Virus record (IMG/VR): IMGVR_UViG_3300032163_001339 | Location: 1 to 49,005 of that record | Source of the DNA: a virus | Strand: one strand, 5' to 3' | Length of the DNA: 49,005 nt | Shown: piece after piece, positions 1 to 49,005 of the stretch | Position numbering within the stretch: position 1 is the stretch's first letter | Layout of the letters: every line of letters begins with the position of its first letter | Translations under genes and position numbers: made by a program | Notes under the pieces: generated by a model | Seen by the model: only the letters and a program-made list of their open reading frames with translations | Databases searched by the model: none | What the model was told of the DNA's origin: nothing

Positions 1-242
1 CACAAGCAATCACCCGGACGCCTACCACATAGACAGCGTTGATCGCCGCTATCTGGTGATCGAGACGCCGACGGTGCGCAAACCGGGCCTGCTGCGGGTG
101 GTGAACGAGTGGGTGGATGCGGGGGGGATGGGCCACGTGCTGCACAGGTGGCTGAACATGGATATCAGCGGCGTCAACGGTCAGGAACAGCCGCCTATGA
201 CCGCTGCCAGGGCCGATATGGTGGAGATGTCTTACTCGGACC
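1..242. repeat. Terminal overlap, left copy
   Basis: Identical to 48764-49005 except at position 128 (A here, G at 48891) and position 217 (T here, G at 48980), so 240 of 242 bases match at an offset of 48,763. Both differences change the encoded residue (Met/Val and Asp/Glu). The overlap lies inside the primase-helicase gene, whose frame is continuous across the join. This fits a circular or circularly permuted genome assembled with redundant ends better than a true packaged direct terminal repeat, which usually lies between genes. Confidence 0.95.
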
Positions 243-565
243 TGGAAAGGGCGCTAACCGACCTGGTGGCCGACGATGCGGCTGAGCCTATACCCGGGCT
301 GGGGGCAGATATCGTGCCCATGCCGGTCGCGCTGAAATGGCTGGAGACGTGGCAGGACGTCAGTTCTAACGGCACGGCGCTAGGCAGGACGCTGAAGAGG
401 ATTACCGGGCTGGGCAGCCGTTTGATACGGCAGAAAGATGACAGGCCGGTACGGGCGGTGTGCATGCGCAATCCCAAGGTCTGGGGTCGGGTGTCAAATA
501 CAGGCTGGCAAGAGGAGCTCAGAAAGGGGGAGGAGTGGAGGCAATTCACCCCGAAACTGGTCTGA
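2..565 (+). CDS. Primase-helicase, C-terminal part
   Basis: This is the 3' end of the gene that begins at 47361 and runs off the right end; the frame entering at base 2 is the same frame. The joined protein would be 655 residues. This part starts in the sensor-like segment TSNHPDAYHIDSVDRRYLVI, typical of superfamily 3 and DUF5906-type phage helicases (an Asn after hydrophobic residues, then an Arg-rich turn). It continues through a helical C-terminal region with no further motif I recognise. The stop codon at 563-565 overlaps the first base of the 47-bp direct repeat that follows. The first residues are missing only because of where the contig was cut. Confidence 0.88.
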   Translation, partial: TSNHPDAYHIDSVDRRYLVIETPTVRKPGLLRVVNEWVDAGGMGHVLHRWLNMDISGVNGQEQPPMTAARADMVEMSYSDLERALTDLVADDAAEPIPGLGADIVPMPVALKWLETWQDVSSNGTALGRTLKRITGLGSRLIRQKDDRPVRAVCMRNPKVWGRVSNTGWQEELRKGEEWRQFTPKLV

Positions 566-673
566 TTCGTGCCTGAAAATGGGGGCTGAAATCCGCCCGG
601 AAAACGGTCTGATTTGTGCCTGAAAATGGGGGCTGAAATCCGCCCGGAAAACGGTCTGATTTGTGCCTGAAAA
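564..673. repeat. 47-bp direct repeats, 2 copies plus a partial third
   Basis: Copies start at 564, 611 and 658, with an exact 47-base period. The second differs from the first at one visible base (gattc/gattt) and the third breaks off after about 16 bases. The array begins on the stop codon of the primase-helicase gene. It contains no obvious palindrome and no reading frame worth calling. It may be a recombination remnant or part of a replication control region. Confidence 0.9.
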
Positions 674-940
674 AGTGTATCAGACGGGTTTTCCTATCTG
701 TTGCACTTTGAAACAGATGATGTGTTTCACGTAACAGATAAAATTTGTATGTGTTTCACCAATTTTTCTTTAATAATCAAGTACTGTAACAGATGTAACA
801 GATATATTAATAAATATTTCTTGTGAGAGTATTAAATTTTTACCTTACACCAAACTTACATGCACCATTTTGGTGCATTTTCTAATCTTTTTATGGTATA
901 TAAATTAGACATTATGCTTTTGAAAACGATCTGTTGCAGT
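674..940. promoter_or_regulatory. AT-rich non-coding region with GTAACAGAT iterons
   Basis: This stretch is much more AT-rich than the rest of the genome. GTAACAGAT occurs exactly at 731-739, 786-794 and 795-803, the last two abutting. The core AACAGAT also occurs at 712-718, and as its complement ATCTGTT at 696-702 and 929-935. The pair at 696 and 712 can form a stem of seven base pairs. ATGTGTTTCAC is repeated at 720-730 and 749-759. Iterated short words in an AT-rich gap next to a primase gene suggest a replication origin or repressor-bound control region. That role is inferred. No gene is convincing here. Confidence 0.55.
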
Positions 941-975
941 TGCACCTGTTTCAAAACAGCCAAATTTCTGGGGGA

Positions 976-1045
976 TTTTCACCCCCAAAAAGCACTCGTG
1001 GCGCCGCTCATTTTCACCCCCAAAAAGCACTCGTGGCGCTGCTCA
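976..1045. repeat. 35-bp tandem direct repeat, 2 copies
   Basis: Two adjacent copies start at 976 and 1011. They share ttttcacccccaaaaagcac and a further 15 bases, with one visible difference (gccgctca/gctgctca). They lie in the gene-free stretch 566-1326. From 1046 to about 1270 I see only GC-rich sequence with short palindromes such as ggggcccc and no supported gene. Confidence 0.9.
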
Positions 1046-1273
1046 TTTCCGCGCCGTTTTTGCCCGCCTGCGGATCGCTCCCGTCCAGGTCCGTTGCCGA
1101 TGCATTTTTGTCACCGTCGCCAACGCAGTATTGCGGCTGAGTCCCCTGCTACCGGATATGGGCGATATTTCGATTAATTTGGGGCCCCGTGTACTTACAC
1201 CATCACCCGATAGCTCCGTCCCAGTCTTGGCCCCTAAAATCGATCCGTGGCGGCGTGCTGAGGATGCTGGGGC

Positions 1274-1302
1274 CCAAAAGAAACGCCACCTTTCAGTGGC
1301 GT
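1274..1302 (-). terminator. Rho-independent terminator for the DUF932 gene
   Basis: Read on the minus strand, the stem acgccac/gtggcgt (7 bp, 6-base loop, bases 1283-1302) is followed by ttcttttgg (1282-1274). It lies 25 bases past the stop codon of the minus-strand gene at 1327, where a terminator would be expected. Confidence 0.8.
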
Positions 1303-1326
1303 AGGGCTTTGGTTCTTTTGAGAGGT

Positions 1327-2127
1327 TCAGGCGCTGCCCAGCGTATCACCCCCGAGTAGCACGGCCATTTCTTCGGCCAAGGTCCACAGCGCCTTGTTCA
1401 GCCTGACGCTGCCGTCCACGCTGGCCACCTCACGGGTGCGGATGCGCCGACCATTCGGCGCCGCCCCGCGGAGCCCACCCCGCACCATGTTTTCCTGTAC
1501 GCGGTTAAGCGTGGTCCACAAATCGCTGGAATTGTCGGCCCAACGGCGGGGCCTCAGAATCTGGTCCGGGGTGAGTTTGATGCTGGACTCACTAAGATCA
1601 AGCGCGGCCTTGGCGTAAGCCACCTGCTGCCGGGGGCTCAGTTGCACGCTTTGCAGTTCCTTGACGGTATCCCCCAGTTGCGGGAACTCTTCGATAATCC
1701 GGCACGTCCCCTCGATCATGGCATTCAGCACGCTGCCGCTGTGCTGCACCTTAACCGAGTCGAACGTGTCCCCCGCCACCAGTCCGTTGTTGCACACTAC
1801 CCGGAAAATCCCCGCCATAAGTTGGTAGCTGGAAGTGCGGTCGTGGCTGTTTATCAGCACAATCTCCGGTATGAAATCACCTACCGCGGCGTTGATGTCC
1901 CCCGACCGGCGAAAACGTAGCAGGTGTTTGGTGAAATCAGACTTGCCGGGTATGCGGGTCCGGGATTGCTGGGCTTTCACCGGAACCAACCCTTCCGCGC
2001 GCAGCTTCTCCACGACTTGTAAGGTCGAAACGAACTGGTAGCGGTCACTAACCTGATGCCAGGGTTCTGCTGCAAATACTGAAGGGGCTGCTTTGTAAAT
2101 CTGTTCGTTCGATAATTCGGCACTCAT
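1327..2127 (-). CDS. DUF932-family phage protein
   Basis: 266 residues. The sequence resembles DUF932, a family common in phages and plasmids whose biochemical role is unsettled. Visible family-like features are the early segment with WHQVSDRYQFVST, the central GDFIPEIVLINSHDRTSSYQ and the following VVCNNGLVAG. The C-terminal third carries a WTTLNRVQENMVRGG-type helix and an Arg-rich segment, also usual for the family. ATG start at 2127 with aggaga about 6 bases upstream. It is probably driven by the promoter/operator block at 2146-2181, shares that control with the small gene at 2182-2469, and ends at the terminator at 1274-1302. Family assignment is fairly sure; function is unknown. Confidence 0.8.
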   Translation of the reverse strand: MSAELSNEQIYKAAPSVFAAEPWHQVSDRYQFVSTLQVVEKLRAEGLVPVKAQQSRTRIPGKSDFTKHLLRFRRSGDINAAVGDFIPEIVLINSHDRTSSYQLMAGIFRVVCNNGLVAGDTFDSVKVQHSGSVLNAMIEGTCRIIEEFPQLGDTVKELQSVQLSPRQQVAYAKAALDLSESSIKLTPDQILRPRRWADNSSDLWTTLNRVQENMVRGGLRGAAPNGRRIRTREVASVDGSVRLNKALWTLAEEMAVLLGGDTLGSA

Positions 2128-2145
2128 GATCGTCTCCTGAATTAA

Positions 2146-2181
2146 GTAGCAAATTGCTACCGTATTACGCTAATACATATA
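2146..2181 (-). promoter_or_regulatory. Promoter/operator block upstream of the DUF932 gene
   Basis: Contains two perfect inverted repeats: GTAGCAA-A-TTGCTAC (2146-2160) and GTATTA-CGC-TAATAC (2162-2176). Bases 2152-2181 match 2485-2514 at 24 of 30 positions, and both blocks sit just upstream of the ribosome site of a minus-strand gene. The shared TATATGTAT and GTAATAC words on the minus strand could supply the -10 region. A common regulator is inferred. Confidence 0.6.
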
Positions 2182-2469
2182 CTAATCGTTTGTACCAAGT
2201 ACTTCTTGCCGGAGGTCTGCCACCGCCGCGGCGTGCCCTGTCGCCGCCGAAACTATCAAGTTTCGTATTGCGTCGCGGCACAAGCCTACTTGATCCTCCG
2301 GGGTGCGGTTCCTGGCGGCGTTGGTGAGGGTTTTCCATAGGTACAGCAGCGCGCTGGCGTTGTTTCTGTCGTCCCACATTGCCCAGTCATCGCTTTCCCC
2401 GCACTCAGCCAGGTCCACGTACTCCGCAAACTCTTCCCGATAAATTTCATTGTAGTTGGTGTATGCCAT
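2182..2469 (-). CDS. Small acidic hypothetical protein
   Basis: 95 residues from the ATG at 2469. That start is chosen because aggag lies 6 bases upstream; a longer frame extends to 2592 but would read through the operator at 2485-2514. The protein is acidic in its first half (motif YREEFAEYVDLAECGESDDW) and helical throughout, with no family I recognise. It has its own copy of the promoter/operator found upstream of the DUF932 gene, so the two are probably co-regulated. It diverges from the sugar operon that starts at 2583. Confidence 0.75.
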   Translation of the reverse strand: MAYTNYNEIYREEFAEYVDLAECGESDDWAMWDDRNNASALLYLWKTLTNAARNRTPEDQVGLCRDAIRNLIVSAATGHAAAVADLRQEVLGTND

Positions 2470-2484
2470 TTCATTCTCCTGGGT

Positions 2485-2514
2485 AATTGATACTGTATTA
2501 CTACGATACATATA
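2485..2514 (-). promoter_or_regulatory. Promoter/operator block, second copy
   Basis: Matches 24 of 30 bases of 2152-2181 and contains the imperfect palindrome TGTAT-7-ATACA (2494-2510). It lies 16 bases upstream of the ATG at 2469 and within the divergent gap facing the sugar operon, so a protein bound here could affect both directions. Confidence 0.6.
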
Positions 2515-2582
2515 AACGCGCAGCTTGTAAAGTTTTATTTTGTCTGCTACAGTGCTACACATACCCATTGGTGAGGCGTAGC

Positions 2583-3431
2583 ATGCATTCAATCCTGATA
2601 ACTGGGGGTTCAGGCACGTTTGCCAACGCGTTCGTGGCCCACCTGCTGGCCAACACCGACGTGGAAAGGATTTGTCTGTATTCCCGCGGGGAGCATGCGC
2701 AGGCCGCCATGCGGGAGCGCTTTAGCAATAGTGATCGCCTGCGGTTCTTCATCGGGGACGTGCGGGACAAGGAGCGCCTGATACGTGCCATGCGCGGGGT
2801 TGACGCAGTTGTGCATGCCGCTGCGCTCAAGCGTATCGAGGTCGGGCACTATGCCCCCGACGAAATGGTCAAGACCAACGTGCTGGGCACACTGAACGTG
2901 GTAGAGGCTGCTTTAGACGTGGGGGTGCCCAAGACGCTGCTCATATCGTCGGACAAGGCATGGAATCCTGTCAGCCCCTATGGTTATAGTAAAGCCATGG
3001 CGGAGGCGCTGATACTCAACGCCAACCATATCAACCCATCCTTGATGTTTGCCGCCGTGCGGTATGGCAACGTGTGGGATAGCCAGGGCAGCGTGGTGCC
3101 TCGCTGGCGCGATTTGATCGCCTCAGGGTGCACCCGCGTGCCGGTAACCGACCCCAACTGCACGCGCTTTATGATGCTCCGGCAGGAAGCCGTGGAATTG
3201 GTGTGGGGCGCACTGTTGACCATGCAAGGCGGCGAGTTGCGAATACCCGATTGGTTGCCGGCCTACCGGCTTGGTGATTTGGCGGTGGCCATGGGCGTGG
3301 ACATGGCTATCAGCACCCTGCCCGCGTGGGAAAAACGCCACGAGGGGATGCGGGATGGAATCACCAGCGACCTGGTCAGACGCCTCACTATTTCGGAACT
3401 ACAGGAACTGCTCTTTTCGACGGAGGTTTAG
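2583..3431 (+). CDS. PseB/FlaA1-like nucleotide-sugar dehydratase (extended SDR)
   Basis: 282 residues, a likely NAD(P)-dependent nucleotide-sugar 4,6-dehydratase, possibly acting on UDP-GlcNAc as the first step of a nonulosonate or related sugar pathway. The N-terminus has the Rossmann glycine motif ITGGSGTFANAF. VVHAAALKRIEVGHYAP is typical of the PseB/CapD group, followed by ISSDKAWNP and the catalytic YGYSK (YxxxK). Family members are about 330 residues, so this is somewhat short and substrate assignment is uncertain. I chose the ATG at 2583, where gtgagg lies 6 bases upstream and the sugar-enzyme homology begins. An in-frame start at 2487 would cross the promoter region. First gene of the operon running to 7684. 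Confidence 0.8.
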   Translation: MHSILITGGSGTFANAFVAHLLANTDVERICLYSRGEHAQAAMRERFSNSDRLRFFIGDVRDKERLIRAMRGVDAVVHAAALKRIEVGHYAPDEMVKTNVLGTLNVVEAALDVGVPKTLLISSDKAWNPVSPYGYSKAMAEALILNANHINPSLMFAAVRYGNVWDSQGSVVPRWRDLIASGCTRVPVTDPNCTRFMMLRQEAVELVWGALLTMQGGELRIPDWLPAYRLGDLAVAMGVDMAISTLPAWEKRHEGMRDGITSDLVRRLTISELQELLFSTEV

Positions 3432-3432
3432 C

Positions 3433-3741
3433 ATGAGTGAAATGCGTCTTGAAATGTACACGCGGGACGGGGATATAGTGCTGGAGCTGGAGCAGCGAGT
3501 GGACATGCTGGTGCTACCCCCGCCTCAAGCCGTGCATATAGCCCAGAATCTGATCGTGGCCGCCGGAGAATGCGGTTATGAGGTGCAATTGGTGATACCC
3601 CAGCGCAAGTTGTCCGAGAACCAATACAACGCTCTGGTGGTGCGCGCCGGGCGTGTTATGACCAACCTTCGCGCCCAGAAAAAGCCCGAACCGCACATAG
3701 CCAGAGAGGTGGTCGACGCTATATTAGCTGCGGCACTGTAG
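3433..3741 (+). CDS. Hypothetical protein in sugar operon
   Basis: 102 residues, ATG at 3433 with ggagg 6 bases upstream, one base after the dehydratase stop. The sequence has alternating beta-like and helical segments (MYTRDGDIVLELEQ at the start, then PPPQAVHIAQNLIVAAGECG) and a basic middle. No signal peptide or membrane segment is seen. I do not recognise a family. Its tight spacing suggests co-expression with the dehydratase, but no sugar-enzyme motif is visible. Confidence 0.7.
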   Translation: MSEMRLEMYTRDGDIVLELEQRVDMLVLPPPQAVHIAQNLIVAAGECGYEVQLVIPQRKLSENQYNALVVRAGRVMTNLRAQKKPEPHIAREVVDAILAAAL

Positions 3742-3772
3742 TAGCGCCCGCCCCCGGGGCAGGTGAGGATCG

Positions 3773-3800
3773 AAACAAACAAACAAACAAACAAATAAAC
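3773..3800 (+). repeat. AAAC tetranucleotide tract, 7 units
   Basis: Five AAAC units, one AAAT and one more AAAC lie 21 bases before the methylase start and just before its ribosome site. Tetranucleotide tracts can change length by slippage and are used as phase-variation switches in surface-sugar genes of some bacteria. Here the tract is outside the coding frame, so a change would alter spacing rather than frame. Confidence 0.85.
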
Positions 3801-3821
3801 AACGACGTGCGGAGCTTTTAT

Positions 3822-4433
3822 ATGGTGAATTCTAGGTTAAATAATAAGCAGGAAGAGTTATGGGGCGGGTCATTCGGGTCGGATTACCACGAACGCAATC
3901 CTATAGCAGGTAGCAGGGTGGGGTATTGGCGCCGAGTGTTGCGGGATTGCGCCACCCACGAAGTGCATACGGCGCTGGAGTTTGGTTGTGGCAAGGGCGA
4001 CAATCTAATTGCGCTGGGGCAAATAATTCCGCGTTGCGCCAGATACGGCGTAGAGATAAATCCAGGTGCCGCCGCATACGCCCGTTCACAGGGTTTCTAC
4101 ACAATTACCGGGTCAATATTTGGCGAGCCGCCCGACATCGCGGACCTGGTTATTACGCGCGGCCTGCTAATCCATATACACCCGGACAATATTCCGCGGG
4201 CGCTTGGGATAATAGGTAATGCATCCAAGCGTTATGTCGTGTTGGCCGAGTACTATGCCCCAACCACGCGAGAGATAACTTACCACGACGAAATACAAGC
4301 CTGCTGGGCTGATGACTATTGTGGCCTATTCCTTAAGCAGTGCCCAGAATTTAAGTTGCTGGACTACGGATTCAGCTACGGCGGTGCCGGTGGGGACGAT
4401 ACCACCTTTTTCCTATTGGAGCGCCGCCGATGA
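3822..4433 (+). CDS. Pseudaminic acid biosynthesis-associated methylase (TIGR03587-like)
   Basis: 203 residues. Class I S-adenosylmethionine-dependent methyltransferase fold: SAM-binding ALEFGCGKGDNLIAL, acidic loop YGVEINPGA, and later ITRGLLIHIHPDNIPRAL. The opening NKQEELWGGSFGSDYHERN closely matches the pattern I know for the pseudaminic-acid-associated methylase family, whose reaction has not been firmly defined. The likely target is a sugar-pathway intermediate or product. ATG at 3822 chosen because cggag lies 7 bases upstream; an in-frame GTG at 3807 has no better site. The stop overlaps the next ATG (ATGA), implying translational coupling. Confidence 0.82.
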   Translation: MVNSRLNNKQEELWGGSFGSDYHERNPIAGSRVGYWRRVLRDCATHEVHTALEFGCGKGDNLIALGQIIPRCARYGVEINPGAAAYARSQGFYTITGSIFGEPPDIADLVITRGLLIHIHPDNIPRALGIIGNASKRYVVLAEYYAPTTREITYHDEIQACWADDYCGLFLKQCPEFKLLDYGFSYGGAGGDDTTFFLLERRR

Positions 4434-5527
4434 AACGCTGTATTCGCTGCACCTTACCCGACACCCGGCCCGACACTCATTTCAACGACTCGGGGCTGTG
4501 CAGCGCCTGTTCCTCGTTCGACGCGCGCGCGACTGTGGACTGGAGCGAGCGCCGCGCGGATTTGGAGCGTATTCTGGAGGGAGGTAAAAACTCATCCGGC
4601 TATGACTGCATTGTCGCCAGCAGCGGTGGCAAGGACAGCCATTTCCAGGTTAGGACGTTGCTAGATATGGGCGCCAAGCCGCTAATAGTCACGGCACGAA
4701 CCGACTACATCACGCCGATTGGGCAGCGCAACATAGACAATCTGGCGCGCTATGCAGACACGTACAATGTCGTACCGAACATCGCCACGCGCCTGAAGCT
4801 GTGCAGGTTGGGCTTCGAGCTGGTCGGGGACATATCATGGCCGGAGCACGCCGCCATATTTTCCACCCCTATTCGCGTGGCCGCCCAGCTCGGCATCCCG
4901 CTGGTGTTCTACGGTGAGAATCCGCAAAATCAATACGGCGGTCCGCCGGGTAGCGGAAACGAAAGGCGTATGACGCGGAGATGGGTGCACGAATACGGTG
5001 GGCTTCTCGGACTGCGCGCCAATGATTTTGTGGGCATGGAGGGGCTTGCGCACGCAGATATGCACCCGTATATGCTGCCGGAGGATGACGCGCTGGGCAG
5101 GGTTGAAACCTACTTTCTGGGACAATTCGTGCCATGGGATTCCCAGCGCAATATCTATGTCGCCCGCTCCATGGGGATGGTTGGGTTCAAGCCTAGTGTG
5201 GCCAATCTGTGGGATTTAGAGAATGTGGATAACCTATTTACCGCGGTGCACGACCACCTCATGTACCGTAAGTATGGTTTCGGACGTGGCGGCGCGCAGA
5301 TGGCCGTAGACGTTCGCCACGGTTTGATAGGGCGCGACTACGCTTTGGATTGGCTGGGGGAGTACGACGGGATTTACCCGGACCAGTACGCTGGCCTGGA
5401 TATGTCTGTGATCCCGCAATTGCTGGGCACGACCGACGCGGCATATTGGGGGACCATGGATAGTTTCACTAATTGGGGATTGTTCGGCGAGGAAGTGGAT
5501 CACCGCCCCATCCTTAAACCATGCTAG
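4430..5527 (+). CDS. N-acetyl sugar amidotransferase (WbpG/PseA family)
   Basis: 365 residues. An ATP-dependent amidotransferase that converts an acetamido group of an N-acetyl sugar to an acetamidino group, as WbpG does in some O-antigens and PseA does for pseudaminic acid derivatives. The N-terminal CIRCTLPDTRPDTHFND followed by GLCSAC gives the paired cysteines of the family. The PP-loop ATP site reads VASSGGKDSHFQ at about residues 58-69. Length is normal. In known systems ammonia comes from a HisH/HisF-like glutaminase pair; the HisF-like partner is the next gene, but no HisH-like gene is seen. The start overlaps the methylase stop. Confidence 0.88.
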   Translation: MKRCIRCTLPDTRPDTHFNDSGLCSACSSFDARATVDWSERRADLERILEGGKNSSGYDCIVASSGGKDSHFQVRTLLDMGAKPLIVTARTDYITPIGQRNIDNLARYADTYNVVPNIATRLKLCRLGFELVGDISWPEHAAIFSTPIRVAAQLGIPLVFYGENPQNQYGGPPGSGNERRMTRRWVHEYGGLLGLRANDFVGMEGLAHADMHPYMLPEDDALGRVETYFLGQFVPWDSQRNIYVARSMGMVGFKPSVANLWDLENVDNLFTAVHDHLMYRKYGFGRGGAQMAVDVRHGLIGRDYALDWLGEYDGIYPDQYAGLDMSVIPQLLGTTDAAYWGTMDSFTNWGLFGEEVDHRPILKPC

Positions 5528-6261
5528 CCAAACGAATAATACCGTCCATACTGTGCCGGGGGCCCTTGCAGGTCAAGGGTGTCGGGTTCGATTCGTGGCG
5601 CGCCGTGGGTGTCGCCGAAGCAGCCGTGCGCATCCATAGCGCGCGTGGCTGCGATGAGATACTGCTGGTGGACATAGGTGCTACCCCGGAGCGGCGCGGA
5701 CCCGATTTAGCCATGATTGAGCGCATATCAGCCGGTTGCTTTTGCCCGCTCACAGTCGGTGGGGGCGTGCGCACCTTGGGGGACATCGAAGCTTTGTTGC
5801 GGGTCGGGGCGGACAAGGTGCTGATCGGCGCGGCCGCGATTGAGGACCCCCGCCTGATCCACGACGCGGCGGTTCGATTCGGGTCGTCCACGGTGGTGGT
5901 GGCAGTGGACGTACTGGATCAGAGGGCCGTCATCAACTGTGGCAAAACCATTGTACGTCGCCGCCCCAACGCATACTCCGCGCTCATGGAACGCGCTGGG
6001 GCTGGCGAGATACTGCTGACGTCGGTGGTGCGGGATGGCACTTTGACTGGGTATGACTTGGATTTGATCGCCGAGATTGCCGATATAGTCAACATACCGG
6101 TGATCGCGGCCGGCGGGTGCGGCACGTATGACCACATGCGCCAGGCATTCCTGGCCGGGGCCGACGCCTGCGCATCCGGCGCCATGCTGCAATGGACCGA
6201 TGCCACCCCGCGCGGGGCGGCGGAGTATCTTTCGAAACATGACGTGGAGGTGCGATTGTGA
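5521..6261 (+). CDS. HisF-like/WbuZ amidotransferase synthase subunit
   Basis: 246 residues, a TIM-barrel protein of the HisF/WbuZ group. It opens with KRIIPSILCRG, where histidine-pathway HisF has an Asp-containing CLDV motif; loss of that Asp points to the sugar-modification branch rather than histidine synthesis. Other barrel elements are LTVGGGVRTLGDIEALL, ADKVLIGAAAI, VVVAVDVLDQ (retaining the second Asp), ILLTSVVRDGTLTGYDLDL and IPVIAAGGCGT. In WbpG-type systems it channels ammonia from HisH to the amidotransferase. It overlaps the amidotransferase gene by 7 bases, so the two are probably made together. HisH is absent from this genome. Confidence 0.87.
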   Translation: MLAKRIIPSILCRGPLQVKGVGFDSWRAVGVAEAAVRIHSARGCDEILLVDIGATPERRGPDLAMIERISAGCFCPLTVGGGVRTLGDIEALLRVGADKVLIGAAAIEDPRLIHDAAVRFGSSTVVVAVDVLDQRAVINCGKTIVRRRPNAYSALMERAGAGEILLTSVVRDGTLTGYDLDLIAEIADIVNIPVIAAGGCGTYDHMRQAFLAGADACASGAMLQWTDATPRGAAEYLSKHDVEVRL

Positions 6262-6689
6262 ACGCGAGATTGGTTTCTGTGTACGATTCCCGAGGACATG
6301 ACAACACCTTGCGCGTCTTGTACGACCTACTGGCGTCGCGCCCGGAAGGAGCAAACATAAGCCACAAGGAAATGCCGTCGTGGGGCGGGCACTGCGCGTT
6401 CGTGGACTCACACCCCTATTCTGCGTGGTATCTGGTTGAGGCGGGTGGCGTAGTCGTTGGGACAGTGTATTTGACACGTTCCAATGAGGTGGGAGTTACG
6501 ATAGATACCCATTTTCGCAGGCAGGGATTCGGCATCAAGGCCGTGGTAGCTTTGATGCATGCTCATCCGCGGGATTATTATCTCGCCAACATAGCCCCCG
6601 GAAATGAGGCGTCACAGGCGATGTTCGGGAAAATCGGCGTTAAACTCATCCAGTGCACGTATAAATTTCTTCCAGAAAACGCGTCATGA
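6258..6689 (+). CDS. GNAT-family N-acetyltransferase
   Basis: 143 residues with a GTG start that overlaps the previous stop (GTGA). A GNAT fold is suggested by VVGTVYLTRSNEVGVTIDTH followed by the acetyl-CoA pyrophosphate-binding loop FRRQGFGIKAVVALM, then NIAPGNEASQAMFGKIG near the end. These are the beta-4/alpha-3 and beta-5 elements of the family. Given its neighbours it probably acetylates an amino-sugar intermediate, like PseH or related enzymes; the exact substrate is inferred. Its stop overlaps the start of the synthase gene. Confidence 0.8.
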   Translation: MNARLVSVYDSRGHDNTLRVLYDLLASRPEGANISHKEMPSWGGHCAFVDSHPYSAWYLVEAGGVVVGTVYLTRSNEVGVTIDTHFRRQGFGIKAVVALMHAHPRDYYLANIAPGNEASQAMFGKIGVKLIQCTYKFLPENAS

Positions 6690-7684
6690 GCGGACCGTTC
6701 TTTATCGCAGAAATGGGTGCCTCCCACAACGGTTCGCTGGATACGGCACTGGCAATAGTCGCAGCGGCCGCTAAAGCTGGCGCATATGCAATCAAGGTAC
6801 AGACATTCATCCCGGGCGAAATGGCGTTTCCAGGGGTGCACCTGGAACACGGCCCGTGGGCTGGCCGTGATTTGCACGAGCTATACGGCACGGCTGCGCT
6901 GCCATGGGAGTGGCATGCCCCGATATTCGCCCGCGCCAAAGAACTCGGGCTGGTCGCATTATCCTCCCCATTTTCCGCCGGCGCCGTGCACAAACTTGAG
7001 CAAATAGGCTGCCAGGCGTACAAGATAGCCAGCCCGGAGATTGGGTACGAGAGCTTGATACGCGCCGCAGCAACTACGCTCAAGCCCGTGATAATTTCCA
7101 CCGGATCGGCGTACCTGTTCGAGGTGGAAAGAGCCGCGCAGTGGGCGTCCGATAGTGGTTGTTTCGATTTGACCTTACTGCACTGCGTGTCATCGTACCC
7201 GGCGCTGCCAGACGATTACAATCTGTCCTCACTGCGGCGCTTGCAGCAACGTTTCCCGTTCACTTCGGTTGGCTTATCCGACCACACTAAAAGTAACACC
7301 ATAGCCATCGCGGCCACCGCTATAGGGGTAAATGTCATAGAGCGGCACATAACTCTCGGAGGGCGCGGTTTAGATGACGTTTTTGCGTCTACCCCGGACG
7401 AATTCGCGGATATGGTGCAACAATGCCGTGCAGTGCTCCGCGCCGACGATAAAATGCCATTCACATTTTCGGCGTCGGAAATGCGCAACCGAGAGTACCG
7501 TCGGTCGCTGTGGGTGATCGCGGACCTACCGGCCGGGCACGTGTTGGCCCGCGACGATATCGGTATACTGCGCCCCGACCATGGCATGTCGCCCGAGGAA
7601 CTGCCGTATGTGGTTGGCGGGAGGCTGGTGCGTGATGTGCAAGCGGGATCACCATTGACCCACGATTTAGTGTGGCGCGCGTAG
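6686..7684 (+). CDS. NeuB/PseI-like nonulosonate synthase
   Basis: 332 residues. Condenses phosphoenolpyruvate with a six-carbon amino sugar to give a nine-carbon sialic-acid-like sugar. The TIM barrel begins with FFIAEMGASHNGSLDTAL and AGAYAIKVQTF. KIASPEIG, VIISTGSA, LLHCVSSYP, GLSDHT and VIERHITLGG follow in the family order. A C-terminal antifreeze-like (SAF) domain begins near RRSLWVIADLPAGHVLARDD. The barrel and SAF pattern is closest to PseI, though NeuB or LegI cannot be excluded. It ends the sugar operon. No CMP-transferase or epimerase for the same pathway is seen, so the host must provide them. Confidence 0.88.
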   Translation: MSGPFFIAEMGASHNGSLDTALAIVAAAAKAGAYAIKVQTFIPGEMAFPGVHLEHGPWAGRDLHELYGTAALPWEWHAPIFARAKELGLVALSSPFSAGAVHKLEQIGCQAYKIASPEIGYESLIRAAATTLKPVIISTGSAYLFEVERAAQWASDSGCFDLTLLHCVSSYPALPDDYNLSSLRRLQQRFPFTSVGLSDHTKSNTIAIAATAIGVNVIERHITLGGRGLDDVFASTPDEFADMVQQCRAVLRADDKMPFTFSASEMRNREYRRSLWVIADLPAGHVLARDDIGILRPDHGMSPEELPYVVGGRLVRDVQAGSPLTHDLVWRA

Positions 7685-7690
7685 TCGTAA

Positions 7691-8173
7691 ATGGTCAGGC
7701 CATTACAGTTGATAGGTAGTGAGGAGTATCGCAAAGAGTTCGCGGAGCAGGCGTACAATTATTGTTTGTTAGGGGCTACCGACGAGCAACTGGCCATGTT
7801 TTTCGACGTCCCGGTAACCACCATCGCCTCCTGGCAAATACGCATACCGTCGTTCAACGATGCGTGTCGACGCGGCAAGGATATTGCGGACGCCCGAGTG
7901 GCGCACGCATTATTTGAAAATGCGGTAGGATACACATACCAGACGACTAGGCAAATAAGGGGCCAGGAGGTTGCGGTGGATGTGTACGTCCCGCCCCAGG
8001 TGAAGGCCCAAGAATTCTGGCTGACCAACCGCAGACCTGATCTGTGGCGCAAGCAGATTGACATCACCGCGCAGCCGGCCCTGTTACCCGGTCCGGCCGA
8101 CTTGAAAGACGCAGCCCGTCGCATAGCATTTGCGCTTGCGGCGGGTACGACTATAATTGACTCGGAGGACTAG
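7691..8173 (+). CDS. terS: Terminase small subunit
   Basis: 160 residues. The N-terminal helix-turn-helix segment LLGATDEQLAMFFDVPVTTIASW matches the homeodomain-like DNA-binding part of many small terminases. RGKDIADARVAHALFENAVGYTY and EFWLTNRRPDLWR are also usual in this phage family. It would bind the packaging site and recruit the large subunit at 10664. No clear ribosome site precedes the ATG at 7691, so it may rely on coupling to the synthase gene 7 bases upstream. Small terminases diverge quickly; this call rests on motif and position. Confidence 0.8.
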   Translation: MVRPLQLIGSEEYRKEFAEQAYNYCLLGATDEQLAMFFDVPVTTIASWQIRIPSFNDACRRGKDIADARVAHALFENAVGYTYQTTRQIRGQEVAVDVYVPPQVKAQEFWLTNRRPDLWRKQIDITAQPALLPGPADLKDAARRIAFALAAGTTIIDSED

Positions 8174-8175
8174 CC

Positions 8176-8409
8176 ATGGCAGGTAAACCAATAGCGGTCA
8201 ATACGGTGGATCACCCGTTAGCCGTAAAAACTACCGTTTCCGGCGCCGTTACTTACACGGCGGAGGCGCAACCCGGCAGCCTGCAATCCGACGCCGTGTG
8301 GCGCTGTCATAAAATCGACACTACTACCGGGACGGTTATTACGTGGGCCGACGGAAATGGAAATTTCGACAACATCGCCACCGATTTAACGGTGTTGACA
8401 TATACATAG
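8176..8409 (+). CDS. Small hypothetical structural-type protein
   Basis: 77 residues, ATG at 8176 with ggagga 6 bases upstream and 2 bases after the small terminase stop. Rich in Thr, Val and Ala with a beta-strand pattern (LAVKTTVSGAVTYTAEA, TTTGTVITWADGNGNFDN), resembling small beta-rich virion or fibre-tip domains. No family is recognised and no membrane segment is present. Confidence 0.65.
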   Translation: MAGKPIAVNTVDHPLAVKTTVSGAVTYTAEAQPGSLQSDAVWRCHKIDTTTGTVITWADGNGNFDNIATDLTVLTYT

Positions 8410-8417
8410 GGGTCGCC

Positions 8418-8480
8418 ATGTCATCATATGGATTGTTGCGCGATTCGATTGCCGTGGGAATTTTGGCGCGGCAGTTGTGA
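8418..8480 (+). CDS. Possible 20-residue peptide
   Basis: ATG at 8418 with agggg about 7 bases upstream, encoding MSSYGLLRDSIAVGILARQL and a TGA stop. It fills the gap between the genes at 8176 and 8532. A weakly amphipathic helix is possible. It may be chance; low confidence. Confidence 0.25.
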   Translation: MSSYGLLRDSIAVGILARQL

Positions 8481-8531
8481 GGCGTCGGCTATACGCCAGG
8501 CAAATGCCGTGGTTAAGTGCAGGAGTCGACC

Positions 8532-8984
8532 GTGCCACTCGACATACCGATAGTCGCTGATAATCCATCCCATGCTGCGCGCTATCAGGGGCTGCTTGGC
8601 AAAATACCGCAGAAGGCCGCTGCCGACATCCTTCTCAAAGGCATCAACGTGGTGCAGGATGTAGACTCAGAAGCCCGCAAGAATTTTGCCCAGAAGTACA
8701 AGTTGCCCCGTGGAAAAATAGAGGGCTTCTACGTGCGCGAGGATCAATCCCTATACGTCGGGCCGGATACCACGGACGAGGTTTTTTATCATGAGATAGG
8801 GCACAGCGTACAGGCTAAGTCTGCCACCCCTGAGTGGCGTGATGCCTGGAAAGCGGAGTGGTCGTTTTCAGACCAATTCAACACCCCCACAGAATCGTTT
8901 GCCGAAGCGTTTTCGAGTTGGATGCGAGAACAGCCGCTTCCGCCCCGGACTAAAAAGGCTATGGAATCGTGGTACCGGGACTAA
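8532..8984 (+). CDS. Zinc-metalloprotease-like protein (HExxH)
   Basis: 150 residues from a GTG at 8532, chosen because aggag lies 6 bases upstream. The motif VFYHEIGHSVQ has the HExxH zinc ligands. TPTESFAEAFSSW, about 30 residues later, supplies a candidate third acidic ligand, the pattern of gluzincin-like domains in many phage and toxin proteins. No signal peptide. It lies between the terminase genes, so it may process or associate with head proteins. It could also be an injected or catalytically weak domain. Confidence 0.68.
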   Translation: MPLDIPIVADNPSHAARYQGLLGKIPQKAAADILLKGINVVQDVDSEARKNFAQKYKLPRGKIEGFYVREDQSLYVGPDTTDEVFYHEIGHSVQAKSATPEWRDAWKAEWSFSDQFNTPTESFAEAFSSWMREQPLPPRTKKAMESWYRD

Positions 8985-8992
8985 CTTTGTTC

Positions 8993-9121
8993 ATGGCGGA
9001 CGGCTCTGTGGTGGATGCCAAACCAAAGCCTGCGGTGTCCCGGCAAAACAGTATACTGCGCCAGCCGCAAGGAACTATACTAGGTGCAACCCCGCGCTCG
9101 GAAAGGATTAAAAATGGCTGA
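8993..9121 (+). CDS. 42-residue protein with PQG motif
   Basis: ATG at 8993, 8 bases after the protease stop, ending at TGA 9119-9121 and overlapping the next gene. The segment SRQNSILRQPQGTILG resembles the C-terminal ends of the small proteins at 12241 and 12580 (Arg-rich, then I/M-L-x-PQG). The ribosome site is weak, so expression would rest on coupling. The shared motif is the main reason to call it. Confidence 0.45.
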   Translation: MADGSVVDAKPKPAVSRQNSILRQPQGTILGATPRSERIKNG

Positions 9122-9293
9122 GAAATGGATTCAGAAGGCTATCAAGAAACCTGGGGCCTTGCACAAGCAGCTAGGCGTTCCCGCGAACAAGAAAATACCC
9201 GCCGCCAAGCTGCGGGCTGCCTCTAAAAAGGGCGGAAAACTTGGTAAACGCGCCCGCCTGGCCCAGACTTTGCGCACCATTGTAAGCAAGTAA
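9114..9293 (+). CDS. Small basic phage protein
   Basis: 59 residues, ATG at 9114 with aaagga 6 bases upstream. Very Lys- and Ala-rich: MAEKWIQKAIKKPGALHKQL at the start, then KGGKLGKRARLAQTL. Proteins of this pattern are common near head genes of many phages, but their role is unknown. The high charge could suit nucleic-acid binding or capsid interior packing. It overlaps the preceding small gene by 8 bases. Confidence 0.75.
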   Translation: MAEKWIQKAIKKPGALHKQLGVPANKKIPAAKLRAASKKGGKLGKRARLAQTLRTIVSK

Positions 9294-9325
9294 CGCCAGC
9301 AACAACCATTCCAAAGGAGATCACC

Positions 9326-9769
9326 ATGGCCTTCACTCTCGCACAACTCAGAAACAAAATCCTGACTACCATCCACGGCCGGCGCGTTGGCCTTGATTCC
9401 GACGGATTCCTGCTGGGCGTGAAGGGTACGCGAGTACCTATCACCGACGCCACCAGCGCCACCACGGGCACCGCGTTGCCAAACCATGGCCTGGTGTCGG
9501 TGGTGACCACCACAAACAGCGGCTGGACTCTGGCCGATCCGGTGCCCGGCTGTGAGGTTGAGCTGGTGACCGGCTCCAGTTCCACCGGCACGCACACCGT
9601 TACCTTTGCCGCGGCTACCGCCATTTCCAGCTATGGCATCGCCAGCAGTATCATTTCCATGCAGGGCAAAGGCGCGTTTATCTCGTTGCGCGGGTTGTCC
9701 ACGGCGACATGGGCTATCAAGTCTATTTTGCAAACTACCGCCGGCGGTTCGGTCCAAATTTCGTCCTAA
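9326..9769 (+). CDS. Hypothetical beta-rich virion-type protein
   Basis: 147 residues, ATG at 9326 with aaggag 7 bases upstream. The first helix (FTLAQLRNKILTTIHGRRVG) is followed by a Thr/Ser/Gly-rich beta pattern, including VTGSSSTGTHTVTFAAA. Composition resembles the head protein at 16714 and other decoration-type proteins. No catalytic motif is seen. Position in the packaging module supports a head role, which is inferred. Confidence 0.65.
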   Translation: MAFTLAQLRNKILTTIHGRRVGLDSDGFLLGVKGTRVPITDATSATTGTALPNHGLVSVVTTTNSGWTLADPVPGCEVELVTGSSSTGTHTVTFAAATAISSYGIASSIISMQGKGAFISLRGLSTATWAIKSILQTTAGGSVQISS

Positions 9770-9778
9770 GGGGGTGTT

Positions 9779-10663
9779 GTGAGTAGTCTGGAATTTCGCA
9801 AGAAATATTTCGGCACCGACAAGGAAAAAATAGTTTTGCTGGGGTCCGCCCCATCGTCGGTGAGCCTGGCCCCGTACGGTAATCCAGACTGGTACAAAAT
9901 GGGGTGCTCCCCCGGAATGTGGGGGCACCTCATGACTCACAACCTGCCAGTTGATGCCTGGGTCGAAATACACCGCGTCGAGGTGGGCCAGCCGTGGATG
10001 TCGGTGGAATACTATGACTGGATAACCAAGTTCAGCGGGCCGGTGTTTATGGCCGAAGTGCGCAAGGAAGTGCCAACCTCATGCGTATTTCCTATTGCGG
10101 AATTGATCGCCAAGTATAGTCCATACTTTTTTAGCTCAAGCCTGGCCTACATGATGGCAATGGCTATTGAGGCTGGGTTCAAGAAAATCATGCTGGCGGG
10201 GGTGGATATGTCGGCGCCCAGCGAGTATGGGTTGCAGAAACCAGCGTTGTGGTTTTTCGGGATGCTGGCCAAAGCGCGTGGCGTCGAGGTGGGGGTCCCG
10301 CCGGAATCCGACCTGTTCCGTCCCATGCCACTGTACGGTATCAGTGAGGTGTCGCACCCGCGCATAAAAATTATGGCCAGGCGCCGCGAGTTGCAGGCGC
10401 GCGTAGCCACAGCCCAGCAACAACAGCACAATGCTGAGCGGGAGATACTGTTCTTGCAGGGGGCTCTGGACGATCTGGAGTGGTGCGAAATGACTTGGAC
10501 CGGTAACGTGGATGGGGTTGGCAGCTCGTTCGTAGAACCGCCGCACGCAGCGATGCTTTGTGACTTGGCGGACTCAAAATCCATGCCAACGCTTACCGAT
10601 GCGGAGGTGCAAAGCATCGTAGACGCTGCGGTCAGCAATCTGCAAGACGAGTCGCCCGGCTAA
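9779..10663 (+). CDS. Rossmann-type MptE/sialyltransferase-like protein
   Basis: 294 residues, GTG start with ggggg just upstream. An N-terminal Rossmann-like strand-loop reads KIVLLGSAPSSVSLAPYG. A later helix-strand segment, FFSSSLAYMMAMAIEAGFKK then IMLAGVDMS, parallels motifs in DUF115/MptE-like proteins and the GT42 sialyltransferase Cst-I (glycine loop near the N-terminus, then an [I/L]xxxVYMxxxAI...GIDF pattern). Similar proteins occur in terminase regions of other phages, so a virion or host-surface role remains open. A coiled-coil-like helix (MARRRELQARVATAQQQQ) follows near residue 200. Fold inference is moderate; activity is not shown. Confidence 0.5.
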   Translation: MSSLEFRKKYFGTDKEKIVLLGSAPSSVSLAPYGNPDWYKMGCSPGMWGHLMTHNLPVDAWVEIHRVEVGQPWMSVEYYDWITKFSGPVFMAEVRKEVPTSCVFPIAELIAKYSPYFFSSSLAYMMAMAIEAGFKKIMLAGVDMSAPSEYGLQKPALWFFGMLAKARGVEVGVPPESDLFRPMPLYGISEVSHPRIKIMARRRELQARVATAQQQQHNAEREILFLQGALDDLEWCEMTWTGNVDGVGSSFVEPPHAAMLCDLADSKSMPTLTDAEVQSIVDAAVSNLQDESPG

Positions 10664-12238
10664 ATGGGACCCCTAGATGAGGTGCTATCCAGGCTCACGG
10701 CGTTGCCGGCAGAACAACGAGATGCTGTGATCAAGGAGGCCATGGCTGTAACCGGTGGCCTCAAATGGATACCGTCTCCGGGACCGCAAACTGAGGCATA
10801 TTTCAGCGGGGCCGACATCTTGCTTTTCGGGGGAGAACCGGGGGGCGGTAAAACGGCGCTCATCAACGGGCTGGCCTACAACTGCCACCACCGCAGCCTG
10901 ATCATGCGGCGCCAGTACACCGACCTGTCCCCCATCATCGAAGAGATACTGCGCATCCACGGCAGTCGTCAGGGTTTCAACGGGTCGCCGCCTCCTATCC
11001 TGCGACTGGGTGACGGACGGCTCATAGAGTTTGCAGGAGCTGCGCGCGTGGGGGACGAGCAGCACCTACAGGGAAACCCGCATGATTTGCTTTGCTTTGA
11101 CGAAGGTACGCAATTCGCCCGCCAGCAAGTCAGTTTTCTCATGGGCTGGGTGCGGTCTACCGACCCTAATCAGCGTAAGCGCGTTGTCATCGCCACCAAC
11201 CCACCGCTCACCACAGAAGGCTTGTGGGTGGTTGAAATGTTCGCCCCGTGGCTCGATCCCAAGTACCCATTTCCGGCCGTTTCCGGCGAGCTGCGTTGGT
11301 TCGTGACGGACGAGAATGGCAAGGATGTGGAAGTCTCAAGCGGGGATTTGGTCCAGGTTGGGGAAAAGATGGTGCGACCGCTATCCCGCACCTTCATACC
11401 CTCTTCGGTGCGGGACAATCCATACCTGGCCGGAACGAACTATGAGGCCAGGCTGGACTCTATGGTCGAGCCGTACCGATCCATTTTGTTAGGGAGGTTT
11501 CAAACTTCATTCCGTGACGCTCCGAACCAGACAATACCGACAGAGTGGGTGCGCGAAGCCCAGAAACGGTGGAATCCCGTTCCCCCTTTCGGGGTCCCCA
11601 TGTGCGCCGTAGGGGTGGACATAGCGGCTGGCGGTGACGACGAAACCATCCTGGCCCAGCGATATGATGGTTGGTTTGCCCCGATGCAGGCTACCCCTGG
11701 GCGCGAAACTCCGTTTGGCAGCGATGTCGCCGCCCTGATCCTGAAATATCGCCGTGATTCCGCTGTGATAGTGCTGGACATGGGCGGGGGTTACGGGGGA
11801 TCAACCTATGAGCACCTGCGCAACAATGACTTTGATGTGCGAACCTACAAGGGGGCCGAGTCGGTGGAAACCCGCACCAAGGACCGCCAGATGAAATTTA
11901 CCAATCGCAGAACCGAGTCTTGGTGGCGTTTCCGCGAAGCTCTGGACCCAGGCCAACCCGGCGGGTCGCCTATCATGCTGCCGGATGATGCCAAACTCTT
12001 GGCAGACCTGACGGCCCCGACCTTTGAAATTACCCCGAATGGTATTAAACTGGAACCAAAGGAAAAGGTTTGCCTGCGTTTGGGCCGCTCCACTGACCGA
12101 GGGGATGCAGTAGTGATGGCCTGGACGGGCGGCCCCAAGTATGCCACTGATGGGGGTGTGTGGATGGACCGCCAGAACGAACTATCCCGCCGGAACAAAA
12201 CCCCGGTGGTGGTGCTCAAGAATTCCAAAAGGAGGTAA
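10664..12238 (+). CDS. terL: Terminase large subunit
   Basis: 524 residues. The N-terminal packaging ATPase has Walker A GEPGGGKTALINGL (about residues 63-76) and Walker B DLLCFDEGTQF; VVIATNPPL fits the coupling motif. The C-terminal RNase H-like nuclease has VGVDIAAGGDDETILAQR and IVLDMGGGYGG, supplying the acidic residues that cut concatemers. Length is normal. The start directly follows the stop of the previous gene (TAA ATG). It works with the small subunit at 7691 and the portal at 12810. Confidence 0.93.
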   Translation: MGPLDEVLSRLTALPAEQRDAVIKEAMAVTGGLKWIPSPGPQTEAYFSGADILLFGGEPGGGKTALINGLAYNCHHRSLIMRRQYTDLSPIIEEILRIHGSRQGFNGSPPPILRLGDGRLIEFAGAARVGDEQHLQGNPHDLLCFDEGTQFARQQVSFLMGWVRSTDPNQRKRVVIATNPPLTTEGLWVVEMFAPWLDPKYPFPAVSGELRWFVTDENGKDVEVSSGDLVQVGEKMVRPLSRTFIPSSVRDNPYLAGTNYEARLDSMVEPYRSILLGRFQTSFRDAPNQTIPTEWVREAQKRWNPVPPFGVPMCAVGVDIAAGGDDETILAQRYDGWFAPMQATPGRETPFGSDVAALILKYRRDSAVIVLDMGGGYGGSTYEHLRNNDFDVRTYKGAESVETRTKDRQMKFTNRRTESWWRFREALDPGQPGGSPIMLPDDAKLLADLTAPTFEITPNGIKLEPKEKVCLRLGRSTDRGDAVVMAWTGGPKYATDGGVWMDRQNELSRRNKTPVVVLKNSKRR

Positions 12239-12240
12239 TC

Positions 12241-12570
12241 ATGGCTGCTGCTGCTGTTGGGGCGCTTATAGGGTACGGGATCGGGGGCACGGCGACGGCC
12301 GCGCTGGTGGGCGGTTACGTCGGCGCCACGATACTGGCGGATGCCTCCAGTGGGCCGTCGGTGCCGGCCCAGCCGCCGCAGAGTCAACTAGCCGCGCAGG
12401 CGGCATCCATGGCCCCGCCAGGTACACCACAACCGACTTCCGACGTTTATGCCGCGGCCAAATCCGCTTCAGCGACACAACAGTTGACCGGGCGCCGCGG
12501 GCGCACGGCGACTATCCTCTCACCACAAGGTGGTTTGGGCGGCAGTAATGAATTCCTGGGCGGACTATAG
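12241..12570 (+). CDS. Small Gly/Ala-rich head-region protein with PQG motif
   Basis: 109 residues, ATG at 12241 with aaaaggagg 5 bases upstream. The N-terminal 35 residues are hydrophobic and glycine-rich (AVGALIGYGIGGTATAALVG), like a glycine-zipper membrane segment. A Pro/Gln-rich linker follows. The C-terminus has GRRGRTATILSPQGGLGG, the same Arg-then-ILxPQG pattern as the genes at 8993 and 12580. It sits between the terminase and the portal. A membrane-active or ejected small virion protein is possible but unproved. Confidence 0.7.
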   Translation: MAAAAVGALIGYGIGGTATAALVGGYVGATILADASSGPSVPAQPPQSQLAAQAASMAPPGTPQPTSDVYAAAKSASATQQLTGRRGRTATILSPQGGLGGSNEFLGGL

Positions 12571-12579
12571 GAGACAATC

Positions 12580-12810
12580 ATGGCAAACTTAATGCGTTCC
12601 GCGGTGCTACAAGTTCTAGGTGGGTCCCCTACGCTGCTGAGCCCATCCCCTCCACAACCATCAACACAGGAGGCTTCCCCCGCGGCACCGCCCACACCAT
12701 CCAACAGGGTCAGTTATGGGCCCGCCGCCGCCGCTCGGCGACAGCGGCGTGGGGCATCCGCTACAATGCTTGCCCCCCAGGGTGGTACAGAAAAACTCGG
12801 AAAACCATAA
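12580..12810 (+). CDS. Small Pro/Ala-rich protein with PQG motif
   Basis: 76 residues, ATG at 12580 with aggag 6 bases upstream. A short hydrophobic start is followed by a disordered Pro/Ser/Ala-rich middle. The C-terminal ARRQRRGASATMLAPQGGTE carries the basic plus MLAPQGG pattern shared with the genes at 8993 and 12241. It overlaps the portal start by one base. No family is recognised; co-expression with the portal suggests a head-tail role. Confidence 0.68.
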   Translation: MANLMRSAVLQVLGGSPTLLSPSPPQPSTQEASPAAPPTPSNRVSYGPAAAARRQRRGASATMLAPQGGTEKLGKP

Positions 12811-14414
12811 TGGATGCTAAGGCCCTGTTTGGGGTTGGGGAAAATTTATTTTCAAAGCGATCATTCCTGGTTAATTTATGGCAGCTCATCGCGGAGAACT
12901 TCTACCCGGAGCGCGCTGATTTTTCCGGTAGAAGGTCTATCGGAGCAGATTTTGCCTCAGACCTCACCACCAGCTACCCCCTGCTGGTGCGGCGTGATCT
13001 GGCCAATTCACTATCCTCCATGCTACGCCCTACGGAAAAACCTTGGTTTCACATCACTACCCAGTACGAGGATCGGCTTGACAACTCCGGCAAACAATGG
13101 CTTGAGCAGGCGGCCAAGACGCAACGCCGCGCCATGTATGATCGCAGCGCCCAGTTCAACAGGGCCACAAAAGAGGGCGACCACGATTTCGCCACGTTCG
13201 GGCAGTGCGTTATATCCCTGGAACTCAACAAGGACCGCGACGGATTGTTGTATCGAGCTTGGCATTTACGGGATGTTGCGTGGCAGGAAAATATCGACGG
13301 CGCAATAGGCAGTGTGTATCGCAAATGGAAGCCTACTACGCGGGAACTTGTAACCCTGTTTGGAGGTAATGTGCACCAAGACGTCACCACTAGGGTGGCA
13401 AAAGAGCCATTTGCAGAAGTGGATTGCCGGCATATCGTCGTGGAATCGGATATGGCAGACGGTAAATCCAGAACCCCCTACGTGTCGATATTTTACGACG
13501 CGGAACATAATCACGTTATGGAACAAATTGGGGTGATGGATAATCCCTACATAATCCCGCGATGGCAGACTATGAGCGGGTCGCAGTATGCATTCTCCCC
13601 GGCCACCGTGGCCGCCCTGCCAGACGCCCGCCTGCTACAGGCCATGAGTTACACGTTACTGGAGGCCGGGGAGAAGATGACCAACCCGCCTCTGGTGGCG
13701 GTCAAAGAGGCGATCCGTTCCGACATATCATTGTATGCCGGGGGTATCACTTGGGTCGACGCCGAGTACGATGAGCGCCTGGGCGAGGTTTTACGCCCGC
13801 TCACACAAGACAAAAGTGGCATGCCCATCGGTATAGACATGCAGCGCGATGCGCGTTATATGCTGGCTGAGGCGTTCTACATCAACAAGTTGACAATGCC
13901 CGCTCGCGCCCCGGAAATGACCGCCTACGAGGTAGGCCAGCGCATTCAGCAATACGTTCGTGACGCACTGCCGTTATTTGAGCCGATGGAAGCCGAGTAC
14001 AACGGTTCTGTGTGTGAGCGCACATTTTCCCTGTTGATGCGTGTCGGGGCTTTCGGCTCCCCAATGGATATGCCTAAATCCCTGCGCGGGGCGGAAATCC
14101 AATTCCGCTTTCGGTCGCCGTTGCACGACGCCATTGAGCGTGAGGAGGGCAATCGTTTGGTTGAGGCCGGCACCCTTATCAGTGGTGCGGCGCAACTGGA
14201 CCCCGGCGCGCGGCACATTCTGGACGCAGGCATAGCGTTGCGTGCGGCCCTGGAGGGTGTTGGTGTGCCAGCCAAGTGGCTGCGCGACGAGGATACCGTG
14301 GCCACCATGCGCGAAGCAGAAGCAAACCAGCAGCAGAAGCAGATAGACTTGCAGAACATGGCCGCCGGAGCTGATGCCGTGCAGAAATTGAGCGCAGTAC
14401 ATGCCGCAGCCTAG
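12810..14414 (+). CDS. Portal protein (head-tail connector)
   Basis: 534 residues, the T7-like head-tail connector family. Early SKRSFLVNLWQLIAENFYPE and DLTTSYPLLVRRDLANSLSS, then LRPTEKPWFHI, are typical for these portals, as is the middle SQYAFSPATVAALPDARLLQ. The C-terminal part is helical and Gln-rich. It forms the dodecameric DNA channel at one capsid vertex, docking the terminase and the tail. The start overlaps the previous stop; the 3' end overlaps the next gene by 14 bases. Confidence 0.9.
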   Translation: MDAKALFGVGENLFSKRSFLVNLWQLIAENFYPERADFSGRRSIGADFASDLTTSYPLLVRRDLANSLSSMLRPTEKPWFHITTQYEDRLDNSGKQWLEQAAKTQRRAMYDRSAQFNRATKEGDHDFATFGQCVISLELNKDRDGLLYRAWHLRDVAWQENIDGAIGSVYRKWKPTTRELVTLFGGNVHQDVTTRVAKEPFAEVDCRHIVVESDMADGKSRTPYVSIFYDAEHNHVMEQIGVMDNPYIIPRWQTMSGSQYAFSPATVAALPDARLLQAMSYTLLEAGEKMTNPPLVAVKEAIRSDISLYAGGITWVDAEYDERLGEVLRPLTQDKSGMPIGIDMQRDARYMLAEAFYINKLTMPARAPEMTAYEVGQRIQQYVRDALPLFEPMEAEYNGSVCERTFSLLMRVGAFGSPMDMPKSLRGAEIQFRFRSPLHDAIEREEGNRLVEAGTLISGAAQLDPGARHILDAGIALRAALEGVGVPAKWLRDEDTVATMREAEANQQQKQIDLQNMAAGADAVQKLSAVHAAA

Positions 14415-14688
14415 CAGAAAAAAGAGCGCCGCGTGGTCCCCAGCCGAGTATGAAATAGCCGACCTAAACGCCGTACGCGCCGTAGCGGCCGGGGAGGCCA
14501 ATTCTATTCAGCAGCAGCGCGCCATACGTTGGCTGGTGGAAAACGTCTGCGGCACCTATCAATTGTCGTACCGCCCCGAAAGCGACCGGGACACCGCATT
14601 TGCGGAGGGACGCAGATTTGTTGGGTTGCAGATAGTAAAAGCAATCAATTTACGCACTGATTTACTCACCAAGAGGAGCGAAACATGA
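14401..14688 (+). CDS. Bbp19-like small virion-region protein
   Basis: 95 residues, ATG at 14401 inside the portal 3' end. The segment QQQRAIRWLVENVCGTYQL, then FAEGRRFVGLQIVKAI, resembles the Bbp19-like domain seen next to portal genes in Bordetella BPP-1-type phages (a Cys in a short helix, then GRRxVGL). Its role there is not firmly known. Overlap with both neighbours implies translational coupling in the portal-scaffold segment. Confidence 0.68.
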   Translation: MPQPSRKKSAAWSPAEYEIADLNAVRAVAAGEANSIQQQRAIRWLVENVCGTYQLSYRPESDRDTAFAEGRRFVGLQIVKAINLRTDLLTKRSET

Positions 14689-15653
14689 AAGTTGGACCGT
14701 GGTATATGCGTTATCGGGATGCTACTGGTGAGGGCGGGGATGATGGCGGTGGCGGTGACGGGGATGCCGGGGCCGGGGAGGGCGTGAGTAAGGCGGCAGC
14801 CGCTGTTGCAGGCACTGATTCCAGTGCTGCGGCGGTAGGCGCGGCCACCGGTAAAGATGTGGACAAAGGCGCGTGGCCGGATGACTGGCGCAGCCTGATA
14901 TCCCCGGATAAGCAGCATGAGAAAACACTGTCAAGATTTGCCAGTCCCCAGGCCATGTTCGATAGCTACATGTCGCTGAGGCAAAAACTGGATAGCGGTG
15001 AGATAAAGGCGGCTACCCCATTCCCGGCCAAGGGTAAGCCTGAAGAGCAGGCTACATGGCGCAAGGAGCACGGAATCCCGGAGAAGCCGGATGATTACTC
15101 GCTGGCATTCAAGGATGGGCTGGTGTTTGGGGACGAGGATAAGCCGTTCGTAGACGAGTTCCTGGCCGCTGCGCATCAGTCCAATACACCGCCGGAGGCG
15201 GTGAACAGCATCTTGCACTGGTACAACGACACCCGCGAGAAGGCCATGCAGAAGCAGGCCGAGTCTGATTCCGAACTGCTTCACGAGACCGAGGATGCCC
15301 TGCGATCCGAGTGGGGCGGGGAGTACCGTTCCAACATAAATATACTGTCCGGGCTGATCAGCACCATGCCGGAAGAGTCGCGGGACTTGTTTGTTGGCGC
15401 CAGGCTGGCCGACGGGCGGGCGCTCATGAATGTCCCCACAATAGCGCGCTGGCTGCTCGGGGTATCGCGGGAGCTTAACCCGATGCACACAGTGGTTCCG
15501 GGCGCTGGCGCCAACATGGCGTCGGCCATTGAGGATGAAATTGCCGGTATCGAGAAATTGATGCGGACCAACCGTCTTGAGTACAACCGCGATGAGAAAA
15601 AGCAAGCGCGCTACCGTGAGTTACTTGGTGCTAGGGAGCGCCTGAAAAAATGA
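14685..15653 (+). CDS. Scaffolding-type protein
   Basis: 322 residues, ATG at 14685 with gaggag upstream, overlapping the previous stop. A Gly/Asp/Ala-rich disordered start (residues 10-60) is followed by helical acidic sequence: FASPQAMFDSYMSLRQKL, EHGIPEKPDDYSLAF and, near the end, charged coiled-coil-like sequence (EDEIAGIEKLMRTNRLEYN, then KKQARYRELLGARERLKK). Composition, length and position between portal and capsid are those of podovirus scaffolds. These guide capsid assembly and leave before DNA enters. No protease motif is seen. Confidence 0.78.
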   Translation: MKVGPWYMRYRDATGEGGDDGGGGDGDAGAGEGVSKAAAAVAGTDSSAAAVGAATGKDVDKGAWPDDWRSLISPDKQHEKTLSRFASPQAMFDSYMSLRQKLDSGEIKAATPFPAKGKPEEQATWRKEHGIPEKPDDYSLAFKDGLVFGDEDKPFVDEFLAAAHQSNTPPEAVNSILHWYNDTREKAMQKQAESDSELLHETEDALRSEWGGEYRSNINILSGLISTMPEESRDLFVGARLADGRALMNVPTIARWLLGVSRELNPMHTVVPGAGANMASAIEDEIAGIEKLMRTNRLEYNRDEKKQARYRELLGARERLKK

Positions 15654-15667
15654 TGTTGCGGGGTACG

Positions 15668-15695
15668 TTGTGTTGTGCTATCAATGCAGTATACG
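15668..15695 (+). promoter_or_regulatory. Weak promoter-like sequence before the capsid gene
   Basis: TTGTGT and TATACG with a 16-base spacer, in the 191-base gap 15654-15844 between scaffold and capsid genes. A GC-rich stem gccgg/ccggc lies further on, near 15752. This gap is the longest inside the head genes, so an added promoter for the abundant capsid protein is reasonable. The match is imperfect. Confidence 0.3.
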
Positions 15696-15844
15696 GACAA
15701 CTCCACGCGACCCCGTGGCAAAAACACACCAGTAGCAAGGCCCCTGAAAGCCGGGCGCCGGCCCCGCAAGGATAACCCGGTACAAGCTGTGATGGATAAC
15801 CCTGGCGACGGTTAGAATTTAATCGTTTTCGAAGGAGAGCTATC

Positions 15845-16699
15845 ATGGCAGACTCAGCATTCCAAACGCAGTACCGGCAAGAATTCATAGCCGGATTTGA
15901 GCAGCGGCAGTCCCTGCTGCGGGACACGGTAACTACAGAGGCGGTGGTAAAGGGCAACACCGCTGTGTTCTTGGTTGCCGACAGTGGCTCGGCTAGCGCA
16001 CAAACCCGTGGCCTGAACGGTCTTATCCCAGCCCGCGCTGACAACAACACCCAGTATTCGTGCACCCTGCGCGAGTGGCACGACTTGGTTCGCAAGACCG
16101 GATTCAATGTTTTTGCTTCTCAGGGAAATCAGCGCGACTTGATGCAGCAAACCACCATGGGCGTCATCAATCGAAAAATTGACGACGACATCATCACCGA
16201 ACTCAACACCGCCACCAACGACAACGGTACGGCGGCTACCGGATCGGTTTCCATGTTCCAGCACGGCCGCGTTATTCTAGGAAACAACGCCGTCCCATGG
16301 GATAGTAACATTACGCTGCTAGCCACCCCGGCCATGCTGGCGTACCTGGAGCAGGCCCCCGAGTTTGCCAACGCCCAGTACGTCGATGTACGGCCTTATG
16401 CCGGAGCGGAAAACGTGTCGTGGCGCGACAAGCCTATGGCGTACCGCTGGCGTAATTGTTTGATCGTGGAGCACCCGAACCTGCCTGGCAAAGGAACGGC
16501 GGCGGAGAAGTGTTTCCTATACCACAAAAACGCTATCGGCCACGCAGCAAACACCGCCGGGATGGAATCCCCCGTCGGCTACGACGAGGAGCAGGATTAT
16601 TCTTGGGCACGGGCGTCCATTTTCATGGCGGCCAAGTTGTTGCAAAACAGCGGCGTGGTTGTTCTAAATCACGACGGGTCGGCTTACGCGGCTTCGTAA
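15845..16699 (+). CDS. Major capsid protein
   Basis: 284 residues, ATG at 15845 with aaggaga 6 bases upstream. Opens MADSAFQTQYRQEFIAGFEQ; later RWRNCLIVEHPNLPGKGT and FLYHKNAIGHAAN match the usual late-domain pattern of HK97-fold capsids of the BPP-1/Bbp17-like group. GYDEEQDYSWARASIFMAAK near the end is also typical. It follows the scaffold, has the strongest-looking translation signal in the head genes, and is followed by a decoration-type protein and a terminator. Confidence 0.86.
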   Translation: MADSAFQTQYRQEFIAGFEQRQSLLRDTVTTEAVVKGNTAVFLVADSGSASAQTRGLNGLIPARADNNTQYSCTLREWHDLVRKTGFNVFASQGNQRDLMQQTTMGVINRKIDDDIITELNTATNDNGTAATGSVSMFQHGRVILGNNAVPWDSNITLLATPAMLAYLEQAPEFANAQYVDVRPYAGAENVSWRDKPMAYRWRNCLIVEHPNLPGKGTAAEKCFLYHKNAIGHAANTAGMESPVGYDEEQDYSWARASIFMAAKLLQNSGVVVLNHDGSAYAAS

Positions 16700-16713
16700 T
16701 GGAGGGTTAGATC

Positions 16714-17073
16714 ATGGCATATTCAGGGACCACCGCAGGCACCACGCTTGTAAACCCGCCGCGCAAAATCACCGAGGGTATCGTGACGTTGGGCGGCACA
16801 ACCGGGCTCACCACCGCCCCGTCTGTTCCAGGCGGGCAAGGCGGAGCGGTATGGGCGTACACGTCAACCAACTTGACCACCGACTTGACTGCCAGCGGTT
16901 TCTTCGCTGACGGAAAGGCTTTGGGCATGAAACCTGGGGACATTGTTATCGGTAGCCAGTTTTCTTCCGCTGGATCAAGTGTACAAACTTTCATCGGCTC
17001 CATCGTTAGCATCAGCACGGCGGGGGCGGCCAGCTTGTCTACTGGCAGCCTCATCACGTCTACCTTCGGGTAA
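16714..17073 (+). CDS. Head decoration-type protein
   Basis: 119 residues, ATG at 16714 with ggagg 7 bases upstream, 14 bases after the capsid gene. Gly/Thr/Ser-rich and beta-patterned (ITEGIVTLGGTTGLTTAP, then SVQTFIGSIVSIST), with no membrane segment. Small proteins of this type directly after the capsid gene often bind the capsid surface. The role is inferred from position and composition. Confidence 0.62.
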   Translation: MAYSGTTAGTTLVNPPRKITEGIVTLGGTTGLTTAPSVPGGQGGAVWAYTSTNLTTDLTASGFFADGKALGMKPGDIVIGSQFSSAGSSVQTFIGSIVSISTAGAASLSTGSLITSTFG

Positions 17074-17083
17074 GCGAACGGTT

Positions 17084-17112
17084 GGCCGGGGGATATTCCC
17101 CCGGCCCCTTTT
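17084..17112 (+). terminator. Rho-independent terminator after capsid and decoration genes
   Basis: Perfect 10-bp stem ggccggggga/tcccccggcc (17084-17106) with a 3-base loop, followed by cctttt. It lies 11 bases after the decoration gene stop. It would mark the end of a high-abundance capsid transcript or act as a partial terminator within the late operon. Confidence 0.82.
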
Positions 17113-17124
17113 ACGGAGATTGAA

Positions 17125-17568
17125 ATGGCAATGCGGCTCAATATCGGCAGATTCAGCAGTACGGAATTCGTTAACAAGCACTGGACTTGTACGGTGGAGG
17201 TGGGCACCACGTTGGAAGAAGTGCTTCAACCGGCGTTTTTTTCCAATGTGGCCATGATGATCACCCCATATGATCAAATCATTGTGCGCACCGATGACGG
17301 ATCATGGTACGCGGAATTGCTGGTACTCATGTCCGGCCCTTCCTGGGCCAAAGTACATTTGAAATATTCCGCCAATCTTTTGGACAAGGAAGATTCCGGT
17401 CTGACGCAAGACCAAGAGGACAAGTTTATCGTAGCTTGGCGCGGCCCCCACCTGAAGTGGTGTGTGACCCGCAAGGATGACAAAATGAACATCAAGGAGG
17501 TGTGCAATTCAAAGGTCGAAGCCTATTCCTGGTTGAGGGAGTACTTGCGTGCCGTTGTTTCCAGCTAA
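17125..17568 (+). CDS. Hypothetical head-to-tail region protein
   Basis: 147 residues, ATG at 17125 with cggag 7 bases upstream, just after the capsid terminator. Mixed alpha/beta sequence, including FVNKHWTCTVEVGTTLEEVL and YAELLVLMSGPSWAKVHLKY, with a basic middle (KWCVTRKDDKMNIKEVCN). No known motif. Its place between the capsid and tail tube A genes suggests a virion or assembly role. Confidence 0.65.
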   Translation: MAMRLNIGRFSSTEFVNKHWTCTVEVGTTLEEVLQPAFFSNVAMMITPYDQIIVRTDDGSWYAELLVLMSGPSWAKVHLKYSANLLDKEDSGLTQDQEDKFIVAWRGPHLKWCVTRKDDKMNIKEVCNSKVEAYSWLREYLRAVVSS

Positions 17569-17580
17569 GTCGGGGTCTAA

Positions 17581-18222
17581 ATGGCTACTCAGCTAGGGCT
17601 GTATAACGGGGCACTCCGTCTTATGGGGGAGCGCAGACTGGCGTCTCTATCCGAGGATAGGGAGCCGCAGCGCGTGCTGACCGATATCTGGAACGACGGC
17701 TTTGTCGATGCCGTGCTGGAACAGGGTTTGTGGAATTTCGCCATGCGCGCCGTAGAGTTGGATTACAACACTACCGTGACCCCGGCATTTGGGTATTCCA
17801 GGGCCTTTGACAAACCTTCTGATTGGGTACGCACGGCCGGTGTGTGCAGCGACGAGTATCTCAATGCCCCGCTCACCAGATACGTAGAGGAAGCTGGGTT
17901 CTGGTTTTCGGATTTGAATACGATGTACGTGCGCTACATCTCGAACAACTCCAGCTATGGGGGTAATCTGGGCGCTTGGCCGCAGACATTTACCAAATTC
18001 GCAGTTGCATTTATGGCGTTTGAAGCATCGCTCACGTTGACGCAGGACAAGGACAAGCACGGTGCTATGTACTCGATTATGACCAAGCGCCTGACCGATG
18101 CCAAGTCCAAGGATGCCATGAATGACCCCACGGCATTTCCACCACAAGGAGGGTGGACTTCCGCACGGGCTGGAACCGGTTCCAGGGGCGACCGGGGCCG
18201 GCGCGGCTCCCTGACAGGCTGA
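17581..18222 (+). CDS. Tail tubular protein A-like (T7 gp11-like)
   Basis: 213 residues. The start LYNGALRLMGERRLASLSED and the helical QRVLTDIWNDGFVDAVLEQG, then LWNFAMRAVEL, match podovirus tail tubular protein A, which forms the ring below the portal. FDKPSDWVRTAGVC is also usual. The C-terminus is Gly/Arg-rich and probably flexible. The gene lies just before the larger tube protein, the usual order. No strong ribosome site; coupling is likely. Confidence 0.83.
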   Translation: MATQLGLYNGALRLMGERRLASLSEDREPQRVLTDIWNDGFVDAVLEQGLWNFAMRAVELDYNTTVTPAFGYSRAFDKPSDWVRTAGVCSDEYLNAPLTRYVEEAGFWFSDLNTMYVRYISNNSSYGGNLGAWPQTFTKFAVAFMAFEASLTLTQDKDKHGAMYSIMTKRLTDAKSKDAMNDPTAFPPQGGWTSARAGTGSRGDRGRRGSLTG

Positions 18223-18226
18223 CATC

Positions 18227-20893
18227 ATGGCGCGGAATATCGTAGCGCGCCTGGCATTCAACCGCGGTATAGTCAGTAAACTGGCCCTCGCCCGGCTTGA
18301 TCTGGCACGTCTGGCATTCTCTGCCGAAACCATGACCAACTGGGTACCACGCGTGCTCGGGTCTATGACCATGCGCCCGGGACTAGCCTACATTGGCGGG
18401 GTGTACAATAACTCCCAAGCCAGGTTCTTGCCGTTCATATTCTCCACGGATGACACTGCCCTGATAGAAATCACGGACGGGGCCATGCGTGTATGGGTGG
18501 GGGAATCTCCTGTTAGCCGGGTTTCCGTATCTTCCACCGTAACCAACGGCGATTTCACGTCAAATTTGACCGGGTGGACCGACAGCGATGAGGCGGGAGC
18601 GACAAGTGCCTGGCTCGCCGGTGGATATATGCAGTTGACGGGGAACGGCACCAATGCCGCCATACGCGACCAGACGGTTACGGTGTCCGCCGGGGACAAA
18701 AACAAGATGCACGCGCTGCGAATTGTGGTGTCGCGCGGGCCCGTCACTGTTTTGGTCGGCTCATCCACTGGGGCTTACGACTACATTGCGGCGTCTGATT
18801 TGGACACCGGTGAGCATTCACTGGCCTTCACTCCATCCGGTGATTTTTCGATCCGCTTCATGAGCATATTAAAGCGCGCGGTGCTGGTGGATTCAGTGGC
18901 GGTGGAGGGAGTTGGGGATATGGTGCTCACAGCCCCGTGGGCTACTGCATCGCTAGGGCGAATCCAGTACGACCAGTCCGGCGACATAATTTTCATAGCC
19001 TGCCGCGGGTATTTGCAACGAAAGATTGAGCGGCGCGGTGCCTATTCATGGTCGTTGGTGCGTTATCTACCGAACAACGGCCCGTTTCAAGTACCGAATA
19101 CCACCCCGACGACGTTGACCGCCGGGGCTCTGAACGGCAACACAACTCTTACGGCATCCCGTGATGTGTTTGCTCTGGGGCATGTGGGGGTCTTGTTCCG
19201 CGTCACCTCTAGCGGGCAGCGGGTTTCGGCCTCCATAGCAGCGCAGAATGTGTTCACCACGTCAATTTTGGTGGATCACACCGGGGAAGAGCGGCGTTTT
19301 ACTATAACATTGGCCGGTACATGGTCCGCCACGGTCACATTACAGCGTTCTGTGGGGGATGAATCCAACTGGTCCGATGTTAATACGTGGACAGCCAACG
19401 TGGCCACCACGTACAACGATCTGTTGGATAACCAGACTGTGTATTATCGCGTCGGTGTGAAAACCGGAGGGTACACCTCCGGCACAGTTACGGCGGCGTT
19501 GGACTACCCAGCCGGGAGTATTTCCGGGGTATGCCGTGTCACCGACTACACCAGTTCAGTATTGGTTGGGGTGGAAGTGTTGGTGGATTTCGGAAGTCTT
19601 GTTGCCGAGGACAATTGGGCGGAAGGGGTTTGGTCTACGCTTAATGGATTCCCCACCGCGGTGGCATTCTACGAGGGGCGCTTGTGGTGGGCTGGGCCGC
19701 AGCCGATACAGGGGTCGGTATCCGACGATTTCTATAACTACGACTCGGAAACTGTTGGCGATTCCGGCCCAATCAACCGCACCATAGGAGCCGGCCCGGT
19801 GGACGACGTTATCTGGCTCATGCCGGTGCAACGCCTTATTGCTGGCGCTGAGGGCGCGGAGTTTTCTATCCGCCCTTCATCATTCGACGAATTCCTCACT
19901 CCAAGCAATTTCAACGTCAAGCCAGCATCAACTATCGGCTCGGCAGGGGTTACATCGGTGCGCCTGGACAGTCGCAGTTTGTTTGTTGGCCGCGGGGCCA
20001 CCCGCCTATACGAACTGGCTTTTGATGGGTCTGTGGGGGACTACGCATCCACCGAATTGACGCTTACGGCGCCGGATATATGCGAGCCCAGTATAATTCA
20101 CCTTGCCGCGCAGCGGCACCCGGATACGCGCGTTCACTGCGTGCGATCAGACGGCAGGGTGGCCATGCTCATCTACAACCCGGCCGAGAACGTGTTGTGC
20201 TGGGTGCTGGCAGAAACAGACGGAGTTGTTGAGGATGTTGTGGTTCTCCCCGGTACGGTGGAGGACACCGTTTATTACGTAGTGCGGCGTAACATTGGGG
20301 GCTCTACGGTTCGCTATCTGGAGCGCTGGTCGCTGGAATCCGAAGCCCAAGGCGGGGTAGAAAACAGGCTTGCAGATGCGCACGTTTACTACTCCGGGGT
20401 TGCTACCACGACAATATCTGGTTTGGGGCACTTGAATGGGGAGGAAGTGGTTGTGTGGGGCAATGGGATGGACCTCGGTACAAAAACGGTATCGGGAGGG
20501 CAGGTAACCGGTTTGTCGGAAGCCGTCACCACGGCTGTCGTAGGGTTGGCGTACACGGCACGATGGAAGAGCACCAAGCTTATCAACTCCATGGGCGGGG
20601 CTGGCGTGGCTACGGGGTTCCGCACCAGGATATCGCAGATAGGGCTGATACTGGCGGATACCGATGCCCAAGGTCTGCGATACGGCCCGGACTTCGCCAC
20701 AATGGACAGCCTCCCGCTGGTGGAGAATTCCGCAGTCGTGGGGGGCGGAACCTATCAGAATTACGCCGAGGAAATGATAGAATTCCCCGGGGAGTGGAGT
20801 TCCGATTCCAGACTGTGTTTACAGGCGCAGGCCCCGCGCCCGGCAACAGTGCTAGCTTGCCTGCTGGCCTATGTCGATTCGGAGAAAAGTTGA
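18227..20893 (+). CDS. Tail tubular protein B-like nozzle protein
   Basis: 888 residues. The early LAFNRGIVSKLALARLDLAR and NWVPRVLGSMTMRPGLAYIG are characteristic of a large phage tail family in T7-gp12 position. The rest is beta-rich with jelly-roll-like inserts (residues 100-230 resemble a carbohydrate-binding fold). FPTAVAFYEGRLWWAGPQ and EFSIRPSSFDEFLTPSNFNV are also family-like. It would form the tail nozzle below protein A. The stop overlaps the next start by one base. Confidence 0.82.
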   Translation: MARNIVARLAFNRGIVSKLALARLDLARLAFSAETMTNWVPRVLGSMTMRPGLAYIGGVYNNSQARFLPFIFSTDDTALIEITDGAMRVWVGESPVSRVSVSSTVTNGDFTSNLTGWTDSDEAGATSAWLAGGYMQLTGNGTNAAIRDQTVTVSAGDKNKMHALRIVVSRGPVTVLVGSSTGAYDYIAASDLDTGEHSLAFTPSGDFSIRFMSILKRAVLVDSVAVEGVGDMVLTAPWATASLGRIQYDQSGDIIFIACRGYLQRKIERRGAYSWSLVRYLPNNGPFQVPNTTPTTLTAGALNGNTTLTASRDVFALGHVGVLFRVTSSGQRVSASIAAQNVFTTSILVDHTGEERRFTITLAGTWSATVTLQRSVGDESNWSDVNTWTANVATTYNDLLDNQTVYYRVGVKTGGYTSGTVTAALDYPAGSISGVCRVTDYTSSVLVGVEVLVDFGSLVAEDNWAEGVWSTLNGFPTAVAFYEGRLWWAGPQPIQGSVSDDFYNYDSETVGDSGPINRTIGAGPVDDVIWLMPVQRLIAGAEGAEFSIRPSSFDEFLTPSNFNVKPASTIGSAGVTSVRLDSRSLFVGRGATRLYELAFDGSVGDYASTELTLTAPDICEPSIIHLAAQRHPDTRVHCVRSDGRVAMLIYNPAENVLCWVLAETDGVVEDVVVLPGTVEDTVYYVVRRNIGGSTVRYLERWSLESEAQGGVENRLADAHVYYSGVATTTISGLGHLNGEEVVVWGNGMDLGTKTVSGGQVTGLSEAVTTAVVGLAYTARWKSTKLINSMGGAGVATGFRTRISQIGLILADTDAQGLRYGPDFATMDSLPLVENSAVVGGGTYQNYAEEMIEFPGEWSSDSRLCLQAQAPRPATVLACLLAYVDSEKS

Positions 20894-21240
20894 TGACAGT
20901 GGTTCCGGCCACAAAAGACCTACTGCGCAAACTGTTGGGCGACGTCGTTCCATTGCCAACTCTGCGCGGGGACGTGTTTCTGGATGATGCTGGGGAGCCC
21001 ATATTGGTCGGCGGACTGTTGCGCACCGGCGGGGTAATGATCTTGTTCCTGGATGCCAAGCCTGGGGTATGTCGTGCATACAGAAAATCAGTTATCAAGC
21101 ATGCCAGAAAATGGCTTGGATGGGCTGAGGAAAAGGGATTTGAGGTGTACACAACCCCCGACATGGCGATAGATGGTTCCCGCAGGCTCATAGATTTTTT
21201 GGGGTTTCTTGAGGTGCGCGAAGGAGTGTTTAAAAAATGA
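20893..21240 (+). CDS. Internal virion protein A-like (GNAT-fold-like)
   Basis: 115 residues from the ATG at 20893, which overlaps the previous stop. A longer frame from 20455 lies inside the tube gene and is not needed. The sequence RGDVFLDDAGEPILVGGLLR and the ending RRLIDFLGFLEVREGVFKK have an acetyltransferase-like strand and C-terminal GF pattern, as in T7 gp13-type proteins. Such proteins aid virion assembly and are not active acetyltransferases. Role inferred from position just before the ejection proteins. Confidence 0.65.
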   Translation: MTVVPATKDLLRKLLGDVVPLPTLRGDVFLDDAGEPILVGGLLRTGGVMILFLDAKPGVCRAYRKSVIKHARKWLGWAEEKGFEVYTTPDMAIDGSRRLIDFLGFLEVREGVFKK

Positions 21241-21827
21241 GCGGACTGGCTGCTATTCCTGGTTGGGTCGGGCCTGCATTGGGCATAGCGGGCACCCTGC
21301 TTAACCTGGAAGGGGGGCAGCAGGTAAGCCAGTCCCAGGTCAACACGTTGAGCCAGCAGGCCACCAACGAGCGCCTGGCCGCCGAATTCGAGGCCCAGCA
21401 GCTCGAATATCAGGCTGGGCAGACTCTGGCATCATCACAGAAAGCCGCGATAGAGCAGAGAAAGGCGTCCGCCCTCCTGGCGTCAAGAGCTTTGGCGGCT
21501 GCCGGCGCCAGCGGAGCCGGGGCATCGGACCCCACTGTTATAGACATCATTTCGAATATCGATGGGGAAGGGGCTTACCGGGCGGCACTGGCCTTGTACG
21601 AGGGGGAGGAGCAGGCACGCTCTATGACGGTAGCAGCTACTGCGCGCCGGCTTGGAGGGTCGTCCGCGGCAGCGGCGCGCATGTCTGAGGCGTCCAGCGT
21701 GTCGACGGCCGGCAAATACTCGTCCTTCTCCACCCTGCTGGGCGGTGGGAGTTCGTTTTTGGGGAAATATGGCTCATCTCTAGGTGGGTCCGAGGACGCA
21801 TTCAATGCCACGCTTACCTACGTCTGA
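21237..21827 (+). CDS. Ejection protein, T7 gp14-like
   Basis: 196 residues. A hydrophobic N-terminal segment (IPGWVGPALGIAGTLLNLEG) is followed by a Gln/Ala-rich coiled-coil-like region with EAQQLEYQAGQTLASSQ and ASALLASRALAAAGASGAGA. This is the usual pattern of podovirus gp14-like internal virion proteins, which are released first and form a pore in the outer membrane. The start overlaps the previous stop (ATGA) and the 3' end overlaps the next gene. Confidence 0.8.
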   Translation: MSGLAAIPGWVGPALGIAGTLLNLEGGQQVSQSQVNTLSQQATNERLAAEFEAQQLEYQAGQTLASSQKAAIEQRKASALLASRALAAAGASGAGASDPTVIDIISNIDGEGAYRAALALYEGEEQARSMTVAATARRLGGSSAAAARMSEASSVSTAGKYSSFSTLLGGGSSFLGKYGSSLGGSEDAFNATLTYV

Positions 21828-23664
21828 ACAACTCGGCATTCGCCCTCCCCCGCAGCCGGCCCGCGGGGTTGCTCAGCTACAACTAGCAGTCCCTCGCGCC
21901 GGCATAGAGGGCGCTGGCATGACGCAACTAGGGGATGCGTTGTCGGGCACGGGGGATGTGTTGTTTGCGCTGGCCGAGAAAGAGCGCAAGCATATCGACG
22001 CCGTGCGCGTCGAGGATACTTACAACCAGTACACCGATACGCTGCTGGACCTGGAAGCCGGCAAGGAAAACGGCTACCGCAATATCCAGGGCGGCAACGC
22101 CCTGTCTACCGACATACTGAAGGATTATCGAGAGAAACGCACCGCCGCCTACAACAAGCTGGCCGATTCGCTGAAGAGCCCGGATCAGCTTGAGGCGTTC
22201 CGCCTGCGCGCCAAGATAGCAGACCAGCGTTTTGATTCAGGCGTGCTGGATCATGTTCGGCGTGAATCCGATGTCTACCAGAAACAAGTTCTGGAGAACA
22301 CGGTGGAAACGGCCAAGCGCAATTCCGCCTTGAATTACAGCCAGCCAAAGACGGTGGAGCTGGAAATAGCGCGGGTTCGCGCCGCCACGCGGAGATTTGC
22401 GGAACGCAACGGACTGCTGCCCGATGCGGGCAACTCCAGTAGCGAATCGGAAGCACTGTTTGAATCTCTGGTGCGGCCCTTCGAATCGGACATACATACC
22501 GCCGTAGTCGAGCAAATGCTGACCGCCGGTCAAGACATAGCAGCCCGCGACTACTTCGAGAAGTTCAAGGACCATTTCACGGCCGGGGCCTTGATCCGCG
22601 TAGGTAAGGCGGTAATGGCGTCATCCAGTGAAGAGGAATCCATGCGCGGGGCCGATGCCATTTGGAAAGATTTCGGTCCGCGCGATATCAACGCCCCGGT
22701 GCGCATCGACTTGATGGCGCAGGCGGCCCGCGACCGATACCGCGGCGACCCGTCTTTGGCACAGGCCACTACCCGCGAGCTGGAGCACCGCTCCGCCCTG
22801 CACAACGCCGGGCAGGCCGAACAACTGGCCGCAGGCAAAGCGGCTATTCTGGGGGCCTACAATAACGGCAATAGTTTGCAGCAAATACTGCGCATGCCGG
22901 AGTACCGTGCCCTGCCAGGGGATCAGCAACAACAGCTTCATGAGTATATGCTATCCAGCGGGTTTACCGCCGCGCAGCGGGCCAGGGCGGCACGCGCTTA
23001 TGAAGAAGGCGATCAGGCAGAGCGGGCATTCCCACTTTACTGGAGGATGTCGGAACCGAACACGTTGGCCAGTATTAGCGAAGCGCAGATTCAAGCCTTG
23101 CAGCCGCAGCTCGGATTCAAGCTCACTGTGGACTTGTTGGAGCAACGCCGCAAGTTACTCACGCCGCAGGCGATTGCCGACGCATCGATTGACTCGGAGC
23201 AATTCAACGAACTGGCGGATAGGGCCGGACTGAACCCGTACCAGCCCAATTTAAACAAGGATGCCAAGGCCCACCTTGGTCGACTGAAAAATCGCGTAGA
23301 AACATTAGTCGATAGGGAGCAGCGCGCTTCCGGGCGCAAATTGAACAGGGACGAAAAGGGTGTCTTGATGCAACGCGAAATAGACCGCCAGGTTATGCTA
23401 AAGGAATGGCCTCACGACAAAAAACAACCCGCGGCGGCGGTCGGAGAGAAGGAGCGCGCCAAGGTTTACGTGCCGTTGCAGGACGTTCCGGCCGAGTACG
23501 TCACACTCAGCATCAACTATCTGCGGTCGATAGGCAAGATTCCGCAAGATATGCCTACAAAAACGGCTGCGAATTTGATGAAATCCCGTATCGAACGGGC
23601 CTATGGGCTGTACATGACCGGCGGCGGGGTGAACGAAATAAACGCTGCGCTGGAGGATAAATAA
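21805..23664 (+). CDS. Ejection protein, T7 gp15-like
   Basis: 619 residues from the ATG at 21805, which has gagg upstream; an in-frame GTG lies at 21784. Mostly helical and charged (DVLFALAEKERKHIDAVRVE, ENGYRNIQGGNALSTDILKD, EKRTAAYNKLADSLKSPDQL), with regular Ala/Gln heptad-like stretches. No catalytic motif. It lies between the gp14-like gene and the giant protein and overlaps both neighbours or their small partner. It would form the periplasmic tube section of the ejection channel. Confidence 0.8.
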   Translation: MPRLPTSEQLGIRPPPQPARGVAQLQLAVPRAGIEGAGMTQLGDALSGTGDVLFALAEKERKHIDAVRVEDTYNQYTDTLLDLEAGKENGYRNIQGGNALSTDILKDYREKRTAAYNKLADSLKSPDQLEAFRLRAKIADQRFDSGVLDHVRRESDVYQKQVLENTVETAKRNSALNYSQPKTVELEIARVRAATRRFAERNGLLPDAGNSSSESEALFESLVRPFESDIHTAVVEQMLTAGQDIAARDYFEKFKDHFTAGALIRVGKAVMASSSEEESMRGADAIWKDFGPRDINAPVRIDLMAQAARDRYRGDPSLAQATTRELEHRSALHNAGQAEQLAAGKAAILGAYNNGNSLQQILRMPEYRALPGDQQQQLHEYMLSSGFTAAQRARAARAYEEGDQAERAFPLYWRMSEPNTLASISEAQIQALQPQLGFKLTVDLLEQRRKLLTPQAIADASIDSEQFNELADRAGLNPYQPNLNKDAKAHLGRLKNRVETLVDREQRASGRKLNRDEKGVLMQREIDRQVMLKEWPHDKKQPAAAVGEKERAKVYVPLQDVPAEYVTLSINYLRSIGKIPQDMPTKTAANLMKSRIERAYGLYMTGGGVNEINAALEDK

Positions 23665-23852
23665 TGGCCAATAAAACCATTCTGCACGCCCGCGAAAACA
23701 CCAACGAGCGCCTGGACATCCCGGAGGAATACCTGAAGCTGGAGACACGCAGCCTGGGGCTGCCAAATGAGCGGATACGCGCCCCGGACTGGAATGCGCT
23801 GCGCGCCGCGGCGAAACAGAAATTTCACGGCAGAATAAAAGGCCATACGTGA
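23664..23852 (+). CDS. Small charged protein between ejection proteins
   Basis: 62 residues, ATG at 23664 with ggagg 8 bases upstream, overlapping the previous stop (TAATG). Charged and mixed (ENTNERLDIPEEYLKLETRS). The end overlaps the giant gene's GTG start. No motif is recognised. Its tight place suggests a chaperone or linker for the large ejection proteins. Confidence 0.65.
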   Translation: MANKTILHARENTNERLDIPEEYLKLETRSLGLPNERIRAPDWNALRAAAKQKFHGRIKGHT

Positions 23853-26800
23853 TAGACCTGGAATTGCTGTTGGATGCTGTGCGCTCGGTTGAGAGCGGGG
23901 GAAACCCGCGTGCCGTGAGCCGCAAGGGCGCGTCTGGCCCCTACCAGTTTATGCCCGACACCGCGAAGCAGTATGGCGTGGCCGACCCATTCGACGAAGT
24001 GCAATCCCGTGCCGGGGCAAAATTATACCTGCAAGACTTGTATCATAAGTTTGGGGACACGAAAACCGTTCTGGCGGCGTGGAACTGGGGGCCGGGCAAC
24101 GTGGATGACAAAGGGCTGGAAGCCGCACCGCGCGAAACCAGGGATTTCATCAGTCGCGTAATGGCGCACGTCGACGAGAAGTCCAAGCCGGTCCAGCCTG
24201 TCGTGGTGGCCCCGGATTCCGGGCTGTACCCGCCGCAGGGGGCGGCTAAACCGTCTGGCCCGCGGGCTGGCATAACATCGCTATACCCATCGGATGAGTA
24301 TGGGTTTAAAAACTCAGTGATCGAATCCGGTGGAACCACCCCCGACAAGGCGGCCCGCGTGCTGCGCCTGCAACAGCGTACCGGCCTCCCCACTGATCTG
24401 ATCGAGCGCAATTTGGACAATCTGGAGGCGGATGTCCAAAACAAGGATTTCAACTCGGACGCGTTCCGCAAGAACAGCCCGTTGGTAGCGCGGTGGATGG
24501 CACAGAATCCAAACCACGCAGCCCTCGCCAAGAACGACGTCGAACTGATGTCCGGCATGGAAAAGTTCTGGGCCGGATTTCGCGCGCTTGGCCCCGGATT
24601 TGAAGAAGGCTGGCGCAGCATGCGCTCCACCACGCTCAATTATAAACACGTGGTGGGCGATATCACTCCTGCCGAGGAACAGGAACGCGTCGACTTGAAG
24701 AAGTGGCTGGAGCAATCCCAGTCAGGATTTTCTTCGGGGTGGCCGAGCTGGATGAAGCAGGGCGCCTACTTCGTCGGGCAGCAGTTGCCGATGTTCATGG
24801 AGTCATCCAAGTCGGGGGTGAAGTACGGACTTCCCTTAGGCGCCGCCGCAGGCGGCGCGCTGGGGCTGATAGGTGGCCCCGGAGCACCGGCTACTGTTCC
24901 AGCCGGCGCGGCTGCGGGAGGGTTGATTGGCCTTAGGACGGTAACCCAGGCCGAGTATCTGCGGCAGGGTTATCAGGAAGCTGTCGGGGAAGCTTGGGAC
25001 GATCTGGAAGGGCTGAAGTACGCGAATGGGGAACCCGTCGATCCCACGGTGCTGAAGTCCACCGCCCTGCTTGTCGCCCTGCCAGTGACCATGCTGGACA
25101 TGTTCTCTTTTGAGACTGGTTGGGGCAAGTCTATCTCCGACAAACTGCGTTCACAAAATACCCGCAAGATACTGGTGCGCGCTAGCATACAGCAGATTCT
25201 GAAATCTTACGCCAAGCAACACGTAGTCAGTGCCGTGACCGAGGGCACCACCGAAGGGTTGCAAAAACTGGTTGTTATACTGGCCGGGGATATTGCCAAG
25301 GGCGAGGGGCTGTCGCTGTCCGACCAGGATATCAAGGGGGCCGTCGCCGAAGGTTTGATGGCTTTTAAGGGTGCAGCCATGGTCGGCATACCCGGCTACT
25401 TTGGGCGGGCCGTGTCTGCCAAAATCCAGGTCAACCAGGCGCAGCGCAGCGAAGCATTCATGCGCGGGCTCGGGGAATCGATGCAGCAGTCCACCATGCA
25501 GAAGAACTCGCCAGAAGCTATGCGTAGTTTCGTGGAAATGCTGAAGAAAGGCGGTCCGGTGCAGGATGTCTACATTCCGGTCAACAGTTGGGATGCCCTG
25601 TTCCAATCGGACGCCAAACAGGCGGCGCGCGAAGTATTCGGGGACGACAAACAGTATACCGAAGCATCCGTCACTGGGGGTGATCTGGTGATCCCCGTCG
25701 AGGATTATGCCGCCAAAATTGCCGGAACAGAGTTCCATGAGTCCCTGCTTCCAAACCTACGGCTGGACCCCGGCGGGCTGTCCGTGATAGAGGCGGCGCA
25801 GCAGCAAATGGAAGTGGCCGCTGAGGCGGAACAACTGAAACTGCAAACCGTCGAGGATGTAGCGCACGAAGATGCCTTGGGCAAGGTTTACCAGGATGTG
25901 TACGACAAGGCCCTGTCCGCCGGGCAGAGCAAGCAGGCCGCCGAGCGAGACGCCTTGCTGTGGCAGGAACGCACCAGAAGCCGCGCCGAACGGTTGGGTG
26001 GGGACCCCTGGCAACTGTACCGGGAATCTGCCATAGGCATCCGATTTGCCGAAAACGCTGGGACTGCTGGGCAGTTGTTGCAATCCGGCGAATACCGGAT
26101 ACAAGCCCCCACACCCAACCTGGCAGAGATGGCGAACCCCGCAGAAGTTCTTGCGGAGCACCGTGCCCCTCCAGTGCACCAGGTGGAGATGATCCTGTCT
26201 GGTATGCCGGACGAGAAGGTGTTACAGGCGCAGGACAAGCTGGCTCAGCAGGTATCCGAACAGCACAACACCCTGGCGAATAGCACAGCAGGAGAGGTTG
26301 GGGCTACCTTCAATTTGTTGCGTGGAAACATGCTCGGGCGGGAAGCGTTCACTGCGAGCGTAATGCCGGAGCGGGCCATCCGCATTGTAGGTAGAGAACT
26401 GAACCCGGCACTGGTGAATGCTTTCGTGAAACACAATTGGGACTTGCTCAGTGTGCACCCGGAACTGTCAGTGGGGTCGTGGTTCAACCCGGACGACGGG
26501 TACACTTATCTGGACGTGGTAGGTACCCCGGAAGCGCGTGATGCGGCACTGAATGTCGCACAGAATCGCGGGTGGTTCCCACTTGAGTATTCCTACACCA
26601 CTCCGTGGTACAGAGATTATGGGGCGGAGCAGCAATACCCGAACGGGGCGGGGCCGGGGAAAGCTGTATTCGACTTGAAGCGCATGGAGCGTATTCCGCT
26701 TCCGCAAGAAACGGCGCCGAAGCAGGGAGAACTTTTTCCGGCCAAGCGCGGCGCGTTGTCCGCCCAGGAATTGCAAACCAATGAAGTGCCTCCCGGGACC

Positions 26801-29800
26801 TACGCCACCCACACCAAATTGGTGCAGGAGAGCACGCGGGTACTGGGGGTCAGAAAAGTCACCAATACATCCGAGGCAGCCACCGCATTCTCCTATCTGG
26901 CGCCTACGGCCGTGGAGCGGTTTGACGCCCTGGTTACTGACAAGAACGGCAAACCGTTGGCGGTAGTCGGGGCCTTCAAAGGGGCCCTAACGCAGGCGTC
27001 GGTATATCCGGCCACGCTTGCGGCCGAAGCGTACAGGATAAAGGGGGCGGCAAATATCTGGTTGGCGCACAATCACCCCAGCGGAGTGGCTGAGTTCAGT
27101 TTAGCGGATTTGACGCTGCACCGCGCTATCGTAAATGTGTTCCGCGGCAGCGGCGTAGAAGTGCGCGGCCTGTTCGCCCTTTCAGGCGGCACCGAAGCCG
27201 GCGGTTGGGTATTTGAGCCGGCCACCAGGCCTGGAGAATATGATCGCGGAACAGTGATGCCCCAAAAGACCGCAACCACTGTGCCCGTGCTGGAGCGGGT
27301 GTATTCGCGGTCGGGATCGCTAGGACCGCCCATAAATTCTCCCGCCGCCGCAAAACGCGCCGCCAGGACAATAGCTGGCGGTAGGCCGGGGGTTATACTG
27401 CTGGATACCCAACACATCCCCACGGCATTCATGGAAGTTGATCCTGAAGCACTCGGCACACTGCGGGGAAATGGCCGTATGGATTCCATCTATCGCGCCG
27501 TGTCGCTGGCCAATGCCGGGGGGTCGATAATAGTAGATGCCGGCACTATGGTGCGCGGCAGTATTGCCAATCTGGCCGCCATACTCCGCACGGCTGGGGC
27601 CCCAGTACTGGATGTCGTCAGTCCGACAAAAGAGGTTGGGTTCCAGGGTACATGGGCCGAGCGCGGCATAATGCCAACTGTGGAGGCAAATACATTTTAC
27701 CAGCCGACGCGCGGCATGTTCTCCCCCCAGTCGCGCACCATAACCCTGCTACGCACGGCAGACGCCAGCACGTTTCTGCACGAATCCGCCCACGCCTGGC
27801 TGGAAGATTTTCAAGCCGATGCGCAGCGCCCGGATTCCCCGCAGCAACTGCACGGAGACTGGCAGGCGGTGCGCGAATGGCTGGGCGCCACTGAGGAAAC
27901 CATCACGCGAGAACAGCACGAGCAATTCGCCAGGGGAATGGAAGCCTACGTGATGGAAGGCAAAGCTCCATCGCTCACCCTGCGCGGCGTGTTCCGCCAG
28001 CTCAAATCCTGGCTCACCCGTATTTACCGTAGCGCCACCATGCTGGATGTGGAAATAAACGACAGCATCCGCCAGGTGTTTGACCGCATGCTGGCCACCG
28101 ACGCGGAGATAGCCGAGGCGCACGATGGCGGTATCATGATTTTCCCTGAGGGCGCCATGACCACGGCGGAGCACGACGCCTACATGGCGCTGCACGATTC
28201 CGCTATCGGCGCCGCCGAGGATAAACTGCGCGGCCGCGTCATGCGCGCGTTGCGCGCCGAGAACACCGCAGCGTACAAGGATCGCTATCGGGACCTGACC
28301 AAATCCATGGCGGCCGACATATCCACCCAACCGGTGTACCGCGCGCTGTATTGGCTACAACACGGTACGCTGCCGGACGGCACGGTATTGCCCGGTATCG
28401 AGGCGATAAAACTGGACCGGAATTCGATTCCAGAGCAGTTGCGCGAGGCCTTGCCCCGGGATATCACCCGCGCCAGTAATGGCATATCCCCAAGCGTGGT
28501 GGCGGAAATGTTCGGGTTCGCCAATTCCGACGAACTGCTGCAAGCCCTGGCGTCGGCCAAGCCGTTAAAAAACGCTGTGAAGGATGAGGTTAAGGCCCAC
28601 CTGGATGCAGAGTTTGGCGAGGTGATGACCCCCGAAGGGATGCAGGAGCAAGTGGCCAGTGCGATGGCTAACGAGTGGCGGATAAAGCTGTACACCTACG
28701 AAATGCGCATGCTTACCCGGATCGGGGCGTCGCGCAAGACAGTACCCGAGAACGTGATGAAATCCCTGGCTAAGTCCATTATCGGGGAAAAATCTGTGCG
28801 GGATGTCAATTCGCGGGTGTTCGAGGCGGCAATGCTGCGCGCTGGGAGGGAAGCCGACGAGTTGATAAGCACCGACGTGGACGCGGCGTTCGACGCCAAG
28901 CAGCGGCAGTTGCTTAACCTGCACCTCATGAATGAGGCTGCCGAAGCGCGCGACGAGATAGACAAGGCGGCCAAGGGCTGGGCCAAGACGCTGTTCAAGA
29001 AGGACGACCGCCTGGCCAAGTCGCGCAACATGGATATGGTCAACGCCGCCCGCGCCATAGCTGCGTCGCACGGCATCGGAAAATCTGCCGAAATGGCTAG
29101 TTACTACCTGCGCAACGTCAAGCAATACGACCCGCACACCTACGAAATGCTGGCCGACACAGTAGACCTGGTGACATCAGACAACAGGCCCTACGACCGC
29201 CTTACCGTGGATGAGTTCTCGGATATGAGGGACGCCATAGATGGTTTGTGGGCGGTATCGCGCAGTGTTAAGCAAATCGAAATAGCCGGTAAACGCATAG
29301 AGTTGTCCCAGGCTGTGGATGAATTGACTTCCCACATGGCGGATATCGGCGGAGACGCGTCCAAGCTGGTCGGTTACAACAATGCCGTGTCGAAATGGGA
29401 CAAGACCAAAATGGGCATGCTGGGAGTTCGGGCATTCCTGCGTCGCACCGAGCACTGGGTGGACGCTATGGACGGCGGGGAATTCCGCGGCCCATTTCGG
29501 ACGTACATGTGGAACCCCATATCCACCGCTGCCGACCAGTTCAGGGATGCCCGAGTCCGGTATATGCAAAAATTCCTGGAACTCACCAAGGGCATTGAGA
29601 AAAGCCTGACGCGCACCCCCATTGCGGCGCCGGAAATAGGCTATGAATTTGCCGGTAAGGCTGAATTGCTCGGCGCGCTGCTGCACACCGGCAACGACAG
29701 CAACTTGCAGAAACTGCTGCGCGGTCGCGGTTGGGGTGAGTTCACCCAAAACGGAGAATTGGATACGTCGCGCTGGGACACCGCCATCACGCGCCTGCAA

Positions 29801-31453
29801 AGCGAGGGGGTGCTTACCAAAGCCGATTATGATTTCGTGCAGGGGGTATGGAATCTGTTTGACGAGCTGAAGCCTTCCGCCCAGAAAACGCACAAGAACC
29901 TGTACGGGTTCTATTTCAGCGAAGTAACGGCTCGCCCATTCGATACCCCATGGGGAACCTACGACGGTGGCTATATTGCGGCTCAGGTTGACCCGTTCGT
30001 ATCGCGGGACGCCGCCCTGCGGCAGGAACAGGCTGCCGTGGAAGAGCAGCCAGCCGGATTCATGTTCCCCACCGTTCCGCGCGGCTTCACCAAGCGCCGC
30101 ATAGAGCGGTACGCGGCCCCGCTAGCATTGGACCTGGGGCGCATCCCCAGCAACATCAATGCCACATTGCGTTTCATCCACCTGGCGCAGCCAGTGCAAG
30201 ACGTCGGGAAAATAGTGCTCAACCGCAATTTCGACTCCACCCTGTACAAGCTGGACTCGGCCGTATCGCAGACCATGCTGGTGCCGTGGTTGCAGCGCTC
30301 CGGGCGGCAAATAACGGAAATCACGTCCACCACAACATTCGGGCGCATGGCCGACGACTTTTTCCGCGAGATGCGGCGCCGGGTGGGGACGAACATACTC
30401 ACTGCCAGCGTCACCAACGCGCTACAGCAGTTCACCGGAATATCCAGCTCGGCTACCCAGGTGCCACCGCGACAACTTGCCAGCGCCTTGTGGCAATACA
30501 TCAGGAAACCCCATGAAACGGCTGCGGACATCGCGGAAAAATCCATGTTCATGCGCACCCGCACCACTGCACAGGTGGCGGAGATTCGCGGGGCCATCGA
30601 CAATATCCTGCTGAACCCCAGCAAGTGGGAGAAGGCCCGCGACTTCGCCCAGCAGCACGGCTACATCATGCAGACCGGAACCCAAAACGTGGTGGACACA
30701 GTGACCTGGCTAGGGGCTTACGAGAGTGCCGTAGCGGGAGGGGCTAGCGAAAACGAGGCGATCATGCGCGGTGACAGCGCGGTGCGGGAAACACAAGGCA
30801 CCTACGCGCCTGAAGATATTTCGCGCTTTGAAGTATCGACGCCAATGATGCGGATGTTCACGATGTTTTACACCTATTTCAACATGTCGGCCAACCTGAA
30901 TGCTACGGAATTCTCCAAGGCTGCCCAGCGCGGAGGATTCCACGGCGCCGGGAGGGCTTTCTACGTGTACCTGTTCGGGCTGATGATCCCGGCCGTATTG
31001 AACGAGGCCATTGTGCGCGCACTCGGTGGTGAATTGTTCGACGACAAGGACGATGACGGCTACCTGGACAACATCCTGTCACTATTCTTCAATGGGCAGG
31101 CGCGCTACCTGACCGCCATGCTTCCCATACTCGGCCCTACCATCATGGCTGGAATAAACAAATTCAACTCCAAATGGTACGATGATCGTATAGCCACGTC
31201 GCCGGCTATTTCGGTACTGGATAGCGTTACCAATGTCCCGTTTCACGCGTACAAATTGGCTACCGAGGATTCCGTGCGGCTGAAACGCCCAATACAGGAT
31301 ACGCTCACCGCGATAGGACTGGCTACAGGGTACCCGATAGCCCCGCTTGGGCGCCCCTTGGGGTATCTGTCCGACGTGGAGCAGGGTTACGTAGAGCCGG
31401 AATCCGAGGCCGACTTCATCCGCGGACTGATTACAGGGAAGGCCGGAAAATGA
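23849..31453 (+). CDS. Giant ejection protein with transglycosylase, JAMM and HExxH domains
   Basis: 2,534 residues, GTG start overlapping the previous stop. Residues 5-110 form a lytic transglycosylase (SLT) domain: VRSVESGGNP with catalytic Glu15, then GPYQFMPDTAKQYG and LAAWNWGPGNVD, which would cut peptidoglycan during entry. A glycine-rich hydrophobic stretch lies near 326-355. A RadC-like JAMM/MPN domain has HxH-x7-S-x2-D at residues 1074-1086, preceded by TQASVYPATLAAEAYRIKG. A zincin motif HESAH is at 1311-1315. The long helical rest ends in hydrophobic segments near 2333-2390, suiting a membrane channel. This is a T7 gp16-position protein enlarged into a polyvalent protein. SLT and JAMM calls are firm by motif; activity in the cell is inferred. 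Confidence 0.85.
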   Translation: MIDLELLLDAVRSVESGGNPRAVSRKGASGPYQFMPDTAKQYGVADPFDEVQSRAGAKLYLQDLYHKFGDTKTVLAAWNWGPGNVDDKGLEAAPRETRDFISRVMAHVDEKSKPVQPVVVAPDSGLYPPQGAAKPSGPRAGITSLYPSDEYGFKNSVIESGGTTPDKAARVLRLQQRTGLPTDLIERNLDNLEADVQNKDFNSDAFRKNSPLVARWMAQNPNHAALAKNDVELMSGMEKFWAGFRALGPGFEEGWRSMRSTTLNYKHVVGDITPAEEQERVDLKKWLEQSQSGFSSGWPSWMKQGAYFVGQQLPMFMESSKSGVKYGLPLGAAAGGALGLIGGPGAPATVPAGAAAGGLIGLRTVTQAEYLRQGYQEAVGEAWDDLEGLKYANGEPVDPTVLKSTALLVALPVTMLDMFSFETGWGKSISDKLRSQNTRKILVRASIQQILKSYAKQHVVSAVTEGTTEGLQKLVVILAGDIAKGEGLSLSDQDIKGAVAEGLMAFKGAAMVGIPGYFGRAVSAKIQVNQAQRSEAFMRGLGESMQQSTMQKNSPEAMRSFVEMLKKGGPVQDVYIPVNSWDALFQSDAKQAAREVFGDDKQYTEASVTGGDLVIPVEDYAAKIAGTEFHESLLPNLRLDPGGLSVIEAAQQQMEVAAEAEQLKLQTVEDVAHEDALGKVYQDVYDKALSAGQSKQAAERDALLWQERTRSRAERLGGDPWQLYRESAIGIRFAENAGTAGQLLQSGEYRIQAPTPNLAEMANPAEVLAEHRAPPVHQVEMILSGMPDEKVLQAQDKLAQQVSEQHNTLANSTAGEVGATFNLLRGNMLGREAFTASVMPERAIRIVGRELNPALVNAFVKHNWDLLSVHPELSVGSWFNPDDGYTYLDVVGTPEARDAALNVAQNRGWFPLEYSYTTPWYRDYGAEQQYPNGAGPGKAVFDLKRMERIPLPQETAPKQGELFPAKRGALSAQELQTNEVPPGTYATHTKLVQESTRVLGVRKVTNTSEAATAFSYLAPTAVERFDALVTDKNGKPLAVVGAFKGALTQASVYPATLAAEAYRIKGAANIWLAHNHPSGVAEFSLADLTLHRAIVNVFRGSGVEVRGLFALSGGTEAGGWVFEPATRPGEYDRGTVMPQKTATTVPVLERVYSRSGSLGPPINSPAAAKRAARTIAGGRPGVILLDTQHIPTAFMEVDPEALGTLRGNGRMDSIYRAVSLANAGGSIIVDAGTMVRGSIANLAAILRTAGAPVLDVVSPTKEVGFQGTWAERGIMPTVEANTFYQPTRGMFSPQSRTITLLRTADASTFLHESAHAWLEDFQADAQRPDSPQQLHGDWQAVREWLGATEETITREQHEQFARGMEAYVMEGKAPSLTLRGVFRQLKSWLTRIYRSATMLDVEINDSIRQVFDRMLATDAEIAEAHDGGIMIFPEGAMTTAEHDAYMALHDSAIGAAEDKLRGRVMRALRAENTAAYKDRYRDLTKSMAADISTQPVYRALYWLQHGTLPDGTVLPGIEAIKLDRNSIPEQLREALPRDITRASNGISPSVVAEMFGFANSDELLQALASAKPLKNAVKDEVKAHLDAEFGEVMTPEGMQEQVASAMANEWRIKLYTYEMRMLTRIGASRKTVPENVMKSLAKSIIGEKSVRDVNSRVFEAAMLRAGREADELISTDVDAAFDAKQRQLLNLHLMNEAAEARDEIDKAAKGWAKTLFKKDDRLAKSRNMDMVNAARAIAASHGIGKSAEMASYYLRNVKQYDPHTYEMLADTVDLVTSDNRPYDRLTVDEFSDMRDAIDGLWAVSRSVKQIEIAGKRIELSQAVDELTSHMADIGGDASKLVGYNNAVSKWDKTKMGMLGVRAFLRRTEHWVDAMDGGEFRGPFRTYMWNPISTAADQFRDARVRYMQKFLELTKGIEKSLTRTPIAAPEIGYEFAGKAELLGALLHTGNDSNLQKLLRGRGWGEFTQNGELDTSRWDTAITRLQSEGVLTKADYDFVQGVWNLFDELKPSAQKTHKNLYGFYFSEVTARPFDTPWGTYDGGYIAAQVDPFVSRDAALRQEQAAVEEQPAGFMFPTVPRGFTKRRIERYAAPLALDLGRIPSNINATLRFIHLAQPVQDVGKIVLNRNFDSTLYKLDSAVSQTMLVPWLQRSGRQITEITSTTTFGRMADDFFREMRRRVGTNILTASVTNALQQFTGISSSATQVPPRQLASALWQYIRKPHETAADIAEKSMFMRTRTTAQVAEIRGAIDNILLNPSKWEKARDFAQQHGYIMQTGTQNVVDTVTWLGAYESAVAGGASENEAIMRGDSAVRETQGTYAPEDISRFEVSTPMMRMFTMFYTYFNMSANLNATEFSKAAQRGGFHGAGRAFYVYLFGLMIPAVLNEAIVRALGGELFDDKDDDGYLDNILSLFFNGQARYLTAMLPILGPTIMAGINKFNSKWYDDRIATSPAISVLDSVTNVPFHAYKLATEDSVRLKRPIQDTLTAIGLATGYPIAPLGRPLGYLSDVEQGYVEPESEADFIRGLITGKAGK

Positions 31454-32049
31454 ATACCTTGAGACTGCTGGAGCAAAAATTCGCGGCGAAGCGCGCACGA
31501 TCCGCAGCGCTTGTGTCCTCACCGACGCAACGCTCCGTGGAAGTGTCAACTATAGAGGCCATCCTGGCTGCGACCGAGAAAAGCTCCGACGCGCTCAGGG
31601 AAAAACTTGTCGCCGCAAAGGAGGAGCTGCGGGTTGCCAGGGATCAGCTGGCCATCGACAAAGCATCTACCAGCGCATTGACGGAGCAGCTACGGACCGC
31701 TCAAGCGGACCTGTCAAACCTGGCCGGAAAGGCGCAAATTGCTCGCGAGCGTTCCGATAGCGCGGTCAACGATTTATCGGCGGCGCGCGAGGAAGCGCGC
31801 AACTTGCGTCAGGAACTGGCGGCCGAGGCCAGGGCCAGGGCATCCGCTGAAGCAAAGGCCGTTACAGCGGAAAATGCTTGCGCAGTGGCTCAGGAGGCTC
31901 TGAGGGAAGCGCGTAACAAGAAACCTGTAGCAGCAGTACCGGCGGCACCCCCACCCGTGGCGGCGGTGGGGAGACCTTCCCAGGGGTATACTTTCAATAT
32001 CCGTCGCCCCGACGGGACTAGTTACGTCGTCACAGCCAAACCAACCTAA
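31450..32049 (+). CDS. Coiled-coil protein
   Basis: 199 residues, ATG overlapping the giant gene stop. Residues 35-155 form a long Ala/Glu/Lys/Gln coiled coil (ALREKLVAAKEELRVARDQL, LSAAREEARNLRQELAAEAR). A Pro/Ala linker and a short beta-like end (GYTFNIRRPDGTSYVV) follow. It could be a fibre stalk, a fibre chaperone or a spanin-like spacer, though no signal peptide or lipobox is seen. The position before fibre-type genes favours a tail role. Confidence 0.65.
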   Translation: MNTLRLLEQKFAAKRARSAALVSSPTQRSVEVSTIEAILAATEKSSDALREKLVAAKEELRVARDQLAIDKASTSALTEQLRTAQADLSNLAGKAQIARERSDSAVNDLSAAREEARNLRQELAAEARARASAEAKAVTAENACAVAQEALREARNKKPVAAVPAAPPPVAAVGRPSQGYTFNIRRPDGTSYVVTAKPT

Positions 32050-32061
32050 AGGAGCACTATC

Positions 32062-32505
32062 ATGGCGGGATTTTCTGACACTTTCGAAACAGACTTGTGC
32101 AAAATCATCTTCAACGCTGTAGCCATCGCCAACATAGCCGACAATGCGGCCGGCTCCCCGCTTACCAACCTGTGGGTAGCACTGCACACGGCGGACCCGA
32201 CAGACTCCGGGACCCAGGGCAACAGCGAAGGCGGTTACACCCAGTACACCCGCATATCGGTAGCACGCACCACGGGCGGCTGGGTGGTATCCACTGGTGG
32301 CGGAAACGTGAGTAACGTAGCCAACGTGGATTTTCCACAGAATACGTCCACTTCCACCGGCACGTTCACCCACGCATCCATAGGCGTAACGTCGTCCAGC
32401 ACGGGTAGCAAAATAATCGCGGCGGGCACTATCAGCCCATCCATCAATTTTTCGCAGAACGTGACGCCGCGGCTAACCACCAGCTCGTCGTTCACGTTGG
32501 ATTGA
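32062..32505 (+). CDS. Beta-rich tail/fibre protein
   Basis: 147 residues, ATG at 32062 with aaggag 8 bases upstream. The helical start FSDTFETDLCKIIFNAVAIA is followed by LTNLWVALHTADPTDSGTQG and YTQYTRISVARTTGGW. This is a pattern I know from phage tail-region proteins (LWVALHTADPT and YxRxxVAR). Ser/Thr/Gly-rich beta sequence follows. It may be a fibre base or trimerisation domain; receptor binding is not shown. Confidence 0.72.
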   Translation: MAGFSDTFETDLCKIIFNAVAIANIADNAAGSPLTNLWVALHTADPTDSGTQGNSEGGYTQYTRISVARTTGGWVVSTGGGNVSNVANVDFPQNTSTSTGTFTHASIGVTSSSTGSKIIAAGTISPSINFSQNVTPRLTTSSSFTLD

Positions 32506-32514
32506 GGTGACGGC

Positions 32515-32931
32515 ATGAAACGATGGGTCTTAAGTAAAATAGTATCCGATCCAGAACCGGGGTTGGGTAATGTGTACCGCATGGCGATCCAGCGTTATCC
32601 CGATCTGGATTTTGCTTTCGGAGAGATTCCTGTCGACCCGGACACGGGCATCCCTACAAAACTTTACGGATTCGCGTTAATTGCATCCAAAAATATGGCG
32701 CGTTTTGCGGGCGATCCTAACATAGATGTTCTGCCGGATTTCCCACTTGACGGAAAGATTTCCGCCATGCACGGCCCAACTAAGGCCGCCATGCTGGAGA
32801 ATTTTGTGCGGTATGGAATACCAACTGGCATCGTTAATAACGCCGATGGGTTCAGGGATGTTGTTCGCGGCATAGGGCGCACAATAAATGCATCTTTTGT
32901 GGAGGATGCCTTCGATGTCAGTGAGGCATAA
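32515..32931 (+). CDS. Hypothetical tail-region protein
   Basis: 138 residues, ATG at 32515 with gaggtga 5 bases upstream. Opens with basic and mixed sequence (RWVLSKIVSDPEPGLGN), then GFALIASKNMARFAGDPNID and a helical end. No motif that I recognise. It is flanked by fibre-type genes and ends 5 bases before the next one, so a tail assembly role is likely. Confidence 0.65.
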   Translation: MKRWVLSKIVSDPEPGLGNVYRMAIQRYPDLDFAFGEIPVDPDTGIPTKLYGFALIASKNMARFAGDPNIDVLPDFPLDGKISAMHGPTKAAMLENFVRYGIPTGIVNNADGFRDVVRGIGRTINASFVEDAFDVSEA

Positions 32932-32936
32932 CTAGC

Positions 32937-34292
32937 GTGGCCCAGTTCGCAAGCGACGCATTTACCGGTACGAGCGGAACAGAACTCCATACGTATAGCG
33001 CGAACTGGACCGAGCACCCGAGTTTTACATCGGGGGGACTGGCCATATCGGATGTGGACCGGGCCAGGGCAAATAATGGCAGCGGGCTAGTAAATTGCTA
33101 CTACCACACCGGGGCAGCGGCATCGGCGGACTACAGTGTTAACGCCGATCTGTTCGCCAAGGAGACGAGCGGCGGACAACAATATGCCGGAGTCCTTGGG
33201 CGCACTTCCACCAGTGCATCCACATTTTACATGGCGCGCTATGCCGGGGCTGGAACAAACGGGTGGCAACTATTTAAATGCGTCGCGGGGACGTATACCC
33301 AACTAGGTTCTACCTCTAGCCAAGCACTCACCGACGAGACTAGCTACAACGTCAAGTTGGAAATGGTGGGCACAGCCATCAAGCTCTACAAAGAGGGGGG
33401 CGGAACCGCTACGATCAGCGTCACTGACTCCAGCATCACAGCAGCCGGGCAATCCGGCCTATGGCTATATGCCGTAACCGGCTCGACAGACAACGCATCT
33501 GGCTTGCACTTCGACAATTTTAGCGCGGACGATGCCGGAGCGACCACCACCGACGGGGCGTTCTCACAGGCCGGGGCTGCATCCGTAACAGTAACCGGAT
33601 CGGCTACTGCCGGGGCCTCCGCCAGCGTTTCCACGGCCGCCGCACTTACCGGTGCCGGGGTGGTTGTGGTAGGTTCTCCGGTCAACCTGGCCGGCGCGTC
33701 CGCACTGATTGCCGCCGGAACAGCGGTATTCGGAGCGGCCGTGTCCGGGGCAGCGGCCGGAAACCTTGTGGCTACCGGGGCAGTGACCGGGGAAGTGCAC
33801 GATATCCTGGCTACCGCCGCGGCATCGTTAACGGTATCCGGGGCGGCGTTGGCAGCGGCCGGGCTATCCGAAACAGCAGTTGCAACTCTTTCCGCCATCG
33901 GAACCGGGTTGTGTTCCGCTGCCTTGGTATCCCCCGCAGTCGCAGCGGTAACCTTCACCGGGGCTGCGGCCGGACAGGTCAATCAGGGCGCGTTAGCGTT
34001 CGCCAGCAGTTCACTGTTTGCCGCAGCCGCGGCGTCTGTCAACCGGTCGGATGCCACCTTGACCGCAGCTTCAGCCCTGACGTTTGGAGCCTCTTCCAGC
34101 GCGACCGGGGCTATGCTGTTCAATGCCACCGCGGCGGCTGTGTTCTCGTCCACCACGGCCAAGGCAGCTCCCGCCGTAACGCGCGACGGCGTGCGCGTGC
34201 AGCACAACAAGTACGCAGATGAGGATGCCGAGATCGAAATGCTGATACCAGAGCTAATTCAGTTCATGGAAACCCGCCGTGCCTACCACTGA
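32937..34292 (+). CDS. Fibre-like protein with jelly-roll N-terminus and Ala-rich repeats
   Basis: 451 residues, GTG start with no clear ribosome site, 5 bases after the previous stop. Residues 5-200 look like a laminin-G/concanavalin-type beta sandwich (ANWTEHPSFTSGGLAI, SGGQQYAGVLGRTSTS, ETSYNVKLEMVGTAIKLYKE). Residues 210-420 are an Ala/Gly/Ser/Thr/Val-rich repetitive beta region with degenerate short repeats such as AAGTAVFGAAVSGAAAG. The charged end includes KYADEDAEIEMLIPELIQF. The pattern suits a fibre with a sugar-binding head. It overlaps the next gene. Confidence 0.7.
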   Translation: MAQFASDAFTGTSGTELHTYSANWTEHPSFTSGGLAISDVDRARANNGSGLVNCYYHTGAAASADYSVNADLFAKETSGGQQYAGVLGRTSTSASTFYMARYAGAGTNGWQLFKCVAGTYTQLGSTSSQALTDETSYNVKLEMVGTAIKLYKEGGGTATISVTDSSITAAGQSGLWLYAVTGSTDNASGLHFDNFSADDAGATTTDGAFSQAGAASVTVTGSATAGASASVSTAAALTGAGVVVVGSPVNLAGASALIAAGTAVFGAAVSGAAAGNLVATGAVTGEVHDILATAAASLTVSGAALAAAGLSETAVATLSAIGTGLCSAALVSPAVAAVTFTGAAAGQVNQGALAFASSSLFAAAAASVNRSDATLTAASALTFGASSSATGAMLFNATAAAVFSSTTAKAAPAVTRDGVRVQHNKYADEDAEIEMLIPELIQFMETRRAYH

Positions 34293-35772
34293 TCGAATTT
34301 CCCACACCTACACGCCCAGTTCTGGCACTGACCGGTTGAGCGGTACGGCCACCCCGTCCACGCCCACCGACCGGTTGGGAGAACACGACACCGCGCGGTA
34401 CGAAACCGACCGCCGGGGCCTGGATATGGTGCTGGGTACCGGGCGCCTGTCTGGGGCATTCACGGTGAGCCTTGTATGCTCGTTCCAGGCCGCCGGGTAT
34501 GCTCGCGCCAGCGGCAACGTGTCCGTCACCGCCACGGCCGCCATAGCGACCATCGCCAGCCCACTATCGAAAGGTTCGATAGTGGCAGCGGCGGCGGGAA
34601 CCTGCACCATGCGCGGGGAATCCGTGGCTACAGGGGCAGCTGTGATAGTCACGGCGGGGAATTACGGGCCGGTGTACGAAACTGATAAGGGCAGGCTTGT
34701 AGGGGCGTGCAACTCGTCCCTAACACTGCTAGGCGTGGCCTTCACAGGAGCCGCAGCATCAATACCAGTGCAGTCCGCCTTTGTGCCTACACCAAACCCC
34801 GTGGGTGCGTCCCAAATTCAAGCAGCCCAGACTTCGGTGGGCGCCTGGCAGGGGGCAGCGCTGGCATCCTCACCCGTGGCCGCAGCCGGCTTAGGCGGGT
34901 GGACTACGATATCGGATGCCGCGGCGGGGTATTTTGGCGGCGGAAGCGTCAGCGGCGGCGTAAACGAAATAGACGGCATCCGGTTCTCCGACGAAGCAGC
35001 CATAAACCCGTCTGCCGCACTATCGCTGGCGAGGTACGCCCTGGCCGCGGTTAACTCGACTTCGCGCGGGTATTTCGGTGGAGGATTTTCTGGGGCTGTA
35101 TCGGCGGAAATTGACGGAATAGAGTTCGCGGGGGAAACGGCTATCAACCCATCCGCGACACTATCCGCGGCACGGGTAAATTTAGCCGCGGTTAACTCGG
35201 CTTCACGCGGCTACTTCGGCGGTGGGGACACCGGTAGCTTCAGCAGCGAGATTGATGGCCTGCAATTTTCGGACGAATCTGCCATAAATCCGTCCGCCGT
35301 CCTTGCGACTGCAAGGGGCGCCCTGGCCGCGGTTAACTCGACTTCGCGCGGGTATTTTGGTGGCGGGTACACCGGAACATCGTCCAACCAGATAGATGGC
35401 CTGCAATTTTCGGATGAAACAGCAATAAACCCAGCCGCAGCGCTGGTTACTGCGCGGTATTATTTGGCCGGGGCTAACTCCACTGCGAGGGGATATTTCT
35501 GTGGAGGGACTACTTTTTCATCGGAAATCGACGGAATACTGTTCAGCAGCGAGGCCGCCATCAACCCGACCGCAACACTATCGCTCGCCCGTAATAGCCT
35601 GGCCGCGGTTAATTCCTTGGAACGCGGCTACTTCGGTGGGGGCTATACAGGCTCTCTAACCGCAGAAATCGACGGAATACTGTTCAGCAGCGAGGCGGCC
35701 ATCAACCCGGCCGCCGCCTTGAGTATCGCGCGGTATTACCTGGCAGGTATGCAATCAGGAGGAATACTTTGA
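34279..35772 (+). CDS. Kelch-like propeller tail protein
   Basis: 497 residues, GTG start inside the previous gene. An N-terminal linker with DRLSG-type turns and an Ala/Val-rich region like that of the previous protein (residues 1-180) lead into six repeats of about 47 residues. Each follows GYFGGG-x-EIDGI-x-FS-x-E-x-AINP-x-L-x-AR-x-LA-x-VNS (residues about 217-497). Six repeats of this size with a GG and an aromatic residue suit a six-bladed kelch-like beta-propeller. A receptor-binding role at the tail tip is inferred. The upstream gene's linker similarity suggests the two fibres share an ancestor. Confidence 0.78.
   Translation: MPTTDRISHTYTPSSGTDRLSGTATPSTPTDRLGEHDTARYETDRRGLDMVLGTGRLSGAFTVSLVCSFQAAGYARASGNVSVTATAAIATIASPLSKGSIVAAAAGTCTMRGESVATGAAVIVTAGNYGPVYETDKGRLVGACNSSLTLLGVAFTGAAASIPVQSAFVPTPNPVGASQIQAAQTSVGAWQGAALASSPVAAAGLGGWTTISDAAAGYFGGGSVSGGVNEIDGIRFSDEAAINPSAALSLARYALAAVNSTSRGYFGGGFSGAVSAEIDGIEFAGETAINPSATLSAARVNLAAVNSASRGYFGGGDTGSFSSEIDGLQFSDESAINPSAVLATARGALAAVNSTSRGYFGGGYTGTSSNQIDGLQFSDETAINPAAALVTARYYLAGANSTARGYFCGGTTFSSEIDGILFSSEAAINPTATLSLARNSLAAVNSLERGYFGGGYTGSLTAEIDGILFSSEAAINPAAALSIARYYLAGMQSGGIL
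34927..35760 (+). repeat. Six 141-bp repeats coding for propeller blades
   Basis: GYFGGG-type codons start at 34927, 35068, 35209, 35350, 35491 and 35626. The steps are 141, 141, 141, 141 and 135 bases, the last being two codons short. Nucleotide similarity between blades is high in places (for example gccgcggttaactc near 35044, 35184 and 35324), so copies are recent or kept similar by recombination. Confidence 0.9.
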
Positions 35773-36305
35773 GCAACGACGTGATCACCATCGACAACGC
35801 AGAAACCATCCTTGACGAACTGGAGGATGCATTTTTTGACATCCCTTTCGAGAACTCGGCGTACCAGACAAATCACTTTGTCGTTGACGCCCAGCTCACC
35901 CCGGAGCGCGCGTACCGTGCCATCGGCCTGCGAATGAGCAACCGCATGCGCGCACTGCGCGAGGCACAGTTCGGCCGGCGCCGGGAGGATGTGGACATCG
36001 ACGAGCTGCGCGCCAAAATAGCGGACACGGCCACCAGCGAATGGGACCGGCGGCGCGCCGCCATAGACATTGAGCAGAAGCTGGTAAATCGCCGCTTCAC
36101 CGGCAAACTGATCAACGATGCCATAGCCGAGCTGAACGTGCTGTACCGCCGTTTCCAGGCATTGCCGCGCTTTACGCGCGCACAGTTCGAGGATGGGGAA
36201 GCGGGGCACTTCGTTGAAAAGCTGGGGCGCCAGGCAAGAGGCATCACCGGGCCGTACGAATCGCTGTTGAACATGCAGCAAGGATTGCTTGAAAATGACA
36301 CTTGA
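35769..36305 (+). CDS. Hypothetical helical protein after the fibres
   Basis: 178 residues from a TTG start at 35769, supported by aggagg 7 bases upstream and overlap with the previous stop; no ATG offers a better start. Highly charged and helical (ETILDELEDAFFDIPFENSA, MRALREAQFGRRRED, LINDAIAELNVLYRRFQALP). No motif that I recognise. It could be a fibre assembly chaperone. It overlaps the holin-like gene. Confidence 0.7.
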   Translation: MSNDVITIDNAETILDELEDAFFDIPFENSAYQTNHFVVDAQLTPERAYRAIGLRMSNRMRALREAQFGRRREDVDIDELRAKIADTATSEWDRRRAAIDIEQKLVNRRFTGKLINDAIAELNVLYRRFQALPRFTRAQFEDGEAGHFVEKLGRQARGITGPYESLLNMQQGLLENDT

Positions 36306-36552
36306 TAAACGGCTAGCCAAAGTCCAAGTGGAAGCGTTCCTGGAAGCCTTGAGCCTGGAAACGGGCGTTGGCAACGAAGAGGTGCGCGAACTGCTGGAAG
36401 ATATTAGGTGGGTGCGTAAATACCGCAGAGCGGCGGCCAGGGCTGGGTGGGCGGCGGCCCTGGCAATAGCGGCGGCTATTGCGGTCGCGTTCGCTTCCGC
36501 ACTGTGGCTGGGCGTGATCACCTTGATATCGGATGCGCTGCACGTGAAATGA
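36295..36552 (+). CDS. Holin-like membrane protein
   Basis: 85 residues from the ATG at 36295, with an alternative TTG at 36289. A charged N-terminal half (DKRLAKVQVEAFLEALSLE) is followed by one strong membrane segment at about residues 50-75 (AALAIAAAIAVAFASALWLG) and a short end. Size, single span and late position fit a holin or pinholin, but no endolysin gene is next to it. It is the last plus-strand gene before the minus-strand block. Confidence 0.6.
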   Translation: MTLDKRLAKVQVEAFLEALSLETGVGNEEVRELLEDIRWVRKYRRAAARAGWAAALAIAAAIAVAFASALWLGVITLISDALHVK

Positions 36553-36571
36553 ACAAAACCGAAATCTGCAC

Positions 36572-36579
36572 GTTATGCC
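36572..36579. other. Cassette core site GTTATGCC
   Basis: GTTATGCC is the exact reverse complement of GGCATAAC at 37197-37204, the outer end of the attC-like element. In integron cassettes the outer core at one end of a cassette is complementary to the core at the other. The site also contains the methyltransferase stop codon (TAA on the minus strand, 36573-36575), a common arrangement in cassettes. Confidence 0.6.
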
Positions 36580-37181
36580 CCAAACATCGCCAGTTGCGCG
36601 GTAGTCTGTTCAAAGCGTTTCTTTGCTGCGTTGTAATAGTCCGTATCAAGTTCACAGCCCACAAAGTCAACCCCGAAATAGTGTGCCGCAATCGCGCTGC
36701 TGCCACTACCGAGGTGCGTGTCTAGTATCCGCTGCCCCGGCTTGGCATAGTTCGTTAAAAGCCATTCGTAGAGCTTTACGGGCTTTTGGGTTGGGTGAAT
36801 CTTGCCTTGTTCAGCGAATACCGACCGCCTCCATATCTTCGCAGGGCGTTGTATGCTGCTCCAAGCCATTTCACACATCGCCAAACTAAAATCATGCGGC
36901 TGCACCTTGTCCCAAATCAAAAACCCTTGTGTCGCGCCAAGGAAGTCAAGGAAATAGTTGCCGCCCCAAACAATCTGGTTCTGGCTCACGCGCTTCAATT
37001 CAGCGAAGTAATCACCCCCCGGTATTGCCGCATCCCAATCTTTTTTGGTGTGCTGCTGGCGCACAGGCTTTGAGCTAATGCCAATGCCGTATGGAGGGTC
37101 GCACACAGCCAAATCAAACGCCTTGTCCGGCAAGGTTGCCATGTATTCCATGCAGTCAATGTTCAGCAGTTCTATGCTCAT
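36573..37181 (-). CDS. DNA adenine methyltransferase (orphan)
   Basis: 202 residues from the ATG at 37181 (gagg 7 bases upstream). Adenine-specific methyltransferase of the beta type: catalytic DLAVCDPPYGIGISSKP early (DPPY), and SAM-binding LDTHLGSGSSAIAAHYFGVD late. HPTQKPVKLYEWLLTNYAK between them is typical for phage orphan methylases. No restriction enzyme is adjacent, so it probably protects phage DNA or alters host methylation. It lies between a cassette core and the attC-like element, reads away from the attC-like site, and its stop lies in the outer core. This suggests it came in as a gene cassette. Confidence 0.88.
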   Translation of the reverse strand: MSIELLNIDCMEYMATLPDKAFDLAVCDPPYGIGISSKPVRQQHTKKDWDAAIPGGDYFAELKRVSQNQIVWGGNYFLDFLGATQGFLIWDKVQPHDFSLAMCEMAWSSIQRPAKIWRRSVFAEQGKIHPTQKPVKLYEWLLTNYAKPGQRILDTHLGSGSSAIAAHYFGVDFVGCELDTDYYNAAKKRFEQTTAQLAMFGA

Positions 37182-37196
37182 ATTTACCTCAAAACC

Positions 37197-37260
37197 GGCA
37201 TAACAAATCATTCCAGAGGACGGGCGAAAAGCCGCCCGCCCCTGAATTCAAACGTTAGGT
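37197..37260. other. attC-like integron recombination site
   Basis: An imperfect palindrome of 64 bases with the layout of an attC site: outer core GCATAAC (37198-37204), TAACAAATCATTCCAG, a GC-rich stem cgggcg/cgcccg around 37221-37238, then CTGAATTCAAACGTTAGGT ending in core GTTAGGT (37254-37260; consensus GTTRRRY). The arms TAACAAATCATTCCAG and CTGAATTCAAACGTTAG closely follow known attC arms. It lies between the 89-residue gene and the methyltransferase. The outer core matches the one at 36572-36579. The call rests on pattern; activity is not shown. Confidence 0.75.
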
Positions 37261-37270
37261 TGCAGTTTGC

Positions 37271-37540
37271 TCACTGCGCCGCCATCCTGTCGCGCCCGTG
37301 CTTTTGCTCCCAATACACATTGATCCATTTTCCCTGGCGTTGATGATCCAGCTCATCATAGTTAATTGGCAGCGGCTTATCGTTGTAGGGCGCGGCTATT
37401 ACTGTACGGTTTGCCACAATCGCTACACTACCCGCGCTCACATCATCCGGGCATTGGCTGATTGCATAATCCGCCCCAGTTGCGCACTGGTGCGGTTGCG
37501 TGTCGCCGCTGGAGTTAATTTTTAGGTATATGGTTTTCAT
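37271..37540 (-). CDS. Hypothetical protein next to attC-like site
   Basis: 89 residues, ATG at 37540 with gagg 5 bases upstream. A mixed, soluble sequence (YLKINSSGDTQPHQC, then GSVAIVANRTVIAAPYNDKP) ending in WEQKHGRDRMAAQ. Its stop lies 11 bases before the attC-like element, the usual gene-to-attC spacing in a cassette. No family is recognised; many cassette genes encode novel small proteins. Confidence 0.7.
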   Translation of the reverse strand: MKTIYLKINSSGDTQPHQCATGADYAISQCPDDVSAGSVAIVANRTVIAAPYNDKPLPINYDELDHQRQGKWINVYWEQKHGRDRMAAQ

Positions 37541-37568
37541 TTTTGCCTCGCTTATGCGTTGTCGCGGC

Positions 37569-37808
37569 TTACATCCACGTTAGCCACAAGCCATCGTATG
37601 CTTTTCGCCCTAATCGTTTTTCTAGCCGCATTACTAATTTCTGTGCTGGCCCCTGGAACTTGTCGTAGTTATCCTCCTGACCATAGCGGCCATCATGGTA
37701 TGTGGCATACTCCAGCACGCTCATGCACTCGGCCAGTAGCTCGTCGTCGTAGCATCCGTCTGCTTCGCGCTTCGCCGCGCCGAGGCGTTTTTGCGCTGAG
37801 GTACTCAT
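37569..37808 (-). CDS. Hypothetical small charged protein
   Basis: 79 residues, ATG at 37808 with aaggag upstream, overlapping the stop of the upstream gene (ATGA). Helical, charged sequence including QKRLGAAKREADGCYDDELL and KLVMRLEKRLGRKAYDGLWL. No motif known to me. Coupled translation with the 37805 gene suggests joint action or shared ancestry. Confidence 0.68.
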   Translation of the reverse strand: MSTSAQKRLGAAKREADGCYDDELLAECMSVLEYATYHDGRYGQEDNYDKFQGPAQKLVMRLEKRLGRKAYDGLWLTWM

Positions 37809-38416
37809 GCTTCTTCTCCTTCTTGTAGGTCAGTGGTGGCGCGAAGCCGGTCACCTAGAGCGTTGTGCCCCTTGCAGCGTGCTGCCAGCTCTACAAGCCA
37901 GCTCGCCAGCTCCGGGGGCGTGTGTTCGCGTTCCGCCTTTGTTATGTGCGGCCTGTGGTCGTGCCGTTTCCGGCTCTGCACTACATGGCTCGCCTCACCC
38001 AGGCGCAGCGGCATTCGTGGCAGGTCTTGCGGTTCAGCGCCGCAAATGTACAGCCAAGTCTTTTTCTCTGCTCGGTGGCCCCACCACATTTGCACTATTG
38101 GCAAAGTCCACCCTCCAAATTCGTCGCGCTCCCCTGGCGCCGGTAGTTGCTGGTCTTGCCATAGCGTCGAGCCGGCCGGGTGCTCCAAAACGCCGCCCCA
38201 TTTCCGCACTTGCGCCACCGCCCACCGCGCCAGGTCTTTCTCGTCTGCCCGTGGGGCCGCAAAATGCCGCAGCCTTCCCCACGCCCGGCAAGGCGGGTGC
38301 GCCACTACCGGCTCGCCACCTTGCCAGCGTCTGGCATCTCTCTCGGCGTCCCATACGTCCACGCCAGGCATCGCCTTGTAGTTGCTATCTTCGCGGGCAA
38401 AAAGCACAGCTACCAT
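37805..38416 (-). CDS. Phage accessory protein with HPPCRAW motif
   Basis: 203 residues from the ATG at 38416 (cggag 5 bases upstream); an in-frame ATG at 38443 has no better site. The segment VVAHPPCRAWGRLRHFA, then GGVLEHPAGSTLW and VQMWWGHRAEKKTWLYICG, belongs to a phage family I have seen with unknown function. The HPPC and EHP steps recall cytosine-methylase-like folds, but catalytic residues are not complete. The last 20 residues, after KGHNALG, span the core-like word at 37862-37871 and could have been added by recombination. It overlaps the next gene by 4 bases. Confidence 0.72.
   Translation of the reverse strand: MVAVLFAREDSNYKAMPGVDVWDAERDARRWQGGEPVVAHPPCRAWGRLRHFAAPRADEKDLARWAVAQVRKWGGVLEHPAGSTLWQDQQLPAPGERDEFGGWTLPIVQMWWGHRAEKKTWLYICGAEPQDLPRMPLRLGEASHVVQSRKRHDHRPHITKAEREHTPPELASWLVELAARCKGHNALGDRLRATTDLQEGEEA
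37862..37871. other. Cassette core-like site GTTGTGCCCC
   Basis: The exact 10-base reverse complement of GGGGCACAAC at 38437-38446, the outer end of the second attC-like element. The two flank most of the 203-residue gene, the geometry expected for the outer cores of a gene cassette. It falls within codons for KGHNA near the gene's end. Confidence 0.5.
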
Positions 38417-38436
38417 TATATCTCCGTAGTTACGGC

Positions 38437-38501
38437 GGGGCACAACAACACGCTCAACCGGACGCCGCTAAAGCGGCGCCGCCAACCTCAAGCGGCTTGC
38501 C
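38437..38501. other. Degenerate attC-like element
   Basis: GGGGCACAAC (38437-38446), an arm acacgctcaaccgga, a perfect stem CGCCGCT-AA-AGCGGCG (38463-38478), and a second arm ccaacctcaagcggcttgcc. The stem and first arm closely follow known attC arms; the second arm ends in GGCTTGCC rather than a GTT core, so it may be inactive. The 58-residue gene ends inside it (stop at 38488-38490). Orientation is not settled. Confidence 0.55.
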
Positions 38502-38664
38502 GGGGTAGTTCTCCGGTCTGCGTCCAGACGTATTCACAAGGCTTCAGCCCGTTAAGCCTTTCGAACTCTTTGATGTGGGCGAGAACTCCCGCAGGGGTCG
38601 GGCATAAAGCGTCGAACTTGGGAATTTTCAATCCAGGTTTGCGATGCACGGCGCCTTTAATCAT
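38488..38664 (-). CDS. 58-residue protein ending in attC-like site
   Basis: ATG at 38664 with aaggagg 7 bases upstream, overlapping the stop of the next gene upstream (ATGATTAA). The sequence begins MIKGAVHRKPGLKIPKFDAL, then VLAHIKEFERLNGLKPCEYV, and ends in GELPRQAA. The stop lies within the second attC-like element, as in many cassette genes. No family is recognised. It fills the gap 38488-38664 between two longer genes. Confidence 0.65.
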   Translation of the reverse strand: MIKGAVHRKPGLKIPKFDALCPTPAGVLAHIKEFERLNGLKPCEYVWTQTGELPRQAA

Positions 38665-39037
38665 TTCCTTCCTCCTTGATAGCCCTTATCACAAGTTCAC
38701 TGTGCTCTTCGACCTCCACCGCCGGCAACTTCTCGCCGGCATTCATACGCGCGACTGCGTTGGAAACTGACAGCCGTTTCTGCAACAGGTCGTAGGCGCC
38801 GTGCTGGGTGATGTACACCAGCAGCTTAGACCAATCTGCAACCTTTGCATCCTTCACAGTGCGGATCGAAGCCGAGTTGTGCGGGCCGCGGACCATCGTA
38901 AGGCTAGCCGCCTGCATCATCCCGGAGAGTTGATCGCGCAGTACGGCTATCTGGTCGTCGTACTGCGCGGCCATGAAGTCGCGCTTGGCCCTCAGGCCGG
39001 CTATTTTTTCCACCAGTTCAACTATGTCGGCTTGCAC
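38657..39037 (-). CDS. Hypothetical helical protein
   Basis: 126 residues, GTG start at 39037 with aggaggg 7 bases upstream. The N-terminal half is a coiled coil (DIVELVEKIAGLRAKRDF, then QIAVLRDQLSGMMQAASLTM). The second half carries KDAKVADWSKLLVYITQHGA and YDLLQKRLSVSNAVARM. It overlaps both neighbours. The pattern recalls phage-encoded small Gam-like or DNA-metabolism helpers, but no named family is certain. Confidence 0.68.
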   Translation of the reverse strand: MQADIVELVEKIAGLRAKRDFMAAQYDDQIAVLRDQLSGMMQAASLTMVRGPHNSASIRTVKDAKVADWSKLLVYITQHGAYDLLQKRLSVSNAVARMNAGEKLPAVEVEEHSELVIRAIKEEGND

Positions 39038-39453
39038 GGCACACCCCTCCTGATCCCGATGCGTTTGAGTAAAATACGCGCGGCAACCTGATCGTCCTTG
39101 TACTCCGTGTCGACCATGCGCGGGGTGTTCGTGTTCGTGCTGAGCTTGAACGCCCGCCGCAGTTTTTGGTCCGCAGACCGCATGTACAACTCGACCTGGC
39201 GCTTGTTCTCGGACGGCAGCAGGATGCGGTAATCGCCGTTGCCCGAGGCGATGTACATGCCGCGGCCAAGCAGCACGTTGCGCACGTAATCCACCGCCCC
39301 CAACTCGGCCAGCGCGAGCTGGTCGAACTCGCGCTTGGTGGCTATTATTGGGTATTCCAGGCCCAAAATCTTGCGCACCAGCCTGCCGCTGATAACCGAC
39401 CCGTAGTTTATGAGCTTGCGGGACTCAAGTTCTGCCAGAAGTTCTTTAGACAT
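39022..39453 (-). CDS. Hypothetical replication-module protein
   Basis: 143 residues from the ATG at 39453 (ggagg 6 bases upstream). Contains SKELLAELESRKLINYGSVI, IIATKREFDQLALAELGAVD and basic KRQVELYMRSADQKLRRAFK. The end is Lys/Arg-rich. No catalytic motif is clear; the basic surface suggests nucleic-acid contact. It overlaps both adjacent genes by 8-16 bases, so all are one transcript. Confidence 0.68.
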   Translation of the reverse strand: MSKELLAELESRKLINYGSVISGRLVRKILGLEYPIIATKREFDQLALAELGAVDYVRNVLLGRGMYIASGNGDYRILLPSENKRQVELYMRSADQKLRRAFKLSTNTNTPRMVDTEYKDDQVAARILLKRIGIRRGVPCKPT

Positions 39454-40045
39454 CGGACACCTCCGCGGTCGCTCTGCCGAAAGTCGGGCGGAAATCGCCG
39501 AAACCGCCGTACCTGGAAGCATGTTGTATGACGCGCTTCAAGGTTGGGAAGTCGATCACCGAGTCGTCAAATTCCAGCACGGTGGAGAAACTCCAGTCGT
39601 GGAAAATAGGCGCATCCTTGGCAATGCGAACCGCCTTCTGCGGCAGCAGCATGCGTATGCGCATGTCAGGGTTGCCCACCACGTCATCGATGGTTTTAAC
39701 CTTGTCCATGCCGCTGTAGGCGAGTTTAATTTTGCTTTCGGTGGGGAACAATCCGCCGCGCATTTTGGAGCGGCCTATCTTCGACACCTGAAACGCGGTA
39801 GTGCATGTCGCTTCCATGAGCCAAGACGCTGGAATGTATACCTTCAGCTCCGTGTCGAAATACAATTTAGATTCGACTTCGATGTTGCCGATCTCCAGAA
39901 TATCGTCATCGGTTTTGCGTTGGCCCTTGGCGTGCAGAGGCTTCAGCAATTTTTTGTACCGGTTGAAAGGGTCAACCACTTGTGGATTGTTGACCAATAA
40001 CGGGTTAATCCCGGCGATTTCTACGCGTGCTTGCCTGATTGCCAT
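39446..40045 (-). CDS. RAMP-like conserved phage protein
   Basis: 199 residues from the ATG at 40045 (aggaga 8 bases upstream). Opens with RVEIAGINPLLVNNPQVVDP, then IPASWLMEATCTTAFQV. It ends with HASRYGGFGDFRPTFGRATA, a glycine-rich motif like the GxGDWRPxxGR end of a phage family that resembles RAMP/ferredoxin-like RNA-binding proteins. Phage members lie in replication or recombination modules and have no established role. It is the first gene downstream of the pentamer array and promoter at 40693-40721, so it has a leader of about 640 bases. Confidence 0.7.
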   Translation of the reverse strand: MAIRQARVEIAGINPLLVNNPQVVDPFNRYKKLLKPLHAKGQRKTDDDILEIGNIEVESKLYFDTELKVYIPASWLMEATCTTAFQVSKIGRSKMRGGLFPTESKIKLAYSGMDKVKTIDDVVGNPDMRIRMLLPQKAVRIAKDAPIFHDWSFSTVLEFDDSVIDFPTLKRVIQHASRYGGFGDFRPTFGRATAEVSDV

Positions 40046-40099
40046 TTCCGTGTCTCCTGATTTGTCGATAAAAGAATTGAGATATCCCAATTCAGTCCG

Positions 40100-40680
40100 G
40101 GCAACTCGGCCCGGACAACACCCTCGTTGGAAGATGTTGGCCGCGTTTCGTTGCTTTGCGCTGCGGTGCGTTGCCTTGCGTTGCCGTGCCGTGCGTTGCC
40201 ATGCATTGCAATGCATTTGAATCCCAGATTTTCACCGGAACTCGGACAACACCCTCGTTGGAAGATGTTGGCCGCGTTTCGTCGCTTTGCGTTGCGGTGC
40301 ATTGCGGTGCGGTGCCGTGCGTTGCTATGCATTTGAATCCCAGATTTTCACCGAGACTCGGACAACACCCTCGTTGGAAGATGTTGGCCGCGTTTCGTTG
40401 CTATGCCGTGCGTTGCCTTGCGCTGCCGTGCGTTGCTATGCATTTGAATCCCAGATTTTCACCGAGACTCGGACAACACCCTCGTTGGAAGATGCTGCCC
40501 GCGTTTCGTTGCTTTGCGTTGCGGTGCGCTGCCCTGCGCTGCGTTGCCTTGCGTTTGAATCCCAGATTTTCACCGAGACTCGGACAACACCCTCGTTGGA
40601 AGATGCTGCCCGCGTTTCGTTGCTTTGCGATGCCTTGCGTTGCAATGCGGTGCTTTGCAGTGCTCTGTAATGTGTTTCCA
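40100..40680. repeat. Array of 66-bp constant blocks and NNTGC pentamers
   Basis: Five copies of cggacaacaccctcgttgga start at 40112, 40243, 40359, 40470 and 40581, with steps of 131, 116, 111 and 111. Each step is a constant 66 bases plus 13, 10, 9 or 9 pentamers. Every pentamer reads NNTGC with rare exceptions (tracts 40150-40214, 40281-40330, 40397-40441, 40508-40552 and 40619-40663). The constant block has a palindrome ccgag-a-ctcgg in copies 3-5. Frames through it are Cys-rich or Arg/Gln-rich and look like by-products. It lies in the untranslated leader of the RAMP-like gene, read on the minus strand as GCANN repeats. Confidence 0.92.
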
Positions 40681-40692
40681 CACTACACTATC

Positions 40693-40721
40693 AATATATG
40701 TACTGCCATAGCACTTGTCAA
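40693..40721 (-). promoter_or_regulatory. Sigma-70-type promoter upstream of the pentamer array
   Basis: On the minus strand TTGACA (40721-40716), a 17-base spacer and TATATT (40698-40693) match the bacterial housekeeping consensus at 6 of 6 and 5 of 6 positions. Start would be near 40686, directly before the array, so the array would be transcribed as a long leader of the gene at 39446-40045. Good sequence match; activity is not shown. Confidence 0.78.
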
Positions 40722-40741
40722 GAGCTGCTGAAAAATAAATA

Positions 40742-41083
40742 TCAATTCAACCACGGAATTGCGGCCAGCAAACACGTCGGCCCGGATTTACTTTTGGCCG
40801 GGGCTGCCCCGGTCGGCGGATTTGTGAAATAAATCTTGATCGGTATGCCGTGTTTACTGCGCACGTTGCTGCTCACCGAAAACAATTTACCCTCCCGGCA
40901 GAGGTTGCCGATTATACCGCCCCACGCTTTACCCGGCACGGTGGGGAAAACTTCGTGCAATTGTTGCGAATTCACCCCTCCGTGGCTTTTCACCCAGGCA
41001 ACTATGGCATCGGCCCGGCGTTTCGCCTCCGCCCTGCACCTTACATCGTGCCCCGGGACATCCCATTGTATTGGCCGGCTCAT
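40742..41083 (-). CDS. Winged-helix-like small protein
   Basis: 113 residues from the ATG at 41083 (gaggggg upstream), overlapping the previous stop (ATGA). Residues 25-75, with AIVAWVKSHGGVNSQQLHEV then GGIIGNLCREGKLFSVSSNV, have helix-turn-helix and wing spacing. The end is Pro/Ala/Lys-rich. It could bind DNA as a regulator or replication helper. The promoter for the next gene downstream lies just past its stop. Confidence 0.65.
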   Translation of the reverse strand: MSRPIQWDVPGHDVRCRAEAKRRADAIVAWVKSHGGVNSQQLHEVFPTVPGKAWGGIIGNLCREGKLFSVSSNVRSKHGIPIKIYFTNPPTGAAPAKSKSGPTCLLAAIPWLN

Positions 41084-41769
41084 TCCCGCCCCCTCATCAA
41101 CATGTATTCGCTGCAACCGTGTTTTGCAGTGCACCAGTAGCAATGCTTACCGGGAATGATCGGCGCACGGGGACTTTCCGCACGATCTATAGCCCGTAGT
41201 ACCTTTTCCCTGAAAGCCAGCAGCTCAGGTCTGGCTATCGGCCACATTTTCACCGGGAACCCGGATGAGCCGTTGGGCTGCACGATGCACAACTGGTAGT
41301 AGTCTCGCGGTGCAGCCGCGTCCGCGCCGAGGGCATACAACATGAGTTGGCTGTTGGACACCGGCGACACGGGAGATTTTCCGGTTTTCAAATCGATAAC
41401 CACGGTTTCATGCTCGCCTACTACTCCGGCATCGATGCTGCCCCAGCAGTCGGGCGCCACGTGCACCCGTGTCTCGACGTGGAGGGTGCCGCTGTGCCGC
41501 CGTACTTCGTCGAGATAGGTTTGCACGGCGGGGATATCCGAGTCGGCGCCGGATAGCAGGCACTTGGCGGCCAGGTCATGCAGCCTGGTTCCCTCCGCGG
41601 AAGCGTCCGAGCCAGACGACTGGGGGAGCTGTTCGCAAATTCTCACCGATCCCGGACAGCGCAGCCAGCGGGACGACGCAGAGGGTGCATATTTCGCGTG
41701 ATCGCTCAAAATAGGCTTTCCGCGGCATGCCACACAGCCGGACGGCATCCCTGCCGCTGGATTAACCAC
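41080..41769 (-). CDS. DUF2800-like PD-(D/E)XK nuclease
   Basis: 229 residues, GTG start with ggggag 6 bases upstream. The early SASSRWLRCPGSVRICEQ and EGTRLHDLAAKCLL, the catalytic strand VVIDLKTGKSPVSPVSNSQL (D-x-K core), and the late cysteine cluster GKHCYWCTAKHGC are those of DUF2800, a RecB/Cas4-like exonuclease family. The cysteines may hold an iron-sulfur or zinc site. Likely acts in phage recombination or end processing. Overlaps both neighbours, by 64 bases with the gene upstream. Confidence 0.83.
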   Translation of the reverse strand: MVNPAAGMPSGCVACRGKPILSDHAKYAPSASSRWLRCPGSVRICEQLPQSSGSDASAEGTRLHDLAAKCLLSGADSDIPAVQTYLDEVRRHSGTLHVETRVHVAPDCWGSIDAGVVGEHETVVIDLKTGKSPVSPVSNSQLMLYALGADAAAPRDYYQLCIVQPNGSSGFPVKMWPIARPELLAFREKVLRAIDRAESPRAPIIPGKHCYWCTAKHGCSEYMLMRGRE

Positions 41770-42035
41770 GACGAACTCCCCGCGATCTTGGATATCAGCA
41801 TCCAGGGCAATTTGCGCTGTCTGGATTGTTCGACGGCTTGCCTACGGTGCTCGGGCAGTATGGATGCGCAGTTCTTTACCTCCACACACCAAGTTCTGCC
41901 GTGGGGATCGGTGGCGAGGATATCCTCGCGCTGTACCCCCGACGTGATCGGGTCTACAGTCCAGTCGCGGGACGTCAGGAGGCGGGCCGCGGCCGATTGG
42001 CCGCGAGCCCCTTTGTTGCGCTGAGCAGCGCTCAT
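41706..42035 (-). CDS. Resolvase-like PD-(D/E)XK nuclease
   Basis: 109 residues, ATG at 42035 directly after the upstream stop. The sequence GARGQSAAARLLTSRDWTVD, then GVQREDILATDPHGRTWCVE and VKN, gives the D...E-V-K nuclease core of small PD-(D/E)XK (VRR-NUC or Holliday-resolvase-like) proteins. HRRQAVEQSRQRKLPWMLIS is also usual. Likely processes recombination intermediates with the DUF2800 nuclease downstream, whose gene it overlaps. Confidence 0.8.
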   Translation of the reverse strand: MSAAQRNKGARGQSAAARLLTSRDWTVDPITSGVQREDILATDPHGRTWCVEVKNCASILPEHRRQAVEQSRQRKLPWMLISKIAGSSSWLIQRQGCRPAVWHAAESLF

Positions 42036-42644
42036 TTACGCCAGTGACTTACGTTCCGCCACCGGCGCGCCGTCTACATCCAGCCAGCGCATCACGGCGA
42101 ACACGGGGGTCCATATGGTACCAAACTCGGCGTGTTTATAGCTGTCGGCCGAAATGCCTACCACCGGATAATGGTTGTGCGGATCGGCATCCCGGCCCCA
42201 GGCTACCGCGCCAGCCAGTTGCCCGAGGGCACGCGTGCCCGCAACCGACCCGGTTTCGTATAGAAGCTGCATGCGCGGCTCGTCCACGGTGGCTAGCGCC
42301 ACGGACAGGATGGATTCCCACCCCTTTTTGCTCTTCACGGGGCTGAGTTGGTCCAGTTTCACCGGGCCCAGGTACAGGGCCTGGGTAACCTTTCCCTCAG
42401 GCTTCCCGTCGAGCCAGGCTATGTAGCCGGACTCGAACGAAAACGGGTCGACGATGAGTTCCGTACCGCGCGGCAAGTGCTCGTCGTTCTGCCCGCACAC
42501 CCATTCACCATCCTGCTTGCGCAAGCGCAGCAGCGTGTGTGTGTTGGAGGATTGCACGCCGCGCGCCAAGCCGGCGAGGGCTTCGTTCATTTTGCCAATG
42601 TCAGCGGGAGGGGTGTTGCCGAAAATAGATACGTGCGTGTTCAT
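42036..42644 (-). CDS. Hypothetical replication-module protein
   Basis: 202 residues from the ATG at 42644 (aaaagga upstream). An in-frame ATG at 42755, also with a ribosome site, would give 239 residues, but its extra part is translated from a duplicated fragment of the neighbouring gene. Contains LIVDPFSFESGYIAWLDGKP, VKLDQLSPVKSKKGWESILS and TGTRALGQLAGAV-like sequence. No clear motif; length and place fit a phage DNA-binding or single-strand-binding helper. Confidence 0.66.
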   Translation of the reverse strand: MNTHVSIFGNTPPADIGKMNEALAGLARGVQSSNTHTLLRLRKQDGEWVCGQNDEHLPRGTELIVDPFSFESGYIAWLDGKPEGKVTQALYLGPVKLDQLSPVKSKKGWESILSVALATVDEPRMQLLYETGSVAGTRALGQLAGAVAWGRDADPHNHYPVVGISADSYKHAEFGTIWTPVFAVMRWLDVDGAPVAERKSLA

Positions 42645-42866
42645 GGTCTGGTTCCTTTTAAAGTGTTTGCGTGTTGGATGCTGCAAATTTCCCCAACTCA
42701 GCAGCGAAGTCCACAAGCTGCTCAGTATCGAGCGCACTGAATCGTTCGTGTCCATGGTCGGGTTCCTTTTAAAGTGTTTGCGTGTTTAGGATGCTGCTGC
42801 AAATTTTCCCAACTCGGCAGCGAAGTCCACAAGCTGCTCAGTGTCGAGCGCGCTGAATCGTTCTAC
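42642..42866. repeat. Tandem 111-bp duplication with a degraded gene end
   Basis: 42642-42750 matches 42753-42866 (start-to-start 111), including catggtc, ggttccttttaaagtg and the shared agcgaagtccacaagctgct. The right copy is the real end of the gene at 42786; the left copy is a decayed second end. It leaves two ribosome-site-plus-ATG signals in frame for the gene at 42036. Confidence 0.82.
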
Positions 42867-43235
42867 GCCGAACTGGGTGAGGATGCCCACGGCGGAATCG
42901 TAATCCGATTCCACCAAGGCGGTAAACCTGTCGAACAGAGCGGAACGCAATTCCAGGGGGGACGGTTCCACAGGCGGGACCGCTGTAGCGATCTGCGTAG
43001 CGGCGCACTCCGGCGCTGCGGTTTCCCCCTCAACCGCCGGGTTGGTTTTTCTGGGGCCCGGTTTTGGACCACGTTTTTTGGGCGCTTCCGGCAGCGGACC
43101 TTGCTCCGAGGAGGAGGTTGCACCGGTATCCCGGATGGATTCCACCAGCACCGGCACACCTACATCGACCAGCACCTGCATAGTCAACTCGTCGCTCAGT
43201 ATGATTGGTTCTTGGAACGTCAGTTTAAAAGCCAT
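42786..43235 (-). CDS. Hypothetical Pro-rich linker protein
   Basis: 149 residues, ATG at 43235 with aggag 6 bases upstream. An N-terminal beta/helix part (AFKLTFQEPIILSDELTMQV, LVDVGVPVLVESI), a charged Pro/Lys/Ala linker at 45-90 (APKKRGPKPGPRKTNPAVE), and a helical C-terminus (LDTEQLVDFAAELGKFAAAS). This layout recalls phage single-stranded DNA-binding or clamp-binding helpers, but I cannot name a family. Its 3' end was duplicated downstream. Confidence 0.65.
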   Translation of the reverse strand: MAFKLTFQEPIILSDELTMQVLVDVGVPVLVESIRDTGATSSSEQGPLPEAPKKRGPKPGPRKTNPAVEGETAAPECAATQIATAVPPVEPSPLELRSALFDRFTALVESDYDSAVGILTQFGVERFSALDTEQLVDFAAELGKFAAAS

Positions 43236-43250
43236 GCTTAACTCCTATGA

Positions 43251-43430
43251 TTAATACAACGATGACCCCTTGGTTAAATTACGCACTGTTTCTCGGTGCG
43301 ACTGCTCGATAAGAGCCTGTATTTCTGCGGACAAACTGCGGTGATTATGCTGCGCCAGGAATTCCAATTTTCCGCGTATCACCCCTGTAGTGTACACATG
43401 GAGCGTGTTGTTCGGTTTGGTTTCATGCAT
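43251..43430 (-). CDS. Ribbon-helix-helix regulator
   Basis: 59 residues from the ATG at 43430 (ttggag about 9 bases upstream); a TTG at 43451 is the other option. An early beta strand (PNNTLHVYTTGVIRGKLEFL), then helices with SLSAEIQALIEQSHRETV, give the Arc/CopG-like ribbon-helix-helix pattern. It would bind DNA as a dimer. It is the first gene of the minus-strand block and lies beside two 18-bp operator-like sites in the divergent gap, so self- and cross-regulation is likely. Confidence 0.76.
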   Translation of the reverse strand: MHETKPNNTLHVYTTGVIRGKLEFLAQHNHRSLSAEIQALIEQSHRETVRNLTKGSSLY

Positions 43431-43453
43431 TTTAACGTACTCCAATGGCAAGT

Positions 43454-43471
43454 GTGTGCCAATATAACACA
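43454..43471. promoter_or_regulatory. Operator-like site 1
   Basis: GTGTGCCAATATAACACA, with TGTG and CACA arms. Matches the site at 43520 at 16 of 18 bases. It overlaps a possible minus-strand -10 (TTATAT) for the regulator gene, 18 bases from a TTTACT -35-like word. Likely bound by the ribbon-helix-helix protein. Confidence 0.65.
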
Positions 43472-43519
43472 GTTTGTGGCTGGATAGTAAATTATTTTTA
43501 GCTTGCCAGGTACTAGATT

Positions 43520-43537
43520 GTGTGCCACTATATCACA
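43520..43537. promoter_or_regulatory. Operator-like site 2
   Basis: GTGTGCCACTATATCACA, 66 bases from the first site and 19 bases before the ATG at 43557. It contains TATATC and lies where a plus-strand promoter for the replication operon would be, though no well-spaced -35 is seen. Confidence 0.62.
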
Positions 43538-43556
43538 TCATGTCAAGGAGGCAAAT

Positions 43557-43679
43557 ATGTGCAATAACGATACCGAGCCGGGTGGCTGGACCACGCTTAT
43601 TTTATTGGTGTTATACGCGGCCTGCATAGGGCTGCTGGGATACTTTTTCTATGGACTTTTGAGTGGTCATCATGGGTGA
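43557..43679 (+). CDS. Small membrane protein
   Basis: 40 residues, ATG at 43557 with aaggagg 5 bases upstream. A polar start (MCNNDTEPGG) is followed by one hydrophobic span (TTLILLVLYAACIGLLGYFF) and a short end. A single-span early protein could alter the host membrane or block superinfection. First gene of the plus-strand replication operon. Confidence 0.62.
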   Translation: MCNNDTEPGGWTTLILLVLYAACIGLLGYFFYGLLSGHHG

Positions 43680-43712
43680 TTGCGTCGTCATGGTGTGGTT
43701 GGAGGCCATTAA

Positions 43713-43880
43713 ATGAACATCACCTATCTGTTGAAGCCTGAGTTGCTGGCTCTGCTACCTCGTGGGGTTGAGGTGGTAACCGGCGGCGGGACCGAGGTGA
43801 ACGTGCTGCTGGCGTCGGGGGAGCGGATTCCCCTGGTGCACTTCATGGTGGCCGTGCCACTGGGCAGGGTGGCGCCGTGA
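43713..43880 (+). CDS. Small hypothetical protein before the helicase
   Basis: 55 residues, ATG at 43713 with ggagg 8 bases upstream. The stop overlaps the helicase GTG (GTGA), so the two are coupled. Hydrophobic and mixed (NITYLLKPELLALLPRGVEV, then IPLVHFMVAVPLGRVAP). No family is recognised; it may be a helicase partner. A 14-residue frame at 43674 between it and the previous gene is not supported. Confidence 0.58.
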   Translation: MNITYLLKPELLALLPRGVEVVTGGGTEVNVLLASGERIPLVHFMVAVPLGRVAP

Positions 43881-45160
43881 TCCTGCGCCACTGTCAGGAA
43901 ATCGCCGCCGATTGGTTACGCAACCGGGCTGCCGGCGGTTTGCTGGCCGACGTCGGGGCCGGCAAGACGGCAACCGTGCTGCGCGCCCTGGGGAACCACC
44001 GCGCCTTGGTGGTGGCGCCCAAACGGGTAGCCCAATTAGCATGGCCGGAGCAGATAGACCAGTGGGCGCCGGGGCGCTCCTGGTCTATCCTGCACGGCAA
44101 AAAAGGGGACTACGGCGCAGACATCCTGCTGACCAACCCGGAACAGCTGGAGAACGTGCTGGCCAGCGATATGCCGGACACGCTGATCCTCGACGAATCC
44201 CATATCTGGCGCAATGGGGTAGGCACCAAGCGGTTCAAGGTTTTGCAGCAAGCTATGCCCCGGTTCAAGCGGCGCTGGTCAATGACCGCCACCCCCGCCC
44301 CGCGGGCGCTGGAAAACCTGTGGGCGCAAGCCTATCTGCTGGACGGGGGCAAAGCACTGGGAAAATATTACACCGCCTTCCTGCAAAACTACTTCTACAA
44401 GACGGCCTGGGACAAGCACCACTTGCGCATGCACCCGTGGACCCAGGACGAGGTATACGAGCGCGTAGGGGAGTTGTTCCACCGTACCCAGATGCCTCCT
44501 GCGCAGTTGTACGAGCACACTATCCAGGTTGATCTGCCTGAAGCAGTGCGGCGACAAATTGCCGGCATAGAGCGGGACTTGGAGGACGATTTGCGAGAGC
44601 GCGTCCGCGGCGGCGAAATTGGCGGCGCCATGGCAAACAAAATGCGGCAACTGGCCAGCGGGGCTGTGTACGACGGGTTCGGTAACTGGGAAAGGGTGCA
44701 CAACGCCAAGCTGGATGCTTTGAGCGAGTTGATCGACAGCATGCAAGGCAATCCGTTGCTGGTATTCTACGAATTCGAGCACGAACGGGAGCGCATCGTA
44801 GGGAAGTTTGGCCTGAAGCATTGGCTAGGCCGTGGTTCCGGGGACGAAGGGGCCGTTTTGTTCGCCTGGAACCAGGGGCAGATTGCCGTGCTGCCTATGC
44901 AGGTATCTGCCGGGGTGGGCCTGAACATGCACTTGTTCGGGGGCAGCAAACACTGTTGCTTTTTCACCCTTCCGTGGGATTTGGCGCAGTACATCCAGGC
45001 GGCCGGCCGGCTGCGGCCAAACCTCAACCCGGTATTCGTTCACAGCCTGATTGTGACCGGGAGCATAGAGCAGCGCGTGGTGTGGCCGGCGCTGCTGGCC
45101 AAGCGCAGCGTGGAGAATGCGTTGCTGGATTACTTTGCCGGCGCGAAAGAAAAGGGCTGA
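43877..45160 (+). CDS. SF2 (SNF2-like) DNA helicase/translocase
   Basis: 427 residues, GTG start overlapping the previous stop. Motif I LLADVGAGKTATVLRAL, motif Ia region RALVVAPKRVAQLAWPEQ, motif II DTLILDESHIWR (DESH), motif III SMTATPAPRALENLWAQ and motif VI QYIQAAGRLRPN are the superfamily 2 set in order. Likely unwinds or remodels DNA at the phage origin or during recombination, together with the polymerase and primase-helicase downstream. Its stop is inside the terminator stem at 45151-45184. Confidence 0.88.
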   Translation: MILRHCQEIAADWLRNRAAGGLLADVGAGKTATVLRALGNHRALVVAPKRVAQLAWPEQIDQWAPGRSWSILHGKKGDYGADILLTNPEQLENVLASDMPDTLILDESHIWRNGVGTKRFKVLQQAMPRFKRRWSMTATPAPRALENLWAQAYLLDGGKALGKYYTAFLQNYFYKTAWDKHHLRMHPWTQDEVYERVGELFHRTQMPPAQLYEHTIQVDLPEAVRRQIAGIERDLEDDLRERVRGGEIGGAMANKMRQLASGAVYDGFGNWERVHNAKLDALSELIDSMQGNPLLVFYEFEHERERIVGKFGLKHWLGRGSGDEGAVLFAWNQGQIAVLPMQVSAGVGLNMHLFGGSKHCCFFTLPWDLAQYIQAAGRLRPNLNPVFVHSLIVTGSIEQRVVWPALLAKRSVENALLDYFAGAKEKG

Positions 45161-45184
45161 AACGTGTAAAAGTTTCAGCCCTTT
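45151..45184 (+). terminator. Terminator-like hairpin at helicase end
   Basis: Perfect 13-bp stem aaagggctgaaac/gtttcagcccttt with an 8-base loop. It includes the helicase stop codon. The stem itself ends in ttt but no longer T run follows, so termination may be partial, letting some transcripts continue to the polymerase. Confidence 0.7.
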
Positions 45185-45233
45185 AGGGGTAGCAGTGGAC
45201 GGTGTGGGGCCGTGCTGCATTGACGGATTGTTT

Positions 45234-45253
45234 CCTGCAAGTTACCTTGCAGG
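45234..45253. promoter_or_regulatory. Perfect hairpin before DNA polymerase
   Basis: CCTGCAAG-TTAC-CTTGCAGG, 8-bp stem, 4-base loop, in the 161-base gap 45161-45321. It could be an operator palindrome or RNA element controlling the polymerase, whose own ribosome site is weak. A TTGACG word precedes it at 45220 but no matching -10 is at the right spacing. Confidence 0.45.
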
Positions 45254-45321
45254 CTGGGTAAACGACGCCGCCGCGGTCAATATACCATTGGTTGTGCCGG
45301 CACACAATAGGGCCACAACTT

Positions 45322-47361
45322 ATGCGATTTTTGACCTCGCTGGACTACTTACCTCAATTTTCGGAGTTGATCTGCATCGACTTCGAAACCACTAGTCTCA
45401 CCAACTTCTCGCCGCGATGCAAACCTTTCGGACCCAAAACCCGTATCGGGGAATGGTCATACGCCGAGTACCTGGCCTTACACACGGAAACCGTAATAGA
45501 TTATCGGCAGCGCGCCCGCATACTGGCCGCTGCCTGGTTCGAGGGGGCGGAGTTGAAAAGCGCCGCATGGGATTTGGATGCACTCGGGGCAGCCGGGCGC
45601 CGGAAATTGATCCATCACGCCCTGCACGGGCGCGTCGTGGTCGGGCACAACCTGCCATTCGATCTTTCGTGGGCTAGCTGGTACTCCAACGCCCGTCCGC
45701 GTGCCGCCATAGACACCCTGCTGTGGGCGCGCATACTGATGCCGGACCGTGCGTTGGGGTTCGGCAAGCCTTACTCGCTCGACGCCCTTTCCGGCAATAC
45801 CCTGGACAAACGCTATCAGCGCCCGGAAAACTGGTGTGTATCCCCGCTGGTGCACCAACACTATGACTACTGCCTGGGCGACGTGGCCGCCCCGCTGGCG
45901 CTGGTTGGCGCCTGGCAACTACTGCCCCGGCTGGAGGCACACAAGAACGACCCCTACACTCTGGCGCTGCTGCAATTGCCTATCCTGCTGGCGCGCATGC
46001 ACCACCGCGGCCTACCCATCGACGAACCCTATCTGGGGCTGCTGGCGGAGCAGGAACGGGCCCTGGCTGGGCAGAAACGCATAGAGCTGGTGCAGACGTG
46101 GCCGGCGCTGCGTCAGTTTGGGAGCAGCCTGACTGAGGGAGGTGTTACCGACAAACTGCGGGACGCCGTGCTGCAAGCCTTGCGCGAAGATGGTGTGCAC
46201 GTGGACAAGCTGGACAAGAAGGCAGTAGCTTTTGCCGGCGGCGGGACCAGTCCCGGATGGGTGCTCAGGTCGGCGATGGAGTCGGCCAAGAAAACCGTGG
46301 GCACACTGGACTCCGTGGTCGACCACCTGGACGTGTCCGGGGGGCTACATCCGCTGTTCACGACCAACACCAATACGCTGCGCATGAGTTCTGCATGCCC
46401 CAACTCCCAGAATTTCAAACGTACCGACGAGTTCCGCGCCATCGTGCGCGCCCGCGCCGGCTGGAAAATCCTGTCGCTGGACTATTCGGCCATCGAACTG
46501 CGCATCGCGGCGCAACTGGCGCAGAAGATGAAAACCACGGCTACCGTCAAATATGTCAGGGAGGCACAGTCAATGGCCGCCATGGGGGTGTTGCCGCCGC
46601 GCCAGGAAGTGCCACAACGCGATTCCGGCGTGGAGGCATGGGTGAGCTACCTGCGCGCCGAGTTGGCGCATTGCTTTGCACATTCCGACGGTCAGATGAT
46701 GCGCTTGTTCCAGGATAAGCTGGACCCACACTTGGCCACCGCCCTGAAGATGGTGGGTGAACCAGACCCATTCGGGCGGCTGCGCGCCGATGACGGGTCG
46801 CTGAAGAAGTTGCTGGCGCTGGAGAGGCAGAACGCCAAGCCGCTCAACTTCGGGCTGTTGTATGGGCTGTCCGCCGAGACTCTGCACGAATACGGCGTGA
46901 CCGAGTTTGGCCTGGACTGGGATATCGGGAAAGCTATCGCAGACCGGGCGGCATGGTTCGGCTTGTATGCGGACATCAGGCTGTGGCAGATGTTGACCAA
47001 GGCGGAGTGCCGCACCCACGGTGAGGAAGGGCCGGATGAGGGTGACGGAAAGCACAGGCGCTGGAAGGTGCGCACCCTCACCGGCCGGGTGATGATAGTG
47101 GACCAGTTTACACGCGCGCTGAACTATCAGGTTCAAGGTTCTGGAGCCGATCTGCTGTACTTGGCGGCCAACAAACTGACTTTTTCCGAGGAGTTCCTGA
47201 CCAACCTGATACACGACGAGTTGCTGTTTCACGTCCCGGAAAGTTTGCTGGACGAGGTGGAGGCCGACGCGCGGGCGGCCATGATGGGGGCCGGCAGGTT
47301 GCTGCTACCGGATGCGGGGGTGGAAGTGGAAAGTAACGTAAGCGATACGTGGAGGCATTGA
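45322..47361 (+). CDS. Family A DNA polymerase with 3'-5' exonuclease
   Basis: 679 residues from the ATG at 45322; a TTG at 45292 is the other option, and no strong ribosome site precedes either. The exonuclease domain has LICIDFETTS (motif I) and VVVGHNLPFDLSWAS (motif II). The polymerase has motif A ILSLDYSAIELRIAAQL, motif B RQNAKPLNFGLLYGLSAET and motif C NLIHDELLFHV. These are the T7-like family A set, with all the visible acidic and Lys/Tyr residues kept. It copies phage DNA with the primase-helicase, whose ATG overlaps its stop. Confidence 0.94.
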   Translation: MRFLTSLDYLPQFSELICIDFETTSLTNFSPRCKPFGPKTRIGEWSYAEYLALHTETVIDYRQRARILAAAWFEGAELKSAAWDLDALGAAGRRKLIHHALHGRVVVGHNLPFDLSWASWYSNARPRAAIDTLLWARILMPDRALGFGKPYSLDALSGNTLDKRYQRPENWCVSPLVHQHYDYCLGDVAAPLALVGAWQLLPRLEAHKNDPYTLALLQLPILLARMHHRGLPIDEPYLGLLAEQERALAGQKRIELVQTWPALRQFGSSLTEGGVTDKLRDAVLQALREDGVHVDKLDKKAVAFAGGGTSPGWVLRSAMESAKKTVGTLDSVVDHLDVSGGLHPLFTTNTNTLRMSSACPNSQNFKRTDEFRAIVRARAGWKILSLDYSAIELRIAAQLAQKMKTTATVKYVREAQSMAAMGVLPPRQEVPQRDSGVEAWVSYLRAELAHCFAHSDGQMMRLFQDKLDPHLATALKMVGEPDPFGRLRADDGSLKKLLALERQNAKPLNFGLLYGLSAETLHEYGVTEFGLDWDIGKAIADRAAWFGLYADIRLWQMLTKAECRTHGEEGPDEGDGKHRRWKVRTLTGRVMIVDQFTRALNYQVQGSGADLLYLAANKLTFSEEFLTNLIHDELLFHVPESLLDEVEADARAAMMGAGRLLLPDAGVEVESNVSDTWRH

Positions 47362-49005
47362 TGAGCAGAACGAAAATGTTGGAAACGGATTACGAGCAAC
47401 TAGCGAAGGAAAGCTGCGAGGAGTCCGGGATACCATGGGATTACGCCACCGGCATCATGAAAGTGGAGGTGATGGACGCCAAGACATGCAGCAAGTTCCT
47501 GGGGCAAACGATCCGCTCCGGGGGTTACCTGATCCCGTACTGGACCGAGGAGGGGCTGCCGCTGCTGCTGGACCATGTGAACCGGTACGGCAGGATTCGC
47601 CGTCTGGGGCCGAACGTCGCGTCGGCCAAGTACATGCAGCCAATTGACACCCGCAACGAGGTGTATTTCCCACAGGGGTTTTACAAGCTGGCCAGGGCGC
47701 TGGGGTGGGCCGTCATAACCGAGGGCGAGCGCAAGGCGGCCAAGGCTGTCATGCACGGCATACCGTGCTGCGCCGTCGGGGGAGTGGATTCCTGGCGGGG
47801 CAGCGACGGTGCCTTGCATGCGGACCTGGCCCGGCTGCGCGAGGTGGTGCCACACCTGCTGGTACTGGGCGACGGCGATTGCCAGGACAACAGATTCGCC
47901 AGCGGAGGCTTGCAGCAGTTGGCTGTTGAGTTGCGCGCGCCGTTCCGCATCGTGCCCCCGGCGGCCGGCAAGCTAGACGATTGGCTGGTACTCAACGACG
48001 ACGATACCGACACGGTGTTGCGCAAGCTGCGCGCTTGGTCCGGCGAGCCCGCGGCGGTGGGCGGCAACGTGATCGACGCGATCAACGCGGAATGGGGACT
48101 GGTGCGATTCCCCACCACCTTCGTCCACATCTCCGACGGCAAGTTGGTGGACGAGAGGGCCATGCGGCTGCTGCTCGCCCACCTCCCGGAGCAGCACTCC
48201 GGCAGGGGCCACACCCGTATACCGGCGCTACAGCATTGGCTGCGGCATCCAGACAGGCGTACTTACGATCACATGGTATACGAGCCGCGCAGAGAGATAG
48301 TTGGCGCTTACAATCTATGGACCGGATTCGGCGTGGAGCCTGTCGAAGGGGACTGCCAGCCGTGGCTGGACCTGGTTTGCTACCTGTTCGGTGGCGACAC
48401 GGCGGTGATTGACTGGTGGGACAAGAGGATGGCCTTGACGGCCCAGACCGGGTGCAAGTTGCCATGGGCGCTGCTGCTGTGGGGGACCATGACCGGTATA
48501 GGTAAATCCACGCTCGGGCGCGGGCTGGCCAAGATGTACGGGAGGCACGGTTGCGTTATACCAGCGCACCAGCTGTTTGATTCCTTCAACGGCAGTTGGG
48601 CTAAGGCCACGTCGCTCGTGGTAGTGGAGGAGCGGGACGGGGACTCGAAGATGAAGCGGGCGCACGCCGATCAGTTCAAGGCCATGCTCACCGAGGACAC
48701 GCTGGTGGTCAACGAGAAATTCCAGCCGCGGTATTCGATAGCCAACCGGATCATGTTCGTGCTCACAAGCAATCACCCGGACGCCTACCACATAGACAGC
48801 GTTGATCGCCGCTATCTGGTGATCGAGACGCCGACGGTGCGCAAACCGGGCCTGCTGCGGGTGGTGAACGAGTGGGTGGATGCGGGGGGGGTGGGCCACG
48901 TGCTGCACAGGTGGCTGAACATGGATATCAGCGGCGTCAACGGTCAGGAACAGCCGCCTATGACCGCTGCCAGGGCCGAGATGGTGGAGATGTCTTACTC
49001 GGACC
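47361..49005 (+). CDS. Primase-helicase (TOPRIM-like and SF3/DUF5906-like), N-terminal part
   Basis: Runs off the right end and resumes at base 2, giving 655 residues when the circle is closed. A TOPRIM-like domain (about residues 115-190) has AVITEGERKAAKAVM and LLVLGDGDCQDN, as in DUF3854-type primase parts. The C-terminal ATPase has Walker A LLLWGTMTGIGKSTLGRGL (Lys382), an acidic strand SLVVVEERDGDSK, and the sensor FVLTSNHPDAY. This primase-plus-ring-helicase layout is common in phages without T7 gp4. It primes and unwinds DNA for the polymerase immediately upstream. Confidence 0.88.
   Translation, partial: MSRTKMLETDYEQLAKESCEESGIPWDYATGIMKVEVMDAKTCSKFLGQTIRSGGYLIPYWTEEGLPLLLDHVNRYGRIRRLGPNVASAKYMQPIDTRNEVYFPQGFYKLARALGWAVITEGERKAAKAVMHGIPCCAVGGVDSWRGSDGALHADLARLREVVPHLLVLGDGDCQDNRFASGGLQQLAVELRAPFRIVPPAAGKLDDWLVLNDDDTDTVLRKLRAWSGEPAAVGGNVIDAINAEWGLVRFPTTFVHISDGKLVDERAMRLLLAHLPEQHSGRGHTRIPALQHWLRHPDRRTYDHMVYEPRREIVGAYNLWTGFGVEPVEGDCQPWLDLVCYLFGGDTAVIDWWDKRMALTAQTGCKLPWALLLWGTMTGIGKSTLGRGLAKMYGRHGCVIPAHQLFDSFNGSWAKATSLVVVEERDGDSKMKRAHADQFKAMLTEDTLVVNEKFQPRYSIANRIMFVLTSNHPDAYHIDSVDRRYLVIETPTVRKPGLLRVVNEWVDAGGVGHVLHRWLNMDISGVNGQEQPPMTAARAEMVEMSYSD
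48764..49005. repeat. Terminal overlap, right copy
   Basis: Second copy of bases 1-242 with two single-base differences (48891 and 48980). The mismatches argue against one read counted twice and suggest population variants at the join or uncorrected sequencing errors. Confidence 0.95.

Follow-up and report, generated by a model that had tools for sequence, protein, structure and literature searches.

The window, by which we mean the whole 49,005-bp stretch of DNA analyzed here, is a single IMG/VR virus record. It encodes a terminase, a head protein, a 2534-aa protein, a DNA polymerase, a helicase, an exonuclease and a RusA-like resolvase, as well as a T7-type head-tail adaptor with ~30% identity to the adaptor of Pelagibacter phages. 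The PF03237 terminase profile had a weak match in the window and also matched eleven of the other viral contigs to which it was applied. Late genes occupy the positive strand up to position 36552, and most accessory and early genes are located on the negative strand from 36573. The segment described below sits at this convergent joint of late and early genes, is flanked by phage genes on both sides, and consists of genes that share the polarity of the early genes (Table 1).

Table 1. Features of the segment in window coordinates. A slash marks the recombination point; SD, Shine-Dalgarno sequence.
Feature	Position	Strand	Basis and details
5' core of cassette 1	36572..36579	+	G/TTATGCC; recombination point between 36572 and 36573
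Gene cassette 1, DNA methylase, intact attC	36573..37254	+ (attC polarity)	Complementary cores at the ends; attC by covariance
DNA methylase gene	36573..37181	-	202 aa; ATG at 37181; SD GAGGT; inverted relative to attC
attC	37198..37260	+	R'' GCATAAC; L'' TTCCAGAGG with extrahelical base; stem; L' CCCCTGAA; R' GTTAGGT
Intercassette segment with two small genes	37255..37862	+	Position, gene polarity, attC remnant at its end
Small gene P0003	37271..37540	-	ORF, 89 aa; SD GAGG
Small gene P0004	37569..37808	-	ORF, 79 aa; starts at the attC remnant
3' half of decayed attC	37786..37868	+	82% identical to positions 243-326 of viral contig L085
Gene cassette 2, gene P0002	37863..38492	+ (attC polarity)	Complementary cores at both ends
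Gene P0002	37805..38416	-	203 aa; ATG at 38416; phrog_12600, E = 6.8e-74
Degenerate attC at the array end	38437..38496	+	R'', L'' and stem present; R' box missing (G/GCTTGCC)

A search of the window against Rfam returned no match, no tRNA or tmRNA that might serve as an integration site was found in it, and the segment itself displayed no similarity to plasmid DNA. Close relatives without the segment, in which the phage site would be empty, were sought through three neighboring proteins, and none was usable; contigs L133 and L134 share with the window only two positive-strand genes at the left. In one of the contigs, L133 (IMGVR_UViG_3300042691_004247), positions 5108-10579 hold a gene related to that at 34279-35772 of the window. 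A single part of the window gene matches this relative in about 16 overlapping places, and the tail-region gene therefore seems to grow by repeat expansion. Elsewhere in the window, a unit of 111-131 bp is repeated five times in tandem at 40029-40663; it combines a conserved block, TTTGAATCCCAGATTTTCACCGAGACTCGGACAACACCCTCGTTGGAAGATG, with a variable part that has a five-base periodicity (TTGCG/TTGCC and variants).

The site at 37198-37260 possesses the R''/R' and L''/L' boxes and the single-strand fold of an attC. Counted from 37197, it reads GGCATAAC...GTTAGGT, and its boxes are those that an earlier sequence-only reading of this DNA had described as an attC layout. That reading had also suggested a covariance search, which we carried out with models of our own. 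The first model, R1, was derived from 12 attC sites of plasmid integron cassettes, mostly resistance cassettes (aadA1, aadA2, dfrA1, cmlA1, qnrVC, OXA-1 and IMP among them), and included no phage sequence. Applied to both strands of the window with filters off, R1 assigned 44.4 bits to the site on the positive strand (E = 6.6e-9), a score far above chance and the only significant match in 49 kb. The second model, R2, was trained on 58 attCs taken from other viral contigs and comprised 20 pairs, with 87% of cells paired; its covariation was 0.376 as opposed to 0.123 for shuffles, and it scored the same site at 59.5 bits (E = 1.9e-13). Because the opposite strand reached only 2.7 bits, the polarity of the attC is clear. 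The site is 84% identical to an attC in contig L063. Another weak match, of 3.5 bits at 37566-37585, was not counted as an attC.

Integron cassettes are movable gene units, and the outer core of the attC of an inserted cassette is complementary to the start of that cassette. The sequence GTTATGCC occurs on the positive strand of the window only once, at 36572, and is the exact complement of the attC outer core at 37197. The methylase cassette can thus be delimited to 36573-37254. The second cassette is bounded in the same manner: GTTGTGCCCC is found only at 37862, and its exact and only complement, GGGGCACAAC, at 38437. Both cassettes therefore begin with a G/TTRRRY-type start complementary to their own R''. 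The two complementary pairs, one across the methyltransferase gene and the other joining 37862 to a degenerate element across P0002, had been noted from the sequence alone, and both proved to be unique in the window.

The gene of the first cassette matches PF01555 (N6_N4_Mtase, 64 bits) and phrog_67. The genes had been said to start about 20-25 bp from the cores and to stop in or beside them, which holds for the methylase, whose ATG lies 17 bp from the core and whose TAA stop codon is supplied by the 36572 core. For P0002, only half of the statement stands: translation begins 24 bp from the core, but the stop codon is located 55 bp past it, so that the C-terminus passes the cassette edge and runs into the neighboring attC remnant. 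The cassette edge falls at residue 194, homology to most full-length phage matches ends at residue 187-191, and the tail past the edge is unmatched in relatives. Homologues of P0002, matching at 51-58%, are present in the phages Doze and fSU1 and in a microvirus. The viruses that encode homologues H94 (PQ067315), H99 (MK765587) and H95 (PQ533655) comprise an 11-kb Xanthomonas phage, a microvirus and a Mu-like Pseudomonas phage; this gene thus crosses unrelated phage types.

The element at the right end of the array scored low, since its R' box is missing: 38440-38496 received 11.1 bits with R1 and 15.3 bits with R2 (E = 1.9 and 0.092 over the window, and 0.0043 over the segment). The remnant preceding the P0002 cassette is known by homology, as its counterpart in L085 forms the 3' part of an attC that spans L085 201-323 and scores 44.9 bits (E = 4.8e-9). 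The array therefore contains one strong attC, one weak attC without R' and one remnant, the latter two being non-functional as they stand. Two small genes between the cassettes, P0003 and P0004, had been omitted from the sequence-only reading, although P0004 abuts the attC remnant. Neither has a Pfam or PHROG match, and the covariance search found no complete attC in 37255-37862. Judging by its position, the direction of its genes and the attC remnant in which it ends, this segment probably consists of decayed cassettes.

The contig L085 provided a junction. In this 5-kb viral contig, an array adjoins a replication gene, judged to be helicase-like by visual inspection of the sequence. L085 matches window positions 37786-37871 at 82% and then switches to the methylase cassette exactly at G/TT. 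It reads GGAGCCGGTCACCTAGAGCG and then TTATGCCCCAAACATCGCC, which belongs to the methylase cassette, whereas the window reads GAAGCCGGTCACCTAGAGCG and then TTGTGCCCC, which belongs to the P0002 cassette; in the window, the methylase cassette instead follows CTGCACG at 36572. At the nucleotide level, the difference between the two is an exact cassette exchange at G/TT. An exact junction in a relative had been proposed as a check on the sequence-only reading, and it is seen here, with a common attC remnant followed by a different cassette from G/TT on.

Homologous methylase cassettes were located next to attCs in L063, L082, L083, L084, L085 and L086, and the one in L063 belongs to an array of about 10 cassettes. 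The full record of L082, G001, represents a distant phage with a similar gene order, whose structural proteins are 22-31% identical to those of the window over the longer matches. Its methylase cassette is 67% identical and forms part of an attC array, with the same location and orientation as in the window, ~5.3 kb after the giant-protein gene. Methylase homologues of 81-82% are also present without an attC in L002, L003 and L004. In two of these phages, a blurred core, GCGTTATTCCCC, marks the 3' end of the 81% identical methylase (L002 2354-2953 and L003 5001-5600) and suggests that the gene is a former cassette.

These comparisons bear on two explanations that would dispense with a cassette array in the phage. 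According to one, the likeness to attC is accidental: the hairpins are ordinary transcription terminators or RNA elements, and the genes are no more than common phage morons. The GC-rich stems of both hairpins and the P0002 homologues in other kinds of phages would suit this explanation, but it leaves unaccounted for the attC matches of 44-60 bits with their box sequences, spacers and extrahelical base, the strand asymmetry, the matching core at the opposite cassette end and the exact L085 junction. We give it almost no credence, and for 37198-37260 it is already refuted unless the L085 junction is an assembly error. According to the other, the contig is chimeric, with a bacterial cassette array falsely joined to a phage. 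Although the record comes from a metagenome assembly and cassette arrays are repetitive, the array has phage genes on both flanks and the polarity of the early genes, and comparable arrays occur in other phages on contigs with terminase, portal or RusA genes. A chimera is thus very improbable, if marginally less so than a chance resemblance.

Integron integrase profiles (TIGR02249) and PF00589 (Phage_integrase) had no match in the 49-kb record, which may be incomplete, in agreement with the earlier statement that this phage carries no integrase. No attI was recognized to the left of 36572 when this region was compared by eye with the attI-like sites of phage integrons. The window thus shows neither the intI nor a recognizable attI of a complete integron. 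We consider it highly likely that 36573-38496 represents a short integron cassette array in a phage without an integrase of its own, with IntI probably supplied in trans. The attC match and the exact L085 junction support the core of the sequence-only reading, namely, that integron cassettes lie inside a phage genome.

A cassette gene is usually, but not obligatorily, co-directional with its attC. In the window, the cassette genes are inverted; the sequence-only reading had recorded genes on the negative strand but missed that this reverses the usual polarity. We determined how common such inversion is with a simple ORF score, in which length is weighted by ATG and Shine-Dalgarno sequence. Among viral contigs without IntI, picked by attC pattern and mostly of one attC subtype, 40 cassettes were inverted and 6 were forward, and 15 of 15 contigs were mostly inverted. 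Among IntI-bearing bacterial integrons, all from one bacterial order, the respective numbers were 16 and 62 cassettes, with 2 of 15 contigs mostly inverted (Fisher p = 2.9e-13 by cassette and 1.8e-6 by contig). The viral arrays derived through the methylase contained 20 inverted and 2 forward cassettes. Bacterial attCs next to IntI had the polarity expected from intI, except for one weak reverse match over a strong site, and this validates the strand calls. Of the phages described by Qi et al. (PMC9892861), TJE1 is forward and MW202573 inverted. In the latter (L195), the attC cluster at 2069-3738 is on the negative strand and the annotated genes are on the positive strand. We dropped the idea that the attC subtype is enriched in viruses over bacteria (33 viral stretches versus 3 of 369 genomes), as two of the three bacterial matches have no adjoining attC fold and the collections are not comparable per base.

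Some phages encode the enzyme themselves. A full IntI, scoring ~465 bits, was found in 2 of 31 viral contigs; its gene lies between TerL and portal in G029 and overlaps RusA in G016. A scan with both proteins yielded 18 viral contigs with IntI-like proteins. Nine phage IntI form a clade (support 97/93) near but outside the bacterial sequences sampled, while the long-branched IntI-like proteins of L264-L268 were left out of the argument. In the phage-IntI contigs, the attCs are located upstream of intI in the usual polarity, and nearly all cassette genes are co-directional with intI. The integron of L251/G029 carries a homologous methylase cassette in the first position at its attI-like site, with a 5' end resembling that in the window. 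Contigs L255, L258 and L259 have the same sequence throughout 1200 nt of the intI region and a further 63 nt upstream, but immediately after GAATTTAAG/TT their identity falls to chance level. Each of the three thus bears a different cassette at a single attI-like site, which is the mark of cassette turnover. In L187 (IMGVR_UViG_3300009031_000034), a complete integron with an attC array, a methylase cassette, an attI-like site and IntI occupies 3058-12317, between the terminase and portal genes of a phage.

The orientation of the genes is also relevant to the most serious competitor, passive capture, in which the phage would have acquired a piece of a bacterium's chromosomal integron through illegitimate or homologous recombination, and the piece would by now be inert. 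The decayed attCs at the right end and the lack of an integrase are consistent with such an origin, and Qi et al. consider off-target recombination, both homologous and illegitimate, in the case of some phages (PMC9892861). However, bacterial fragments would mostly carry forward genes, whereas these are inverted, like those of phage-encoded integrons, and the same methylase cassette is found in several phages with different neighbors, joined exactly at G/TT. We regard passive capture as unlikely and retain the cassette array served in trans. The attC, the cassette ends, the L085 junction, the inversion and the phage-borne IntI with turnover at attI can all be read from the sequences themselves.

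We propose the grouping "phage-encoded inverted-cassette integron." The window shares with it the inverted genes and the cassette pool, and carries no intI belonging to the phage clade. It is somewhat more probable than the opposite that these elements constitute a phage-specific branch of integrons, with their own IntI and attI in phage operons and with inverted cassettes, whose pool is shared in trans by phages without an integrase.

Carriage of cassettes by phages is not new. Qi et al. 2023 described 21 phages with attCs, 17 attC clusters without an integrase, and DNA methylase cassettes among the cargo, and found published phage attCs to be active with IntI1 in 5 of 6 cases (PMC9892861). 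Thus, the suggestion that a phage may be a cassette carrier is borne out by the attC match and the L085 junction but had been anticipated by that work. The CALINs of Qi et al. share with the window attCs and cassettes without IntI, methylase cargo and the same polarity-setting boxes (PMC9892861). A CALIN, an attC cluster without an integrase, comprises at least two attCs, against which the window offers its one strong site, the weak site without R' and the remnant; no integron integrase was found nearby in the 49-kb record, itself possibly incomplete. Their model phage TJE1 has forward genes, unlike the window, whereas MW202573 is inverted like the window, an inversion not remarked on in the accessible portion of that paper (PMC9892861). 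Sedentary chromosomal integrons of the Burkholderiales type have the same attC architecture and the same attC polarity relative to intI, but their genes run with the attC and away from intI (62 of 78), whereas phage cassettes run against the attC and with intI. A model of the attCs of class 1 cassettes (aadA, dfrA, qnrVC) gave the window attC 44.4 bits; these cassettes differ in cargo and orientation, and the window has no attI1 or IntI1. In Spirochaetota, typical IntIs are in reverse orientation (PMC9668308). These "reverse" integrons resemble those of phages in that one component is reversed relative to the usual integron, but spirochaetes reverse IntI (PMC9668308), whereas phages keep the usual intI-attC polarity and flip the cassette genes. 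No paper on inverted phage cassettes or on the phage IntI clade was found in the open-access literature, and the inverted orientation appears to be the new part.

In the proposed mechanism, each cassette would be a gene with its own Shine-Dalgarno sequence, preceded by its attC, so that the genes are read against the attC polarity and along the negative-strand operon of the phage. Cassettes would enter and leave at G/TTRRRY through recombination of the folded attC bottom strand by an integron integrase. The enzyme may be provided in trans by a coinfecting phage with an IntI of the inverted-cassette clade or by an IntI of the host. The methylase cassette at the left end was presumably the latest to arrive, because its attC is the only intact one, and those to the right, with decayed attCs, would be older. 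Inversion may serve cotranscription with the phage operon and, where intI is present, would allow cassettes and intI to be transcribed together. The methylase itself probably protects phage DNA from host restriction.

If a phage-specific branch exists, inversion would also separate the cassette pool of phages from that of bacteria, because a phage cassette inserted into a bacterial integron would lie antisense to Pc, and vice versa. Phage cassette arrays are not necessarily strays from bacteria; they can constitute a coherent class in which gene polarity is reversed, and some members of which have an integrase of their own and visible cassette turnover. Phages would thereby gain a site-specific means of swapping accessory genes such as DNA methylases.
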